DNA from: a virus
DNA: 57,923 nucleotides
Direction: 5' to 3' (one strand)
IMG/VR virus record: IMGVR_UViG_3300031565_000035
Location: 1-57,923 of that record
The translations under genes and the position numbers were made by a program. Positions 1 to 57,923 of this stretch are shown one piece after another (position 1 is the first letter of the stretch; each line of letters starts with the position of its first letter). The notes beneath the pieces were generated by a model. It was not told the DNA's origin and did no database searches. It was given only the letters and a program-made list of their open reading frames with translations.

Positions 1-66
1 ACAGCACAACGGGAAGTAAAGTACCGTCTCCTGTCGAACGATCTTGTACCAATCTCGGAATCGCAT
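1..66 (-). CDS. start of a small unknown protein, cut by the window edge
   Basis: An ATG at 66 overlaps the TAA stop of the gene upstream (TAATG), the same coupling used by several gene pairs in this window. The frame stays open for 22 codons to base 1 and would encode MRFRDWYKIVRQ followed by a hydrophobic stretch. The rest lies outside the window. If the molecule is circular and joins its right end here, the next codon would be TAG, giving a 22-residue peptide. Nothing recognisable; it may not be a gene. Confidence 0.35.
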   Translation of the reverse strand, partial: MRFRDWYKIVRQETVLYFPLCC

Positions 67-359
67 TACTTCACCCTCCCGATGATCTCGTCCACGTTGT
101 CCTTGAGAGCGCGGACAGCACCTGCTAGATACCGGCCCCAACTTGCTTGATACGTCCCGGTAATTCCGTCGCCAGTTGATTCCTGCTCGCACTCCTTCGC
201 TGCCGCCTCGATCACCGCCAGCGCGATGCGCTGCTGGTCGCGCTCCAAGGTGCGGGCGAGATGCGACATTTTATCGAACGCTTGTTCTGCTAGTTCGCTC
301 CCGGCAAACGGTCTGTCGCTCTTTACGAGCGCATCAGTACGCGGCGTGTCGGTAGTCAT
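66..359 (-). CDS. hypothetical phage protein with a TPRTDA-type N terminus
   Basis: 97 residues, soluble and helix-rich. It begins MTTDTPRTDALV and continues with a heptad-like helix (LARTLERDQQRIALAVIEAA). Short proteins with a TPRTD start and a following LERE-type helix are common in phages and prophages of Proteobacteria, with no known function. The ATG at 359 follows GAGGAAGCC, a good ribosome binding site, and overlaps the stop of the gene upstream by four bases (ATGA). It is the penultimate gene of the leftmost transcription unit. Confidence 0.75.
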   Translation of the reverse strand: MTTDTPRTDALVKSDRPFAGSELAEQAFDKMSHLARTLERDQQRIALAVIEAAAKECEQESTGDGITGTYQASWGRYLAGAVRALKDNVDEIIGRVK

Positions 360-946
360 GGCTTCCTCGCTGTGTCGATTGCGGCGTCCATGTTGTCCTG
401 TTCAACTACGCGCGATCTCCAATTTCCCCACGAATCCTGCTGATGAATCGTTACGAAGGGTTGCTCCATGTCGGGGTCAGCCCGATCCCGCAACCACCGA
501 TACCGCGCTGCGTCCTGCTGCGCCCCGGCAAGCTCGGCCTCAAGCTCCTCGGCGCGATCACGCCAGTAGGCGTACAGGTGTTTCCATTCCTTCGCGCTAA
601 CGGCGGGGTTCTCAAGCTCCTCGATGCGGACGGCAAATTTTCCTACAACAGACTCGGCTGTGGGGTCTGTTATGCGAACGGCTTTCACTAGCTCTGTCGT
701 ATCGTCGCTCGGCGTGCCGGTGGTCATGGCTTCGCCGGGAGTTTCGTAAGGCGGCTCAGGTTTGCGGCCGTCGTACTTTAGATAGTCAAGTTCAATCCAA
801 GATTGCGCAGGCTTGCTCATGGCTTCCTCCTGTAGGCCGCCTTCCATGAAGGGATCGCATGAGGCCGCAGGCGAGTGGGCTGCGAACATCTTTTTGCAGA
901 TCATATCGGGCCGGTGCCCTTCCCCGCAGTAACGGCAGTTGGTCAT
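356..946 (-). CDS. hypothetical protein with zinc-ribbon-like N terminus and RYRWLRD motif
   Basis: 196 residues from the ATG at 946, which has GGAGATAATACAC upstream. The N terminus has a possible metal-binding knuckle (CRYCGEGH, then further Cys residues). The C-terminal half carries AARYRWLRDRAD and ends DAAIDTARKP, a signature frequent in small accessory proteins of proteobacterial phages, function unknown. A very strong ribosome binding site (AGGAGGAAGCC) sits before an internal ATG at 820, and another internal start at 727 reads MTTGTPSDD, much like the start of the next gene (MTTDTPRTD). The long frame could therefore be a fusion, or several nested products may be made. Start choice is uncertain; the coding frame is not. 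Confidence 0.65.
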   Translation of the reverse strand: MTNCRYCGEGHRPDMICKKMFAAHSPAASCDPFMEGGLQEEAMSKPAQSWIELDYLKYDGRKPEPPYETPGEAMTTGTPSDDTTELVKAVRITDPTAESVVGKFAVRIEELENPAVSAKEWKHLYAYWRDRAEELEAELAGAQQDAARYRWLRDRADPDMEQPFVTIHQQDSWGNWRSRVVEQDNMDAAIDTARKP

Positions 947-951
947 GTGTA

Positions 952-1089
952 TTATCTCCAAGGCCAGGAAGAGAAGTAAAACCAAAACGGGCGAGTGTTG
1001 AACTCTATGCAGGAGTGTAGCATCCCCAGAAAGAGGAAGAAGCCACACAGACCTATTACCCACATAGTTATCTCCACCCGTTTGGTCAT
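952..1089 (-). CDS. small single-pass membrane protein
   Basis: 45 residues with one hydrophobic helix (MWVIGLCGFFLFLGMLHSCI) and an aromatic, arginine-ending tail. The frame extends upstream to 1224 without a stop, but the ATG at 1089 gives the most sensible product; its ribosome binding site is weak, so the start is uncertain. It ends just before the next gene's ribosome binding site. One of five or more tiny membrane proteins in the early-type regions of this genome; no family recognised. Confidence 0.4.
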   Translation of the reverse strand: MTKRVEITMWVIGLCGFFLFLGMLHSCIEFNTRPFWFYFSSWPWR

Positions 1090-1108
1090 ATCAGCAGGGT
1101 CTAAAGCC

Positions 1109-1273
1109 TCAACCCTTGGTTTCGGTTTTGGTACCATCTTTGCGTTTGGTGTCTTTATCCTTATCCCCGTCTGCAAGAACTGTACCAGAAAGAACGGCGA
1201 GACCGACGACGATGAGGATGACAATTAGCCAATTGATGATGCTGTAGGCCTTTGGTAGAAAGATATTGCGCAT
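1109..1273 (-). CDS. small single-pass membrane protein with charged tail
   Basis: 54 residues: a short basic N terminus, one transmembrane helix (INWLIVILIVVGLAVLSG), then a lysine/aspartate-rich tail (DGDKDKDTKRKDG). The ATG at 1273 follows the upstream stop by one base (TAACATG), with AAGGACAAG as ribosome binding site. Likely an inner-membrane peptide with a charged C terminus. Function unknown. Confidence 0.55.
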   Translation of the reverse strand: MRNIFLPKAYSIINWLIVILIVVGLAVLSGTVLADGDKDKDTKRKDGTKTETKG

Positions 1274-1274
1274 G

Positions 1275-1838
1275 TTACTTGTCCTTCTTGGCTCCGGTTG
1301 CGTAGAGGCGGATAGTACAACGCATCGGACGTTCGATGTGCGTAAGCACTCTTCCACCCAGTTTGATACCGAGATCCATGAGAGGTCCGAGCCGCTGTGC
1401 TTCGTCCTTCTGCACAAAGCCGACTAGGTAGCCACCACAATGAACGGCGATAGCATTCGGATCGAAGCGGTTGTCGGGCTCGCGCGTGAGATCCACCCGA
1501 GCACCAATCTGCATTAAACCGTCAACACGAGCGTCGAACATTGAGTGGTAGTAGCCTCCGACAATTTCCAGATGCCCGAGGAACTTCCACTTGCTGCGAC
1601 GTTCGACCTCGCTGATGTCAGAACGACCACCAATGAAGCGATCTGTGGTAGTATCTTCGATCCCGAACCTCTTTAGAAAAACCGCGAGAACACGTTCCTC
1701 GAGGCTCTTAAACGAGACCTTGTGAACGGTGCTAGTGGTACCAGCCCCAGCCTTCCGTTTAGCGTGAAACTTCTTCAGGCTCTTCCCTCGAGTAAGGTCG
1801 CCTCTCTTTTGTGCGGCTGTACGCCTCTTTCCTTTCAT
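1275..1838 (-). CDS. HIRAN-domain protein
   Basis: 187 residues. A basic N-terminal third (KGKRRTAAQKRGDLTRG) is followed at about residues 85-170 by a HIRAN-like domain, recognisable from LTREPDNRFDPNAIAV and YLVGFVQKDEAQRLGPLM. In known families HIRAN binds DNA ends or damaged DNA and is often fused to helicases such as HLTF; stand-alone copies occur in phages and bacteria. The ATG at 1838 has CCGGAGATAACC upstream. Its likely job is DNA binding or repair, but no catalytic domain is visible. HIRAN assignment is fairly confident from the EPDNxxDPNAI signature. Confidence 0.75.
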   Translation of the reverse strand: MKGKRRTAAQKRGDLTRGKSLKKFHAKRKAGAGTTSTVHKVSFKSLEERVLAVFLKRFGIEDTTTDRFIGGRSDISEVERRSKWKFLGHLEIVGGYYHSMFDARVDGLMQIGARVDLTREPDNRFDPNAIAVHCGGYLVGFVQKDEAQRLGPLMDLGIKLGGRVLTHIERPMRCTIRLYATGAKKDK

Positions 1839-1854
1839 GGTTATCTCCGGTTAA

Positions 1855-1983
1855 CTACGCACTATAAACACTGTCGTTTGCTGCAGGGAGTTTACAGATT
1901 ACCCCAGGTATAGGACCCCACAGAGCTCCTAGTACCTTCTGTACAGGTTGAGTACTAAGCCACCATCCAATGATCTTAGTCAT
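1855..1983 (-). CDS. 42-residue unknown protein
   Basis: Starts with an ATG overlapping the stop of the upstream gene (TGATG at 1981-1985) and ends with TAG at 1855. It encodes MTKIIGWWLSTQPVQKV and a further 25 residues rich in Gly, Pro and hydrophobics. Translational coupling is the main support; there is no recognisable family. It fills what would otherwise be an unexplained 144-base gap. Confidence 0.4.
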   Translation of the reverse strand: MTKIIGWWLSTQPVQKVLGALWGPIPGVICKLPAANDSVYSA

Positions 1984-2348
1984 CAGTCGAACCTCATCCC
2001 AATAGCTAGCACGGCCACCCCATAGATGTACCGTAGCTCGTTGCGACCCCTGGAAGCCATCATAGTAGCCTCCCGATTGATCTCTTGGGCGGAGTCAATT
2101 GAACGCTCAGGGAAATGAGCCAGCTGTCCTGTTCGACCATCCTCGAGATATACCTGGACAAGCTGTATCGCCAGATCATCCGGAGGGGGTCCATTAGGCT
2201 GGTTGAGAATAGTTCGTAGCTCCCTCGTAGCTATAAGGTCGCGTAGCTCTTCAGCTGGTCTGTAGTCGGGATAGAGAACTAGGATGCCTCGCTCTGGGGC
2301 GTCGATCTCGAAAAGCCCCTTGGGTACGTCGTCTAGTTCATCGGCCAT
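1983..2348 (-). CDS. hypothetical protein
   Basis: 121 residues, acidic, soluble, beginning MADELDDVPKGLFEIDAPE. A central part resembles a small alpha/beta domain (AIQLVQVYLEDGRTGQ), but I recognise no family. The ATG at 2348 follows GAGGTAACAGC and is the first gene downstream of the promoter at 2373-2417, so it heads the leftmost transcription unit with the HIRAN gene and the small membrane proteins. Confidence 0.7.
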   Translation of the reverse strand: MADELDDVPKGLFEIDAPERGILVLYPDYRPAEELRDLIATRELRTILNQPNGPPPDDLAIQLVQVYLEDGRTGQLAHFPERSIDSAQEINREATMMASRGRNELRYIYGVAVLAIGMRFD

Positions 2349-2372
2349 GCTGTTACCTCAGCTTATACATCC

Positions 2373-2417
2373 ATTATATAGCAACCATCATCGGTTACTC
2401 AAGAGGCATCTGATGGT
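2373..2417 (-). promoter_or_regulatory. strong sigma70-like phage promoter with ACCATCA element
   Basis: Read on the minus strand: ACCATCA (2417-2411), 8 bases, TTGAGT (-35, 2402-2397), 18 bases, TATAAT (-10, 2378-2373). Same layout as the promoters at 5840, 10339, 15913, 19610 and 57182. It overlaps the end of the DNA ligase gene and should drive transcription of 2348 down to the left edge. Confidence 0.8.
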
Positions 2418-3358
2418 ACAATCATATCCGTGTCCATATCGATCATGTCACGGAAGCCCTGGAAACTAGGCTGACGTGGTAGATCCTTGGTACCATACGG
2501 TTTGTAACGGTACTTCACGATCTCCCCGAAGAACTTCTGGGGCAGCCGCCACATCTCTTCCCGGAGTGCCATATCGAACCCGGTGCCTATCTTAAACTCA
2601 TCACCGGTTTTCAAGTCCCGAACAACAAGGGCTCCGACAGCCTCCTTGAGGACCTTACCTTCCTTCTTAGACGACCGCTTCGTGTAACCCAGAGCATCCT
2701 CAATAGCCTCGTTTTCGTTGCCCTCCAGTTGCTCGTAGCTAATGATCGTTGCTTCGCCGGTTTTCCACCTGGCTAGCTTAACGAGGAAGCCCTGGTTCAA
2801 CGTCGAACGCCCCTGCTTGTAAGGAGCATCAGGACGACGCATGATGAGACCTTCGTGCCCATTACGTAGGGCGTCTTCCTCGAGACGTAGTATGCCATCT
2901 AAGTCGTAGGCCATGATCTGTTCGACTAATTCTACCGGAAACTCGGAGTCGTCGTTGTACTCCAGGATTTCCTTTAGGGCCTCAAGACGGCTTATGTAGG
3001 GTGTATCAAAGTTCCCAGGCTCCATCCGGTCGAATACCTTGAAGATCAAGGGGTCCGTACACTTATGGGTCATCACGGATGAATAGGTATCGTGGTAGAT
3101 CGTTCGACCAGTTTGCTCGGGTACCAGCAGCTCGCCATCGAACCCCTCGAACTCCGGCATCGCGAAGTGGTATTGGGCGAACTGTGATGGAATAGGTTTC
3201 ATCGTTCGACTGACCAAAACCCCATTCCTGACGATAGCCCGAATACCGTCGAGCTTAGTCGAGCACAACAATGGGTAGTGCTTGAGCTTCTCCAGAACCT
3301 CAAGGTCTACAGGAGTCTCAGCTGCCAACAACGGCCGAAAGGGTTTAGAGTCGGCCAT
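2399..3358 (-). CDS. ATP-dependent DNA ligase
   Basis: 319 residues. The adenylation motif I is KLDGIRA near residue 38 (the Lys accepts AMP), followed by later nucleotidyltransferase motifs FEGFDGELLV and EGLIMRRPD and a C-terminal OB-like part. It would seal nicks in phage DNA during replication and repair, using ATP rather than NAD. The length is typical of small phage ligases with only the adenylation and OB domains. The start at 3358 overlaps the end of the upstream gene by 14 bases. Confidence 0.9.
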   Translation of the reverse strand: MADSKPFRPLLAAETPVDLEVLEKLKHYPLLCSTKLDGIRAIVRNGVLVSRTMKPIPSQFAQYHFAMPEFEGFDGELLVPEQTGRTIYHDTYSSVMTHKCTDPLIFKVFDRMEPGNFDTPYISRLEALKEILEYNDDSEFPVELVEQIMAYDLDGILRLEEDALRNGHEGLIMRRPDAPYKQGRSTLNQGFLVKLARWKTGEATIISYEQLEGNENEAIEDALGYTKRSSKKEGKVLKEAVGALVVRDLKTGDEFKIGTGFDMALREEMWRLPQKFFGEIVKYRYKPYGTKDLPRQPSFQGFRDMIDMDTDMIVPSDAS

Positions 3359-3686
3359 TACGACTCCCAGCTACGAAGGAGAACTGAAGCTGTGCCCAGG
3401 AGTAGTGTTTCATGATATGCTCCCACATCAGCTGAGTCAGCTGTACATTACGCTGCTCTATCACGAGCACCCCGAAAGGCCCTGTATGATGTCTGTAGAA
3501 GAAGTCCGTACCAACCGGAATGAAAGCGGTTATCCGCTCCTTATCCCCGTCGGCGAGAGTGTGCCGATCCATAGAGGGACAGGTTATAGCGATGAGGCAG
3601 TCCCCCTCGATATGGAGGTCACACTCCATGGCAGAAGCATGACTCTCATCGATAATAATCCCACCGGTTTTCAGACAATATGGCAT
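3345..3686 (-). CDS. hypothetical protein
   Basis: 113 residues, MPYCLKTGGIIIDESHASAM onward, mixed alpha/beta, with no transmembrane segment or recognisable motif. The start is supported by a consensus ribosome binding site (AGGAGGTCAAACGCC) and the end overlaps the ligase start by 14 bases, so the two are probably co-translated. Function unknown. Confidence 0.65.
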   Translation of the reverse strand: MPYCLKTGGIIIDESHASAMECDLHIEGDCLIAITCPSMDRHTLADGDKERITAFIPVGTDFFYRHHTGPFGVLVIEQRNVQLTQLMWEHIMKHYSWAQLQFSFVAGSRNGRL

Positions 3687-3704
3687 GGCGTTTGACCTCC
3701 TAGG

Positions 3705-4214
3705 TCACTGATAGACTACTAGGTCGTAAGACCCATCTGGGTAAATGATGATGTGGGGTAGGTAGAGCCCCCTTGCATATCGAATAGTAGCCCAAGTACC
3801 TGATCCTCGCTGCTCTTCGACCACACTCTTGGGTACTGCCAACAGTAGACTAGACTCGAACACTATCCTCTTGTTGCGTTCAAGGTAAGGTAGAGGAGTA
3901 CGCTCTTCTCCGCCTGTACAGGTACGAGCCATCTGGCTCTTATCAGTAGGTGGATGTTTAACTATCGCCACCTGATTGTTCATAGCGATAGCATGAGCAG
4001 CCTCATCGGCCCCTACACAGCATCCGTGGTGTATCTCCGCAGCTATCGGTATGAACTCGACCATCCTAGCAGCCTGTTCTCCTGTAGGGATCTCGCGAGT
4101 GCCAGTAAACCCAAGGATCTCGTCACTAAGCAGCATATCAAGATGGACAGCAACACCAACAGGACGCGGCTCATCAGCTCCAACGCTGTAGTACATTCGC
4201 TTATCACGTGCCAT
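3705..4214 (-). CDS. SLOG (DprA/LOG-like) Rossmann-fold protein
   Basis: 169 residues. GFTGTREIPTGEQ near residue 35, the loop HHGCCVGADEAAHAIA, and the later RNKRIVFESSLLLAVPK and GSGTWATIRYARG segments match the SLOG superfamily (Smf/DprA, YAcAr), a Rossmann-like fold that binds nucleotides or nucleotide-derived ligands. In bacteria, SLOG domains act in DNA uptake (DprA), cytokinin-type phosphoribohydrolases, and as sensors in antiviral systems. The phage copy could bind or destroy a nucleotide signal or handle DNA; the sequence does not decide. Strong ribosome binding site GGAGGAGCAACC before the ATG at 4214; overlaps its upstream neighbour by 11 bases. Confidence 0.65.
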   Translation of the reverse strand: MARDKRMYYSVGADEPRPVGVAVHLDMLLSDEILGFTGTREIPTGEQAARMVEFIPIAAEIHHGCCVGADEAAHAIAMNNQVAIVKHPPTDKSQMARTCTGGEERTPLPYLERNKRIVFESSLLLAVPKSVVEEQRGSGTWATIRYARGLYLPHIIIYPDGSYDLVVYQ

Positions 4215-4731
4215 GGTTGCTCCTCCGACGGCGAAGTAATTCGGTGTTGAGCATATCTAGGAAGCGCACCAGCTCAGGTCTCGTTACCTTCGGATCGACC
4301 TTACGTCTCCTAGCAGATGTTAGTCGTCTTTGTAGGTTAGTTCGGAGGTACCGCAGATCCGAGTAGGTCCACGTGGGCATCTGCATATCATTCCGTACAA
4401 GTTCCCAATCCCACTTCTTGAGGGTGTCTAGAGGCCTTTCCTGGTGCTCTAGACTCAACAGGTCTCGAGAAGCTACCACTAATGGCTTAGTGTCCGGAGG
4501 ATCTCTTCCTAGAGCAGCTCCTTGACCATACCCGAGGAGAACGGCATTGAGGCAGTTGAGGGCTCTCCAGATCCGCTCAGGCGAGTTTTTCCCGATGAAC
4601 CCCAGATCGACGTAGACACTTAGCCGTTCTAGATTGGTAGATATGCCGGACCTCATAGTCCAACCACCTACCATCTGCAACCGCAGCAACTGCCACGGGA
4701 CGTCGTACAAACACTCTCGGTCGTATCTCAC
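4204..4731 (-). CDS. hypothetical basic protein
   Basis: 175 residues with a strongly basic C-terminal half (LRYLRTNLQRRLTSARRRK, and RRRRSNHGT at the end), suggesting nucleic acid binding. The GTG at 4731 overlaps the upstream stop (GTGA). An internal ATG at 4656 has a better ribosome binding site (AGGTGG), so the true product may be 25 residues shorter. No recognised domain. Confidence 0.6.
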   Translation of the reverse strand: MRYDRECLYDVPWQLLRLQMVGGWTMRSGISTNLERLSVYVDLGFIGKNSPERIWRALNCLNAVLLGYGQGAALGRDPPDTKPLVVASRDLLSLEHQERPLDTLKKWDWELVRNDMQMPTWTYSDLRYLRTNLQRRLTSARRRKVDPKVTRPELVRFLDMLNTELLRRRRSNHGT

Positions 4732-5375
4732 TCGGTAGTCTTCTTGGCTGCCCTACGCATATCGTCGATGACCTTCGGCGTTCTTACAAGACGACCCTTA
4801 GGGACGTATCCAGAATCATGTAGCGGCTTTGGAGGTTCACGTCCGTAAATCATACCGACAAAGGCCTCCGCCCACATTTGGGTAGCCATTTGATGCTCGG
4901 CCGTGACCAAGTTCTGATCAACAGTCCAAGCTACGGTACGTAGGATAGCTCCTGCTCTAGTCAGAAGTTCCCGCGATCGGATAAGAGGGAAGAAGCTTAC
5001 AGCCTTACCTCGTGCTGCATTCCGGATCGTTGGAACGGAACAGCAGATGGCTGCGATAGGCTGGAGGGGTGCATTGGCAGCCTCTACTAGCCCTAGGACA
5101 TGGTTATCCTTCCAGTAGGCCTCTGTATCTCCCATGTTACCGGAGACAAGCATAAGAGCTCCGAACTTCGAGGTCATCTCCGAAGGATCGACATCCCAGA
5201 CCTTCCGTTCGAGTACATTGGGTTGCCCCGTAACTTCGTCCTCGATGTATTTTGCCTGGGATACAACCTCGAATTCTAGGCCTGCCTCCTGCATAACACC
5301 GAGAGCAGTCCAGAGTTCATGCCCATTATATCTACGGGCACAAACTACCAACACCTTGGTAGGATCAGCAGACAT
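4728..5375 (-). CDS. DJ-1/PfpI-like (class I glutamine amidotransferase fold) protein
   Basis: 215 residues. The N terminus VLVVCARRYNGHELWTALG, then AGLEFEVVSQ, then ALMLVSGNMGDTEAYW, and the nucleophile-elbow-like PIAAICCSVP follow the order of DJ-1/PfpI proteins, where the Cys in AIC is catalytic. Characterised members include deglycase/glyoxalase-type enzymes, proteases and isonitrile hydratase. It lies in the same region as the preQ0 genes and one gene from QueE, so a role in tailoring the nitrile-bearing base is an attractive but unproven idea. Its start directly follows the upstream stop (TAGATG). Confidence 0.6.
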   Translation of the reverse strand: MSADPTKVLVVCARRYNGHELWTALGVMQEAGLEFEVVSQAKYIEDEVTGQPNVLERKVWDVDPSEMTSKFGALMLVSGNMGDTEAYWKDNHVLGLVEAANAPLQPIAAICCSVPTIRNAARGKAVSFFPLIRSRELLTRAGAILRTVAWTVDQNLVTAEHQMATQMWAEAFVGMIYGREPPKPLHDSGYVPKGRLVRTPKVIDDMRRAAKKTTE

Positions 5376-5801
5376 CTACTTACCTACCTGATCCTTCTCA
5401 ACAGCGAAGCGGGTCTTCACCTCGCTTGCATTGATTGGCGTCGCCCCAGGGTGCTCGATCTCGACCACATTAGAGGAACCACCCAAAGCACGAACAGCTT
5501 TCGAGTAGTCCTCAATGGTACCTTGACTAGCGATCTCATTGGTCTCGGAGTCAATATCCGTTCTGGCCAAATAGATCTGCCCCGATCGGGTTATCAACTT
5601 GATCGGCAAACCATGTGAGCGGATATACGATCCCAAGCACGACGTCAGTCCTTGCATGGACTGCTGCATCCCTGTGCGATCGACCATAACGAGCCTCTCG
5701 TTGGTCTCCAGGAACGACTTGAGTAAGGGATATGACACACGCCCTCTGCGACCTTCTCGAATGTCCGGAAAGTCGTCCGGATTAACGGGTACTAGTTTCA
5801 T
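5376..5801 (-). CDS. hypothetical protein
   Basis: 141 residues, MKLVPVNPDDFPDIREGRRG onward. The central part LVMVDRTGMQQSMQGLTSCLGS then LPIKLITRSGQIYLARTD suggests a compact alpha/beta domain of the kind seen in small phage regulators, but I cannot name a family. Good ribosome binding site (AAAGGAAGTTCTT). First gene after the promoter at 5840-5884. Confidence 0.65.
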   Translation of the reverse strand: MKLVPVNPDDFPDIREGRRGRVSYPLLKSFLETNERLVMVDRTGMQQSMQGLTSCLGSYIRSHGLPIKLITRSGQIYLARTDIDSETNEIASQGTIEDYSKAVRALGGSSNVVEIEHPGATPINASEVKTRFAVEKDQVGK

Positions 5802-5839
5802 AAGAACTTCCTTTCGAAAACACTTGTGAACTTAATAAC

Positions 5840-5884
5840 ATTATACATCAACCACAAGGGGTTCCGCAAGAGTCTAATGATGGT
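5840..5884 (-). promoter_or_regulatory. strong sigma70-like phage promoter with ACCATCA element
   Basis: Minus-strand order: ACCATCA (5884-5878), 8 bases, TTGCGG (5869-5864), 18 bases, TATAAT (5845-5840). It sits in the gap between QueE and the gene starting at 5801, and should drive the 5801-to-2399 unit (DJ-1-like, SLOG-like, ligase). Confidence 0.78.
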
Positions 5885-5894
5885 CGACCTCGAT

Positions 5895-6692
5895 TTAGGG
5901 AAGCTTAAGGTACTTATGCATTTGGAGGCTCACTCGGTAGCCATGCGCCATAGCAATAGCTCCGCAAGCAATAATGTTCTCCTCCGACCGCCCTTCGTTC
6001 CGAGCCTTCGAAGTGACCATTTGGTCCGTACCAGAAACTCCTATAGTGGCAACAGGAATCTTAGCGACGGCATATTCCTCACAAGGCTGGAGCCAAATAG
6101 TGTCGGAGTCCTTAGTGGGCCTGTACAGCGATAGCTTCTTCCCTTCCTCCTGGGTCGAGTAGTCAGGTAGACCATCGATCTCGTTGTTCTGGCCTTTACG
6201 GACAAGGTACTTCCAGTCTGTACACCACCTAGCGACGTTATCATCCACCTTACCCGTCTTAGGGGAGCACACAAGAGTCAGCCTCCCTTGATGGATCAAC
6301 TCCTCTAGGCCAGGAACCCAAAGAGTACCAGCGGTCTCGATTTGGATATCCCAGCCCATAGTAGCGGCCAACACACAAAGAGGCAGAATGTTCTGGCGCA
6401 GCGGCTCACCACCTGTAATGACTATCAGCTTGGTGTTGACCTTGATCATTGCAGTCCTCTCGATGGACTCCATGATCCTATGCGGATCCATCTTAAGGCG
6501 CCGCGTCTCGAAGTCTGTGTCGCAGAAGTAGCACCGTAGATTGCAGCCCCACAGCCGGAGAAAGATACAAGGCTGTCCAGAGAAAGGACCCTCTCCTTGA
6601 ATGGTGGGGAAGATTTCATGGACATCGAGAGTTCCTACGTCTGGTTGGTCTAGACGCAGATCCTGTTTTCGAACGGGATTTGTACCAAACAT
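5895..6692 (-). CDS. queE: 7-carboxy-7-deazaguanine synthase (radical SAM)
   Basis: 265 residues. QueE converts 6-carboxytetrahydropterin to 7-carboxy-7-deazaguanine, the third step of preQ0 synthesis, using a 4Fe-4S cluster and S-adenosylmethionine. The radical SAM motif is WGCNLRCYFCDTD (Cys 50, 54 and 57, CX3CX2C). The N-terminal FPTIQGEGPFSGQPCIFLRL is the classic QueE lead-in and VITGGEPLRQN follows. The ATG at 6692 with AGGGGC upstream is preferred over an in-frame GTG at 6698 that overlaps the preceding stop. It is separated from the other preQ0 genes by the DNA polymerase gene. Confidence 0.93.
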   Translation of the reverse strand: MFGTNPVRKQDLRLDQPDVGTLDVHEIFPTIQGEGPFSGQPCIFLRLWGCNLRCYFCDTDFETRRLKMDPHRIMESIERTAMIKVNTKLIVITGGEPLRQNILPLCVLAATMGWDIQIETAGTLWVPGLEELIHQGRLTLVCSPKTGKVDDNVARWCTDWKYLVRKGQNNEIDGLPDYSTQEEGKKLSLYRPTKDSDTIWLQPCEEYAVAKIPVATIGVSGTDQMVTSKARNEGRSEENIIACGAIAMAHGYRVSLQMHKYLKLP

Positions 6693-6697
6693 GACCA

Positions 6698-6973
6698 CTA
6701 GCCCCTGCGCGGGAGTTCAACTACGTTATCAACAGGCGAGACGTTTGTGCAGACAATAGCATCAAGCAGCTTGTAACAACGAGTTGCCAATCGAGTCCCT
6801 GTTCGCTTCTTGGTTGCCTCCATAGCACACTCGCGTAACAGCTTGATAGCTCGCTCAACCGACATCTTCTCACTCTTCGCGAGGTCATGGTCTTGCCAGC
6901 AACGATGTACGTAGAGATACGTCTCCAGTTCAGGAACAAGATCAGGGATAGAAACAAGGTCATCCGTCTTCAT
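6698..6973 (-). CDS. hypothetical protein
   Basis: 91 residues, helical, MKTDDLVSIPDLVPELETYL onward. The middle (KMSVERAIKLLRECAMEATKK) is an amphipathic helix. There is no recognisable domain. It sits between the DNA polymerase and QueE in one transcription unit; the ATG is at 6973. It may be an accessory to replication or base synthesis by position only. Confidence 0.6.
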   Translation of the reverse strand: MKTDDLVSIPDLVPELETYLYVHRCWQDHDLAKSEKMSVERAIKLLRECAMEATKKRTGTRLATRCYKLLDAIVCTNVSPVDNVVELPRRG

Positions 6974-6993
6974 GTGGCTCTGCCTTCAGTTAG

Positions 6994-9516
6994 TTAGTCG
7001 GCCTTCTCGAGTAATCCCCAATGTGTTCCCACCTTGAGGTCAACAGCAAACTTGATCGGTGTGTTAATCCACTGCGTCGGTACATGCTCCATTACGGTTT
7101 TGGCCATCAACTTCACCTGTCCGATAGCCTCAGGATTATTAGGGCACTCGATGAGTAGCGAGTCATGTACTAAGTTCACAATTCCAGCTCCGAGCTCCTC
7201 GAGCGGATCTATAAGGTCGAGGGCTGAATGGAGGGTGAAGTCGGAAATCGGACTTTGCATATGGAAATTGGCAAACTCATTCTGCAAACTGTGCTGCCGT
7301 TCCGAAGAAACAACCCCAGGACGGCGTTTGCGTCCGAACACTGTGATCAGTGTCTTCCCTTGGAGGGGAGCACGTCGGCACTTCTTAAGGAACAGAGCCG
7401 CTTCAGGAGCACGCTCGAACCACGCATCGATTAGCCTTTGTGCTTCCCTACCCGAAATGTCGAATTCCTGGGCGACGGAGAAGGCCTCCCTCCCATAGGG
7501 TATACCGAAGTTAATTGCCTTCGCACGTATGCGTTGGTCGATATCGAAGTTCACCCCATACATAGCGATGCTAACCTCGTCGTGAAGGTTCCGCTTGCCG
7601 TCTAGGAATACGCCAGTTAGGAAAGCATCCTGTGATAGTACAGCCAACATCCGTAATTCAGCGGAGTTATAGTCGGCCTCAATCAATACGTACCCAGGTC
7701 TAGCACAATACATCCGCCTCCAGCGAGCGCCTCTGGGTATGTTCTGGATGTTCGGCTCACTAGATGATAGCCTACCAGTAGTAGTAGCATGGAGCTTGAA
7801 TGTAGTATGGATCCGATCCTCAAGAGCCCTTACCTCGATTGCCTGCACGTAAGTGCTCAGCATTTTGGTGTAGGATCTATACCGACGGATAAGGTTTACT
7901 GCAGGATGGTTAGGAAGTTTATCAAAGGTCTCCTTCGTAGTGTCCTGCGGACGACGTCCTTTGATAACGAGCCTGAACTGATCGTACAACAGCTTCGATA
8001 CTTCAGCCGGGGAATTCGGATTGACTCTCCAGCCAGCCACCCCCTCCAAAGTGCCTAAGGTGTCTTCGAGTTCAAACTCCAGACCAGGTTCGAGCTCTAT
8101 CACTAACCCGCTATCGAGATCTTCCTGGGTAGCTCCTTCTCGATTGATCCTGACATAATCCCAATCGACATGAATTCCATACCGTTGAATCCTAACAAGC
8201 AGATGGCTCACAGGTATAAGTGTCTGGGTATACAGCTTCTCTAGGTGAGCGTCAGCTCGTACCTGAGGCCTCTTATGTTTCCAGACCAGGTAAGTCTTCT
8301 TAGTGTCCTTGGCGTGATAGTCGAATAGAATCGGCTCAGGAACCTTAGCGTATGAGTCCGACTTCTTAGGCACCCACTGCTTCAGCATGTCCTTATGTTT
8401 GGGTGCTCCTAGATCGTTCTTTGCCTGCTCATCGAGGTCATGATCCCTTGTAGCCTCTGACATTGCGTAGGACAGTAGTAAGGTATCCTCATGGACGATC
8501 TCCGCATCAAGGTCAATGAGCCCTTTCTCGATCAGGAACTCTTCGTCGAATTTACCTGCTTGCCAAATCCAGCGAATACCAGGCATCTTAAATATCTGTC
8601 GGACTTGCTGTCGGTACAGTTCATCGTCGAGATTCCGTCCTGGAATGATGAAGCCGGCGTCCTCTAACAAGGGGGTATAGAAGCCTATCGAAAGGATATA
8701 GTCTGTATAAGCATTGAAGCCCGATGTCTCAATATCGCAGGCTACCTCAATAGTTCCGTATATTTGTTGTGCACTTAACCTGTGCCAGAACTGACGTAAA
8801 TCGGGTAGCGTCTCCATAACAGCAACATCAGGATCCTCCCACTCGACGTCCGATCGAACATCCGCATGCGACACTCGGTCAGGGTATGCTAGCGAGAGAG
8901 CCAGCCGGAGATCAGCCTTGAAGGAGATCGGATTACCAGAGCCTCTAAGAAGAAAGGCCGGATGCACAGCTGGGACAACAATCACCTCATCGGTGACCTC
9001 CTCAGTGATCTCATCCCGGATCAGTAAAGGATAGGGCTCGCCCCTCCGTTGGGTAATCTTGAAGTCATGGTCACCAGTCAGGACAGCATTTGCCCAACCA
9101 CCTAGGGCTAAGACACACTTCCTCGGGTGTGATAGTATCTGGCCTATCACGCGATTGTGACAAGCGGAGCAGGCTCGGCTCTTCCACTCCTTAGCTCTGT
9201 TCTGGTCGCTGTACTTAGGAGGCCTACACTGCATCGCATTGATGATGAAGGCATCTCTATCCAGGTCGAAGTCCTCCGGCAAACACTTACCTAGCAGTTC
9301 ACCACTAGGACCAACAAAAGGGGCTCCGAATCGTAGTTCCTGAGCTCCGGGTGACTCACCTAGGATGACCAGAGGAGCGCTTAGATTGCCTCGAGCGCCA
9401 ACTTTACGACCTCCAGCCTGAGGACAATTAGGGCATAACTCGGGGATGAACTTGGGGATCTCCGGGACTGGAGCTACCCCAAGAGCCCTCTTAATCGGGA
9501 TGACTTCTCCTGTCAC
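6994..9516 (-). CDS. family A DNA polymerase fused to a family 4-like uracil-DNA glycosylase
   Basis: 840 residues in three parts. Residues 25-205 are a family 4/5-type uracil-DNA glycosylase: four iron-sulphur cysteines are present (C28, C31, C97 and C116 or C119), with GESPGAQE, APFVGPSGELL and VHPAFLL (H185). Residues 255-420 are a DEDD 3'-5' exonuclease (VACDIETS with D261/E263; GKFDEEF; YAMSEATRDHDLDE). The rest is a PolI-type polymerase with motif A EADYNSAELR (D615), motif B RAKAINFGIPYG, and motif C LVHDSLLIE (D785). This would be the replicative polymerase, with the glycosylase domain perhaps sensing or removing uracil. The GTG start at 9516 overlaps the DpdA stop. Confidence 0.93.
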   Translation of the reverse strand: MTGEVIPIKRALGVAPVPEIPKFIPELCPNCPQAGGRKVGARGNLSAPLVILGESPGAQELRFGAPFVGPSGELLGKCLPEDFDLDRDAFIINAMQCRPPKYSDQNRAKEWKSRACSACHNRVIGQILSHPRKCVLALGGWANAVLTGDHDFKITQRRGEPYPLLIRDEITEEVTDEVIVVPAVHPAFLLRGSGNPISFKADLRLALSLAYPDRVSHADVRSDVEWEDPDVAVMETLPDLRQFWHRLSAQQIYGTIEVACDIETSGFNAYTDYILSIGFYTPLLEDAGFIIPGRNLDDELYRQQVRQIFKMPGIRWIWQAGKFDEEFLIEKGLIDLDAEIVHEDTLLLSYAMSEATRDHDLDEQAKNDLGAPKHKDMLKQWVPKKSDSYAKVPEPILFDYHAKDTKKTYLVWKHKRPQVRADAHLEKLYTQTLIPVSHLLVRIQRYGIHVDWDYVRINREGATQEDLDSGLVIELEPGLEFELEDTLGTLEGVAGWRVNPNSPAEVSKLLYDQFRLVIKGRRPQDTTKETFDKLPNHPAVNLIRRYRSYTKMLSTYVQAIEVRALEDRIHTTFKLHATTTGRLSSSEPNIQNIPRGARWRRMYCARPGYVLIEADYNSAELRMLAVLSQDAFLTGVFLDGKRNLHDEVSIAMYGVNFDIDQRIRAKAINFGIPYGREAFSVAQEFDISGREAQRLIDAWFERAPEAALFLKKCRRAPLQGKTLITVFGRKRRPGVVSSERQHSLQNEFANFHMQSPISDFTLHSALDLIDPLEELGAGIVNLVHDSLLIECPNNPEAIGQVKLMAKTVMEHVPTQWINTPIKFAVDLKVGTHWGLLEKAD

Positions 9517-10316
9517 CGGGCTGTGTCTCCAATCCAGTAACGGAACATGGAGATATTCGTGGTGATGCTATGATCATGCGCATCGCACATCTCCATGAGG
9601 GTGTCCCAGAAGTCTCCACGAGGACCATAGTCACGCTCCTCCTCAATAGTCAGCATGATATCAGCTAGCCCAGCTCGAACTGGAACCGCGGAATCGATCC
9701 CAGCAACTCCAGGCATACGAGCACAAGCGACGTCATCCAGGAGGTTGTCCGAGAAGCCAAGCAGATGGATCCGATCGAATAGAGGAGCGGAGATCATCTT
9801 ATGTACTACCTGCGCTCTGGTGCCGAATTGCTTCGTCAGTACCCGAGGGACACCGATGTGACGCACTAGAGGCAGCGTGTAATACAGGCTCGCCGTGTGG
9901 TAGCACTCCTCGAGAGACACTCCTTGGACAACACCCATTAGGATAATGTGGTCGAAATCAGGATTCCCTACAGCCGCCCCAGCGAACTCCTTGCAGAAGT
10001 CTGCTGCCAGCTCTCTGGTAGCAAACCCGTCACCCATTACATCAGGCATTACGAGACAGTCTGGCTTAACGATCTTGCAAGCCTCAAGAAGGTCTTTCAT
10101 TCCCATTGCCGAACCGAGTTCGACAACCGAGTTGTCCATAATGATGAATGAGTCCTTGTACAGCTTCCGGACACCATTGTTGTATATCTGGTTATACTCC
10201 CCAGGTTTGTCAAGCACATCGTGCGCCAGTATGAGATGATACGAACCGAGGTAGTCGATATCGTCCTGGAGCCACGCAGCGACTTCAGTGGGGACGACGG
10301 GAGCATAGTGCGACAT
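9513..10316 (-). CDS. dpdA: DNA guanine transglycosylase (TGT-like) that inserts a 7-deazaguanine
   Basis: 267 residues, related to tRNA-guanine transglycosylases but short and without the TGT zinc domain. Visible landmarks are LILAHDVL, IIMDNSVVELG, PDCLVMPDVMGDGF (D92), GVVQGVSLEECY, HIGVPRVL and GIDSAVPVR (D208), with Asp residues placed like the catalytic pair of TGT. DpdA proteins exchange guanine for preQ0 or a derivative in DNA. Its company (FolE, QueD, QueC, QueE) makes that assignment strong. First gene after the promoter at 10339-10383, and its stop overlaps the polymerase start. Confidence 0.88.
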   Translation of the reverse strand: MSHYAPVVPTEVAAWLQDDIDYLGSYHLILAHDVLDKPGEYNQIYNNGVRKLYKDSFIIMDNSVVELGSAMGMKDLLEACKIVKPDCLVMPDVMGDGFATRELAADFCKEFAGAAVGNPDFDHIILMGVVQGVSLEECYHTASLYYTLPLVRHIGVPRVLTKQFGTRAQVVHKMISAPLFDRIHLLGFSDNLLDDVACARMPGVAGIDSAVPVRAGLADIMLTIEEERDYGPRGDFWDTLMEMCDAHDHSITTNISMFRYWIGDTAR

Positions 10317-10338
10317 TCGAGAAAGCCTCCTTTCTATA

Positions 10339-10383
10339 ATTATAGCATACCTCGATATGGGTCATCAAGGGGCTTATGATGCT
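10339..10383 (-). promoter_or_regulatory. strong sigma70-like phage promoter with upstream element
   Basis: Minus-strand order: AGCATCA (10383-10377, one mismatch to ACCATCA), 8 bases, TTGATG (10368-10363), 18 bases with an extended TGC just before the -10, TATAAT (10344-10339). It starts five bases after the FolE stop and drives dpdA, the polymerase and queE. Confidence 0.78.
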
Positions 10384-10387
10384 CTTA

Positions 10388-11020
10388 TCAGGGTATGACG
10401 TGGTTCATCCTAACCAGCTCGAAGAACTCTGCTCGAGCCTGTGGGACATCCCGGAAGACCCCTCGAACCGTCGATGTGACAGTAGGTGTCTCATGCGCTA
10501 GTACGCCTCTTCCAGACATACAGCCATGGATAGCAGAAATGACAACCACGATACCTTTAGGCTTGACCAATTCCGAAAACTGGTCGGCGATGATATCTGT
10601 GCACGTCTCCTGCATCCGTGGCTTCTCACGACCCACAGCCTGTGCTAACCTAGTCAGTTTGGACAACCCAACAACACGATCGTTAGGAATGTAGCCGATA
10701 TGGCAGCGACCGATAACAGGAAGGAGATGATGTGGACAGATGGTATTCCATGGAATGTTCGTTTGAGCCACTAACCCCTTGTAGGAGTCATGTCCCCCCA
10801 CGGCATTCTGGTTTGCGAAGTCGATTCCCAGGACATCGGTGACGTCGTAGGGCTGAAGATACTCCTTCAGGTACCTGACGAAGCGGATATGAGTTTCACG
10901 AAAGTTCTCGTCCTCCAGGTCGATACCGAGGAGCTCGAGGACCTCTCGCATCTTATCAACCTCTGGACCGAGAACCTCCCAGAGCATCCCATCCATAGGT
11001 TCCTTAGCCTTTTTGGGCAT
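10388..11020 (-). CDS. folE: GTP cyclohydrolase I
   Basis: 210 residues from the ATG at 11020, which has GGAGGTGGCAA upstream and overlaps the queD stop by 17 bases; an upstream in-frame start at 11095 is less likely. FolE opens GTP to 7,8-dihydroneopterin triphosphate, the first step toward preQ0. Zinc and active-site segments are present: ICPHHLLPVIGRCHIGYIP (C95, H97, H98), QETCTDIIADQF and AIHGCMSGRGV. The length is normal for the family. Confidence 0.93.
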   Translation of the reverse strand: MPKKAKEPMDGMLWEVLGPEVDKMREVLELLGIDLEDENFRETHIRFVRYLKEYLQPYDVTDVLGIDFANQNAVGGHDSYKGLVAQTNIPWNTICPHHLLPVIGRCHIGYIPNDRVVGLSKLTRLAQAVGREKPRMQETCTDIIADQFSELVKPKGIVVVISAIHGCMSGRGVLAHETPTVTSTVRGVFRDVPQARAEFFELVRMNHVIP

Positions 11021-11510
11021 TTGCCACCTCCAAGGACTTCCTCTCGGACTCTCGAGCACGCGCCTTAATGCTTTCCAGAGCCTCGAGTGGTCCACTCCAA
11101 AGATAGGTAGCTCCGCACTTCCTGGTCTCTTCGACGGTACAGGAGATTAGGTTCACATCCGAATGCCGCAGCTGTAGTGGGCCGACAATCTCTACGAGAT
11201 GCTTAGCCATATTCTCAGCTGTCGGATTGAATGGGAGGATGACGAGAGTAGGATCCAAGTCGAATAGGGTAGTACCCCAATCGTCTTCTTGCCACAGAAG
11301 GAACTTGTGGTCCCAGTTGTCCTCCACCCACATACACAGCTCGGACTTCATGACGCTGAAGTCAATCACTCTCCCGACCTTATCGAGAGCTGGTACGGCG
11401 CACCTAAAATGGATGCGGTAGTTGTGGCCGTGAAGATGAGCACACTTGCTCTCGTGCCCAAAGACTCGATGCCCGCAAGAGATGTCGTGGTATCGCTCTG
11501 CTGTGATCAT
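11004..11510 (-). CDS. queD: 6-carboxytetrahydropterin synthase
   Basis: 168 residues. QueD converts dihydroneopterin triphosphate to 6-carboxy-5,6,7,8-tetrahydropterin. It begins with the family pattern DISCGHRVFGHESKCAHLHG, containing zinc-binding histidines (H14, H27, H29) and the catalytic Cys 23, and has RVIDFSVMK and NPTAENMAKHL typical of QueD. It lies between queC and folE with overlaps on the folE side, so these three are one operon. Confidence 0.92.
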   Translation of the reverse strand: MITAERYHDISCGHRVFGHESKCAHLHGHNYRIHFRCAVPALDKVGRVIDFSVMKSELCMWVEDNWDHKFLLWQEDDWGTTLFDLDPTLVILPFNPTAENMAKHLVEIVGPLQLRHSDVNLISCTVEETRKCGATYLWSGPLEALESIKARARESERKSLEVANAQKG

Positions 11511-11743
11511 TTCTTATCCTTCCTTTCCTTTTCCAGACGCGGAGCCCAAATCGCCCAATCTCGCATGGCCATATGAACTTGGACCGTCATCAGCTTAATC
11601 GAAAATCCTCCTACACCCATAAATCGGGGCATAAGAGGTACTGTTACCTTCGTCGGCTTTTCAGACGGCGTAGTGAGTGGGGTCGGGGAATCCGGCTTTT
11701 CGGAATCCGTCTTTTCTTGCTCGGCAGGTGGGACAGGTTCCAC
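11507..11743 (-). CDS. hypothetical small protein overlapping the end of queC
   Basis: Open frame from a GTG at 11743 (GAGGAG seven bases upstream) to 11507, overlapping the 3' end of queC by 83 bases in another frame and ending on the queD start (ATGA). The N-terminal 35 residues are Pro/Thr/Lys-rich, and the C-terminal part reads MTVQVHMAMRDWAIWAPRLE then a KERKDKK tail. A shorter version could start at an ATG at 11632. It accounts for the 150 bases between queC and queD, but nothing more specific supports it. Confidence 0.4.
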   Translation of the reverse strand: MEPVPPAEQEKTDSEKPDSPTPLTTPSEKPTKVTVPLMPRFMGVGGFSIKLMTVQVHMAMRDWAIWAPRLEKERKDKK

Positions 11744-12380
11744 AGTGAAGCTCCTCGCCTTTGTAACAGGACCATGTCAGGTGATAAGGAACTCCGAGCT
11801 TGATCCCAGCCAAGATGATGTCATCCTTGAACATCTCGATGAGCGGAGCACGAAGGCGGAGCGAATGATATGACCCGATGTACACAGCAGCTGCCATCGA
11901 GCCTACGAAATCGAACCTACAATCCGGATAAGCATCTCCGGCAGCATCTTCCGCATGCGCACCGAAGTACAATGTGCCCTTCCATCTTTCGTCCGTTCCG
12001 TAGAACTCCGACTTCTGGTTGTGTTGCTCGATGTCGTGAGCAGCTACTCCAGCTAGTCTTGAAATCAGCTGACCATTTCGGAATGGAACGTATGTTGGTG
12101 AAACCCCCTTAAGGTCCGCGTACGCAGCATTTGGTACTTCCGCTTCAGGATCCGTCAGCATGACTTTTGGAATACCCGGGAGCGCCAAGACTATGTGAGG
12201 AACATCGAAGTAGGCGGCAACCTTCTTTGCGTGATCCATTTCCTTAACGTGCCGCTGACCATAGTCGACGGAGTACGCCGTAACAAGAGGACGTCCGACC
12301 TCTCGTATAGCGAATCCCAGACAGGTAGATGAATCTACTCCGCCTGAGAGCAGTACGTAGGCCTTGGTAGTTGTGTCCAT
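11661..12380 (-). CDS. queC: 7-cyano-7-deazaguanine (preQ0) synthase
   Basis: 239 residues, full length for QueC. It uses ATP and ammonia to turn 7-carboxy-7-deazaguanine into preQ0. The PP-loop is LLSGGVDSSTC (residues 10-20), and the C-terminal zinc site is formed by C205, C213, C216 and C219 (HCGTCPTC). There is no N-terminal class II glutamine amidotransferase domain, unlike the Gat-QueC fusion linked to archaeosine in phage 9g. First gene of the queC-queD-folE operon; no consensus promoter seen directly upstream. Confidence 0.93.
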   Translation of the reverse strand: MDTTTKAYVLLSGGVDSSTCLGFAIREVGRPLVTAYSVDYGQRHVKEMDHAKKVAAYFDVPHIVLALPGIPKVMLTDPEAEVPNAAYADLKGVSPTYVPFRNGQLISRLAGVAAHDIEQHNQKSEFYGTDERWKGTLYFGAHAEDAAGDAYPDCRFDFVGSMAAAVYIGSYHSLRLRAPLIEMFKDDIILAGIKLGVPYHLTWSCYKGEELHCGTCPTCRARKDGFRKAGFPDPTHYAV

Positions 12381-12502
12381 GTTGGACTATCCTTTCAAAG
12401 GTAGGAAGGGATGGGAAGCAGTTCGCGCTGTGTTCACTTCCGTTGTGGCCTCTATCGCACCATTACTGACACGTTCATCCCTAAAGTCGTACAGTAGGTA
12501 GC

Positions 12503-12991
12503 TTACAGGAACTGCGAATCGCCGCCCTCTTCCGAGGCGAGAACATCACGCACGTTGTTCCGTGCCTTGCCCTCATACGGCTTGATCTCCACCCGAATGC
12601 GACAGGCCTTACCGAGAAGAACCCCTTCGTCCGCAATCTTCTCCGGATCGAATGGACCGCTCAGCAGCTCTGGCGCAACGCGCGAGAGGACCTTCTTGAC
12701 CCGCGGCAGCATGCTCTCCACGAAAGGTGAGTGGAAGAACAGCTTACGACCGGTATACTCACCGTCCGGGATCTCGAACCTCCAGGTCCACATGGGATTG
12801 CCGGAGCTCTGGCTGTAGCCAAAGGTCAGTTCGTCGACGACCGCATTATAGATCCCCCGTGGGATTACCGGAAGTTCGGTCTCATCCGAAACGCCGGAGA
12901 GATCGACCACGAGGGCGCCACTCTCAGCACCACCTTCCATCTGGGCGGCTTCTGAGGCTTCTGCGGGTGCTGCATTGTCTTTCTTTGCCAT
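12503..12991 (-). CDS. single-stranded DNA-binding-like protein (DUF669-type)
   Basis: 162 residues. A low-complexity Ala/Glu-rich N terminus is followed by a beta-rich domain: IPRGIYNAVVDELTF, SGNPMWTWRFEIPDGEYTGR, LLGKACRIRVEIKPYEG and an acidic tail (LASEEGGDSQFL). Layout and neighbours (Sak4-like ATPase, nuclease) match phage DUF669/SSB-like proteins that bind replication intermediates. An acidic C-terminal tip is typical for SSB partner recruitment. Good ribosome binding site AAGGAAGGATGTCAC. Confidence 0.6.
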   Translation of the reverse strand: MAKKDNAAPAEASEAAQMEGGAESGALVVDLSGVSDETELPVIPRGIYNAVVDELTFGYSQSSGNPMWTWRFEIPDGEYTGRKLFFHSPFVESMLPRVKKVLSRVAPELLSGPFDPEKIADEGVLLGKACRIRVEIKPYEGKARNNVRDVLASEEGGDSQFL

Positions 12992-13051
12992 GTGACATCC
13001 TTCCTTATGTAGGTTATACAGCTCGGTCTAGTGTGTTGGCCAGGTTGTACT

Positions 13052-13465
13052 TCACGACTGCTCCCTTACGGAGGCCTGACCATCCTCCGGGATAGAAGTC
13101 AAGTTAGATAGTCTACGCCAGCCTACTGGTAAAGCGACCGTAGCTGGCGCACTTCGAAACATGGGGGCGATCTGCAGTTCATGGTACCCCGCTAGACCAC
13201 ATCCGATCTTCGTCACGATAAACCTCCAGGTATCATGGACCTGGGTGAATTGAAGGAACTCGTCTACGAACTCCTGTATGACAGGGAGAGTCAAGACCTC
13301 CAACTCCCACCCCTTGGTAGGTATCGCGTACGATCTTCCTCGAAATCCGGATCCTACTCCATAGACAGCTCCGTACCTCTTACGAGCTACTGCTGCTGAA
13401 CCTCGACCATGTCTGCCTGCCAGGTTCGATCCGAACACAAAGATAGGCGCCTGAGAGGAGAGCAT
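13052..13465 (-). CDS. macro-domain-like protein
   Basis: 137 residues. It opens with IFVFGSNLAGRHGRGSAAVA and continues YGAVYGVGSGFRGRSYAIPTK and VTKIGCGLAGY. This glycine-loop pattern (FGSNxAGxHGxGAA, then SYAIPTK) is that of a small phage and bacterial family related to macro domains, which bind or hydrolyse ADP-ribose compounds. The ATG at 13465 overlaps the preceding stop (TGATG). It could reverse or sense ADP-ribosylation or an NAD-derived defence signal; that is inference. Confidence 0.6.
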   Translation of the reverse strand: MLSSQAPIFVFGSNLAGRHGRGSAAVARKRYGAVYGVGSGFRGRSYAIPTKGWELEVLTLPVIQEFVDEFLQFTQVHDTWRFIVTKIGCGLAGYHELQIAPMFRSAPATVALPVGWRRLSNLTSIPEDGQASVREQS

Positions 13466-13713
13466 CACATGCTGACCTTGATGTAGAACTGATCGGGGGT
13501 TACGACTATGGTGCAGGTCTCCCCCTTAGCAACCTGTGGAATGTTCTCCACTGAGGCAAGCCGCTTACCGCCCTTCATGAGGTGGCACTCTGTTGTAAGC
13601 TTCCCACCTTCATACTTAGCAATAAAGTGCATGGCATCACCCAAGACTCTCAGATCATCCACAGCGGTCTGTATCGCTAAGAGGTTGACCTCGAACTTAT
13701 GCTCGCCGCTCAT
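13465..13713 (-). CDS. hypothetical protein
   Basis: 82 residues, probably a small beta-rich domain (MSGEHKFEVNLLAIQTAVDD; then GETCTIVVTPDQFYIKVSM). Preceded by GGAGGCGTAAC and one base after the upstream ATPase stop, so it belongs to the recombination operon. No family recognised. Confidence 0.65.
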   Translation of the reverse strand: MSGEHKFEVNLLAIQTAVDDLRVLGDAMHFIAKYEGGKLTTECHLMKGGKRLASVENIPQVAKGETCTIVVTPDQFYIKVSM

Positions 13714-13714
13714 G

Positions 13715-14785
13715 TTACGCCTCCATCAGGCCCACGCTTTTGAGGATCATCCGGATATCTGGATTCTGCCAGCCGGACATTTTGAAGTTCGAGAACCGGC
13801 ACTTCGCATTGATCCTTGGAGACGGCTGAACTTGTAGGTTGTGGATCTTCTTATTCTGGGAGGTTTCATCGGCCGTAACAAACATGTAGCCGACGACATC
13901 CATAAAGCCCTGACACTGCTTCGCCAGACGACCCGTAAGAGCTGGCTGCCATAGCATCCGCTTGTTCTCGTCCTGGATGTACGCTGCTCCAGCCGTCATT
14001 AGGATGTGCATCGGCAGATCACGAAATGCCCGGATCGTACGAAGGATCTGGCTGTGATTGCGTTTGTACTCGGCCCACTCGGGGCTAGCAACCTCCTCAT
14101 CCAAGCGAGTCCGATCGGAAATACCAAGCAGCTGGTACATCGAGAATTGCTCCGCTTCAGACAGGGAATCGATGATCGCTGTCCGGTACCTTCTCGCCGG
14201 CTTGTCAGCATCGAACGTTCCAGGCATAAGCCGCTCTTCCAGGTCCTTGAGCTTCTTCTCCGCCTCTTCGCCTTCAGCATCCCGTAGGGTGCAGTGCAGC
14301 TTGAGGAACTCCTGGACACGTGCGAGTTGCTTGAACGTGTTTACACTAACCACGTCGATATACTTCTTAGCGGACTCAGCATAGTCTACCTGATCCTCGG
14401 TCGAGATCGTGAGATCACCTGCCTCAGCATCGATGAATAGCACATCTCGCATATCTGGTACGAGAGCAGCCGAACCTACTAGCCTTGTCTTACCCGTACC
14501 GTAATCGCCATAAGCCATTAGCTTGAGCCAACGACTCTTCTCCGACAGAGGATGGATGACGAAAGGGATCGGCGGTGGCCCAGCCGGAACAGCAGCAACA
14601 GCTGTCTGGGTTGCTCTCGAGATCGCAGCTGCCGCTTGACCTACTGCCCGAGTTCCTCCAGAAAAGCCTCCTCCGGCCTTAGGGTTGGCTGCTCCAGCTG
14701 GTCCACCTCCTGTATCAGTTGCTGGTACATCAGATCCGGCTCCGTCATATGAACCTCGTTCGGTTCCGGGAGTAGATTTCGCCAT
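13715..14785 (-). CDS. Sak4-like RecA-fold ATPase
   Basis: 356 residues. A flexible Gly/Ala/Pro-rich N terminus of about 75 residues is followed by a RecA-like core: Walker A LMAYGDYGTGKTRLVGSA, FIDAEAGDLTIS, Walker B-like YRTAIIDSLSEAEQF, and HILMTAGAAYIQ. Sak4 proteins are phage single-strand annealing ATPases that work with SSB. Genes for an SSB-like protein, a Cas4/RecB-type nuclease and a helicase adjoin it, so this is a recombination module. The first 145 bases overlap the nuclease gene in another frame; the low-complexity N terminus fits that constraint. Confidence 0.75.
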   Translation of the reverse strand: MAKSTPGTERGSYDGAGSDVPATDTGGGPAGAANPKAGGGFSGGTRAVGQAAAAISRATQTAVAAVPAGPPPIPFVIHPLSEKSRWLKLMAYGDYGTGKTRLVGSAALVPDMRDVLFIDAEAGDLTISTEDQVDYAESAKKYIDVVSVNTFKQLARVQEFLKLHCTLRDAEGEEAEKKLKDLEERLMPGTFDADKPARRYRTAIIDSLSEAEQFSMYQLLGISDRTRLDEEVASPEWAEYKRNHSQILRTIRAFRDLPMHILMTAGAAYIQDENKRMLWQPALTGRLAKQCQGFMDVVGYMFVTADETSQNKKIHNLQVQPSPRINAKCRFSNFKMSGWQNPDIRMILKSVGLMEA

Positions 14786-15870
14786 TTTTCCTGCTCCTTC
14801 TCACGTTGTGTCAACCCGTCTTCGGTCGGTCGACTATACACACCTAATACTGTTTCCCAGTCTGAGCCGTCATCCACAGCAACACAGGCCGCTTGTAGTG
14901 GGCACATGTAGTCACATAGGTAAGTTGGATTGGGATATAAAGGAAGATCCGGATTGGAAATATCTTCGAGCTCCATCCGGACTTTAGCCTCGAAGGACTG
15001 AATCTGGTACATGTTACGCTCGACACGAGTCCGAGCTATGAACTTGTCTCTGTCGCTGTCCTCTCTAGACAGAAGCTTGTTGTAGCAGGCTATGTTCGGT
15101 CCCGGGGCATCAACCACTTCTCCGTACATATCCTTTAGGAGCTTGGCGTACATCGAAGCCGTTGTCGGGGCCTTATCGTTGGTAGAGACCTTGCCCGTTG
15201 CAAGGACCTTCGGCAAGACAGGCACCTTCTTGAGGAACTGTGTATATATCACGCCAGCTACTGGGAGACCATAGAGCTTCCAGGCGCACCAGCAGTACGC
15301 AGTGACCTGATCATCCACGTCCAGATGTTGCTGTCGGAGTTGCTTAGCTGTCTTGTACTCCTCCACCCAGAGTCGATCCCACTCATCGATAACGATCCTG
15401 TCAATAGTGAAGCCGTAGAAAACGTGCCGACCGTCGTGAGTCTGGGTCCCCATATCGATAGCTCCATTCACCTCGCACTGGGGTACACCGTTGTGCTCAT
15501 AGGTCTTATGAGGATCACGCCATGATAGCCAATGATCGGCATAGTAGCTCATCAGAGCTACGCCCATCTGCTGATGCTCTTCCCATGTTCCTGGTAGAAT
15601 GCCAGCTAGCTCGCTAGCCTTCACGTATGCCATGAACGCTATAGCTGGATGCCCATAGAGGTTCAGGCCGTGGTAATCTTCGAGTGCGTAGTGGATACCT
15701 GTGCCGAACCACAAGTAGTCTGCGCTTTCACGCAGGACTCTCCCGTCCTGAAGATGACTAAGCCATTTCCACAACCTACGACACTTCCGGAAAAGCATCC
15801 GGTCAGATGTACGTAATATGAATGGTTTAGCGCCCAGGCCCAAGGTGGACTGTAGCTGTTCTAGGTTCAC
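14641..15870 (-). CDS. PD-(D/E)XK nuclease, RecB/Cas4-like
   Basis: 409 residues. FGTGIHYALEDYHG near residue 55, then YGFTIDRIVIDEWDRLWVEE with VEEYKTAKQ give the nuclease core (ID...EYKT), followed by DQVTAYCWCAWKL. C-terminal cysteines in LCDYMCPLQAACVA suggest a Cas4/AddB-type iron-sulphur cluster. It probably resects DNA ends for the Sak4-like ATPase encoded next. The start is GTG at 15870 with GGGAGGCTAGGACG upstream, just after the promoter at 15913. The 3' end overlaps the ATPase gene by 145 bases. Confidence 0.8.
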   Translation of the reverse strand: MNLEQLQSTLGLGAKPFILRTSDRMLFRKCRRLWKWLSHLQDGRVLRESADYLWFGTGIHYALEDYHGLNLYGHPAIAFMAYVKASELAGILPGTWEEHQQMGVALMSYYADHWLSWRDPHKTYEHNGVPQCEVNGAIDMGTQTHDGRHVFYGFTIDRIVIDEWDRLWVEEYKTAKQLRQQHLDVDDQVTAYCWCAWKLYGLPVAGVIYTQFLKKVPVLPKVLATGKVSTNDKAPTTASMYAKLLKDMYGEVVDAPGPNIACYNKLLSREDSDRDKFIARTRVERNMYQIQSFEAKVRMELEDISNPDLPLYPNPTYLCDYMCPLQAACVAVDDGSDWETVLGVYSRPTEDGLTQREKEQEKWRNLLPEPNEVHMTEPDLMYQQLIQEVDQLEQPTLRPEEAFLEELGQ

Positions 15871-15912
15871 CGTCCTAGCCTCCCAACGTTGGATAATTCA
15901 ATCTATACGTCT

Positions 15913-15957
15913 ATTATATAGGCAAACTATAGGCACACTCAAGTTGTCTTTAATGGT
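15913..15957 (-). promoter_or_regulatory. strong sigma70-like phage promoter with ACCATTA element
   Basis: Minus-strand order: ACCATTA (15957-15951), 8 bases, TTGAGT (15942-15937), 18 bases, TATAAT (15918-15913). The upstream element lies inside the end of the helicase gene. It drives the nuclease, ATPase, macro-like and SSB-like genes, and perhaps queC-queD-folE, since no promoter of this type is seen before queC. Confidence 0.8.
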
Positions 15958-17372
15958 TCCCCATGAAGTCGATGATCGATAACCTCCGGGATGTCCTTCC
16001 CTTCCTCCTCCTGAACTTTAGCGTAATGGTCAATTAGAAATTGGCTGGTCGAGTAATACTTACCGTTCACAACCTCCTTAACGTCATCGTCGCACGTACC
16101 GTTAATCAGGATGTACTTACATAGTACATCGGTTCTGAGCACGCTATCCATACGGCGAAGTCGACCCTCGGCCTGGATGTTATCGTTAGGGTCCCAGGAC
16201 CATCCCAGGAAGTAGGATACGAGACCCGTATCAAGGGCGAAGCTTTGGGCAAAGGTGATCGTACATAGACACACTCCTTTAGTACGCTTCCACTCGTTCT
16301 CAACCCGTTCGATCTCGTCAGCACCACAGCCTCCTCGGAGTATAAAGATGCTGTCTTCGGGGTACCCACTCTTTATCAGCTCGTCCCGAATGATGTCTAA
16401 GGTAGCGGAGAATAGGGAGAAGACGACCGTATGTGGATCATCACTAATCCCCTCCAGGATGTAATCAATGCCTGGACCGACTTCGGCCTCTGGATCAAGT
16501 ATACGAGGAGAACAACACAGCTGCCGCAAACGGGTAAGTTTGGAAATGGCATTAGGTGTTACAACGGTAACCCCTTCCATCTCAAGAACCATGTCACTAT
16601 CAAGTTCCTGGTACCACTTCCGCTGCTTCTTAGACGGATCGAGATCGACCACCTCTCGGCGTGTACCTGGAAAGCCTTCGATAGGTCGAGCAACGTAGTA
16701 CTGGGACCGCATCATCTCTTTGAGCCGCTCGGGATTACGAACGCCGTATATCTCCTTACCGAAGCTCGTATCGTCAACCCAGCACCAGGTAGTGACGAAC
16801 TTCCAGTAGGAACTAAAGGTCTTACGCGACATGTAATGCAGTGCTGGCCACAAGTCTTGAGGACCTCGAGAAGCCCAAGTAGCACTCATCCCGATGAAGT
16901 GGCTAGTCTTAAGTCGCCTGAGCTGCTCGAAGTACCGCGTCTTCCTATTACGCAATATACGGTGGAGCTCATCATTGATTACCAGGTCGACTAGCGGCAA
17001 CTTCCAGCGGCGTTCCGCAGCGAACCTTGCTCGGAAGGACGCAAATGTCGTTAGCCAGACGCCTGGGTTATCCGTAAAGAAATCGTCCCAATCAGGGTCA
17101 CCTGCTCCAACGAGGATTGTTGGCTTGGTATCTGTCCAATAGGGTAGCAGTCTACGCCAGGTATAGATTGAGCCCTGGGTACCCATAATGATAGTCCGTC
17201 GAACTGGCCAGGAGTCCCAGGCTAGGATTGCCATGAGAGTCTTGCCCGCTCCTGTACGGTGCCCTAGTACAGCCGAGTCATTCCTAGCAACAAAGGCAGC
17301 GTCCTCTAGCTGTGCTGGAAGAGCCTGCTCCCAGATCCGCTCGGTGTTAATTAGGTTGCGGGCAGTCTTCAA
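15939..17372 (-). CDS. SNF2-type superfamily 2 DNA helicase
   Basis: 477 residues. Motif I VLGHRTGAGKTLMAILAW, DExH box INDELHRILR, motif III GMSATWASRG, motif V-like FAQSFALDTG and motif VI QAEGRLRRMDS are all present, in the order of SNF2/RapA-like translocases. It likely remodels or unwinds DNA during phage recombination or replication. The start is a TTG at 17372 overlapping the stop of the HNH gene (TTGA), with GGAAGGGG just upstream. Confidence 0.85.
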   Translation of the reverse strand: MKTARNLINTERIWEQALPAQLEDAAFVARNDSAVLGHRTGAGKTLMAILAWDSWPVRRTIIMGTQGSIYTWRRLLPYWTDTKPTILVGAGDPDWDDFFTDNPGVWLTTFASFRARFAAERRWKLPLVDLVINDELHRILRNRKTRYFEQLRRLKTSHFIGMSATWASRGPQDLWPALHYMSRKTFSSYWKFVTTWCWVDDTSFGKEIYGVRNPERLKEMMRSQYYVARPIEGFPGTRREVVDLDPSKKQRKWYQELDSDMVLEMEGVTVVTPNAISKLTRLRQLCCSPRILDPEAEVGPGIDYILEGISDDPHTVVFSLFSATLDIIRDELIKSGYPEDSIFILRGGCGADEIERVENEWKRTKGVCLCTITFAQSFALDTGLVSYFLGWSWDPNDNIQAEGRLRRMDSVLRTDVLCKYILINGTCDDDVKEVVNGKYYSTSQFLIDHYAKVQEEEGKDIPEVIDHRLHGEPLKTT

Positions 17373-18016
17373 GTAACCCCTTCCTTATCAGAGCCTGGCC
17401 ACTTCCCGTCCTTGATATACCGAGCTCTCATGGATTGATATCTAATGCCGAGGAACTCAGCAACCTCCGCAGCGGGTACAAGTCCTCCGTGTTGAGGATG
17501 AGGGAGATACACGGAATTCCGCTTATTTCGGGCTTGATCCTTAAGTGTAGCCCATCGGACATTACCAGGAACGTAATTTCCGTTGCTATCGATCCGGTCG
17601 AGGGAGTGCTTCTTGCTGGGACGCGGGCCCATGTCCTTAAAGAAGACCTCGAATCCCTTCTCCTTATCCTTCCACGCATCGCAGACTCGGATACCGCGCC
17701 CACCATATGCCGGATAGCCGACATGATTCTCGACATAACACCTCCTCAGCATGCTGTTGTGGATATGGTATTCCTGGGAGTACAACGTTGGGAGCCCACG
17801 ATTTACACATCCGCAATGTGTCTTGGGATTGTTCGTGTGTAATAGGTAATCATGCCTAACAACGACTTCCTCCCCACAGTCGCACTTGCATACCCACATG
17901 CGTTTCCGATTGTGCCTTCTTGGCCACAGACGTGTAACCGATAGCATCCCAAACTTCTGGCCTCGAAGGTTGAGACCTCCGCCTAGCAGCGTTTCGGTCA
18001 GCTGTGGATTAGCCAT
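17369..18016 (-). CDS. HNH endonuclease with C-terminal helix-turn-helix (homing-type)
   Basis: 215 residues from ATG 18016 (AGGTGACAGAG upstream); an in-frame GTG at 18025 is less likely. The N-terminal MWVCKCDCGEEVVVRHDYLL with a later CGC is a zinc-finger-like DNA-binding domain seen in phage AP2/HNH endonucleases. The catalytic region includes YGGRGIRVCDAW, KKHSLDRIDSNGNYVPGNVR and WATLKDQARN. The C-terminal AAEVAEFLGIRYQSMRARYI is a helix-turn-helix. Such genes are typically mobile, cutting genomes that lack them. It is wedged into the recombination operon with a four-base overlap to the helicase. Confidence 0.85.
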   Translation of the reverse strand: MANPQLTETLLGGGLNLRGQKFGMLSVTRLWPRRHNRKRMWVCKCDCGEEVVVRHDYLLHTNNPKTHCGCVNRGLPTLYSQEYHIHNSMLRRCYVENHVGYPAYGGRGIRVCDAWKDKEKGFEVFFKDMGPRPSKKHSLDRIDSNGNYVPGNVRWATLKDQARNKRNSVYLPHPQHGGLVPAAEVAEFLGIRYQSMRARYIKDGKWPGSDKEGVT

Positions 18017-18021
18017 CTCTG

Positions 18022-18099
18022 TCACCTAATGGCGATAGTGAATAGTAGGCCGAGGGCGATCCCTATGGCTATATATTCCGCGTAGCCTAGTTCGCACAT
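18022..18099 (-). CDS. 25-residue membrane peptide
   Basis: ATG at 18099 directly follows the TAG of the preceding small gene, and the stop TGA at 18022 lies just before the HNH start. It encodes MCELGYAEYIAIGIALGLLF and five more residues: one transmembrane helix with a basic end. The tandem arrangement with another tiny membrane peptide supports it; the function is unknown. Confidence 0.45.
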   Translation of the reverse strand: MCELGYAEYIAIGIALGLLFTIAIR

Positions 18100-18201
18100 C
18101 TACTCCTCCTCGCAGTTGTCGCCGAGTAGACCACAACAGAATACAACCATCACTGCGGCCCAATAGATCGCCAGGATTGTAACAGCTACTCCTAGACTCA
18201 T
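18100..18201 (-). CDS. 33-residue membrane peptide
   Basis: ATG at 18201 follows GGGAGTAACAGTC, a plausible ribosome binding site. It encodes MSLGVAVTILAIYWAAVMVV then FCCGLLGDNCEEE: one transmembrane helix and an acidic, cysteine-containing tail. Its stop abuts the start of the next peptide. No family recognised. Confidence 0.5.
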   Translation of the reverse strand: MSLGVAVTILAIYWAAVMVVFCCGLLGDNCEEE

Positions 18202-18213
18202 GACTGTTACTCC

Positions 18214-18399
18214 CTAATCAGGTTGTGACTTGAGATTCATCCTTGCATCAAAGTGCCCGATGTTGTACCCGCTCTTGAAGCAGTTCCACCAAGGTTTCCA
18301 ATCATCGGGATCAACTTCGATACCGTTGTCGTCAGCCCACCTTTCAAAGCTAAGCCAAGCGTCTCGACTGACACCTACTGGCGGCTCCCGGGAGCTCAT
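18214..18399 (-). CDS. hypothetical small protein
   Basis: 61 residues from ATG 18399 (GAGGTAGCAAC upstream). It is rich in Trp and acidic residues (AWLSFERWADDNGIEVDPDD, then WKPWWNCFKSGYNIGHFDAR). Similar short tryptophan-rich proteins occur next to phage replication genes. Function unknown. Confidence 0.6.
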   Translation of the reverse strand: MSSREPPVGVSRDAWLSFERWADDNGIEVDPDDWKPWWNCFKSGYNIGHFDARMNLKSQPD

Positions 18400-18403
18400 G
18401 TTG

Positions 18404-18670
18404 CTACCTCTTGGCTTTAAGTTCTGTGACAACCCCTGCGGCATCGACCATAACAGTCAGGCCGAACCTGTTCGAGTAGTGTCGGACCAGATACCAGATT
18501 GCTTTCTGGATATCCTGTTTCTCCTTACCCTTTGTCCTCGCCCGGCAGATGTAAGTTACGGCATTGCCGTCATGAAAGCCCAGTTCGAAACCTTCAACCG
18601 CATCGATGGTCTCGACTCCGTTTGATCCTTGGTAGTGCGAAGGATGATTAACCGCATCATTCTTGCTCAT
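18404..18670 (-). CDS. DUF3310 protein
   Basis: 88 residues. NHPSHYQGSNGVETIDAVEG followed by YICRARTKGKEKQDIQKAIW and YLVRHYS is the DUF3310 signature (HPxHY...IE...Y..R...Kg....Dl.KA.wYl). The family is widespread in phages and its biochemical function is not established. The ATG at 18670 with GGAGTTGCAC upstream is chosen over a TTG at 18676; the start overlaps the RuvC-like gene's end by 14 bases. Confidence 0.85.
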   Translation of the reverse strand: MSKNDAVNHPSHYQGSNGVETIDAVEGFELGFHDGNAVTYICRARTKGKEKQDIQKAIWYLVRHYSNRFGLTVMVDAAGVVTELKAKR

Positions 18671-19169
18671 GTGCAACTCCTGTTGACTGTTGGACTACTT
18701 GGACCTTAGCTACCTCGAACAGCAGGTAGTAGATCGCGTGCCTGATCGCATCACGAGCGTGGCGACCAGTATTATATACCTCCCAGATTTTCAACTTCTG
18801 GTCGGTACAGAATCCTTTAGCTTGCTGCGCCATTTGTAGATGGAGGGGGAATTCATCTATCATGCAGATATACTCTAGCGCACCAATGAGTTTGGGTGTG
18901 TGGAGCGCTTGCCATGCGTGGTCCTTGGCCTTCCAAGAGTACACACGATAGTCCTCCATCACGACCATATCGGGCTGCCTATCATGAAGCCACTGGCGGA
19001 TGTCCCAAGCTCCATTTGCAACGTTCTTAGTGGTTATCTGCCGGACATCGTCAAGGGTATGACCCCTGAAGCAGCATAGCCCTGTAGTTTCACCTGGGTC
19101 GATCGCCGCTATACAAGGGGTCGACTCTGGTAGGGAGACTTTTAGTAGGTTCTTAATTACTGTGCTCAT
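18657..19169 (-). CDS. RuvC-like Holliday junction resolvase
   Basis: 170 residues of RNase H fold. CIAAIDPGETTGLCCF carries the first catalytic Asp, MVVMEDYRVYS the second acidic residue, and HARDAIRHAIYYLL the final Asp. Phage RuvC-like enzymes resolve branched DNA before packaging. The ATG at 19169 follows a very strong ribosome binding site (GGAGGTAAGGTCGG) placed just after a terminator hairpin. Confidence 0.8.
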   Translation of the reverse strand: MSTVIKNLLKVSLPESTPCIAAIDPGETTGLCCFRGHTLDDVRQITTKNVANGAWDIRQWLHDRQPDMVVMEDYRVYSWKAKDHAWQALHTPKLIGALEYICMIDEFPLHLQMAQQAKGFCTDQKLKIWEVYNTGRHARDAIRHAIYYLLFEVAKVQVVQQSTGVAHEQE

Positions 19170-19190
19170 CCGACCTTACCTCCTATCTCC

Positions 19191-19241
19191 GAAAAAAGAA
19201 CGGGGTAGAAGACCAGAGGGGATCTGGCTCTACCCCGTTGA
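19191..19241 (-). terminator. intrinsic terminator
   Basis: On the minus strand an 11-base stem AACGGGGTAGA / TCTACCCCGTT encloses an inner CCAGA / TCTGG stem and is followed by CTTTTTT. It lies between the small HTH gene and the RuvC-like gene. It should stop or attenuate the short transcript from the promoter at 19610, making the HTH gene its main product. Confidence 0.85.
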
Positions 19242-19281
19242 AATACCGGCTGATGGGAGGTGCCGGTACAGGAGATGATAG

Positions 19282-19533
19282 TTAGGCCGCTTTCGCTTCC
19301 GGTTCCTTCTTGGTCTTGGTCGCGGCGAACACGATCTGGTACGGAACGCCGAGTTCCTTGGCGATCTCGCCACGCTTCGCACCTTCCTTGAAACGCCGGC
19401 GGATGAAGTCGATCCGACGCTCGCCGTTCGAGAGAACGACGGCTGCACCTTGCTTGGTGGCGCCTTCGCCTGCTTTGCCCTTGTCGGTTGCCAGTTTCGC
19501 TTCGGCTGTCTTGCCTGATGGATTCGTTGCCAT
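19282..19533 (-). CDS. small helix-turn-helix DNA-binding protein
   Basis: 83 residues. A flexible Lys/Ala-rich N terminus is followed by RRIDFIRRRFKEGAKRGEIA and KELGVPYQIVFAATK, a helix-turn-helix in which the second helix starts at the YQ. It has its own strong promoter (19610) and terminator (19191), and a strong ribosome binding site (GAAGAGGAGTTTGAACC), so it is probably made at high level. Its HTH resembles those in the plus-strand gene at 57451 and in the HNH protein. It is a candidate regulator or nucleoid-type protein. Confidence 0.75.
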   Translation of the reverse strand: MATNPSGKTAEAKLATDKGKAGEGATKQGAAVVLSNGERRIDFIRRRFKEGAKRGEIAKELGVPYQIVFAATKTKKEPEAKAA

Positions 19534-19609
19534 GGTTCAAACTCCTCTTCACTGGTTGACGGAAAATAAACGTCGCCGCTCCCATTGCGTGTGGATAAGC
19601 GATGATTAG

Positions 19610-19653
19610 ATTATATAGCATCCTAAGGTTCATAGCAAGAGGTCTTTGATGGT
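19610..19653 (-). promoter_or_regulatory. strong sigma70-like phage promoter with ACCATCA element
   Basis: Minus-strand order: ACCATCA (19653-19647), 8 bases, TTGCTA (19638-19633), 17 bases, TATAAT (19615-19610). It starts five bases after the primase stop and drives the HTH gene at 19533. Confidence 0.8.
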
Positions 19654-19657
19654 CTCT

Positions 19658-22126
19658 TTAGGGTCGCCTAACGTCACCTAGTCTATAGCCATCACGGTTG
19701 CCATACCTGTTGGGCATAAGTATGAACCCAGCCACTTTTTCAACCATGAACTTGTGCGACTTAACGTACCTGGACAAACGGCGAGCATTGGTAATGATAT
19801 TGTTCTCGGAGTACTCCTCTCGCGACATAGCCCAGCTCGCGACGTCCTGTAAGGTAAAGACCTTGGTGGGATTGCTCTTGAGTTCCGGATAGTACTCCAG
19901 CGAGAAGGACTTAAGACCTTCCATCGTCCAATCGTACTCGCTGACTGCTTCCTCAGAGGCAGTCGCTAAGGACGCCCCTACCAATTCACCGTCTGCCATA
20001 CCGACAATACTCCCTACAAGGCGGAACAACTGCTCGAGGTGTGCTAGTCGATGCTGGCTCTTGTATCTAGGATTCCACCCACCATCCTTTGCTTTTCGGA
20101 ATAGCATGTGGAGAACAGCTAGCTGATGTGCTAACCAAGCCTCTCGTCCCCCGAGTGCGACGAGCGCTCCCGAGGCCCAATCAGAATCGTGATCCGTACC
20201 AATAGCCTGCATCTCGAAGATTAGGGACCGTTGTAGGATATCCGCATTCATGAACGGTTGTTGAATGGCCGTCATAGCAAATACGGTCCTGACTGGAATA
20301 CGGTAGTTATCAGAGGTCGTGAACAGCTTCCGCATCTCGACATAAGGACTAGGCTCAGTCACGATCCGACATATCTCATCGGACAGTCTTTGCCGGAGTT
20401 CCTTATTGACCATATGTACGTTGTCGATAGCGTGAATACCATCACTACTCGTAATACTAGCGTACCAATCTCGTACGTCCGTAGGCTGGTTTCGAAGAGC
20501 TGGTCTGCCTGTTAGGATCTGAAGTCGGAGGGAGTAGTAGCTCGACTTGCCGGATCCAGGTTCGCCGATCAGAAGTTCCACAGGTAGCTGAGCTCCGTTC
20601 CAACGCCACAACCAAGGTGACATGTAGCTCAGTATACTCAGGACCTTATAGTCGTTCGGTCTGGCGAACTTAAACTGCTTAAGAACCTTAGGCCAGTAGA
20701 ACTCCTCGAACTTAGGCTTAGTCTGAAGCCAGGATATCTGCTTCTTGAACTCCTTGGCAAGTAGAGCATGATCTAGCGGCTCAACCTGATCTGCTTTGAA
20801 TAACAATCCATCTGAACCGTTCTCCTTGATGACGAAGGACTGTTCTGGATCGGCAGACACTACAGCAAAATGTCCATCGTCCAACTGATATGCCAACCTG
20901 AAAGGGTCTAATAGGGCCAATGTACTTCGGGGCTGAACACTTTCGACAGGTTGTTCACCTGTGAAGCTGGCAGCGAGCCACTGGACAAACTTGGAATCTG
21001 CCTGACCAATATCGTAGTTCTTATACATGAACTCGCCGAACTTACTCTCGTGCAGAGGCTGGCTATGGTGTTGTAGTAGATTCACCCGCAACAACTTCTT
21101 GGATCGGCTATCGAAGTAGAACGGGGTATCAGTACCTTGTTCCATCATTCTAATACCAGACCGGTCCATATCACTTAGGACCATTAAAGCTAGTTCCTTA
21201 GCTTCCGATCTGTACAGAGTTGCACCGAGACGTTTATTCAGCAGGCTCTTTAGATTGGGGTGGATAGGAAATGCACTCTTCAGCTCGATGCACTGCTTGA
21301 GGACCAAGTCTAGTCCGTCTGCTCCATGTCCTTGTAGGAAATCGTCCAGTCCCACCTTTTTACCTTCACTAGCAGGCAGGATGAGTTGGCGAATGTTACG
21401 GCTAATCAAGCCTTGAATGCGGAGCTCGAAGCCGAGTTCTGCAGCAGCTTCCTGGACCTTCGAGTTGGCAGGATTGTCACTATCGAAGGCTATGATGATC
21501 TGCATGTCGTGATCCTTAACGAACCGGATCAGATTCTCGAGACCGCTTGCTAGGAAGGCTTTGTTATCGGAGGTAGGGGCTAGATTGGCTCCCTTCTCCA
21601 GCTTTGCGACTATGTCGCCATCCCGGTTCTTAAGAAGTGTCGTACCTTCAGGGAGGATGAGAGTTCGAGTGCGCCAGTTATAAGTGCCCCCTACCGCGCA
21701 TGTAGGAAACCCTTCTGCACAAGCTTTAGCTGCCTTCTTCTCACCCTCAGTTAGGATGATTGCCGATGGGAATCCGTTTATTTTGGTCCGACCCTTACCA
21801 GCAGCTGCGGCGCGTGCGAGCTCAGCGAATGCCTTAGGAAAGTATAGCCAAGAGCCGGAGTTCTGTGGTTGTAGATATCTAGCACCCTTCGGGAGAGGCT
21901 GAAAAAGCCTGACACGATAGAAAGGAGCCCTATTACCACTAAGGTCGTAATACGGTATGACATACCCTGGAGTACCTACTCCTGGAGTATCCATGTATAG
22001 ATGCGGCCTAATGCCGACTGCCGCTAGTTCGGACTCTTGCGCTAAGTGCGCATCTAGGTCCTTGGTCTCTAATCCACTCTTAGCTAAGTCCTGCGCCAAG
22101 AGTTGATCCGCCGTGACTATCTGCAC
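19658..22126 (-). CDS. TOPRIM primase-like / ATPase (helicase) replication protein
   Basis: 822 residues. The N-terminal half contains a DUF3854/TOPRIM-like region (SAIILTEGEKKAAKACAEGF, CAVGGTYNW, IIIAFDSDN). The C-terminal half has a P-loop ATPase (VELLIGEPGSGKSSYYSLRL), a Walker B-like HAIDNVHMV and VRTVFAMTAIQQPF, as in phage primase-helicases. It would synthesise primers and load or drive the replication fork. The GTG at 22126 has GGAGGGGAC upstream, and its own promoter is at 22201-22230. Confidence 0.8.
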   Translation of the reverse strand: MQIVTADQLLAQDLAKSGLETKDLDAHLAQESELAAVGIRPHLYMDTPGVGTPGYVIPYYDLSGNRAPFYRVRLFQPLPKGARYLQPQNSGSWLYFPKAFAELARAAAAGKGRTKINGFPSAIILTEGEKKAAKACAEGFPTCAVGGTYNWRTRTLILPEGTTLLKNRDGDIVAKLEKGANLAPTSDNKAFLASGLENLIRFVKDHDMQIIIAFDSDNPANSKVQEAAAELGFELRIQGLISRNIRQLILPASEGKKVGLDDFLQGHGADGLDLVLKQCIELKSAFPIHPNLKSLLNKRLGATLYRSEAKELALMVLSDMDRSGIRMMEQGTDTPFYFDSRSKKLLRVNLLQHHSQPLHESKFGEFMYKNYDIGQADSKFVQWLAASFTGEQPVESVQPRSTLALLDPFRLAYQLDDGHFAVVSADPEQSFVIKENGSDGLLFKADQVEPLDHALLAKEFKKQISWLQTKPKFEEFYWPKVLKQFKFARPNDYKVLSILSYMSPWLWRWNGAQLPVELLIGEPGSGKSSYYSLRLQILTGRPALRNQPTDVRDWYASITSSDGIHAIDNVHMVNKELRQRLSDEICRIVTEPSPYVEMRKLFTTSDNYRIPVRTVFAMTAIQQPFMNADILQRSLIFEMQAIGTDHDSDWASGALVALGGREAWLAHQLAVLHMLFRKAKDGGWNPRYKSQHRLAHLEQLFRLVGSIVGMADGELVGASLATASEEAVSEYDWTMEGLKSFSLEYYPELKSNPTKVFTLQDVASWAMSREEYSENNIITNARRLSRYVKSHKFMVEKVAGFILMPNRYGNRDGYRLGDVRRP

Positions 22127-22200
22127 GTCCCCTCCGCATGACCTGATTGTAGTGCTGCTCTACCCATCCTGAGTGCTACTAAAAGGACAACACTAAGGAT

Positions 22201-22230
22201 ATTATAAAGCAATTGCCTGTGGTCCTTCAA
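22201..22230 (-). promoter_or_regulatory. sigma70-like promoter of the primase gene
   Basis: TTGAAG (22230-22225), 18 bases, TATAAT (22206-22201) on the minus strand. It shares the core spacing of the other phage promoters but lacks a clear ACCATCA element upstream, so it may be regulated differently. Its -35 overlaps the end of the i-spanin gene. Confidence 0.7.
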
Positions 22231-22880
22231 CGGGAATCTAGTGTTCCTAGCCCCCTGTCCAGCAGGTTACTTTCAGCCTTGATACAGGATATAACATCCT
22301 TCTCGTCAGCTTCGTATCCTAGCTTGCGGAGACACGTGTAGAAAGCGTTCCAGCCAATCACTTGCTCTCGACAGACGTTGTACGACCTGTAGTTTTCTCC
22401 GACAGTTTGTCCGGCTTGAGTAAGCGTAACTCCTGCGGGATCTCCGTCAGTGTCGGTGGCGCCACTGGTAGCTTCGTTTCGAGCGGCACCGTCGTGCACC
22501 CTAACATAACCATTAGGGAGGCCAGTAGGGCAAGCTTTCTCAACCTTCTCGGTAATGATGACGGGAACATTTCGGATAATCTCCTCTCCCTTTACGTATA
22601 CCTTCTTGACCCTGTCTTTGAAGACATACTCGGTTTGGATGACTGTATGGAAACGAACCTCTCTATCCGCAAGGGCCATTTCCACAGCCGCCTTTTCACT
22701 GGCATTCCAGAACGCCTTCGTGACATACCACCCTCCGGCAGCACCCAATAGTCCTACGACTATGAGTATAGGGAAGGTCGCACCACCACCAACGAAGAAC
22801 TTCCCAATGATACTGGGGACAAGAGCGGCAGCCCCACCACCGAAGATGGTAAGTATCTCACCTATTCCAAATCCGAACAT
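22227..22880 (-). CDS. inner-membrane spanin (Rz-like)
   Basis: 217 residues, with hydrophobic segments near residues 10-30 and 35-55 followed by a periplasmic helical region (SEKAAVEMALADREVRFHTV) and a Cys-containing C-terminal part. Position in the lysis cassette and a complete lipoprotein gene nested inside it in another frame support an Rz-type i-spanin, which links inner to outer membrane and fuses them at lysis. It is longer than typical Rz, so an additional function is possible. Confidence 0.65.
   Translation of the reverse strand: MFGFGIGEILTIFGGGAAALVPSIIGKFFVGGGATFPILIVVGLLGAAGGWYVTKAFWNASEKAAVEMALADREVRFHTVIQTEYVFKDRVKKVYVKGEEIIRNVPVIITEKVEKACPTGLPNGYVRVHDGAARNEATSGATDTDGDPAGVTLTQAGQTVGENYRSYNVCREQVIGWNAFYTCLRKLGYEADEKDVISCIKAESNLLDRGLGTLDSR
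22358..22570 (-). CDS. outer-membrane spanin lipoprotein (Rz1-like), nested in the i-spanin gene
   Basis: 70 residues, fully embedded in a different frame of the i-spanin gene. It has a basic N terminus (RRLRK), a hydrophobic stretch and a lipobox-like LMVMLGC with Cys 25, giving a 46-residue mature lipoprotein that is proline-rich (LPVAPPTLTEIPQELRLL). An ATG at 22570 with GAGGAG about ten bases upstream supports expression. The nested Rz/Rz1 layout is well known from lambda. Confidence 0.75.
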   Translation of the reverse strand: MFPSSLPRRLRKLALLASLMVMLGCTTVPLETKLPVAPPTLTEIPQELRLLKPDKLSEKTTGRTTSVESK

Positions 22881-22885
22881 GACGA

Positions 22886-23536
22886 TTACTCCTCTTCTGG
22901 GGGAGCGCCGAAGATGTCCTTAGCACGACGCCACAAGAACAGACGATCGTCTAATCCTCGAAGTCCCCGGTTAATCTTACGAGTCATGTTGCGCATCTCG
23001 ATAGCCGAGTTTCGGTCGGCATAAGGAGTGAGCTCATTGGCCTCCCAGAAGTCGAACGCCGTTCTAACAGACCACTCAGGCTGGAAAACCAGATTGGGAT
23101 CGTCGGTAAAGAAGTTCGGCTTACCAGTCAGCCTCTTACTCGCAAGCATGTAGGCTCTTTGGTAGTGGATCCGGATGAGACCTCTACCACGATATCTCCA
23201 GCCGTCGCCCGAATCCTCAGGACCATTACCGCCTCGGTTAGCATACACCCGATTAGCAATCCGCATCGGCTTGTATGCAAACTCCTTCGAGGACTCCGGT
23301 GTGAAGTAGTCAGGAAACGTCCGAAGTAACCCATTCGCGGAGTAGTTCAGATTCTCCTCGATCTGGGTCATCCTAATACTCTCATGGCCGATCTGGGCAA
23401 TGAAAGCCGCCTGCCTTAAAGGCGTGTTGACCTCGAAGCGCTCAAACGCCTCGTTCAAATGGCTAAGGTACTGATCGATGACATACTCGCTTTCCGGTAT
23501 GATATCGACCATCTGTACTCTGGTTGCAACTTGCAT
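22886..23536 (-). CDS. endolysin, glycoside hydrolase family 19
   Basis: 216 residues. AAFIAQIGHESIRMTQIEEN then LNYSANGLLRTFPDYF carries the two expected glutamates of GH19 (in GHES and EEN), and GDGWRYRGRGLIRIHYQRAY is the family core. Such enzymes cut glycan strands of peptidoglycan. No signal peptide is visible, so release depends on a holin. A second lysin of different chemistry is encoded at 23745. Confidence 0.88.
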   Translation of the reverse strand: MQVATRVQMVDIIPESEYVIDQYLSHLNEAFERFEVNTPLRQAAFIAQIGHESIRMTQIEENLNYSANGLLRTFPDYFTPESSKEFAYKPMRIANRVYANRGGNGPEDSGDGWRYRGRGLIRIHYQRAYMLASKRLTGKPNFFTDDPNLVFQPEWSVRTAFDFWEANELTPYADRNSAIEMRNMTRKINRGLRGLDDRLFLWRRAKDIFGAPPEEE

Positions 23537-23584
23537 CTGATTGACTCCTTGACTGGTGCATGACTAAGATAACTAGAGGCTACT

Positions 23585-23764
23585 TCAGCCCGACTTCGAG
23601 ATCACTACTGCCCCGATGGCTGCAAGGATCAGAATCACTACGACGATACCTGTCGAGTACTTCCAGCTGATAAACCGCATGAGGTATGAATCGACTGTCC
23701 CATCCAGCGATAGGTACTTGTTCCACCATGCGGTCCAGCTAGTCTTAAGGGACTTGAGGGACAT
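23585..23764 (-). CDS. 59-residue membrane protein of the lysis cassette
   Basis: An amphipathic Trp-rich N terminus (SLKSLKTSWTAWWNKYLSL) is followed by one transmembrane helix near the C terminus (STGIVVVILILAAIGAVVIS). The ATG at 23764 follows AAGGAGAAGATA and overlaps the amidase gene by 20 bases. Position between two endolysin genes suggests a pinholin, antiholin or holin accessory; inference only. Confidence 0.65.
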   Translation of the reverse strand: MSLKSLKTSWTAWWNKYLSLDGTVDSYLMRFISWKYSTGIVVVILILAAIGAVVISKSG

Positions 23765-24242
23765 TATCTTCTCCTTGGTTATCAGGGACGAATATATGAC
23801 CCGCTAGAGGTTGCTTAGCTCCGGCAAGCCAGGTTGCTACATCGAAGCATGGACACTCTTTCATGTACTCCCACGGCTCGATGATACCGTCGCCATTGAG
23901 ATCCGGGGAGTAGTCCCTGTGTCCTTTCACCTCCGCAGTAGGATACAGGTCTTGTAAATCGTTCACCTGGTTGGCAAGTGACTCCCATTGAGGGAGCGTG
24001 AAGCGACTCATGCCAGCTATGCAGATTCCAACTGTGCGGCTGTTCTGTCCTGACACGTGTGCGCCGATCTCTTTGAGCTTACGCCCGACGACAACCAACC
24101 CGCTAATCTCGATGTAGCGGTGGTAGCCGATCATACGCCAGCCCTTCTTACGGTGTAGTATATCACACCAGGTACGATCGAACCTAGCATCGCCATCTGG
24201 GGTCGCGGCACAGTGAATAACGATTGCCTTGATCTGTCGCAT
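23745..24242 (-). CDS. N-acetylmuramoyl-L-alanine amidase (T7 lysozyme type)
   Basis: 165 residues of the Amidase_2/PGRP family. Zinc ligands are visible in IVIHCAATPDG (His), VKGHRDYSPDLNGDG (His) and KECPCFDV (Cys), with MIGYHRYIEI between. It cleaves the bond between muramic acid and the peptide stem. T7-type enzymes can also bind RNA polymerase; nothing here shows that. The start overlaps the upstream membrane protein stop (TAATG). Confidence 0.88.
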   Translation of the reverse strand: MRQIKAIVIHCAATPDGDARFDRTWCDILHRKKGWRMIGYHRYIEISGLVVVGRKLKEIGAHVSGQNSRTVGICIAGMSRFTLPQWESLANQVNDLQDLYPTAEVKGHRDYSPDLNGDGIIEPWEYMKECPCFDVATWLAGAKQPLAGHIFVPDNQGEDNVPQVP

Positions 24243-24691
24243 TACCAGCCTCCTTCGGTAATTAGGTACAGGCCAGCGATTACAAGAGCAGTCCAGACAA
24301 TCTGTTTGCCCATGTTGAAATAGCTTGGTCGTTTCTTAGTTTCACCTTTAGCCTCCCTAGCTATCCTCCTCCGCTGGATATTACTAGAGCTCCACGAGAA
24401 GGCTCCGCACTTTAGGTACCTGTTGAAGCGCCAAACATGTCTCATTAGGAAGAGGGCTATGGACACGTACAACAGGAGGGTTGTCTGTAGCAAGTTATAA
24501 CGTATCCCAGCATGGAAGTGCTCCCACAAGGGGCCCAACGTAGCAATGACAAGACCACTTAGAGCTAGTTTACCGATTAGGCCATCATCGTAGTCTCGGT
24601 GTAGAACCAGAGTAACAGCTATCACGAATATGATAACCGCCGAAGACACTCCTAAGACCTGCATGAAGGTTAAACCTAATTGATCATACAT
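24242..24691 (-). CDS. multi-pass membrane protein, lysis cassette
   Basis: 149 residues with about four transmembrane segments (VSSAVIIFVIAVTLVL; LALSGLVIATLGPLW; LLQTTLLLYVSIALFLM; WTALVIAGLYLIT) and basic loops. Its location between the holin candidate and the amidase suggests a holin or antiholin. No family assignment is possible by eye. Confidence 0.65.
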   Translation of the reverse strand: MYDQLGLTFMQVLGVSSAVIIFVIAVTLVLHRDYDDGLIGKLALSGLVIATLGPLWEHFHAGIRYNLLQTTLLLYVSIALFLMRHVWRFNRYLKCGAFSWSSSNIQRRRIAREAKGETKKRPSYFNMGKQIVWTALVIAGLYLITEGGW

Positions 24692-24701
24692 AGCGACCCC
24701 T

Positions 24702-25049
24702 CTACTTCTTCGGACCCGTGAACCATGTCTTCAACATCTCGCTGAGCATCCTGAGGTCGGCTTGTTGGGCCGCTTTATGGATAGCTGTTGCGAACGACAT
24801 GAAGAAGGTTCCGGTCAGAAAGATGATTGCGTTCTCCGCCTTGGCTAATTCAGTGTAGTGGACTACTAAAGGTCCGACATAGATAGCTGATAATATTCCA
24901 CAACCTAGAACGGAGGTCTTGTATATGGAGGCCTTGCCGCGCTCCTCGTACGGGGATGGGATAAAGGGGATACTAACCAGCGCACCAAAGATGGCAGCTA
25001 ATAGCCCCCCCACCTTAAGCCCGACAGCAGCTGCAATTTCTGTTAGCAC
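24702..25049 (-). CDS. putative holin
   Basis: 115 residues with three hydrophobic helices (VGGLLAAIFGALVSIPFI; VLGCGILSAIYVGPLVV; AIIFLTGTFFMSFATAI) and a charged C terminus (KTWFTGPKK). Size, topology and position upstream of two endolysins fit a class I holin forming the lysis pore. The start is GTG at 25049 with AAGGAG upstream. Confidence 0.7.
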   Translation of the reverse strand: MLTEIAAAVGLKVGGLLAAIFGALVSIPFIPSPYEERGKASIYKTSVLGCGILSAIYVGPLVVHYTELAKAENAIIFLTGTFFMSFATAIHKAAQQADLRMLSEMLKTWFTGPKK

Positions 25050-25058
25050 AGGTACTCC

Positions 25059-26174
25059 TTAGTTTAGGAACTCGACTAGCTGTCCCAGTTGTACGATGTC
25101 GTTATCACTGGTTGCTTCGCCAGTGCACTTGATCGTAATGGCAGCTCCATCATCCTGCGTAGCGGTACCGGTTTCGATATCGATAGCACTGGCGGGAGTA
25201 GTCTCGAACACGTTCAACTGAGCGACGTAGTCCTGCGTATCTGTTCCTGTAGAGAATACCTCAGCGACAGCCCTCCAAGCACCGTCGATACTAACGGTGA
25301 AGGCATATGTCAAGATGACTTGCGAGCCGAAGTAGATCTTCAGCGTCTTGGTATCCGCATTGTTGGGGAAGGTGCCCCAAGCTGTGATACGGACTCCCTT
25401 ACCTGCTACACTCATTGCATCGGCAGGTAGGCTGTAAGTGATGAGGTCGTCCTCTCCTACACCGATGTTTCCGACCTGCGTAGTATCGACACTAGCCTTC
25501 AAGACAGCGAAGGCTCCGATGTTAGCTGCGCCGATCTCGAAAGCAACCGGTTCAGCTTTCACGTCCGTGTTATTCACGTACAAGTACATCGTAGCCCCTC
25601 TCGGGATCACGATTCCTGTTTGACCATTCACTAGGACCGTAAGAGTGAAGTCGCCGGTCGTATTGTTGAAGACGACGTAGTCCCAGACAGCTGAAGGAAC
25701 CTCCACAGAGCGATTGCCTGATAAGGCTCCAGTGAACTCAAGGATCTTGACTCGGGCTTCGTCGTCTGTCAGAGTAACGGCGCCAGAACCGCCTATGGCT
25801 TTGGATAGCCGCGATTCCATTACCCGGATGCTCCAAGGACGCCAGTCGGTAATAGTTGAGACGACCCCGCCAGCAGCGACGATCACATAGAGCGGAATCT
25901 GCCCAGCAGTAAAGCCACTCGTGTTGACACTAATAGTACCTGCGCGATCGACCTCGACGTAGTTCGTAGCATTGGTCAGAGCGACACTGCTATTGCTCTT
26001 TAAGGTAGGTACACCATCGACGTAAATGTAGCCCCCGAAGTACTGGTGCGTCAATCCAGCAGACGTAGTGTAGTTACGAGCAAATATCCCTGCCCATTGG
26101 AGGGTAGTGAGGATCTCGTTGATCGTGGTGGTTTTGCCTGCCTGAGCTTCTGTCAGTTGGGTAAGAGTGGTCAT
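25059..26174 (-). CDS. tail fibre / receptor-binding candidate
   Basis: 371 residues, beta-rich and low in Cys, last gene of the tail block. An N-terminal helical region (MTTLTQLTEAQAGKTTTINE) is of the kind that docks to the tail tip, followed by YVEVDRAGTISVNTSGFTAG, VSTITDWRPW and many short beta strands. Genes in this position, after the central hub protein, usually encode the adsorption fibre. No enzymatic motif seen. Confidence 0.6.
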   Translation of the reverse strand: MTTLTQLTEAQAGKTTTINEILTTLQWAGIFARNYTTSAGLTHQYFGGYIYVDGVPTLKSNSSVALTNATNYVEVDRAGTISVNTSGFTAGQIPLYVIVAAGGVVSTITDWRPWSIRVMESRLSKAIGGSGAVTLTDDEARVKILEFTGALSGNRSVEVPSAVWDYVVFNNTTGDFTLTVLVNGQTGIVIPRGATMYLYVNNTDVKAEPVAFEIGAANIGAFAVLKASVDTTQVGNIGVGEDDLITYSLPADAMSVAGKGVRITAWGTFPNNADTKTLKIYFGSQVILTYAFTVSIDGAWRAVAEVFSTGTDTQDYVAQLNVFETTPASAIDIETGTATQDDGAAITIKCTGEATSDNDIVQLGQLVEFLN

Positions 26175-26182
26175 AATGTCTC

Positions 26183-29100
26183 CTAGACGGTCTCGTTCTC
26201 GGCGAAGCCCCTACCCACTTGGGCAGATAGCTGGTATACATTGATCACGAGGCTACTCTGGGGTGCCCCGAAGTCGGTAGTCTGGTCGGCTGATAAGTAT
26301 GTAACGGTCTTAGTAGAGCTGGCAAGTGTCCTCTTCACAGTAGATCCGCTCATGATATCTACCTCGTAGCTCTCTGTATCCTCACCGAGGGGAGCGTCTA
26401 CATAGTCGCGCATTACGGCTGGGAGTCGAGTCTGTCGGGCCCACTTGATGATGATGTCACTGAGGTGGTTCCTCCCTCCTGCTACGTGTACTGGATGTAG
26501 AGGTTTAAGATTGTTCCCTTGGTATGTAGCCGAGATAGCAGTGGCATCTGTTATCACCTGGGTAAAGGAAGGACACTTCCAAGGATACAGCTGACCTACA
26601 TCGGAGCTGACCATTGGCAGGAAGCGCAGGTAGGTAGCATTTAGCAGAACGAAACTCTCCCCGATCGCGTGATCGCCCATGAAGATATCGGTACCTAAAC
26701 GCCCTCGTAACATACCGCTGAGTTTGTACGTTGTGCCGGAAACGAGAGTAGCATCCGTGAATAGGATAACTTCGGTCCCGAGTAGGATGACATTTTGGCC
26801 TGTTAGAGCCTGTGCTCGAGTTACGCTAGACAAGGCGCCAGAGGTCAACTCAACATTGACGGTCTTAGCCTCGTCCCACTGATGAGGATTAGTAACAGTT
26901 GCTAAGACTAAAGTAGCCTTCCCCATAGTAGCCGATCCAAGAAAGACTCCTTCTGGTATTGCGAGGTACGCAATCCCGTCGCGCGCAATGTGAGCAACTC
27001 CACCCTTCCATGCAGCCATAAGACCAGCAGCAGCAGCATAAAAGCCGTAACTGTTATCGGACGCTCTTAGGAGAGGAATATCTAATAACCGGAAGTCAGT
27101 AGGTCCTTGAGAGGACACTGCAGATATCGGATCCAGAGGAGTCTGCGCGATTAGAGTCTGCGTATACACCGCAGCATCTTCCCCCGATCCTTCCCACTGA
27201 ACAATACCATTAGCCCCTTCATCCCTCTGCCGAATCCGGACCTGCTTGTTCTCTCCTGTTACCGGAAGGTTGATGACGTCGGCAGGATCGTACTTCACGT
27301 ACTTCCTGCTGGTAGACCACCTGTAATCCTGTCGAGACTGCCAAAGTGAGTACAACACACGCTCAGCAATCTGGCGAGCTTCATTGTCGGATAGAACGAC
27401 TGGCAGCTCAACGCTAACCTGGGAGTTAGAAGCAGGAACTGTACGACGAGCGTATTGCGCTCCCTGCTCGTAGTTGGCATTCTCGTTGATGAAAGCTACG
27501 GTTATCTCGTCAGGCATTTCTAGATCAGATTGCCTGGTTACCAATACCTGAGCAGGTATGTCGCTACCAGACTCATGAGCGGCAAGGTCATCGTTGTCGA
27601 AGGTAGCTGCAACAGCTCCACCACGCTTAACAAATTTCACCTTACCATCCGACTCCAGTCCGTCGAAACTGTACGCGATCATAAGCGGCTCGAGTGCTGC
27701 CCGTAAAGAAACACGGGAACCTTTTACATAACCACGTACTTGATCCGTAAGGGCCGCTACGTTAATGTCTCCTGCTAATAAGCCACTTTGCAGGCAGAGA
27801 TCCTGCACTATGACCGAGAGAGCTATTGTACCAGTAGACGATACTGCCACCCCGTACCACTTGTTAACTATACCTGAAGATGGCTCGTGATCGGCAGTAC
27901 CCCAGACTCCGTTCTTATATGCCCCGTATGCCCATGAGGAGAAGTACTGAGCTGGGACGGTGCCGAGGTTCGTACGCACCCCACCTATGGAAGTATGCCA
28001 TAAAGAGCTGCGCTCTTCCGTGATGAACGCTCCGTCATCGAGACGTTCCATACCCGTCAGAGTCGTGCCCTGAGCTGCGGCAATTGATGCGATCTCCGTA
28101 AGTGTCCCGTGCGCGTAGCTCTTAAAACCGAAACTGGCGTGACCACCATCGGGCCCCTTCCCTATGTGTAGACCGACTACGTCCGCGAATAGGTAGTCGC
28201 CGACATTTACCCCACTCGCAGAAAGTATAACGGCAGCTGGGTAGGGAGCTGACATATCAACATAGAAGAGGTTGCAGGCCCAACCGTTCCAGACCCAGCA
28301 CTTCACATAGAGGTGGTTGCCATATCTAGCACAGGACATTATTGGTGTCCATGACGACCCAATAGTGCCGGGACCTTCAATCTGTTTCAGTACGTTATTG
28401 TCCATGTCCCAACTCATCCACAGCTTACCTGCACTCCACCCCGTTGCGAAGTTGTCTGTCCAGACAAGGTATTTCCGATCGCCTTGCATGATTCCACCAG
28501 TCCTCATACTCCTACCACCACCGTAGAAGTATGTTGTTGCTATGATGTTATCTACTATGACGCTGGGACGCTGGTCGTTAAATCCTGCCCCATTGAAGTC
28601 ACGCCGTATTTCCGCTACCATGTGATGCTGGCCATTGAAAAGGGTTACCCATAGGCGGCTGAACGAGAAATAGTCATTCGAGTCAATACCGTGCGTACAC
28701 CGGTTGTTAGTATTTCCTGAAACAGCTGTTGATGAGTCAAAGGTACATCCCCCGACCTGATCAGAGGGCGGCGACCAATATTCTGTAGCGCCCGAGATGC
28801 CACCCGTCACTAATGTCAGCGTCCCTTGAGATATGACCTCGAATTCGAGTGCAGGGACATTATTACCGAAGTCCTCTAGCTGGAAGTCGTTGAACACAAC
28901 GTAGGCTAGATTTCGGTACGCGGGCACGTTACCAGCACCTTGATACGACTCCATCAGAGAGCTCGGCAACTGCGTTGTATCGCCGGTATAAACAGTTATC
29001 CCATCGGACCGCTTGTTCGAGGCATAGATTGTATTCGCGTCTACAGTGTCGCCGATGTTATAGATCAACCGACCGTTAGCCCAGATCTTTCGCACACCAA

Positions 29101-29509
29101 CAATCGCGCCTTCACACAGACCAATCGCGATGTGTATGTGATACGTATAAGTCGTGCTGGTTTGTGAGGAGCCCCCACCTCCGCCTTTGCCTCCTCCTCC
29201 TGACTCCTGCACGATTACGTGGGCGGTCTCAATGATATCGGACGACCAGATGATGTTGCCCGCGATCCGTGCCCGACCATATACCTTTGGGATCGCTTGG
29301 CCGTAAGTACTAGTCTGGATCTTGTTATCCGAGATGCGCGGTCCTTGCTGCGAGGTATGAGAACCCTTCGGTGGGAACAGGAGCGAACCGGCTATGGTAC
29401 CAAGAGTCCAACCAATTGCCGTACCGGTCATCCCGAACGCGACTACGCCAGCGCCAAGTGCCGCCGTACCTAGTCCCGCACCTATTACGCCTAATGCAAG
29501 TATAGCCAT
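26183..29509 (-). CDS. central tail hub / host-specificity protein (GpJ-like)
   Basis: 1108 residues. A hydrophobic glycine/alanine-rich N terminus is followed by QASIPKVYGRA-type sequence (GQAIPKVYGRARIAGNIIWS), a poly-Gly segment (GGGGKGGGGGSSQ) and YTYHIHIAIGLCEGAIVGVR, which match the phage tail-tip/J-protein and GTA hub family. A later region (LVTRQSDLEMPDEITVAFIN) and C-terminal fibronectin-like parts also fit. It forms the tail tip and contacts the host. It follows DUF2460, DUF2163 and NlpC/P60 genes in the canonical order. Confidence 0.85.
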   Translation of the reverse strand: MAILALGVIGAGLGTAALGAGVVAFGMTGTAIGWTLGTIAGSLLFPPKGSHTSQQGPRISDNKIQTSTYGQAIPKVYGRARIAGNIIWSSDIIETAHVIVQESGGGGKGGGGGSSQTSTTYTYHIHIAIGLCEGAIVGVRKIWANGRLIYNIGDTVDANTIYASNKRSDGITVYTGDTTQLPSSLMESYQGAGNVPAYRNLAYVVFNDFQLEDFGNNVPALEFEVISQGTLTLVTGGISGATEYWSPPSDQVGGCTFDSSTAVSGNTNNRCTHGIDSNDYFSFSRLWVTLFNGQHHMVAEIRRDFNGAGFNDQRPSVIVDNIIATTYFYGGGRSMRTGGIMQGDRKYLVWTDNFATGWSAGKLWMSWDMDNNVLKQIEGPGTIGSSWTPIMSCARYGNHLYVKCWVWNGWACNLFYVDMSAPYPAAVILSASGVNVGDYLFADVVGLHIGKGPDGGHASFGFKSYAHGTLTEIASIAAAQGTTLTGMERLDDGAFITEERSSLWHTSIGGVRTNLGTVPAQYFSSWAYGAYKNGVWGTADHEPSSGIVNKWYGVAVSSTGTIALSVIVQDLCLQSGLLAGDINVAALTDQVRGYVKGSRVSLRAALEPLMIAYSFDGLESDGKVKFVKRGGAVAATFDNDDLAAHESGSDIPAQVLVTRQSDLEMPDEITVAFINENANYEQGAQYARRTVPASNSQVSVELPVVLSDNEARQIAERVLYSLWQSRQDYRWSTSRKYVKYDPADVINLPVTGENKQVRIRQRDEGANGIVQWEGSGEDAAVYTQTLIAQTPLDPISAVSSQGPTDFRLLDIPLLRASDNSYGFYAAAAGLMAAWKGGVAHIARDGIAYLAIPEGVFLGSATMGKATLVLATVTNPHQWDEAKTVNVELTSGALSSVTRAQALTGQNVILLGTEVILFTDATLVSGTTYKLSGMLRGRLGTDIFMGDHAIGESFVLLNATYLRFLPMVSSDVGQLYPWKCPSFTQVITDATAISATYQGNNLKPLHPVHVAGGRNHLSDIIIKWARQTRLPAVMRDYVDAPLGEDTESYEVDIMSGSTVKRTLASSTKTVTYLSADQTTDFGAPQSSLVINVYQLSAQVGRGFAENETV

Positions 29510-29510
29510 C

Positions 29511-29927
29511 CTAGTTTACTCCCGGTAGTCGATATGAACATACCACGAGACGCTGCCATCTTTGATCGAGGATATGCTCAACTACGCGACCAATACTACT
29601 ATTCGTGTGCAGAATATAAACTGGGTCAAGACGCGATACCAGAGCTACATGTTGCGGCTCGAGTCCAAATCTCATTAGTAGTACGTCACCAACCCGCCAC
29701 GACTCCTGAGCAGACAAGCGTACTAGCTGCTTATCCATCTGTCCCTCGAGCTCACTATCCTTGGGTTGTCTACCGTAACCAGGCACGTCGTAGAGGTTGG
29801 TCCCAAGATTGCTGAGGGCCTTAATTATTAGGCCAGCACAATCTATACCGGTATGCGTACGTCCTTGGTGTCTAAATGGACTACCGAGGTACTTGCGCGC
29901 CTCTTCAACGACCGCCATACCGTTCAT
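29511..29927 (-). CDS. NlpC/P60 tail-tip peptidase
   Basis: 138 residues. ARKYLGSPFRHQGRTHTGID followed by CAGLIIKAL gives the catalytic Cys motif (DCAGL), and HVALVSRLD supplies the His. Tail-associated NlpC/P60 proteins cut cell-wall peptides during DNA entry or assist tail-tip assembly. ATGA overlap with the DUF2163 gene. Confidence 0.88.
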   Translation of the reverse strand: MNGMAVVEEARKYLGSPFRHQGRTHTGIDCAGLIIKALSNLGTNLYDVPGYGRQPKDSELEGQMDKQLVRLSAQESWRVGDVLLMRFGLEPQHVALVSRLDPVYILHTNSSIGRVVEHILDQRWQRLVVCSYRLPGVN

Positions 29928-30772
29928 GTTCGTCCTCCGCTAAGCATTCTATCAAGTCCGGGGATATGCGGGAAGCCCTGGAAGTTAACCCCGTTGGAGA
30001 ACTTCGAAATGCAGGTCGCGAATGTCTTATTGCATCCAGGCGTCATTGTGTATCCGTCGCCTACCTGCACGTCGTATGGCAGCGACATCTGTAGATCGAT
30101 CTGGCCTCCCGTAACTAGGAAGTATTTCACTTCGGCAGAGAACCCACTGTTGTTGCCCGAAGTCCAGGTGATCTTACCTTGATCGAAGTAGCCTGTAGCT
30201 TCTGCACGAGAGGTGTCGAAGAAGATCCGCCGATTAGATATTCCTGTAATCGTTCCAGATACCTGAAGGGAGGGTAGATTAAAGGCGCAGCGAGCATCGC
30301 CTAGATCCGCATCACAGGCGGGCATATAAAGGCGGCCTACAGGCTGTTGAAGAGCTTGTGACAGGCTTCGCAGTTCGACATTAAAACTATTCCGGTTGAC
30401 ACTTACTTCACCTAGACGACCTTTAGGACCTATGATTACACCCTGAGACGTATCGGACCAGTTGATAGTGAACTGCTCGACAGTGGCATAGTCCCAAAGT
30501 CCGGCTAGGAGATCAGCCTCCGTAATCGCCGCCGAGTCAAAGGCTCCCTGGATCTCCATGTCGTCGACCTCCAGGCCAAGATTCGCTCGCATAGCACTGC
30601 GCCGATAGCTTGTGGACGCGCTGTAGGTGAGACCTAAGTAGACGATGTCCTGATCGTGATCGGTAAAGCCGAAGACAACACTGTCGACGCGTGTCACCTT
30701 CCATAGGGTGGCAAGCGTAGTCGCCTCTTCTGCGACGTGGATTTCTAGATTGGCTGATATTGTACGTGACAT
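29924..30772 (-). CDS. DUF2163 baseplate/tail-tip hub protein
   Basis: 282 residues. PVGRLYMPACDADLGDARCA and the C-terminal GCNKTFATCISKFSNGVNFQ then GFPHIPG are hallmarks of DUF2163 (BR0599-like) proteins, which form part of the distal tail hub in GTA-like and lambda-like tails. Cys residues in the C-terminal motif are conserved and may bind an iron-sulphur cluster in relatives. Confidence 0.88.
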   Translation of the reverse strand: MSRTISANLEIHVAEEATTLATLWKVTRVDSVVFGFTDHDQDIVYLGLTYSASTSYRRSAMRANLGLEVDDMEIQGAFDSAAITEADLLAGLWDYATVEQFTINWSDTSQGVIIGPKGRLGEVSVNRNSFNVELRSLSQALQQPVGRLYMPACDADLGDARCAFNLPSLQVSGTITGISNRRIFFDTSRAEATGYFDQGKITWTSGNNSGFSAEVKYFLVTGGQIDLQMSLPYDVQVGDGYTMTPGCNKTFATCISKFSNGVNFQGFPHIPGLDRMLSGGRT

Positions 30773-30773
30773 A

Positions 30774-31628
30774 TTACACCCTTATTTCCATTACCGGAAT
30801 CTGACCCCAGTCGAAGAGGCTGTACGTCTCAGCACGGGCGTTCATCTTGTCCGTATCGAATCTTGCCGGTACATCAAACTCTCCAGCCCATTGAAGCGAT
30901 TCGGCCGGCTGAGGAAACTTGGAAGCTAGCCCGCCAGTGGTATAGGTAGTATGTCCGGATGTGTCCTCTATCGAGAAGACACTACCGCTCGCTCCCGTGA
31001 TCGCGAACACACGATTGTTGACCTCCACCATACCACCGACCCCTGAAATATATATCAGGTCACCGTTGGAGAACCCGTGGGGTGCGCTGGTTGTGACTAC
31101 ACCGGGATCCGCTTTAGTGATAGCAGTGATGCTAAATGAACTGTCCGCAACAAACGTGATGATACCCGTGGTGTAGTCGATAGCGATCTGACCAGCACCT
31201 CCACCGACTGTTACAGGACTGGAATCACGGTACACCGTAGTCTGTCCCGATACAGGCTTCTGGATAATACGGTCCTCTGAACCGGCTGCATTACTGTATC
31301 TCTTGTACAGCTGGTAAGCTGCGAAACCTGTACCGACAGCGGTTGTACCTAAACGCCCTTCAGTTTGGGCTACTAGATAGTCGATCCAGTCTTTAAACCG
31401 GAATCCGTTTGCCTTACCCTTCGCTACTCGGAAGAAGGCAATTAGGACGTCGAGATTCGCTTGGTTCTTAATCCCATGAGCAACGTCCCATGATGCACGA
31501 GCTACGGACCAGTTCTGGTTGCGACTCTCAAACCCGGAATCTAGGACTATAACGTCTGTACTGTAAGAAGGACCACCAGCAGCTCCGTAGCTGATAGATG
31601 TGGGGAATTGTATTTCAAGGAAGGCCAT
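30774..31628 (-). CDS. DUF2460 distal tail protein
   Basis: 284 residues. FPTSISYGAAGGPSYSTDVI, RNQNWSVARASWDVAHGIKN, and KANGFRFKDWIDYLV match the DUF2460 (TIGR02217) family, which forms the ring joining tail tube to tip. The second half is a beta-rich insertion with repeated sequence around TGASGSVFSIEDTSGH. One base from the next gene. Confidence 0.88.
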   Translation of the reverse strand: MAFLEIQFPTSISYGAAGGPSYSTDVIVLDSGFESRNQNWSVARASWDVAHGIKNQANLDVLIAFFRVAKGKANGFRFKDWIDYLVAQTEGRLGTTAVGTGFAAYQLYKRYSNAAGSEDRIIQKPVSGQTTVYRDSSPVTVGGGAGQIAIDYTTGIITFVADSSFSITAITKADPGVVTTSAPHGFSNGDLIYISGVGGMVEVNNRVFAITGASGSVFSIEDTSGHTTYTTGGLASKFPQPAESLQWAGEFDVPARFDTDKMNARAETYSLFDWGQIPVMEIRV

Positions 31629-34600
31629 TAGCTACCCCTTCTTACGCGTGACAAGCTGTTGGACATATCTGAGATAATCTGTGTCCGAGATGCTCGGAAG
31701 CTATTGGCATCCGGAGTGGAGATGTTCATGTAGATGGTGACTCCACCGGCTCCACCCGGTACAACATTACCTGCCGTATTGGGTACGATCAGCTCGGGAC
31801 CTTCTTCGCCAACAAGCATTGGTTGACCAGCACGGAATGGGCCGCCACTAGCCATTGGGACTACTGAACTAAGTCCGATAGATTCTAGACCTGCACCTCC
31901 ACCCCCACCCCCCGAGGCCAAGCCCCCCGCTATCATCTTGACAACACCCTCCATTAAGCCAGTACCTTCGTCTGCCGACTTCCCGGTATACAAACCTCCG
32001 AATATGCCTTTCATGATTGGCGCGACTAGCATCATCTTGAACCCGAACTCAAGAGCTTGCCGCTCGATCTGCTCGAACATATCCTTCCAGGTAGCCTTAC
32101 CACCCATTGCGATATCGGCGAAGGTCTTGGAAAGATCGGACTCGAGGGACTTCATCAGTTCAGTGATACTACGACCGAATACCTCGGTCTTACTGAGCAT
32201 GTTCTGCAACCGATCATCACTGATAGCCTCGTAGGCCTCAAAAGCCTCCTCCCAAGTGATGACACCCTTTTCCAGAGCCTCCGTAACTGTCTCGATCTGC
32301 CTGTCCATCTTCTGCAACGCTCGAGCACCTTTGTTGCCGGTGTTCTCGAACAGACTGTCCATCTCCTTGCGGAGCTCCTTGATACGGATCGCCTCCTTCT
32401 CGACACCTCGGACATCCTCCCACTTGGCTCGATACTCATCGACCAGGAAGTTGATATTCGCTTGATCCATTCCCATCGTCTTGAGGAGATCGACCATTTT
32501 ACCGGCGGCTACCTCGCGACGCTCCGCATTACGGAACTCTTCAGGATCAGCCGCTAGAGCCCCACGCTTCATGGACTCTAGGTCGCGGAACATATCGCTA
32601 ATCGACTTGCCGACCTTCTCAGCGTTCTTAGAGAACTGCTCCAGCTCCTTGAGTGTATCCTTCCTCTTGTCGATTAGGAAGTACATGTTGGCAAGCTGTT
32701 CCGTGAGGTTCTTACCCTCGAAGCCAGCTTTGCGAAGTTGCTCTGCAATGGCGGAGATCGATCCTTGCTTCTTGATCGGCATCGCAGCTACAGTATCCAT
32801 GGCCTCTTTCATAGACCTGGCTTTCCGCATTGCATCTTCACCAAAGTCGGCCTGTGCAATTTCAGCCGATAGCGCCTGCACTTCTCGGATGGACTTCTTA
32901 ATACGCTTGACCCAGTTTACAAAGCCAGTACCAGTTTCATCCGCACCACTACCTTTCTGGGCCGGAGCGACCTCGATGTTCATCAGGGCTACCTGGAACC
33001 CCCGGACACGCTCTAAAGCGTCCTTGAGCTTCTTCATCGAAGCTTGTGCGCCTTCGATTTGTTCGTCTACGACTGTCTTTGTCTTAGTACCTGGTGACGG
33101 CCTTCCGATCATACGACCACCAGCTGTCAAGCCCATACCGATCGAGCTTGACATTGTCGGAGCGGAAGCGGCTGCTACCTCTTTCATAGCCTCGAGCTTT
33201 AACTGCATAGCAGCAATCTCGTCGGCAATCAGGGTCATACGCAAAGTAGCCGTATCCTTCAACTGCTGCGTAGTACGAGCGTCTGCTCCGCCTACGTGCT
33301 CGAATATCTTCACCCACGCCTCGGCCTTGATGAGGAAATCATCGGTCTCCTCAACCAAGACGTTCATCTTCTTGCCCATCAAGTCGTAAACAAGAGCTGC
33401 TCCGCCTACGGCTACACCAAGACGAAGGAAGAACTTGAGGAGGCCTAAACCACTAGCTAGTGTAGCAGCTGTCCCTACGCCTGTAATTGCAGCAGCTAGT
33501 CCCAAGAGGCCTCTAGTGACGAAGGCAATCGCAGCCGGAAGCCGGAGCATTATACTTAGGAGGGCCAGCATACCACCCGCCCCGGCTAGAGCCGCAGTGA
33601 CTTTCATCACCGTATCCATGTTCTTCGTCAGCGATTGGATAGTCTCCCGAGTGCTAACAACTATATTACGGAATAGCGCAGAAGCGTTGGTAGCTTTGTC
33701 TAAAGCTTTGGACAGCTCAAATGTAGATGTGCTAAAACGTTCCAGCTCGGCTTGGAGAGTCTGACTTGCCTGAGCAGCGCCAGGTCCGAAGACCATCATC
33801 CATTGCTTGGACAACTTAGGTAGTAGATCAGTAGCTAGGACCTCACCCTTCTTAATCATCGAAGCCAGCTCGCCACCAGTTACTCCCATCGCTCTAGCGG
33901 CAAGTTCGAAGGACCCTGGAATCAAGTCACCCATCTGGCGACGTAGTTCTTCCATCGTCACCGTACCTTTGGACAGCATTTGCTCTAGAGCCAAGAAGAC
34001 GAGACCCATTCGTTCCGAGGACAGACGCATTGCTACACCAGCGGTCGTAGCTGCCACGAAGATGTTGCGCTGCTCTTTCAGGGTGACATTCGATAGGCGT
34101 GCGGCCGTAGCAAACTTCGCATACGGTTCGACCATCTTCTCGACACTCAACCCGAACTTATCGGCCTGTTCGGAAACAAACGCGTATTCTTCGCTGACTA
34201 GAGCAGCAGACCCCGCAGCTGTTGATAACTGGGCGTTAAACTGCTCCATCTTCATTGTCGCCTTGACACCGGCCGTAGCTAGTAAACCGAAGACGACTGC
34301 AACAGCGGTGGTTCCGGCGATAAACAACGCCATCTTCGCACCAGTGCTTTCGAATAAGGCGGCAAGTACCGCAAGTCGAGCACCAACACCCGACAAGGGA
34401 CCTACCGCAAGAATGGCAGCTCGTTCGAGGTCGCGGAATGCCAACGCCATGTTTTTCGTCTGCTTAGCCGCCGCCGACGCGTTCCCACGGCCAATAATGG
34501 CACTCATTCCCGTAGTGGCCCGAGCGATATTGTGGCGCGACATCGTCGCTGCGTTACGCGTCACCTCCCTCGTTAGCCGCTGGTAGGAAACCGATACCTT

Positions 34601-34855
34601 ATCGATCTCCGCCGCCGCAACCCCCGTCTGCCGCATTTTAGCGGTGACGGCTTGCGTACGGGAGAATAAGCTAGTGAGTTGCCGCTCAACTCCGGCAAAC
34701 TTGGAAAACATCTTCGTCCCGGCCGCATCAGTGGCCCTGGATAAGGTGTTAACCTCTTGCCCGAATTTGCGGAGATGGCGTAGGGAAGACTGTAACTGAG
34801 TGGAGTCAGCTACGAGCCCGAACCCTACCCTTCCGAGATCCACTTGTCTGGCCAT
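31628..34855 (-). CDS. tape measure protein
   Basis: 1075 residues: long helical, Ala/Lys-rich, with hydrophobic segments near residues 140-205 and 415-480. MEELRRQMGDLIPGSFELAA then RAMGVTGGELASMIKKGEV is the TIGR02675 tape-measure signature, and the C terminus FEQIERQALEFGFKMMLVAP and GQPMLVGEEGPELIVP are lambda-type. Using about 0.15 nm per residue the tail would be roughly 160 nm. The start lies inside the end of the frameshifted chaperone product. Confidence 0.92.
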   Translation of the reverse strand: MARQVDLGRVGFGLVADSTQLQSSLRHLRKFGQEVNTLSRATDAAGTKMFSKFAGVERQLTSLFSRTQAVTAKMRQTGVAAAEIDKVSVSYQRLTREVTRNAATMSRHNIARATTGMSAIIGRGNASAAAKQTKNMALAFRDLERAAILAVGPLSGVGARLAVLAALFESTGAKMALFIAGTTAVAVVFGLLATAGVKATMKMEQFNAQLSTAAGSAALVSEEYAFVSEQADKFGLSVEKMVEPYAKFATAARLSNVTLKEQRNIFVAATTAGVAMRLSSERMGLVFLALEQMLSKGTVTMEELRRQMGDLIPGSFELAARAMGVTGGELASMIKKGEVLATDLLPKLSKQWMMVFGPGAAQASQTLQAELERFSTSTFELSKALDKATNASALFRNIVVSTRETIQSLTKNMDTVMKVTAALAGAGGMLALLSIMLRLPAAIAFVTRGLLGLAAAITGVGTAATLASGLGLLKFFLRLGVAVGGAALVYDLMGKKMNVLVEETDDFLIKAEAWVKIFEHVGGADARTTQQLKDTATLRMTLIADEIAAMQLKLEAMKEVAAASAPTMSSSIGMGLTAGGRMIGRPSPGTKTKTVVDEQIEGAQASMKKLKDALERVRGFQVALMNIEVAPAQKGSGADETGTGFVNWVKRIKKSIREVQALSAEIAQADFGEDAMRKARSMKEAMDTVAAMPIKKQGSISAIAEQLRKAGFEGKNLTEQLANMYFLIDKRKDTLKELEQFSKNAEKVGKSISDMFRDLESMKRGALAADPEEFRNAERREVAAGKMVDLLKTMGMDQANINFLVDEYRAKWEDVRGVEKEAIRIKELRKEMDSLFENTGNKGARALQKMDRQIETVTEALEKGVITWEEAFEAYEAISDDRLQNMLSKTEVFGRSITELMKSLESDLSKTFADIAMGGKATWKDMFEQIERQALEFGFKMMLVAPIMKGIFGGLYTGKSADEGTGLMEGVVKMIAGGLASGGGGGGAGLESIGLSSVVPMASGGPFRAGQPMLVGEEGPELIVPNTAGNVVPGGAGGVTIYMNISTPDANSFRASRTQIISDMSNSLSRVRRGS

Positions 34856-35329
34856 TATCGTTCATCTTCCCTATAAACACGATCCAGCGTGCAAACTCAC
34901 TTGTGCTTAACGCTCCGACCTCGTTCTCAGTCAAGCCTAAGTGGAACCCCACCCAGCTGACTAGGAATTGGCTGGAGCCCCTTCGGTAACTTTTCCCTCT
35001 TCTTCGACCTTCTTGGAGATGTCCATAAAGCTTTGGACCTTGTCGATCAGGGCGTTGTACGAACCCCCGAACGGCAATTCACCCAGAGCGTCTATGTCTG
35101 CGTCCTCGAAGACCTTCTCGTTCGTACCAGGTACAAAGCAAGAGTCGACCAGCATCCGGAGCATACGTGTACGAGTGTCCTCGATGGCCACAGTGCGCAA
35201 CATCTGACTCACCGAGGGCTCGTGCACTTCAACCTTATCTCCGTTTGGCAACGTAATAATTTCCTTGCGAACCTTCTCGCCCAGGATCCTACTCCGTAGG
35301 TCGGCTCTTGACTTCTTCGCTTCCGTCAT
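34806..35329 (-). CDS. frameshifted tail assembly chaperone (gpGT-like)
   Basis: Predicted 174-residue product made by a -1 shift at the GGGAAAA site (34997-34991). After the slip the frame reads SYRRGSSQFLVSWVGFHLGL then TENEVGALSTSEFARWIVFI and ends with TGA at 34806, overlapping the tape measure start by 50 bases. The W....L.L...E....T..EF..W pattern is typical of the T domain of lambda-like tail chaperones. The chaperones bind the tape measure protein during tail assembly. Confidence 0.85.
34961..35329 (-). CDS. tail assembly chaperone (gpG-like)
   Basis: 122 residues, the unshifted product. RSRILGEKVRKEIITLPNGD opens a small alpha/beta domain, with SVSQMLRTVAIEDTRTRMLR in the middle and an acidic Lys/Glu-rich end. 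Its position between tail tube and tape measure and the slippery site near its 3' end identify it as the G-type chaperone. Confidence 0.85.
   Translation of the reverse strand: MTEAKKSRADLRSRILGEKVRKEIITLPNGDKVEVHEPSVSQMLRTVAIEDTRTRMLRMLVDSCFVPGTNEKVFEDADIDALGELPFGGSYNALIDKVQSFMDISKKVEEEGKVTEGAPANS
34991..34997 (-). other. -1 ribosomal frameshift site
   Basis: Minus-strand G GGA AAA in the zero frame (GAG GGA AAA GTT), a canonical X XXY YYZ heptamer. Sliding back one base opens the downstream T frame for 61 more codons. Lambda uses GGGAAAG at the same place. Confidence 0.85.
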
Positions 35330-35394
35330 GGTTCTACTCCTTACGTAGGTAACTGGTTAACTGCCCTATACTGCTTTATATGCTGCTGTGCTTC

Positions 35395-36441
35395 TTAGAC
35401 GTCGGTTGCTGCACCTGACATTTGGAGATTGCAGGTAAACACGTTCATCGCTTCCATTCCTGCCGAAAGTGAGATGTTCGTGATAACTCCCGAGCCCTTC
35501 CAGCCTACGATCCCGTCGTGCAGATATCGGCCCCAGATGGAGAGATCACCAGCCCACCGAGTCAGAGCATCCTGAATCGCTAGAGGCATCGGCGATGCTG
35601 CATCGTGGATCCAACCGAACGGAGTCGTGAGACCTGGACTGTCGAGATACGGCACGTTGAGGCTGAACATCAGGCTCTCTTCCTCGAGCGCCCCGACATC
35701 CCCAGACTGTCTTTGCGAAGTGAGGCGGAAGAAGCCTCGGGCCAACGAGCCGCTTGCCTCGCCCAGACCGTCCGGATTCAGCTCGAGCAGGTACTCCGCA
35801 CGAGCCTCCAGACCAGCTGGCCAGTCGTCCGTCGCATCGAACACCGTCGGAACCTCCAGCGTAACGGTTTTCAACCCAGGAATGTGGGTGTGAAATCCAC
35901 CGTTGGCGATCAGCGCCGGGATGTCTGAATCCCGAATGGCATCAGCCGTCATGTTCAACGTGAAGCCGGTGAACTTGCCGAGAGTCGCCATGGGGAAGTA
36001 ACTGACATCCACAGTCACCGGAGACGTAACGGTATAGGCCGGCTTGAACGTCACCGTTCCGAACAGATAGTCGATCGACTCGACATCCGCGGTATGATCC
36101 ACCGCATTGTCATACACCACGACCGTATCCGTGCGATCCCAGACCCGCTTTGCCGCCGCGTCGATCTGGTAGGTTTTGCCTGACACGAGCGTACAGGCTT
36201 CACCATCCGCCACAACTGGAGTGCCAGGCTTCTTGAGGGTGCCGACGTAACCCGGGTACCCCTTGTAGATCGCATTGGCGTTCATGCCCCATGTGATCGG
36301 TCCGGTGATCTCCGACTTGTACGTCTGACCGAAGATCGTGTCCTCGATCGCAACTCCCTCCCTCGTGATTTCACCTGTGCCACCCGGGAGGAGCCGGTAA
36401 GTGGCGTCGTCGGTGGATAGTGCTACTTGTTTCGCTGCCAT
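35395..36441 (-). CDS. major tail tube protein
   Basis: 348 residues, beta-rich, with good ribosome binding site and codon usage that looks optimised. It begins MAAKQVALSTDDATYRLLPG and has a tail-tube-like central region (DVSYFPMATLGKFTGFTLNM). Position directly before the G/GT chaperones and after the tail terminator defines it as the tube subunit; length is toward the upper end, suggesting an added surface domain. Confidence 0.75.
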   Translation of the reverse strand: MAAKQVALSTDDATYRLLPGGTGEITREGVAIEDTIFGQTYKSEITGPITWGMNANAIYKGYPGYVGTLKKPGTPVVADGEACTLVSGKTYQIDAAAKRVWDRTDTVVVYDNAVDHTADVESIDYLFGTVTFKPAYTVTSPVTVDVSYFPMATLGKFTGFTLNMTADAIRDSDIPALIANGGFHTHIPGLKTVTLEVPTVFDATDDWPAGLEARAEYLLELNPDGLGEASGSLARGFFRLTSQRQSGDVGALEEESLMFSLNVPYLDSPGLTTPFGWIHDAASPMPLAIQDALTRWAGDLSIWGRYLHDGIVGWKGSGVITNISLSAGMEAMNVFTCNLQMSGAATDV

Positions 36442-36465
36442 GATTAAATTCCTTCCTTTGGTACG

Positions 36466-36906
36466 TTATGTGATCGCGATCCTATGCGACCCTGCAGCCT
36501 CTACCGGCTCGACTATGAAACGGAAATTCGCTGAGAACATTGTCCTCGTGTTGTCATCCCTGCCCAGATAGGCAACGTCTCCTAACTGGATGCAGGACCG
36601 ATAGATGTCGCCACTTACAGGATCCACATAGGTGTAGATGCCTAATAGAGTCCTGATGGCTTCGTCTATCTTCTCACGCGCTGCTGGGTAGCCATTCCGC
36701 GCACCTCTGACTATTACTTGTACGCTGGGTTGGTTGATGAGTAAGTGTGGATACGGATTAAGCCCCCCTGTTTGATTAACCAGTACTACACTGTCCGGCA
36801 CATCTGGTGGATCACCTAGACAGAGACACCATCCAGAAGTGACGGCGAACTGACCTACGCCCGCAGCCTCCAGAAGGTCCTTAACGATGATTGCAGGATC
36901 CCTCAT
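36466..36906 (-). CDS. tail terminator / tail completion protein
   Basis: 146 residues. DPAIIVKDLLEAAGVGQFAV, VNQTGGLNPYPHLLINQPSV and VIVRGARNGYPAAREKIDEA follow the pattern of minor tail proteins that cap the tail tube (gpU/DUF3168-like). The start overlaps the HK97 gp10-like stop (ATGA). Confidence 0.75.
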   Translation of the reverse strand: MRDPAIIVKDLLEAAGVGQFAVTSGWCLCLGDPPDVPDSVVLVNQTGGLNPYPHLLINQPSVQVIVRGARNGYPAAREKIDEAIRTLLGIYTYVDPVSGDIYRSCIQLGDVAYLGRDDNTRTMFSANFRFIVEPVEAAGSHRIAIT

Positions 36907-37373
36907 TTGAACACTCCCGTGTAGTGTAGTAGAATACTGGTTAGAAAGTTGTCCATCTCCTCTTCGAGCGCTGCCTGGAGATATTTGCTGCGCGTAGGAG
37001 GTTCGTGATTAACATACACCAGCTCGTGGACTAGCGCAGCATACCAAGCAGACGTGCTGCCGTATGTGATCTCACCTTCGATCCGACCATTATCTAGCTG
37101 GTTAATGTTCATCTCGGCGCTCTCAGCAAGGAGACCTGTTGCCTTTGGTACGTACTCTTGACTCTTGTCAAATACCGGCTCCAGCGCATCGTATATGGCC
37201 TCAGGTGTGACACCCTGGAGGTGCTTAATAAAGCCGTCGTACCGCTGGATAATAGCCGCCATGTCCGCTTGAGCAGTCTTAGTCGTTGCCTTCCTGAAGA
37301 AGGCTGGGCTACCCGCTCGTACACGGCCAGGCAGCCGCCCGAAGTTGGCCTTGAAGCTGGTAGCCTTAGCCAT
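36903..37373 (-). CDS. HK97 gp10-like head-tail joining protein
   Basis: 156 residues. LEPVFDKSQEYVPKATGLLA then ESAEMNI and YAALVHELVYVNHEPPTRSK match HK97 gp10-like proteins, whose conserved features are a Gly-Leu with later YA..VHE..... motif and a C-terminal helix. It takes part in joining head and tail. One base from the neighbours on both sides. Confidence 0.8.
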   Translation of the reverse strand: MAKATSFKANFGRLPGRVRAGSPAFFRKATTKTAQADMAAIIQRYDGFIKHLQGVTPEAIYDALEPVFDKSQEYVPKATGLLAESAEMNINQLDNGRIEGEITYGSTSAWYAALVHELVYVNHEPPTRSKYLQAALEEEMDNFLTSILLHYTGVFK

Positions 37374-37708
37374 TACAGAACTGCCCTTCTCATCGGGTTA
37401 AGATTCCTGAGATCCGGTATCTTATCGAACCTCTGCACTTTGAAGGCACCGGCAAACAGTGATGGGTCACCGGCGTCAGTTGTTCCTAAGTATAGCCAGT
37501 CACCGGTAGCGACGTCACGGTCAACAAAGACCACGGCGTTGCTGATTAGCTCCCGACGATCAAGCTGACCATAGTACACTTCTTTCCGGTCCTCCCAACG
37601 AACTTTGACCGCAATAGCGGGCCCGAAGGTGTCGCCACCGTAGCCATCAGGGGTGACTGCCCACCAAGTGGCATCCTGTTTCAAACCGCGAGTGACGACG
37701 TGTACCAT
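37373..37708 (-). CDS. head closure (stopper)-like protein
   Basis: 111 residues, a small beta domain. KVRWEDRKEVYYGQLDRREL followed by VVFVDRDVATGDWLYLGT resembles head-tail stopper proteins (SPP1 gp16/HK97 gp9-like) that plug the portal. Its position among tail completion genes agrees. No catalytic residue expected. Confidence 0.65.
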   Translation of the reverse strand: MVHVVTRGLKQDATWWAVTPDGYGGDTFGPAIAVKVRWEDRKEVYYGQLDRRELISNAVVFVDRDVATGDWLYLGTTDAGDPSLFAGAFKVQRFDKIPDLRNLNPMRRAVL

Positions 37709-38019
37709 TAGGCTAACCTCTCTCTTACGGACAGTCTATGCTCATGGATGGATGTAACTACCGTCGCATCCGCTAGAGTAACCGTGACCTCATACCGCAT
37801 CATCGGAGCCTCCAGCTCGTCAGTCTGGAATTCGTACTCGACGACACCATTTATGGCATCAACGATTGTCATTGCTTTCTCGACCGCAGCGGCAGTTCCA
37901 ACTTTCCACCGGAGCGTAGCTGAGCCTCCAGTGAGGTTGATCACCCCACCGCTTTTCTTCGTGCAGGTGACGCGCAGGATGATTTTAGCGTCCTGCGAAA
38001 CCGCGTCGTGGTGTGCCAT
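37708..38019 (-). CDS. small beta-sandwich structural protein
   Basis: 103 residues. DAKIILRVTCTKKSGGVINL, GGSATLRWKVGT and GVVEYEFQTDELEAPMMRYE show alternating strands as in BppU N-terminal or Ig-like domains of phage structural proteins. It sits between the giant repeat protein and the head closure gene, so may connect the repeat protein to the virion. Inference beyond the fold. Confidence 0.55.
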   Translation of the reverse strand: MAHHDAVSQDAKIILRVTCTKKSGGVINLTGGSATLRWKVGTAAAVEKAMTIVDAINGVVEYEFQTDELEAPMMRYEVTVTLADATVVTSIHEHRLSVRERLA

Positions 38020-38021
38020 TT

Positions 38022-41000
38022 CTAACTCCCGCTTAAAGTGATAGTCTGTTTAATTCCGGGGTCCGCTCCGTCGTACTGGTCGAAGGTAACCTCGTTAACT
38101 GGTAGGGCAGGATCAGCAAATATCATGCCCTTAACAATGTCGGACGCGAAGTCCATGTCTACATACACTATTACGTCGACTGGCGTTACGTAAGCGACTG
38201 GAGCTAGACCGGTAATCCGGAGATGATCGACGTACGGGAGAGCCTTTCTATCGCCCGTGACGAGCAGTTCGGGTACATATGCGACGAAGCTTAAGGCCCC
38301 AGCGGGGACTTTGAAGACGCGTGCTATTTCTACTGGCTGTCCTGTGAGGGCTAGCGTATCACTTGCAGGATAGAACCTGTGGTCTATTACGATATTCGGC
38401 TGCTGGCCTGTAATAGCCAGGATATCCCTGTCTGGACCGAGCTGTAGATTGTTGCTAGTAGATGGTACTGGATTGTACCCGGCGAATGTAATACTACCTG
38501 TATCCGGGAAGTTAACCCAGGAGTCAGATAGCTCGAGTACAGGTATCTGACCTGTAATGTTCGCAGTACCAACTCCCGGCAGCTCCCAGACGCCTTCTGT
38601 GCGGAATAGTACTGGTTCCTGACCAACGATGGAAAGAACATCTGTCCCAGGACTGGCGAAGACTTCTCCGGCCGTTGATGGTGTAAATCCGGTAAGATCA
38701 AGAGTTCCAACTCCTGGTGCTGGATATTGGTGTTCAGTCCGAGCAACTACAGGCGTCTGACCAACTAGGTCTAAAATGCCATTATCAGGTATGCGGACGA
38801 TACCAACACCAATCGTCGGCGCAAGTCCTACTATGTTTAGAACGCCAGCATCAGGCTGTGCGTCTCGATTGTCCGTTACTACGACTGTACTAACGGCTCC
38901 ACTCAGCGATAGCGCGCCGTCGCCCGGGGCTACATACTGGTTCTCAGTACTAGCCGCAACGGGTATTTCGCCGGTAATAACAAGAACACCCGCACCAGGT
39001 TGTTCCGTTACTCCCGTGGTCGCATTGACCGCTGGGATTTCACCTGTCAGCGCTAGTGTATCCTCTCCAACGGCGATCGTATAGTCGATCTCCACACTAG
39101 GCTGCTCGCCCGAGATGGAAAGCACATCATTAGGTACAACGAACCTGTAGCTAATCTCAACCGAGGGTGCTAGGCCTGTAATAGCTAAGGTGCCTGCATT
39201 CGGCTGAGCCGTCCGGTCATCTCCCGACTGGGCAATCGGTACCTCACCCGTAAAGACCAGCGCATCGTTAGCCGGCGAGAAGACGTAGTCGATTCCTACG
39301 CTCGGCTGTTGGCCTGTGAGGGCTAGGGTATCTTCTCCCGGCTGACGAATAACGCCGATAGCTACAACTGGGACGAGACCCGTAAAGTCGAGGGTGTCTT
39401 CGCCCGGAGTAAAGGTGTAGCTTACATCGTTGCTAGGCTCCTGACCTGTGAACGCGAGTGCAGCTACTCCTGGGAATGTGTAGAGCTGGATCGTGCATAG
39501 AGGTGTGAGGCCGGTGAGCGATAGTGTATCTTCTGCCGGTGTGAAGCGATAGCTAACCTCGACCGATGGGACGAGGCCTATAATCTGGAGTACATCTTCA
39601 TCCGGCTGGGATGTTTGGTCATCTCCGGATTGCGATACGGGGATACGACCAGTGAAGGCCAAACTACCAACCGGCACTTCAATGGTGTAGTCAATTTCCG
39701 CACTTGGTTGTTGACCAGTTAGCTGGAGGGCCCCGGCACCCGGAGTATAGACGAGGCCCTGGGAGACAATGGGTTGCTCGCCTACGAGGAGGAGGGTGTC
39801 AGGGCCCGGAGCGACCAGGAGATTAACCGAAGCTGTGGGCTGCTCTCCTGTAATCTGTAGGGTATCTTCAGCAGGCTTGAAGGTATAGCTGATCTCGATA
39901 CTAGGCGCGAGACCTGTGATAGCTAGTGTACCAACGCCTGGTTGTGGGAAAGCCCCTTGTCCGGCTTGGACAACAGGAACTTCACCAGCAATAACTAGTA
40001 TATCTTCAGCAGGCTCGAATACCTTGTCGAACGACTGGACGTCTACTACTGGGATCTGGCCAGTAAGGACGAGGGTATCTTCGTCCGGAACAACAATCTC
40101 ACCGACTAGTAAGGACGGGATCTCCCCTGTGAAGGCCAGCGTATCCGGAGCCACCCAGAACACCTGCTCCGTCGAGTTGATAGACGGGAACGCCAACGCG
40201 GCGATAGTCGTGAAGCCCTCAGATCCGGAGACTGTATTGTGGATGGTAGATAGACCGTCGGCGGGCGGGTACTCCCTTATGAAGGACGAGTAGGTGTGCT
40301 CGTACCCGTCCCAGTGGGGGTCGTTGTAGGCGTCGAAGCCGTCGAAGGTGAAGGGCCAGTACCTAGGTCCTGAGTTTGCCTGTGCTATTACGTGCTGATT
40401 CGACCCTGCAGGAGCGACGTCAGTAAACCCGTACCACCCCACTATCCCGGCCACGACCAGATCGTCGGACCTCGAGGCGATATCTACCGACCCTGCCTCG
40501 CCCGGGAAATAGCCGTGGCGGTCAAAAGCTACTCCGCGCGGGGCAAAGGTAGGGTGAGTACCCGAGTAGAAGGCTACGTGGATGTGGGGCGACTGCGAGA
40601 TCGGGACGTTGTACGACACAGCCAGATCCTGCGCACCGGTGGGCGGACTGCGTAGATACGCTATATACGGACCCCAAAAAAGAACCACCAGCGCCCCATC
40701 AAGGGAAGCCGTCTCCAGAGCTTGGCCGCCGAGCGAAATACCCGTGACAGAGATATTTTCTACCGCGTTATACTGGGCGGAGAAGACAATCGCTAGAGTC
40801 GTACCAACCGGCACCGTGACGGACTTGGTAACCGTGACAGGAGCTCCGGGGACTACGCCGGTAGCCTCATCAACGAGGATTAGCTCGAGACATTGGTCAA
40901 TTAGAACCGTGCCGAGCAGCGTGAACGTACTGACAAACACCGTCGGGATCGCCCCTGCGATAGCGAGAGCAGCATCGACAGGAGCTACGACGGACGGACC

Positions 41001-44000
41001 CGCCTCCGAGACGACGACGTCCGAGGATATTCCGAGTATCCCGGCATCCACAGGTATCGTCAGAGCTACTCCTGTGGTGACAATTGTGGGAATCTCCCCG
41101 GTGAAGGTAGCTACAGCCGTAGCCGGTCCGTATAGGAACCTGTCCTGATCGTTCGCTCCGCGCAGCGACAGCACAACTAGCTGCGTGTAGTCTGCTACAC
41201 CCTTCATGGTGGAGGTGGTACTACCGGGGGCGTCTACCACACCCACGGTGATACCACCCGACTCTCCACCACGGTCAAGAGTCGGGCCGGTATGGCTTAT
41301 CTCCGTCTGTCCGGTGTACACCTCGTCTGTGAGGATATTCTCGGTGACACTAGGACGCAGGTCGTAGTCGTTCCAGACCCAGCTATAGGACGTGAGAAAC
41401 CCGCAGACCAAGTCAGTAGCGCGCGAATCGACGGTCGCTGCGACCTCCACCCATAGATCAATAAGCACCTCGTCGTTGGCATACGACACATCGCGAACGA
41501 CAACACCGTCCTTGCGCATACCTGCGTAGAACAGATATGTCACCTCGTCTGGATAAATGAGATCCCACGACGGGTCTGAAATGTGGTAGCTACTATTCCA
41601 CGTGTATGCCAGAGTCTGTGGCCCCGGTGCGGGGTTGAGTAAATAGCTTATCCAGATGCTGGTTGCATACCCGATCTTAGTAACGATCTCGCCATTCAGT
41701 ACACCACTACCAGTCTGGGGCAGATTGGCAATGTCCAGCATGTCCTTTCCGCCAAGAACGGCTGCGCCCTCTCTCTTTAAACCTGCGGTAAAGTAGTTCC
41801 ACGAAGACACAGCCACGATAACTAGCTCGGTGCCCTCTGGAATATCTACGGTGTCGCTCTGAGCGAGGGACTGCTGACGAAGAGCCGTGGTATACGTACC
41901 AATCAGCGTCGGCTTGATATACGGCTGCCGTTGTGTGATATTGAGAGCACCTACTCCGGGCGAGAGGAAATAGCTGATCCCAACCGAGGGAGCCAACCCG
42001 CTGAAGGCAAGTGTATCTTCAGCAGGGCTTAAGGTATAATCGAGCTCAACACTGGGTACTTCACCAGTGAGGGCAAGTACGTCTTCCGCCGGAGCAAACC
42101 GATAGCTGATCTCTACAGTGGGTATTTCTCCTGTCAGTGCTAGCGTATCTTCGCCTGGCCGCACGCGCTCGCCAACCAGCGAGACTGGTATCTCCCCAGT
42201 AAGGACTAAGGTGTCCTCAGCAGGCTCCGTAATATAGATGATCCCGACGTCAGGAGCATAACCCGTGAGTGTGAGAATACCCTCGTCAGGCTTAACAACG
42301 GGGGCGGCGAGTACAGTTGGAGCAAATCCCGTGAAGACTAGTGTACCCTCGCTTGGCTGAGATGGCTGCAGCAGGAGCGATGGTGCCAGGCCGGCGAAGA
42401 GTAGAGTATCCTGAGCGGGGGATATCGAAGTTAGATTGATACCGACTACAGGAGTTTGTCCAGAGATGTGTAGCGACTCTACGACGAGCCGCATAGTGGT
42501 ATTCGTGTTGGTAACCTGATTCCACGCCCCGCTGGGGAATCCCCTCGTGTGGTAGCCAGGGAATGTCTTTGGCTGCCACACATACATCGTGAGGTGGTCG
42601 CCAACGCCGGAACCGGTGAACTCCACCACTATGGCGTACGGCGTGTTTGGCTCGAGTCTGTACCCAGCGAAGTCAAATCGGAATGTATTCGCGGATAAAG
42701 ATATGTCTGTGGCAGCGTCGAAGGTATTCGTCGACGAGGCGAGCGGAGACGCACCGTTAGCGGGGTTAGCGGTTAACGCGTCGAAGTCCCCCGTGTCGGC
42801 CGCGTACAGGCGCGCGATAACAGTTCCTACAGGCCCTCCGTTCTTCGCCAGCAGGAAGTCCACGCGGCGCAATATGCCGCCCTCAGGACTACGAAAGACC
42901 TCACCGCGGCTGTCTATACCTATAAAATTAAAGAAGCCGACTGTCTGCGGATGCAGTATAAAATCGTGCTCGGCAGCATCGGGGAAGACGTACTTGTCCT
43001 TGAAGTCCAGAGTAGGTGCGTAGGTGGCGAGTACGAGATCAGCCTTATCCACCGCAATGTTGGGGTGCAAGCTGTCCGATAGTGTCGGAGCTAGCCCTTC
43101 AATCGTAATAGTGCCAGCGCCTCCTACAGGAAGAAGCTCAGTTACGACCAGCCTGGGCAACTGCCCCATGATGCTCAGCCCGCGGACGAAGACGAGCATC
43201 TCGGTGCCGTCTGAAGTAGCCGGCTGTGTACCTGAATCCCACCCTCCGAAGGATGGATACCAGCTAAACGGATCGTCAGGCTCTGTGTACTCTATAATCT
43301 GCTGGTAGCCGCCTATAGCGTTCGGATTTCTATTGAAGAATATCTGGGTCTCAACGTAGTTGTCGGGGTCGCCGTCGTTATAGGTAGCTACAAACGCGTA
43401 AATACCGGGGGGCAGAACCTCGCCGGCGAAATCTAGCGTGTACAGTGTAAGCGTGCCGGTGAGAGTAGACACGTCCAACGTAGTGGTAGATGTGGCAACC
43501 GGGCTGTCTAAGTACGCCGGGTAATAGCCGACATAGCTATTACCCTCGTTGCAGAGGTACACCTCTATGACGAGGTTCCCTGTGGGAGATCCTTCCTTCC
43601 TGAGGTTGAAGTCTACATGATCGAGCACGATAGGCACGCTGACGGGAAACACCGTGCCCTCTTTGGTAAACGTGCCCTCGAGGGGGAGCCCGAAGGTGCC
43701 AATATCCACAGCGCCCAACTTCTGGACAACGGGCACTCCCGGAGTGAAGACCACTCCTATGACGATGGAGGGTACTAATCCTCCGAATGCGAGTACGTCC
43801 TCTGCAGGGGCACGCGTGATATGATCGGACAGAGCAAGAGTCGGTACCAGACCGACTAGAGCTAGAGCGCCGTCGTCGACGGCGATACTCGAGGCTACGG
43901 ACACAGTCGGCGCCCAGCCGGTGATAGCCGCGGAGCCCGCGTCGACGGCAATACTCGAAGCTACGGACGCAGTCGGCGCATGACCGACCAGAGTAAGTGC

Positions 44001-45245
44001 ACCTGCGCCGACGGGTATGTTCTCCCCGGCGGAGATCGTGACCTGCGGCGTCTGCGTGATCGTGTCGGCAACTTCACCGTCATACAGGACTCGGAAGTCG
44101 TATTGAACCGCGCGCGAGTTGACCTTCGCCTCAATCGACCACACGTCCTCGCGGTTGCCGTTGTTGGCAACGTCAGTATTCGTGGTCGATGGGTTCTGGG
44201 CCGCCGTCTCCTCGATTCGGCCACCGCCGAACGTGCCGGACATTCCAGTGAGGCGCTGCGTCGTCGTACCTGGGGTCGCTGCCCCCAACACCATCTGGAA
44301 GCCTTGCGGGCGGTGCAGCGTGATCGCCGCAGACCCGTACTCGTCAGAAGCATCCGTCAGGATGATGACGAACCGCTGCCCCGGCCCCAGTGTATGAAGG
44401 CTGGCGAGTTCTCCGGCGGACAACTGCGTGAGATCGAGGTTGACCTGCGTGTCGGACCACGTATTGACCGCGCTGGTGATGTCTACCTCATTCGCGCTCC
44501 CCGCGAGGGTGTTGGCATCCGACAGGTAGACCGTGGCTGAGCCTTGCGATGCTCCGAAGTTCAGCCCATCGACATCGACATCGGCCGTGTCCATGTCGAA
44601 CTCGGACGGCACGACACCTGTGATTCCCTCCGCCGGCAGGTTCGCAAGGATCAGTGCGCAGCCCGCTCGCCGGTTGGCCGTAGTCCAAGTGCCTACGTAG
44701 TTTTCCGCCGCGCCGGTCGTGACCTCCTCATCAGCAAGCGAGCCAGTCGTAGTCGCACCAACGTCAACTTGCTCGGTCTGCTCGGTAACTCCGCCAGACC
44801 ACGCGACCGTACCAGAGTTGCCCATGCCGCCGAGACACACCGCAACCGACGTGTCTGACGACGTGATGTCGAGGGTGGTAGTACCCGCCCCGGTCGAGGC
44901 GTGTGTGTCGGTGACCGTGGGCGTGGTTTGTACGCAGTTCTCATACGAAGCTGCATTGATCGTGAACGCCGCAGGCTCGCCCGTGACGACAATCGTGGTG
45001 CCGCTCGCCGCTTGAATGCCGGCGTCATTCAGAAAGAACAGATCAACTCGCTGGTCGGTGGCATCACCCACCGCGATCCCAACGACATGCGTCATCGACT
45101 GACCGCCGTAGGCAACGGTCGGCTGCGATGGACTTGCAACCTCCTGCGTAATCCCGACGATTAGGCAGCGATTGTTTCCCGCGCTAACCGAGTAGCTGAA
45201 GCTATCGGTATTGCTTGATGCGGCGGTGTTTAAGCGAACGGCCAT
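38022..45245 (-). CDS. giant repeat-containing virion surface protein
   Basis: 2407 residues, the longest gene here. Layout: residues 1-205 a beta domain (CLIVGITQE; AYGGQSMT); 206-310 TIG-like; 311-405 another beta domain; then five blocks (about 405-502, 700-752, 940-1115, 1375-1445, 1698-2356) of a 22-24 residue repeat with consensus PaeDtLalTGeiPsV, nearly 50 copies in all; two jelly-roll-like inserts (503-695 and 753-935) and two more copies of the first domain (about 1115-1370 and 1446-1695). The C terminus (about 50 residues) is unique and is the likely anchor. ATG overlaps the upstream stop (TAATG). It is probably a long fibre or capsid/tail whisker; no enzyme motif seen. No frameshift is needed. 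Confidence 0.75.
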   Translation of the reverse strand: MAVRLNTAASSNTDSFSYSVSAGNNRCLIVGITQEVASPSQPTVAYGGQSMTHVVGIAVGDATDQRVDLFFLNDAGIQAASGTTIVVTGEPAAFTINAASYENCVQTTPTVTDTHASTGAGTTTLDITSSDTSVAVCLGGMGNSGTVAWSGGVTEQTEQVDVGATTTGSLADEEVTTGAAENYVGTWTTANRRAGCALILANLPAEGITGVVPSEFDMDTADVDVDGLNFGASQGSATVYLSDANTLAGSANEVDITSAVNTWSDTQVNLDLTQLSAGELASLHTLGPGQRFVIILTDASDEYGSAAITLHRPQGFQMVLGAATPGTTTQRLTGMSGTFGGGRIEETAAQNPSTTNTDVANNGNREDVWSIEAKVNSRAVQYDFRVLYDGEVADTITQTPQVTISAGENIPVGAGALTLVGHAPTASVASSIAVDAGSAAITGWAPTVSVASSIAVDDGALALVGLVPTLALSDHITRAPAEDVLAFGGLVPSIVIGVVFTPGVPVVQKLGAVDIGTFGLPLEGTFTKEGTVFPVSVPIVLDHVDFNLRKEGSPTGNLVIEVYLCNEGNSYVGYYPAYLDSPVATSTTTLDVSTLTGTLTLYTLDFAGEVLPPGIYAFVATYNDGDPDNYVETQIFFNRNPNAIGGYQQIIEYTEPDDPFSWYPSFGGWDSGTQPATSDGTEMLVFVRGLSIMGQLPRLVVTELLPVGGAGTITIEGLAPTLSDSLHPNIAVDKADLVLATYAPTLDFKDKYVFPDAAEHDFILHPQTVGFFNFIGIDSRGEVFRSPEGGILRRVDFLLAKNGGPVGTVIARLYAADTGDFDALTANPANGASPLASSTNTFDAATDISLSANTFRFDFAGYRLEPNTPYAIVVEFTGSGVGDHLTMYVWQPKTFPGYHTRGFPSGAWNQVTNTNTTMRLVVESLHISGQTPVVGINLTSISPAQDTLLFAGLAPSLLLQPSQPSEGTLVFTGFAPTVLAAPVVKPDEGILTLTGYAPDVGIIYITEPAEDTLVLTGEIPVSLVGERVRPGEDTLALTGEIPTVEISYRFAPAEDVLALTGEVPSVELDYTLSPAEDTLAFSGLAPSVGISYFLSPGVGALNITQRQPYIKPTLIGTYTTALRQQSLAQSDTVDIPEGTELVIVAVSSWNYFTAGLKREGAAVLGGKDMLDIANLPQTGSGVLNGEIVTKIGYATSIWISYLLNPAPGPQTLAYTWNSSYHISDPSWDLIYPDEVTYLFYAGMRKDGVVVRDVSYANDEVLIDLWVEVAATVDSRATDLVCGFLTSYSWVWNDYDLRPSVTENILTDEVYTGQTEISHTGPTLDRGGESGGITVGVVDAPGSTTSTMKGVADYTQLVVLSLRGANDQDRFLYGPATAVATFTGEIPTIVTTGVALTIPVDAGILGISSDVVVSEAGPSVVAPVDAALAIAGAIPTVFVSTFTLLGTVLIDQCLELILVDEATGVVPGAPVTVTKSVTVPVGTTLAIVFSAQYNAVENISVTGISLGGQALETASLDGALVVLFWGPYIAYLRSPPTGAQDLAVSYNVPISQSPHIHVAFYSGTHPTFAPRGVAFDRHGYFPGEAGSVDIASRSDDLVVAGIVGWYGFTDVAPAGSNQHVIAQANSGPRYWPFTFDGFDAYNDPHWDGYEHTYSSFIREYPPADGLSTIHNTVSGSEGFTTIAALAFPSINSTEQVFWVAPDTLAFTGEIPSLLVGEIVVPDEDTLVLTGQIPVVDVQSFDKVFEPAEDILVIAGEVPVVQAGQGAFPQPGVGTLAITGLAPSIEISYTFKPAEDTLQITGEQPTASVNLLVAPGPDTLLLVGEQPIVSQGLVYTPGAGALQLTGQQPSAEIDYTIEVPVGSLAFTGRIPVSQSGDDQTSQPDEDVLQIIGLVPSVEVSYRFTPAEDTLSLTGLTPLCTIQLYTFPGVAALAFTGQEPSNDVSYTFTPGEDTLDFTGLVPVVAIGVIRQPGEDTLALTGQQPSVGIDYVFSPANDALVFTGEVPIAQSGDDRTAQPNAGTLAITGLAPSVEISYRFVVPNDVLSISGEQPSVEIDYTIAVGEDTLALTGEIPAVNATTGVTEQPGAGVLVITGEIPVAASTENQYVAPGDGALSLSGAVSTVVVTDNRDAQPDAGVLNIVGLAPTIGVGIVRIPDNGILDLVGQTPVVARTEHQYPAPGVGTLDLTGFTPSTAGEVFASPGTDVLSIVGQEPVLFRTEGVWELPGVGTANITGQIPVLELSDSWVNFPDTGSITFAGYNPVPSTSNNLQLGPDRDILAITGQQPNIVIDHRFYPASDTLALTGQPVEIARVFKVPAGALSFVAYVPELLVTGDRKALPYVDHLRITGLAPVAYVTPVDVIVYVDMDFASDIVKGMIFADPALPVNEVTFDQYDGADPGIKQTITLSGS
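38180..40155 (-). repeat. largest block of the 22-24 codon tandem repeat
   Basis: About 29 consecutive degenerate repeats at the 3' end of the giant gene. Each encodes Pro, a short acidic/Gly stretch, L.ltG, a one- or two-residue turn, then P.v and a variable strand. Units differ at many synonymous and non-synonymous positions, so it is an old, diversified array rather than a recent expansion. Confidence 0.85.
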
Positions 45246-45511
45246 TACGGTGTCCAGCTCTCGTCAGCGCGTTCCCAGTAGCTCTGAGCGTTTAGGTCTT
45301 TGCGGTGGTCCCACTGCTCGATGTTCTTCACGTTGTTGATGTTTCGCTTGCCGCCGGGAGCGTTGGGGTCGTCGATCGTCAAATGCTCGGTGCCGTTCCT
45401 GTCAGTTTCAACAACGACACGAATGACACCTGCATACCGAATGGGGTCGTTCGAGGCCACGTCCCACTCGTAGTACCAGATTGGCTCGTCTTTTTGTGTC
45501 TCTTGGCCCAT
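45245..45511 (-). CDS. hypothetical protein
   Basis: 88 residues from ATG 45511, which overlaps the upstream stop (TAATG); its own stop overlaps the giant gene's start in the same way. MGQETQKDEPIWYYEWDVAS then AGVIRVVVETDRNGTEHLTI indicates a small acidic beta-rich protein. The tight coupling suggests it works with the surface proteins on either side. Confidence 0.65.
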   Translation of the reverse strand: MGQETQKDEPIWYYEWDVASNDPIRYAGVIRVVVETDRNGTEHLTIDDPNAPGGKRNINNVKNIEQWDHRKDLNAQSYWERADESWTP

Positions 45512-46386
45512 TACGGCACCTTGCGCCACTCGCTCGCGGCGTCCGATGTTTCCTTGTATTGCAACTCGGCCGAGATCGCCGGGGCATCACCCGTCATCTG
45601 TCCGCCGACTCGGAGGTGGAACGTCGTCTCCTTTCCAATGCCGAGATCGACGTTCTGCGCTTCAAGCGCCGTCGAGCCAGACTCGGTTCCGTCGTCGTAG
45701 AAGCGGAAGCTATCCTGCTCGGTCGTGTATGCGACAGCGGGACGAAGCGCGACTGTGGTGCACACCCACTGTTCGGTACCAGATGTAAACGCAGGCGGAT
45801 TCTCTGGATCAGCGGCCGGCGTCAGATCGTAGGCACACGCAAGCGAACCTCCATTACCTCCGCCGTTGGCAACGATGTCGCCCAGCGTGTCGGGATCGGT
45901 GTAGCCAGATGGAACGGAAGTGAAGTCACCACCTGCCGAATCCCATACAGCGGAAACGACAATCGTTGCACCAGCGTCCAGATAGTCGATCGAGCCGGGG
46001 TCCGCGTTTGTACTGTCACCTGTGGCCGTGACCGTGGTGACATCAATCGGTGTCGTCGTATCGACTCCGGTGAACGCGAGCATCTTTCCGCAGATACCCG
46101 TAGAACCGAATGACGGGGTAATCGTGTAGCTTGCAGGCTCGCTCGAAGCAATGCGCCACCAGACCGTTATCCCCGGCGGAGAAGGCGCGGCACCTCCGGT
46201 CAACACGTTGTTGACGATCTGGTTCCAGCCGGTGAGCGTGTTGAAGCCACCGTCGTCGCCATCGGCTGTTACGCCGTACAACAATAACAGGTCATCGTCC
46301 TGCACACCGGCAGGAACGTTGACAGCGAGACTAGCTGCTGCCGCTCCCGTCCCGGCTTCGGTGGATGATCTGAAGGCGATAGCCAT
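45511..46386 (-). CDS. beta-rich surface protein sharing a domain with the giant protein
   Basis: 291 residues. Residues 1-215 (LAVNVPAGVQDDDLLLLYGV, SEPASYTITPSFGSTGICGK, MLAFTGVDTTTPIDV) resemble the domain found three times in the giant protein. The C-terminal domain (SFRFYDDGTESGSTALEAQN, then LQYKETSDAASEWRKVP) is of a type common at the ends of phage and bacterial surface proteins. No transmembrane segment. It heads a three-gene TAATG-coupled operon. Confidence 0.65.
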   Translation of the reverse strand: MAIAFRSSTEAGTGAAAASLAVNVPAGVQDDDLLLLYGVTADGDDGGFNTLTGWNQIVNNVLTGGAAPSPPGITVWWRIASSEPASYTITPSFGSTGICGKMLAFTGVDTTTPIDVTTVTATGDSTNADPGSIDYLDAGATIVVSAVWDSAGGDFTSVPSGYTDPDTLGDIVANGGGNGGSLACAYDLTPAADPENPPAFTSGTEQWVCTTVALRPAVAYTTEQDSFRFYDDGTESGSTALEAQNVDLGIGKETTFHLRVGGQMTGDAPAISAELQYKETSDAASEWRKVP

Positions 46387-46515
46387 ACGTTACCGTTCGA
46401 GAGGTACCTTAGCTGCCGGCATGATCTTGGTCCCGTATGTCTGTTCAGTGTGCGTTAAAGTTCGGTTCCGTCGTTTAGCGTACTAGCGTACTATGTCGCC
46501 GTACTAGTCGAGAAA

Positions 46516-46538
46516 CCGAGGAGCAATATGCCCCTCGG
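46516..46538 (-). terminator. probable intrinsic terminator
   Basis: Minus-strand stem CCGAGGGGC / GCTCCTCGG (nine pairs with one G-U, five-base loop) followed by TTTCTCG. It lies immediately after the gene ending at 46556 and upstream of the surface-protein operon. The T-run is short, so it may only attenuate. Confidence 0.55.
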
Positions 46539-46555
46539 TGCCCGAATGCTCGCTG

Positions 46556-46990
46556 CTACGCCAGCGTGAAGATCCCGTTCGCGTGCATCTGGATCGTCAG
46601 CGTGTTGTTCTGCGTCAGCGCGAACGCCGCTGCAGTCAACTTCGACCAGCATACCGCTTGGCCGGCTGAGTTCTTGATCAGCGCGAACATGATGCTGGTG
46701 ATATTGCCACCAGTTGCTGTCCAGAGAGGATCGGCAGCATCGAACTTGTACTGACCTGCTGACGCTCCAACTACCCAAGACCGAGTCAAGAGCGATTGCC
46801 CGCCCGTGACGTAGCCGTTGGCGTTGTTTACCTCGTTGGTGACCGAGGCAGCCGTGGATAGCGTCGCGACCGACGCGTTCGAGGTGCTCTTGTGCAGCTG
46901 CACCTTGAAGATATCGGTGCCCAGCTGAATGACACCATCCCCGATTTTGCGCTTCGCTTGGTTGTATACCGCCCATGCTGTTGCAGCCAT
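46556..46990 (-). CDS. structural protein, probably virion surface
   Basis: 144 residues. TAWAVYNQAKRKIGDGVIQL then GTDIFKVQLHKSTSNASVAT and TSIMFALIKNSAGQAVCWSK match a common phage family of unknown detailed role, found among head and tail genes and often fairly abundant. A terminator follows it. No enzymatic motif. Confidence 0.6.
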   Translation of the reverse strand: MAATAWAVYNQAKRKIGDGVIQLGTDIFKVQLHKSTSNASVATLSTAASVTNEVNNANGYVTGGQSLLTRSWVVGASAGQYKFDAADPLWTATGGNITSIMFALIKNSAGQAVCWSKLTAAAFALTQNNTLTIQMHANGIFTLA

Positions 46991-46996
46991 CTTTCC

Positions 46997-48610
46997 TTAC
47001 TCCTTGTCAGGTAGTTCCGCGCCCGTCTTGATGATGTGCGCGATAAGGCCATCTCCATGGACGGCTAACTCAACCTCGTTCCCCATGAACTTCACCTGGT
47101 CCATGAACTCGTGTGCTTGAGAGACCATCCACGTGTTGCAGTAGAAGATCCTTCCGCCACAAGTAACCTTGACCACGCTTTGTCCGTCGTTTTCCTTCTG
47201 TTCGTAGGCGTGATGTCCATACTTGGAAACTGCTACATTCGGCACTCCGAAATCGTTCGATAGAGTGTCCGAAGCCTGTTGCGCTTCTTCCTTGGTATTG
47301 TACTCGAGGATATGCCCAAGGGTGTCGTGCTTGACTAGTGAGCCATCAGCCTGTTGGCATACCCAGCTCTCCTTCAGGCAGGAGTCGAAGCCATAGAGCT
47401 CTTGACGCCATACACCGAGCATACGTAGCAGGACGATAGTACGAAGGACTACTGTGGAACCGCCGGGGACGTAGAACCAGGCGCCTTCTCCGTAGTGCTC
47501 GTTCAGAGGGGCAGCTAGTTCCTCGTTATCGACGCAGTGCCAGATGAGCCCCTTACCCTTCGGAACCATATCGAAGGTTGCTGGGTCGCAGTGGCTCGCG
47601 ATGAAATAGTGGCAGTTCTCGACGATTGGCTCCAGGAATCGCTTGTTGAACTCTCGACCGTCCAGCATAACCTGAGCAGAGGGGACCATCCCGTGGTCTA
47701 GGGCCCATTTGTAGGCGCCATTAACGGTTATGAGGGAATGTCCCCCTTCACGCTTCTGCCGGATTTCGTCTGCATAATCGTTCAGGGATGGGCCACCACA
47801 CAAAACCAGAGCGGGGCGATCCTGACGATCGTGAGGGATCATCTGAGGCCAGCCTCGCTTGGTGCTGAGCTGGATGTTCTCGATGAGCTTTTCCTTAACC
47901 GTGTTCAAGGTGCCGCGGATGGCGATCTCTCTGGCGCTATTCCACGCCGTAGCGTAGAGCATCACGCAGTTGTCGTACTCCTTGTACCAGTTAACTTGGG
48001 CTCCCAAGTTCCGGAACTTCAAGGACCACCAAGCAGGCGGCTTGACTGTAAGGTGGAGTTTCTCGCCGATTAGCACTCCACAGGCATCATCGGTGGTACT
48101 GATTTGGAAGAACACGTACTCCGCGGCCTTCATGATGTTCTTGAGCACGATCTCCACCTTGTCTTCGGGGATGTGCTCCATCACATCGGTGCAGAAGCCA
48201 TATTGTGCAGCAACAGGCAGCGGCTTTTCGAGGTCTGCCTGGATGAATTTCAGCGTGTCACCCTGATTCGATAGAGCCTTGTAGACGAAGGGATCGAGGC
48301 AATTGATGGCGAAATCCACCAGAGTTACCTTGACTTTGCCGAACATCGCGAGCGCGATAGCTCCTCGTCCAGTACCGCAACCGAAGTCGATGACATGAGC
48401 CCCAGCAGGAGGACGCGCTTCAGCCAGGAAAAGCTGAGCACAGTTTTCGCCCGGAGCTACTGCCCGATATTGCTCGTGGGCCCACATCTTCTCGTACTTC
48501 AACTGCTCTGGATTGCCGAACAGCTGACCATTCCCCTTTTTCGGCGGAGCTGGTTGTATTAGAACCGTCGGGGCTCGCCCGATGAAACTACCGCGTGCTG
48601 TACCTGTCAT
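46997..48610 (-). CDS. methyltransferase fused to DUF115-type domain
   Basis: 537 residues. The N-terminal half is a class I SAM-dependent methyltransferase: motif I AHVIDFGCGTGRGAIALAMF (residues 71-90), an acidic VTLVDFAINCLD, and YGFCTDVMEHIPEDKVEIVL typical of small-molecule or glycan methyltransferases. The C-terminal half (from about residue 265) has PALVLCGGPSLNDYADEIRQ and GGHSLITVNGAYKWALDHGM, the DUF115/Maf-like Rossmann domain seen in sugar-transfer and pterin-pyrophosphokinase-like proteins. It lies within the virion-structure genes, so it could modify a virion protein or cell surface component; inference. Confidence 0.8.
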   Translation of the reverse strand: MTGTARGSFIGRAPTVLIQPAPPKKGNGQLFGNPEQLKYEKMWAHEQYRAVAPGENCAQLFLAEARPPAGAHVIDFGCGTGRGAIALAMFGKVKVTLVDFAINCLDPFVYKALSNQGDTLKFIQADLEKPLPVAAQYGFCTDVMEHIPEDKVEIVLKNIMKAAEYVFFQISTTDDACGVLIGEKLHLTVKPPAWWSLKFRNLGAQVNWYKEYDNCVMLYATAWNSAREIAIRGTLNTVKEKLIENIQLSTKRGWPQMIPHDRQDRPALVLCGGPSLNDYADEIRQKREGGHSLITVNGAYKWALDHGMVPSAQVMLDGREFNKRFLEPIVENCHYFIASHCDPATFDMVPKGKGLIWHCVDNEELAAPLNEHYGEGAWFYVPGGSTVVLRTIVLLRMLGVWRQELYGFDSCLKESWVCQQADGSLVKHDTLGHILEYNTKEEAQQASDTLSNDFGVPNVAVSKYGHHAYEQKENDGQSVVKVTCGGRIFYCNTWMVSQAHEFMDQVKFMGNEVELAVHGDGLIAHIIKTGAELPDKE

Positions 48611-48624
48611 GACTGTCTCCTTGA

Positions 48625-49002
48625 CTATATGACTAAGAATCGTGCATCTTGCTTGTTGGGGGTTGCTACATTTGCCGCCACTCTTGCGAGTGTCAGTGTC
48701 GTATCTAACGTAATGGCCATCTGTCCGTACTTCGTGGAAGACAAGCCAGGACCAAAGATATCGTGATACCGCTCGGTAGCTTCACCGATAGTCTGAGCCG
48801 CAAGTGCACCATCTTTGGTTTGCAGCTCGTAGACATGGGCAGCTAGGAAGAGCTCGATATTGGTAAGGACTACTTCAGACAGGCCCAGAGTTGACGGTAA
48901 CATCTCGTCAACCATAGCCCCGGCAATATCCATCGCTAACGCTACGTCAGCATTGGGAACCTGAATAAGGTTCTGAACCTGAGCTTCTGCCGTTCTTGGC
49001 AT
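48625..49002 (-). CDS. head-tail connector (adaptor) protein, DUF4054-like
   Basis: 125 residues, all helical: AMDIAGAMVDEMLPSTLGLS, VLTNIELFLAAHVYELQTKD and YGQMAITLDTTLTLARVAAN. Pattern (N-terminal helical hairpin, later Tyr/Gly-rich turn then LDTT) fits DUF4054-type adaptors (gp6/gp15-like) that bind the portal. Genes flanking it are head structural. Confidence 0.7.
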   Translation of the reverse strand: MPRTAEAQVQNLIQVPNADVALAMDIAGAMVDEMLPSTLGLSEVVLTNIELFLAAHVYELQTKDGALAAQTIGEATERYHDIFGPGLSSTKYGQMAITLDTTLTLARVAANVATPNKQDARFLVI

Positions 49003-49014
49003 GACCTGTCCTTG

Positions 49015-49230
49015 TTACTGGCGTTGTAGCGCCGGTTTCGTAGCGGTCGAGAGAGCAGCAACTTGGTCCACTTGTTCCTGCTTCCGCGGGCCGTAACTCA
49101 AGGCTAAACGCTCGAACTTGTTCGGGAAACTCTCACTGAGCTCCTTGTCCGACTCGACTACGTCTCCCTTACGATAGACTGTACCGTCGGGGCCGTAGTG
49201 TTTACCGCCTTTAACCTTGAACTTTGCCAT
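49015..49230 (-). CDS. hypothetical small protein
   Basis: 71 residues, MAKFKVKGGKHYGPDGTVYR onward, then KGDVVESDKELSESFPNKFE. A short beta-type domain (KxGxxYxxGdvVesd) seen downstream of phage capsid genes. The role is unknown; it may be a head assembly accessory. Confidence 0.65.
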   Translation of the reverse strand: MAKFKVKGGKHYGPDGTVYRKGDVVESDKELSESFPNKFERLALSYGPRKQEQVDQVAALSTATKPALQRQ

Positions 49231-49263
49231 GATCTGTGCTCCTTGTGCTGGACTATGGATGGT

Positions 49264-49295
49264 AACTGGAGGAGCTGGTTAAGACTCCCCCAGTT
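49264..49295 (-). terminator. hairpin after the capsid gene, possible attenuator
   Basis: Minus-strand AACTGGGGGAG / CTCCTCCAGTT forms an 11-pair stem (one G-U) with a short loop, just after the major capsid stop at 49321. No U-run follows, so it is more likely an mRNA-stabilising or partial-termination hairpin than a full terminator. Confidence 0.5.
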
Positions 49296-49320
49296 TCCCT
49301 CTTGGTGGGGCAACCCAGGA

Positions 49321-50313
49321 TTAGCTGAGTAGGATGATCCCCGATCGACCTTCTTGATCCGCCTTGAGGCGCGGCGTCATGATTGCCATGACCTTGAAGT
49401 TGATCATCATCCCGCCATGGGTTTCCCACATGACGGTCGTCGGCTGCATACCCTCGAGCAGATCGACAACGTCGCTGCTCATTTGCACCATGAGGGCTTC
49501 CCCGGCCGTGGCGTTCGATGACGGACGAACCGCCGTAACGTCGGGAATCTCCAGGATGCGCTGCAGGATCGTCTTGTCGCTCTCGACTTTGAAGTCGTTC
49601 AACAGGTTGTTGTACGCGGCGTAGTCGACGTAGATGACGTACGGGCCGAACATGTTGTCGGCTTGCAAAGCAGCAATCATGGCCAGAACATCGGTCATGA
49701 CCTGGGCGCCGGTTGCAGACGACCAGGAAGCGGTAATCGAACCCGTATTGATGTTCGGGTGGGTACGATAACCGTAGAGCGAACCACCTCCGGATGTGAT
49801 CGTGGCACCGTTCATGACGATGCTCTCGAGCAGATCCACCACCTTACGAGTGGCAACAGCCGCCATTGACGTGTCGAGCGGCATTCCGAGGCGACGCGAG
49901 GACTCAAGGTTGCGAACGCTGACCTGGAAATCCTTGTGCGCGATCGGCAGAGGCGTGTTGACTTGCGCGAATTCCAGTCGATCACGCTCGGCGTCCGCAA
50001 GCCCTGACATCGTCAGGCTGGCCGCCGTCATGTCGCTGGACGTCTCATGCTGGATAACCGTCGTACCCATTGCATTCGGGATTGGAACGGTGAGACCTCG
50101 TGTGACGAGATCGCTTACCAGCAGTAGCCGTGCCCGTGCGATCTCCACGACTGTGCGATCGAACAGGAGCCACTCCTCCTTGCGGAGGACGTCATTGGTG
50201 CGTAGGGCGTTGATATTCATCCCATTTTGCATGAGACGTTGTGCGACGGATCCAAATCCGAAGCCGCTGCCTTCGTTCAGCACCAACGCATCGAGTTGCT
50301 GAGCATCCTTCAT
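49321..50313 (-). CDS. major capsid protein (HK97 fold, encapsulin-like)
   Basis: 330 residues. LAEADRDRLEFAQVNTPLP-type text (AERDRLEFAQVNTPLPIAHK) and DFQVSVRNLESSRRLGMPLD resemble the E-loop and spine-helix region of encapsulin-like HK97-fold capsid proteins. YVIYVDYAAYNNLLNDFKVE and ILEIPDVTAVRPSSN lie in the P/A domain, and MVQMSSDVVDLLEGMQPTTV near the C terminus. No long prodomain is obvious. Highly expressed type codon use and a strong ribosome binding site. Confidence 0.85.
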   Translation of the reverse strand: MKDAQQLDALVLNEGSGFGFGSVAQRLMQNGMNINALRTNDVLRKEEWLLFDRTVVEIARARLLLVSDLVTRGLTVPIPNAMGTTVIQHETSSDMTAASLTMSGLADAERDRLEFAQVNTPLPIAHKDFQVSVRNLESSRRLGMPLDTSMAAVATRKVVDLLESIVMNGATITSGGGSLYGYRTHPNINTGSITASWSSATGAQVMTDVLAMIAALQADNMFGPYVIYVDYAAYNNLLNDFKVESDKTILQRILEIPDVTAVRPSSNATAGEALMVQMSSDVVDLLEGMQPTTVMWETHGGMMINFKVMAIMTPRLKADQEGRSGIILLS

Positions 50314-50386
50314 CTGACTTCCTTCCTTTTCGTTTCTGGGTGGTACTAAAAGCGTACCAAACTAGTGAACTGTGCGTTGTGCCGTC

Positions 50387-50836
50387 TTAGACGACTTCGA
50401 TCTTGATACGCGCCGGCGAACCTCCACCGGAGTTATCGACCGCTTCGATCGCGCGAGCGACCACGGATTGCCGGGCTGCTTCCGACGTTGCTGCAGCTGC
50501 CGTGAGGATTCGAACCGTGCCGTCGCCGGCTGATTCGAGGTAATCCCCGATGACGATTGCCGCTGCCGAAGCTGCGACCAGGGCGAAGATTTCCGCGCCC
50601 CTCTGCGGCATCAAGTACTGGACGCGTTCACCAGCGGCATAGGCTACGTCGATGCCCTTGCCGATGAAGTCCGCTTCCAGAGCAAACGCCGGAATGGCGT
50701 TCACTGCAGCCGTACCGTGAACTTCGACATCGCCGTCGGTGGCGATGAAGACGAGATGCCCAGGAGTGATTGCGCCCCCGGCATTGGCTTCTTTGACGAG
50801 TCCGTCGCCCTTTAGCCAGATGGTTTTGCTTGCCAT
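50387..50836 (-). CDS. head decoration / stabilisation protein
   Basis: 149 residues, beta-rich: LKGDGLVKEANAGGAITPGH, VPAFALEADFIGKGIDVAYA-like text (AIPAFALEADFIGKGIDVAY) and GERVQYLMPQRGAEIFALVA. Small Ala/Gly-rich proteins between scaffold/protease and capsid genes are usually decoration proteins (gpD/DUF2190-like). No enzymatic residues. Confidence 0.7.
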   Translation of the reverse strand: MASKTIWLKGDGLVKEANAGGAITPGHLVFIATDGDVEVHGTAAVNAIPAFALEADFIGKGIDVAYAAGERVQYLMPQRGAEIFALVAASAAAIVIGDYLESAGDGTVRILTAAAATSEAARQSVVARAIEAVDNSGGGSPARIKIEVV

Positions 50837-50905
50837 GTTTACTTCCTTTTCATTTCAGGTCGGATTTTTTGTCGACTGGATGACTGCCGATATTACTTCG
50901 CCTGG

Positions 50906-52402
50906 CTAGGCGGCGGCTTGTTCGTCCTTCTTGCCTTCGAACACTTTCAGAGCTGGCGTGAAAGCCGGCCCTTTGCCCGCGGCGTCGCGTCCCGTTCCGG
51001 CCGCACCGGAATAGTCTGCTGCTTCCGCGTTTACAGCTGGAACCGCCGGGATTGCCGCTGCTGGAGCTGCCGGGGTCGTCACTGCCTTGGACATCTTCTC
51101 GAGTACGTTGATGCTGAGCCCTTGGAGCTCCTCGGACGACATGTCGGCCTTGGCTTCGAGATCCTTGATCAAGGAGTCACGACGGGCTTGAGTGTACGCG
51201 AGCGCCTCATTGACCGAAGCGGCAAAGCCGGTTTCGGCATTGGCGATCAGCTCTTCTTGGGACGAGATCTTCTTCGTCTCGGCGGGAGCCGCCGCTGCTG
51301 CTACTGCTGGGGCACCCGTTGCTTCAGGTAGACCCTCATCGGGTTTCTTCGGATCGGACATGTTGCTGGTTTCCTTATCGGTTAAGGTAGACTGTCCCTG
51401 ACTATTGACCACAAACGGCACGAAGTCAGTCTCAGGGCGAACCTCTGTCCGCTCCTCACCCAAAGTGATCGCGCCACCCTCACTCAAGGTGTAGTTCTGT
51501 TGGTAGGTACGCCACTGAAAGTCATCCGTCAGAGTGGCATACACGAAGGATTCGTTGAAGACGGCCACAACATAGCTGAAGGTCTCCGGGAATTTCGCTC
51601 CCAGAGCCATTTCCAATGCAGTTCTGCGATCCTGGTCGGAAATCTCGCTAGTCTTCAGTCCCAAGCCTAGAACACGTAGGAAACCGTCGAAAATCCGGCG
51701 GGAAACGCTGATTTCAGGCGCCTTTTCGGCCGGATTTAGCGCAGAATCCGCAGTTTTCAGGTCCTTACTCATGTAAATATCCCTTCCTTGGTTGGTCCTG
51801 GGGGCGCCACATCCGTCCTCTATACTGCAGGCTCCTTTGGTCCCCTCGGGCAGAACTGCAAGGTGATCGGGCATGATATTGCGCCAAATGACCTCGAACT
51901 TGTCGCCTTCGTGCACCCCTTCGGCTTGTTCCTCGAGGGTAAACAGGCCAGTAGACACCTCAATAGCGTCACCCGCCTCGAGACGATTGAAGACTTCCTG
52001 CGGAGTTTTCTGCTGATCCAGCCACAGGAACGTGGCTAGCTTCTTGTTTTCCTTGAGGCTCGTGCCGAAGAGCTGGCCGATAACCTCTTGATCCCAGATG
52101 ACGGGTAAGTTGGCACTCACCGGTTCATTGTTTAGCTGGGGGTGACCAAATACTACTGGTCTACCGTCCCATGCCTGGGGAAATAAACCGAACTCCTCAG
52201 CCAGTGCTAGGGCTGGGTGGGCAGCATTACTGCTCCAGAGTACCCCTTCAGTGAGGATGATCGACGGTACGATTGTGTGTTTACGACCACTGAGGGTCTT
52301 AATCTCGAATTCTTGTCCACCCGTGGAATCGCGCTGTATGTATAGCTTGACTTCCCGATGGGCGTAAACGTCGTTCGGCTTCGGCTTCGGCTTCGGCTTC
52401 AA
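50906..52402 (-). CDS. prohead protease / scaffold, DUF2213 family
   Basis: 498 residues. The N-terminal 200 residues carry DUF2213 (WDGRPVVFGHPQLNNEPVSA; VIGQLFGTSLKENKKLATFL; EVSTGLFTLEEQAEGVHEGD), a family of phage head maturation proteases. A long Ala/Glu-rich helical C terminus (EETKKISSQEELIANAE region, ending GKKDEQAAA) serves as scaffold. It uses a TTG start at 52402 with AGGAG upstream; the next codons are a four-fold AAGCCG repeat (Lys-Pro)4 at 52377-52401. Confidence 0.85.
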   Translation of the reverse strand: MKPKPKPKPNDVYAHREVKLYIQRDSTGGQEFEIKTLSGRKHTIVPSIILTEGVLWSSNAAHPALALAEEFGLFPQAWDGRPVVFGHPQLNNEPVSANLPVIWDQEVIGQLFGTSLKENKKLATFLWLDQQKTPQEVFNRLEAGDAIEVSTGLFTLEEQAEGVHEGDKFEVIWRNIMPDHLAVLPEGTKGACSIEDGCGAPRTNQGRDIYMSKDLKTADSALNPAEKAPEISVSRRIFDGFLRVLGLGLKTSEISDQDRRTALEMALGAKFPETFSYVVAVFNESFVYATLTDDFQWRTYQQNYTLSEGGAITLGEERTEVRPETDFVPFVVNSQGQSTLTDKETSNMSDPKKPDEGLPEATGAPAVAAAAAPAETKKISSQEELIANAETGFAASVNEALAYTQARRDSLIKDLEAKADMSSEELQGLSINVLEKMSKAVTTPAAPAAAIPAVPAVNAEAADYSGAAGTGRDAAGKGPAFTPALKVFEGKKDEQAAA

Positions 52403-52485
52403 GGCGCCGCTCCTGCGTTGTAGTTCCTAGTTTTGACCGCGACTGTGTGCTAACTAACAACTGGAGACGGACGTCCCATACTTTG

Positions 52486-52529
52486 ATTATATAGGATATA
52501 CCATAGGACAATCAAGTCTACGACCATTA
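52486..52529 (-). promoter_or_regulatory. strong sigma70-like phage promoter, inverted upstream element
   Basis: TTGATT (52515-52510), 18 bases, TATAAT (52491-52486) on the minus strand. Instead of ACCATCA, its reverse complement TAATGGT lies 7 bases upstream of the -35. It drives the protease, decoration and capsid genes. Confidence 0.75.
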
Positions 52530-52587
52530 AATTTCTCGCCCGCGACTAACGGCCAGTCTCATGAGTAGGCCGCAGCCGTACCCTACC

Positions 52588-53085
52588 CTACTCAAAATCG
52601 TGACTAAGAAGCTTGCTAGCCACGCCCCGTTCCCTAGCAACTTGGACCACCGCCGAGGGTGTTTCCTCGCACTCGAAGTGGTTGCTCCCTGTTATGATGA
52701 AGTGCTCGGCGCAAGACCAGAGCTTATCAGGGGGACCCTTAGCCTTCCGAAAGTAACCAATCACAGCCTGGAGCTGGGAATACCCCTGTCCAACCGTACC
52801 TAGAGCGATGTCTTCATTCTCTCGGGTCCAGTCCAAGTTTAAGGGAAACCACTCACACGGGAGCAACATGGATAGTGGATAGATCCGTACTCTCGGGATC
52901 ACAGCCTCTAGGACAAGCAGACGATTACCACAAGGGAAAGCCATTGCAACATGGGAGTACTCGCTCCTGGTCACCATCCTCACTAATTGGACCTTAAAGT
53001 CATACCAGCTATCCAGTCCTCGGTGACTCCAAGCTAGAAGGTCTCCACCTCGGATATGCTCGCGAGCTCTGGTATACAGGGACAT
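52588..53085 (-). CDS. permuted NlpC/P60-like (YiiX/YebB-type) protein
   Basis: 165 residues. HRGLDSWYDFKVQLVRMVTR then SEYSHVAMAF (His first) and later KLWSCAEHFIIT (Cys second) show the circularly permuted order of YiiX-type papain-fold proteins. Members are thiol hydrolases or acyltransferases. Located between portal and prohead protease genes, so possibly a virion-carried cell wall enzyme or maturation factor. Confidence 0.65.
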   Translation of the reverse strand: MSLYTRAREHIRGGDLLAWSHRGLDSWYDFKVQLVRMVTRSEYSHVAMAFPCGNRLLVLEAVIPRVRIYPLSMLLPCEWFPLNLDWTRENEDIALGTVGQGYSQLQAVIGYFRKAKGPPDKLWSCAEHFIITGSNHFECEETPSAVVQVARERGVASKLLSHDFE

Positions 53086-53086
53086 C

Positions 53087-54499
53087 TTACCCTTCTCTTA
53101 TCCGGCGAATTCCTGGGAGAGTCTCTTGGACTGTTGGAGACCTCTCGCCTCCACCTGTTCGACCTGGCTGAGCTCGACCCGTTCCGCCCGTGTTATCCCC
53201 GTCCTCGTTGTCATCGTCGTTATTCGGGTCTGTATTGTCCGGTTGCGGAGCAACATACGGTACCGGGAGAGTACCTTCCACTTCTTCTGGGAGACCCACC
53301 CATATACGAACCTCTTCGTCCGTAACCAATGGGTTGTTAAACTGGTTGCGTCTGGATAGATTGGCAACAGCTCGCGCCTTTGCGGCCATCGTCTGACCTT
53401 CCTCCAACGGCGACATGTGGAAAGACTCAGGCCATTTCCACTCGGCTTTTTCCCAGGTGCCTTCATCGAGGTATTTCACCCCTTCTAGGTACTTGATGAT
53501 GGGCTTGAGGACGAAGGGCTCGCCAAACACGGCTCTGCGGCGATTGATGTATTCGGCCCAGTTCGCACGATCTTGTTCACTTGCCAACTGACCCGCTTCA
53601 CTCCCAATCAGGATCCTCTGGGGAATACTCGTTGCGCCACTGAGCACAGACAGGAGAACTTGGAAAACTCCACGCGGGTCAGTAGCGTCGGCACCAAGGG
53701 ATTTAACCTGTACACCTCTTGTTCGGATGAACCTTCTCAGCTGATGCTGGAACTCATCCAACTCATCAGCTAGCGCCGTTGCATCGGCCTCATTGAGCTC
53801 CATGTCCTTATCGACATCCACCTGCATACCACGATTGGCTGTCAACCAGTAGAGTTCTGCGGATCCACCTGCCGTCTTCAATAGGTCATCCAGGACGTTG
53901 TACACTTGAGCGAGCCGAGGCTCTCCTAGCATGAGGCCCTGAAGGGGACGATCCACGATATGCACGATCCTTGTATGACTGACAGGTACAGTTCTTATCT
54001 GATTTCTAGGTCCAAGGGTTACTTGATATGTCAGAGGCTGACCGTAGCGCCTCTTTGTGGGATCGTTCTCGAAGGTCTTGATCTCCACATTCTGCCCACC
54101 ATAGGCTTGGACGTATAGAAAGTCGTCCAGATCTCTCCCTCTTGTGGTGGGTGTGTTTGCTGAACCTGATGTTCCTACCCATAGGACGGAGAACTCACCA
54201 AAGGAGCATAGCTTGTCTGCTTGGATGACTTTGTCCCAGAGGCCCATCTTCTTGACGAAGTCCTCCCAGGGCTTAATAGCCTTCTCCGGACCTTTTAAAG
54301 TCGGGGGATGACTCCACATCTCCTCTGGGGGCATATCGACGACTCGTGCAGCCAAGTCTTGGCGCTGATACTTAGCCAGAAGCTGGTCGTGTAAAAGGTT
54401 TTGCGGATACCCAAACTGGGAGTACAGATCTCGTGCACCACCAAACGACATTCCAGCTTTGACAGCGAGTAGAGCTCGGGAGATAAGGCTTGAGGCCAT
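53087..54499 (-). CDS. portal protein, DUF1073 family
   Basis: 470 residues from ATG 54499 (AGGA ten bases upstream); the frame extends to 54616 but this start is best and lies 12 bases after the terminase stop. FGYPQNLLHDQLLAKYQRQD then LAARVVDMPPEEMWSHPP is the DUF1073 portal signature, and IPQRILIGSEAGQLASEQDR is a late conserved portal motif. The C terminus is disordered. It forms the twelve-subunit ring for DNA entry and exit. Confidence 0.88.
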   Translation of the reverse strand: MASSLISRALLAVKAGMSFGGARDLYSQFGYPQNLLHDQLLAKYQRQDLAARVVDMPPEEMWSHPPTLKGPEKAIKPWEDFVKKMGLWDKVIQADKLCSFGEFSVLWVGTSGSANTPTTRGRDLDDFLYVQAYGGQNVEIKTFENDPTKRRYGQPLTYQVTLGPRNQIRTVPVSHTRIVHIVDRPLQGLMLGEPRLAQVYNVLDDLLKTAGGSAELYWLTANRGMQVDVDKDMELNEADATALADELDEFQHQLRRFIRTRGVQVKSLGADATDPRGVFQVLLSVLSGATSIPQRILIGSEAGQLASEQDRANWAEYINRRRAVFGEPFVLKPIIKYLEGVKYLDEGTWEKAEWKWPESFHMSPLEEGQTMAAKARAVANLSRRNQFNNPLVTDEEVRIWVGLPEEVEGTLPVPYVAPQPDNTDPNNDDDNEDGDNTGGTGRAQPGRTGGGERSPTVQETLPGIRRIREG

Positions 54500-54510
54500 G
54501 ATGTGGCGTC

Positions 54511-56079
54511 CTAGTGAGTGGTAGTAGGAGAAGGAGTGACTCTGCGACCGAACACGGCCCCAGTGACTAATTTCTGCGCTGCTGGGACTACGATACCACC
54601 TTGGGTGCGACCCCAAGTAGGTACTAATACCTTGGTTAGATGTAGATGGTTGAAGCCTTGTGCGGCCGAGTCAACGGTATCATCGAACTTAGCATCGGGG
54701 AAGTCTCTCAGCTCCCCTTTATGTATGTCGTTCCAGATTGCCCGGAGCATACCTACACGACCGTGATCGACCGCTGCGATATACGGCTGAGCCCGAATCC
54801 ACTTGTTCCCGCCACTAGGAGGCTTGATCTCGACTCGGTAGCCCCGGAGGATATTGGTTGCGAGATGCTCGGCGAACCCTTTGCCACTAGCACCGGGCTC
54901 CTGTTCGATAACAATCGGGATACTCGGGCCATCAGCTTGGGCCGTTTCGAGGATCTTATCCTCTAGTTGGCTTGGACGCAATCGCTCACGGACCATATCG
55001 CCGAGGATCGTAATGGCTGTTGGACTCCCTGCCCGACCATTTGTCCCTATGAGGGTACCTACTGACCAGTCTCCCTTATGTTTCTTACCTCCGGTCTTCT
55101 TCTTCTCATTTGTCCCGGTTGCTGCTAGATCCCAGCTTCGTACCCACCTAAAGGCCGTAGGAGTTGGGATCTCCTCATAAATCCGGAGCATCTCGACGTT
55201 TGCTTTAGACTCTCCGACCTTCTTCGGGTTTTGCTGGTACATCGCGTCAAACATGTAGGTGCCCATTACCCGCTTGATCTGGAACAGCTTTTCGATGGGA
55301 TAACGAGCGGGCCAAAGAGCCTCACCTATTTCACGGTTTAGGAGATCATTCTCCTCCGCTATAGCTGGAAGCCTGATCACCGTCCACATGTGCTCTGCGT
55401 CGTTCTCTATTAAGTAGCCAATCAAGTCGTCGATTACCCAGCGTGTTGCCAGGATGACGCAGCTACCGCCTGGTTCTAGTCGAGTATAGGCAGTTGTGAG
55501 GAACCAGTCTTGGATGGCTTTGATAGTAGTATCACTACTTGCCTCCATCCAATTCTTCAGGTAGTCGTCCACGACTAAGAGGTGAGCACCGAAACCTGTG
55601 ATTGGACCTCCGATACCTACGGAGTACATCCCACCACCTGCGGTCGTAAGGAACCTGTCGGTGCGTTGGACGTCATCTCTTAGGCGAGTACTAAGGATGC
55701 CACTCTCATCGGCCAGGAAATTGTCTCGTACGCGGCGACCGAAGCTGATACTAAGGTCGCTGGCGTAGGTTGTCAGGATCGTTTGTGCCCAAGGGAACTT
55801 CTCCAAGAACCACGTCGGAGTGTGAACACTTATCTCCTCGGATTTACCGTGCCTCGGGGGCATTTCGACGATGATCCTAGCATCACCCTGGGTAATCTCG
55901 TTTGCCAGGATGCTGGATACGAACATCAGATGCTCAGCGGGCTCCCACTTACCTCTGGTACGATAGTGCGCTAAGGTAGCTGGTGTTAACTTGATCGCCT
56001 CCTGGAACTCCTTAGACCTAGGATCCAGGATGCCCTCTATCTCGAGGGACAGATCTAGACCGCCGTTACTCGTTTCCAT
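54511..56079 (-). CDS. terL: terminase large subunit
   Basis: 522 residues from ATG 56079 (AGGTGAG upstream), overlapping the upstream gene by 14 bases. Walker A is IIVEMPPRHGKSEEISVHTP (residues 70-89), and the ATPase region includes HLLVVDDYLKN (Walker B) and CVILATRWVIDDLIGYLI. The C-terminal nuclease begins RWVRSWDLAATGTNEKKK (catalytic Asp). It packages DNA into the prohead. Confidence 0.93.
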   Translation of the reverse strand: METSNGGLDLSLEIEGILDPRSKEFQEAIKLTPATLAHYRTRGKWEPAEHLMFVSSILANEITQGDARIIVEMPPRHGKSEEISVHTPTWFLEKFPWAQTILTTYASDLSISFGRRVRDNFLADESGILSTRLRDDVQRTDRFLTTAGGGMYSVGIGGPITGFGAHLLVVDDYLKNWMEASSDTTIKAIQDWFLTTAYTRLEPGGSCVILATRWVIDDLIGYLIENDAEHMWTVIRLPAIAEENDLLNREIGEALWPARYPIEKLFQIKRVMGTYMFDAMYQQNPKKVGESKANVEMLRIYEEIPTPTAFRWVRSWDLAATGTNEKKKTGGKKHKGDWSVGTLIGTNGRAGSPTAITILGDMVRERLRPSQLEDKILETAQADGPSIPIVIEQEPGASGKGFAEHLATNILRGYRVEIKPPSGGNKWIRAQPYIAAVDHGRVGMLRAIWNDIHKGELRDFPDAKFDDTVDSAAQGFNHLHLTKVLVPTWGRTQGGIVVPAAQKLVTGAVFGRRVTPSPTTTH

Positions 56080-57175
56080 CGCCCACGTTCTCACCTGGAG
56101 CACCGCTCACATCATAAGGGAGGGTGTCCTCACTACTGATGGGACCTCTACCACTAAGGTTGCGTCCCTTGAACTTACGGTGGGTGTTGCTGGCATTACG
56201 AGCGTCCTGGCTGCTTTGAGTCGCCCTTGTTACGCGAACAACCATCTCCTGCATCAGGGTGACATTGTCTCTATCCTCTAGGACCCTTGCTAGGATACCT
56301 TTGCCGCCTTCGACGACTTCCCCTGATTGGTCGTACATTGTCCCACCTAGCTCTTGACCAGCTCTCTGACTTAGACTTCTCAGGATCATCTCGAAAGATG
56401 TGTCCTCCGGAGCTTCTTTATTTGCTAGGGGGCCCGTGGCAGGCAAGCCAGTAGAGATGCGCTGGATAGCGACTAGCTTATGTAGGAGATCAACTGCTAC
56501 CTTCGGAGCCATCTCCTTGAAGAAGTCGGGCTTATTCAGGACCTGATCTTGCAACTTAGTCATCAAGGTCTTGGCGAGTTGGAAATGCTCGTCCTCCGTA
56601 CTCGACTGTCTACGTAGACGGATATGTCTGTACGCCGCCTCTTTATATACGTCGTAAGCCTTAGCGCGATACCGCCAATAGTGCAGGGCGCTAAACTCTT
56701 GGAGGGTCTGGAGGGTCTGCTCGAAGGTCCAAGTATTCGTACCACCTTCCGCCTCATTCCTGCGTCTGAAGATGTCCATCAGCTCGCCGTTCAAAGCAAG
56801 CTGGGTCAGCTCTCTTGGGCCTTCATCCTGTCGATCCAAGTAGACCTGGAAGCATCCATAGGCTAGGCTGGCTTCGAATTCCAGCTTGTGCCAGAAAGGT
56901 CTCCCGTCTTGTAGAGTGGGATACCCGAATTCGTAGGACAGGTCTTGGTATGCAATCCGTAGTGCATCGGCTTCGCTGCTGCCCTGTAGCTCCTCTCTGG
57001 TCGCGGGAAGAAGATCCACACGATAGAAGCCAACTGGGAGACCCTCAGCTGTCATCGGTAGTCTTGACGCAGCACGTCTCGCCAGATCTGCCCTGTAGGA
57101 CAGTTTAAGATCTACGGCAGCTTGGCTGTCTTGATTGGGGATGACCAGCTGCCTCTCTTGGGATGGTGCGTTCAT
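56066..57175 (-). CDS. putative terminase small subunit
   Basis: 369 residues from ATG 57175 (in-frame start at 57211 is upstream of the promoter -10 and unlikely). Mostly helical (YKEAAYRHIRLRRQSSTEDE; VAVDLLHKLVAIQRISTGLP), no enzymatic motif. First gene of the packaging operon, directly before the large terminase, so most likely the DNA-recognition subunit; longer than usual, so an uncertain call. Confidence 0.5.
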   Translation of the reverse strand: MNAPSQERQLVIPNQDSQAAVDLKLSYRADLARRAASRLPMTAEGLPVGFYRVDLLPATREELQGSSEADALRIAYQDLSYEFGYPTLQDGRPFWHKLEFEASLAYGCFQVYLDRQDEGPRELTQLALNGELMDIFRRRNEAEGGTNTWTFEQTLQTLQEFSALHYWRYRAKAYDVYKEAAYRHIRLRRQSSTEDEHFQLAKTLMTKLQDQVLNKPDFFKEMAPKVAVDLLHKLVAIQRISTGLPATGPLANKEAPEDTSFEMILRSLSQRAGQELGGTMYDQSGEVVEGGKGILARVLEDRDNVTLMQEMVVRVTRATQSSQDARNASNTHRKFKGRNLSGRGPISSEDTLPYDVSGAPGENVGDGNE

Positions 57176-57181
57176 ACCTCT

Positions 57182-57226
57182 ATTATATAGGTATCTCCTA
57201 GGGTGGGTCAACCTGTTTTTGATGGT
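57182..57226 (-). promoter_or_regulatory. strong sigma70-like phage promoter with ACCATCA element
   Basis: Minus-strand order: ACCATCA (57226-57220), 8 bases, TTGACC (57211-57206), 18 bases, TATAAT (57187-57182). It drives the packaging and portal genes. The -10 lies within 10 bases of the ATG, so the 5' leader is very short or absent. Confidence 0.82.
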
Positions 57227-57367
57227 CCCTTAAGTCTGGTAGGATTTTTTCCAAAAAATTTCCTGGTCTGCTATATGTCCCCCGGTTTATACAAAATTGC
57301 CCACATTTTCTACGGCCCTACTGGACAAGTAAATAAGGTTTGTTTATAACGTCATTAAGTTTTTGAG

Positions 57368-57396
57368 TTGTTCTTTCTTGATGATCAAGTTATGAT
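57368..57396 (+). promoter_or_regulatory. promoter with embedded palindromic operator
   Basis: TTGTTC (57368-57373), 17 bases, TATGAT (57391-57396). The spacer contains a perfect palindrome CTTGATGATCAAG (57377-57389), an ideal repressor site between -35 and -10. It drives the small HTH gene at 57451, which could bind it. Confidence 0.65.
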
Positions 57397-57401
57397 GTTA
57401 G

Positions 57402-57425
57402 TGACTAGTCAATTGTGATTAGTCT
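57402..57425 (+). promoter_or_regulatory. second operator-like repeat pair
   Basis: TGACTAGTCA (57402-57411, itself palindromic) and TGATTAGTCT (57416-57425) are near-identical copies 14 bases apart, just downstream of the -10. Probably bound by the same regulator as the spacer palindrome, or by a host factor. Confidence 0.5.
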
Positions 57426-57450
57426 AATTAGTAGATAAGGAATTTTAATT

Positions 57451-57660
57451 ATGAACAAAATTCAAATTGATCATAAAGAAGATAAAGATCTTTCATCTCT
57501 TGAACTAATAAATAAATATGGAACAAAATCATCTGCGATTCGTTCTCTTAATCAACAAAACTTCACGAGAAAAGAAATTGCTCTTCTTCTTAACATTCGT
57601 TATCAACATGTAAGAAACGTTCTTATTACACCAATCAAAAATCCTAAGGTTATAAAATAA
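57451..57660 (+). CDS. small AT-rich helix-turn-helix protein, opposite strand
   Basis: 69 residues, the only convincing plus-strand gene. MNKIQIDHKEDKDLSSLELI begins it, then NKYGTKSSAIRSLNQQNFTR and KEIALLLNIRYQHVRNVLIT form a helix-turn-helix. Codons and flanks are far more AT-rich than the rest of the genome, suggesting recent acquisition. AAGGAATTTTAATT precedes the ATG. Own promoter, operators and a strong terminator make it an independent unit, likely an autoregulated DNA-binding protein. Confidence 0.8.
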   Translation: MNKIQIDHKEDKDLSSLELINKYGTKSSAIRSLNQQNFTRKEIALLLNIRYQHVRNVLITPIKNPKVIK

Positions 57661-57675
57661 ATAATTGATCTTTAG

Positions 57676-57715
57676 ATAAGAACTATTCTTAGTTAAGAAT
57701 AGTTCTTATTTTTTA
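57676..57715 (+). terminator. intrinsic terminator
   Basis: A perfect 16-base inverted repeat (57676-57691 with 57694-57709, two-base spacer; ATAAGAACTATTCTTA and its complement) followed by a run of T (57709-57714). It ends the plus-strand transcript 16 bases after the HTH stop. Confidence 0.9.
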
Positions 57716-57835
57716 TTTGTAGGACCGGTCCCCGGGGGGGTGTTACACTAGCCCATGCGCGCGGGATGGGTATTCCAATCTTACCCCTCCTCCGGGTAGG
57801 GGTATCACGACGGTGCCTCCTAGTAGGTCGTAGGG

Positions 57836-57923
57836 ACTAGTACTATAACTATACCTACCTAGGTACTAGTACTATACAGGTATAGGTATATAGTATAGGT
57901 ATATAGGTATATAGTATACCCTA
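57836..57923. repeat. iterated AT-rich terminal sequence
   Basis: Two copies of ACTAGTACTATA (57836-57847 and 57865-57876) and two of GGTATATAGTATA (57885-57897 and 57906-57918, 21 bases apart), among many shorter TATAG units. The 21-base spacing keeps the copies on one face of the helix. It may be a terminase recognition/cohesive-end region, a replication origin or a phage-end repeat; the stretch from 57716 to here has no gene. A GC-rich run with a GGGGGGG tract (about 57721-57740) precedes it. Confidence 0.6.

Follow-up and report, generated by a model that had tools for sequence, protein, structure and literature searches.

What does a protein of 2,407 residues, built largely from short tandem repeats, do among the head and neck genes of a virus? 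The gene lies in a 57.9-kb virus record, which we analysed over its whole length (the window), and its product is here called P0001. A sequence-only reading had regarded it as a virion protein, possibly an extended whisker or fibre on the head or neck. Our analysis makes it fairly probable that P0001 serves a virion fibre apparatus as its repeat shaft and adhesin, and that it is carried in an exchangeable fibre cassette.

Repeat anatomy and domain map of P0001

The gene occupies 38022..45245 on the minus strand as an exact ORF with an ATG start, and the position and length given by the sequence-only reading, which named no strand, are correct to the residue. That reading had counted nearly 50 degenerate repeats of 22-24 residues in five blocks, which agrees with the iterated unit HMM: 43 units score above 5 bits (46 including partial ones), in blocks of 4, 2, 9, 2, and about 29 units, with a spacing of 21-25 residues (mostly 22 and 24) and the consensus xP(G/A)EDTLALTGExPSVxIxx. 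Among 100 shuffled versions of P0001, no score exceeded 6.2 bits, and a shuffled protein had 0.01 units on average. When 36 units are aligned, G11 is present in all (36/36), P14 in 34/36, L7 in 32/36, and D or G at position 5 in 34/36. The identity between units is 29% at codon position 3, i.e., near random, 54% at positions 1 and 2, and 37% for the amino acids; because third positions are near random while the other two positions and the residues are more alike, the units seem to be ancient and maintained by selection acting on the protein.

Counted from the N terminus, residues 1-205 form a domain predicted as beta (44631..45245), in which residues 15-104 are weakly similar (HHalign prob 34) to a domain at the C terminus of Estave1 gp20, a mycobacteriophage protein; a second domain follows (residues 206-410, 44016..44630), part of which matches proteins that locus L114 encodes upstream of its repeat gene. 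The unit HMM then places block 1 (4 units, residues about 411-500, 43746..44015), block 2 (2 units, about 687-722, 43080..43187), block 3 (9 units, about 919-1104, 41934..42491), block 4 (2 units 48 residues apart, about 1373-1440, 40926..41129), and block 5 (about 29 units, about 1697-2352, 38190..40157), and between them lie the spacer domains J1 (43188..43730), J2 (42492..43010), D1 (41130..41900), and D2 (40176..40916), all of these on the minus strand. J1 is a duplicate of J2, residues 506-686 and 746-918 matching one another in HHalign (92.7%). The blocks had been described as split by jelly-roll-like and other beta domains; predicted beta domains do lie between them, but the jelly-roll assignment found no Pfam or PHROG match, and none of the spacers falls into a family recognised by these two collections.

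No Pfam or PHROG family covers P0001 or its repeat, and an NCBIfam scan likewise gave nothing useful. Searches of PDB sequences with the repeat, with P0001, and with the BppU_N-like neighbour described below returned chance-level matches or none, and a literature search for the letters of the repeat motif returned no relevant paper.

Predicted structure of the repeat unit

Structure prediction of consecutive units had been suggested as a check on an ordered repeat. Six units of block 3, modelled with AlphaFold2 as a single chain from 77 aligned rows, gave one beta-hairpin per unit and no predicted helix, but with confidence that is only moderate (mean pLDDT 66, pTM 0.58). Fold matches of this model are at chance level, several of them being beta-solenoids; the best PDB match has an E-value of 0.25 and prob 0.21. 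Given this modest confidence, ordered stacking of the units is a proposal, in which each 22-24-residue unit would be a beta-hairpin whose scaffold, P..(D/G).L.(L/I/F).G..P, is fixed and whose variable residues directly follow the second proline. Stacked units would make up a shaft that is lengthened or shortened by entire units and along which the spacer domains may serve for binding. The phi29-type head fibre (gp8.5), which the title of the cited work defines by supercoiled helix-turn-helix repeats, differs from this helix-free model.

TGxxP-repeat proteins in other phages

The only phage records found by tblastn are 13 mycobacteriophage records, in which the genes are mostly annotated minor tail protein, a term to be read as an annotation label. 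A scan of IMG/VR with the whole protein gave no relative, and we therefore adopted a DNA pattern for two tandem units, which matches more than 119 stretches in IMG/VR; a scan of the genome collection yielded only 11 stretches, some of them probably chance matches. IMG/VR holds 90 proteins with at least three units, which reduce to 70 non-redundant ones, so that the repeat, which the sequence-only reading had suggested looking for in other phages, is found there as well as in mycobacteriophage proteins. P0001, with its 43 units above 5 bits, has the tandem 22-residue units with a G..P and L.L/I/F core by which the family is defined. It is a member of a family of phage repeat proteins, here termed TGxxP, that is widespread and has so far gone undescribed.

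The F-cluster mycobacteriophage proteins Estave1 gp20, Avani gp26, and Soul22 gp26 have units of ~22 residues of the TGGxP type, like those of P0001. Estave1 gp20 combines its units with a beta-rich domain (C-terminal in gp20); it is 315 aa long, has few short TGGQP units, and is encoded downstream of other minor tail genes; moreover, the phrog_644 gene (see below) adjoins the repeat gene downstream in Estave1, whereas it lies upstream in the window.

The C-termini of the repeat proteins of L009, L014, L025, L036, L055, L056, L057, L105, and L115 carry a basic linker, an acidic stretch, and a short hydrophobic end, e.g., DEEAIMLLMAA, which P0001 does not have. The repeat proteins of L012, L022, L023, L073, and L097 carry at their C-termini another short repeat, roughly 12 residues long (NWxxIDDSQTPNW).

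Variation of the arrays among close relatives

The flanking proteins of L012 and L097 are 98-99% identical, whereas identity falls to 83% in their repeat proteins, where the alignment has gaps of exactly 44 and of 22 residues; arrays gain or lose whole units, one or two, in close relatives, an observation made in relatives rather than in the window phage. When L012 is compared with L073, changes cluster at unit positions 15-18, which follow the second proline (changed in 42-58% of units), T1, P2, and G11 are unchanged, and dN/dS of the repeat protein is 0.2 versus 0.04-0.1 in neighbour genes. The TGxxP family moves between phages in fibre-like cassettes and probably forms flexible adhesive virion fibres. 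This unites many unannotated phage genes under one testable idea, a fibre module that shifts between the head and the tail region and gains or loses entire units.

Insertion of the locus between adaptor and neck genes

The late genes of the window, including that of P0001, are all on the minus strand and follow the order terminase, portal, protease, decoration, capsid, adaptor, 10.9-kb block, neck, tail terminator, tube, chaperone, tape measure, and GTA-type baseplate (siphovirus genes). The repeat gene had been placed between capsid and tail-completion genes, and a protein of this size had been called unusual there. Gene-order annotation confirms the first point, with P0001 between the capsid/adaptor and neck genes. 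The second stands as well because relatives keep the adaptor and neck genes adjacent: this is the case in MaInes and StAshley, two Brevundimonas phages, as well as in L029 and in nearly all IMG/VR sister loci in which both genes were found. By gene-order comparison, the 10.9-kb block (37709..48624) is absent between these genes in relatives; it is flanked upstream by a head-tail adaptor-like gene (48625..49002) and downstream by the neck gene (37373..37708, with a weak head-tail adaptor PHROG match), all on the minus strand, and its GC content is 56.6% versus 52-53% elsewhere in the window.

Two further sister phages have cassettes with MptE-like and methyltransferase/glycosyltransferase-like enzymes at or near the adaptor-neck site. 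In L155 (11554-17698), a different enzyme set, including MptE-like proteins, comes directly after the adaptor; in L156 (11275-14603), the enzyme cassette is located between capsid and adaptor.

Sister phages (L138, L145, L147, L149, L150, L152) encode 14-22 tandem 21-residue units, GTxAxTExxDTxAxSGKVxxx, followed by Gp77. Their repeat proteins are like P0001 in belonging to the late head module, in having tandem units with a DT.A.SG motif, and in having beta-sandwich proteins adjoining or fused; they are unlike it in the unit, which the P0001 unit HMM does not cover, in the Gp77 gene that comes next, and in their site between portal and protease. HMM cross-searches between the two units were negative, and HHalign gave prob 10.8 versus 0.9 for the reversed control; the sister protein thus appears analogous to P0001, not demonstrably homologous. 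L029 combines a capsid module of the sister type with a TGxxP repeat protein and an MptE-like gene that lie upstream of the protease, Gp77 being the next gene.

The putative phrog_644 partner

The gene order in the window is MptE, phrog_644, beta-sandwich, giant repeat protein, and BppU_N-like protein. The phrog_644 protein (46556..46990, minus strand; AlphaFold2 pLDDT 93), for which no Pfam family match was found, is a putative fibre-attachment partner. In 43 of the 70 non-redundant loci, its gene is found upstream of the repeat gene and in the same orientation, and 26 of the 70 show no phrog_644, many loci being truncated; the background by single-sequence tblastn is 191 of 50,697 phage records. 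No phrog_644 was labelled in 19 sister loci.

In BFVD, the phrog_644 model matches a structural protein from Agrobacterium phage 7-7-1 (502 aa, TMq 0.78), a minor tail protein of a mycobacteriophage, and many tail-collar fibre proteins (Foldseek prob 0.9-1.00, but with a low TMq of 0.36-0.54 and E-values no better than 3e-3); among PDB entries, the HFTV1 tail comes first (prob 0.97 in spite of an E-value of 0.11). By its length, the 7-7-1 protein is gp107, the only one of 502 aa among the 7-7-1 structural genes read, and gp107 residues 370-476 match the phrog_644 HMM. Mass spectrometry found gp107 in virions, with 18 unique spectra (PMC3517404), so that virion presence is proven for one relative of the partner; this concerns the partner and not P0001. 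It is likewise the fold of the partner, not P0001, that gp107 and the tail-collar fibre proteins resemble, and the 7-7-1 fibre-region proteins that were tested have no P0001-type units. The idea of a fibre module offers a likely role for phrog_644, which PHROGs lists with unknown function, and for a repeat outside Pfam and PHROGs.

Next to phrog_644-fold gp107, the MS-detected gp108 of 7-7-1 (L157 9297-10319) has short W-Y-P-x-Y repeats of its own and a basic C-terminus. It is a possible analogue of P0001 and a possible candidate for the 7-7-1 capsid fibres, which are 88-114 nm long and of unknown composition (PMC12796354).

Other neighbours in the cassette

Downstream of P0001, a 103-aa BppU_N-like protein (37708..38019, minus strand) is a possible fibre adaptor; its Pfam match (E 0.0022) is below the Pfam cut-off, and Pfam does not call it Gp77. 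Genes for Gp77 (PF23148), the family of the fibre-tail adaptor gp77 of podophage GP4, are often found downstream of the repeat gene, adjoining it in L029, L049, and L061 and near it in others, whereas the window neighbour weakly matches BppU_N instead. A Gp77-like domain is also located inside the repeat proteins of L094 and L072, as seen by iterated HMM; Pfam does not call it.

A 291-aa beta-sandwich-like protein (45511..46386, minus strand) matches in HHalign (90%) a domain that L009/L147 carry at the N terminus, fused to their repeat arrays. We also considered a relationship of this beta-sandwich to the N-terminal domain, D1, and D2 of P0001, and the comparison failed to link them.

The protein at 46997..48610 (minus strand), a putative modifying enzyme, has a methyltransferase and an MptE-like domain (PF01973, Pfam), the latter from the family to which Maf proteins belong. 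The MptE-like domain is thus what it has in common with Maf/MptE-like proteins, while it is methyltransferase-fused and phage-borne. Maf enzymes glycosylate flagellin (PMC7874193, PMC11339370). An MptE/Maf-like gene is upstream of the repeat gene in 16 of the 70 loci. From its family, the enzyme may modify the fibre or its sugar, and the linkage raises the possibility of fibre glycosylation. We rejected the idea that this protein begins with one repeat unit (MTGTARGSFIGRAPTV..., window 48536-48610), which scores only 3.7 bits (E 1.1); its homologues start otherwise.

Possible sites of P0001 on the virion

We infer from this linkage that P0001 is a virion protein of the fibre type: the fibre-like fold of phrog_644, the Gp77/BppU_N-like neighbours, and the minor tail annotation in mycobacteriophages all point to the kind of protein proposed earlier, and phrog_644 and the BppU_N-like protein probably help attach P0001 to the particle. 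Head or neck siting as such is not supported: since the family occurs in head and tail modules alike, the place of the gene does not tell where on the particle the protein is attached.

A side fibre or adhesin of the tail or baseplate would suit the mycobacteriophage homologues among minor tail genes, the possible tail-collar fibre fold of the partner, and the BppU_N/Gp77-like neighbours. We regard it as plausible while giving it somewhat less than even weight, for the window encodes a separate, megatron-like GTA-type baseplate and another fibre gene (25059-26174), and the cassette is inserted in the head-neck operon. That insertion, between adaptor and neck genes, would instead favour a whisker, i.e., a long flexible fibre anchored at the neck or capsid, as would the sister phages with their repeat protein in the head module beside a Gp77 adaptor and phage 7-7-1, which has a phrog_644-fold virion protein and bears capsid fibres of 88-114 nm (PMC12796354). 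The family also points to candidates for those flexible fibres of the capsid or neck that still lack an assigned protein. However, the same family is found in mycobacteriophage tail modules, phrog_644 resembles tail-collar fibres, and gene position is weak evidence because the cassette moves; we consider the whisker possible, at slightly less weight than the tail or baseplate fibre.

It seems unlikely that the TGxxP units and the 21-residue units of the sister phages represent a single design of fibre shaft, not described before, in two versions. In that case, movable cassettes would bring an anchor of their own (phrog_644, Gp77/BppU_N) together with a Maf-like enzyme dedicated to modification, the shaft would be glycosylated, unit number and variable residues would be tuned by recombination, and the products would be long flexible head/neck fibres like the 7-7-1 capsid fibres.

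P0001 could also act outside the virion, as a late product on or secreted by the host or working in the cell; its virion presence is deduced, and the neighbouring methyltransferase/MptE-like enzyme is not structural. Yet the gene is embedded in a structural operon, the partner is related to an MS-detected 7-7-1 virion protein, and no secretion signal was noticed by eye in the N-terminus, making such a role very improbable. A neutral array expanded by slippage or recombination, with no structural role, would fit the whole-unit gains and losses in relatives, but saturated third positions under a motif that is held, dN/dS of 0.2 between relatives, and the presence of the family across many phages leave it next to no weight.

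Elsewhere in the window, positions 5895-12380 read, by sequence alone, as QueE-, QueD-, FolE-, and QueC-like genes together with a possible transglycosylase (9513-10316), a set that suggests 7-deazaguanine DNA modification.
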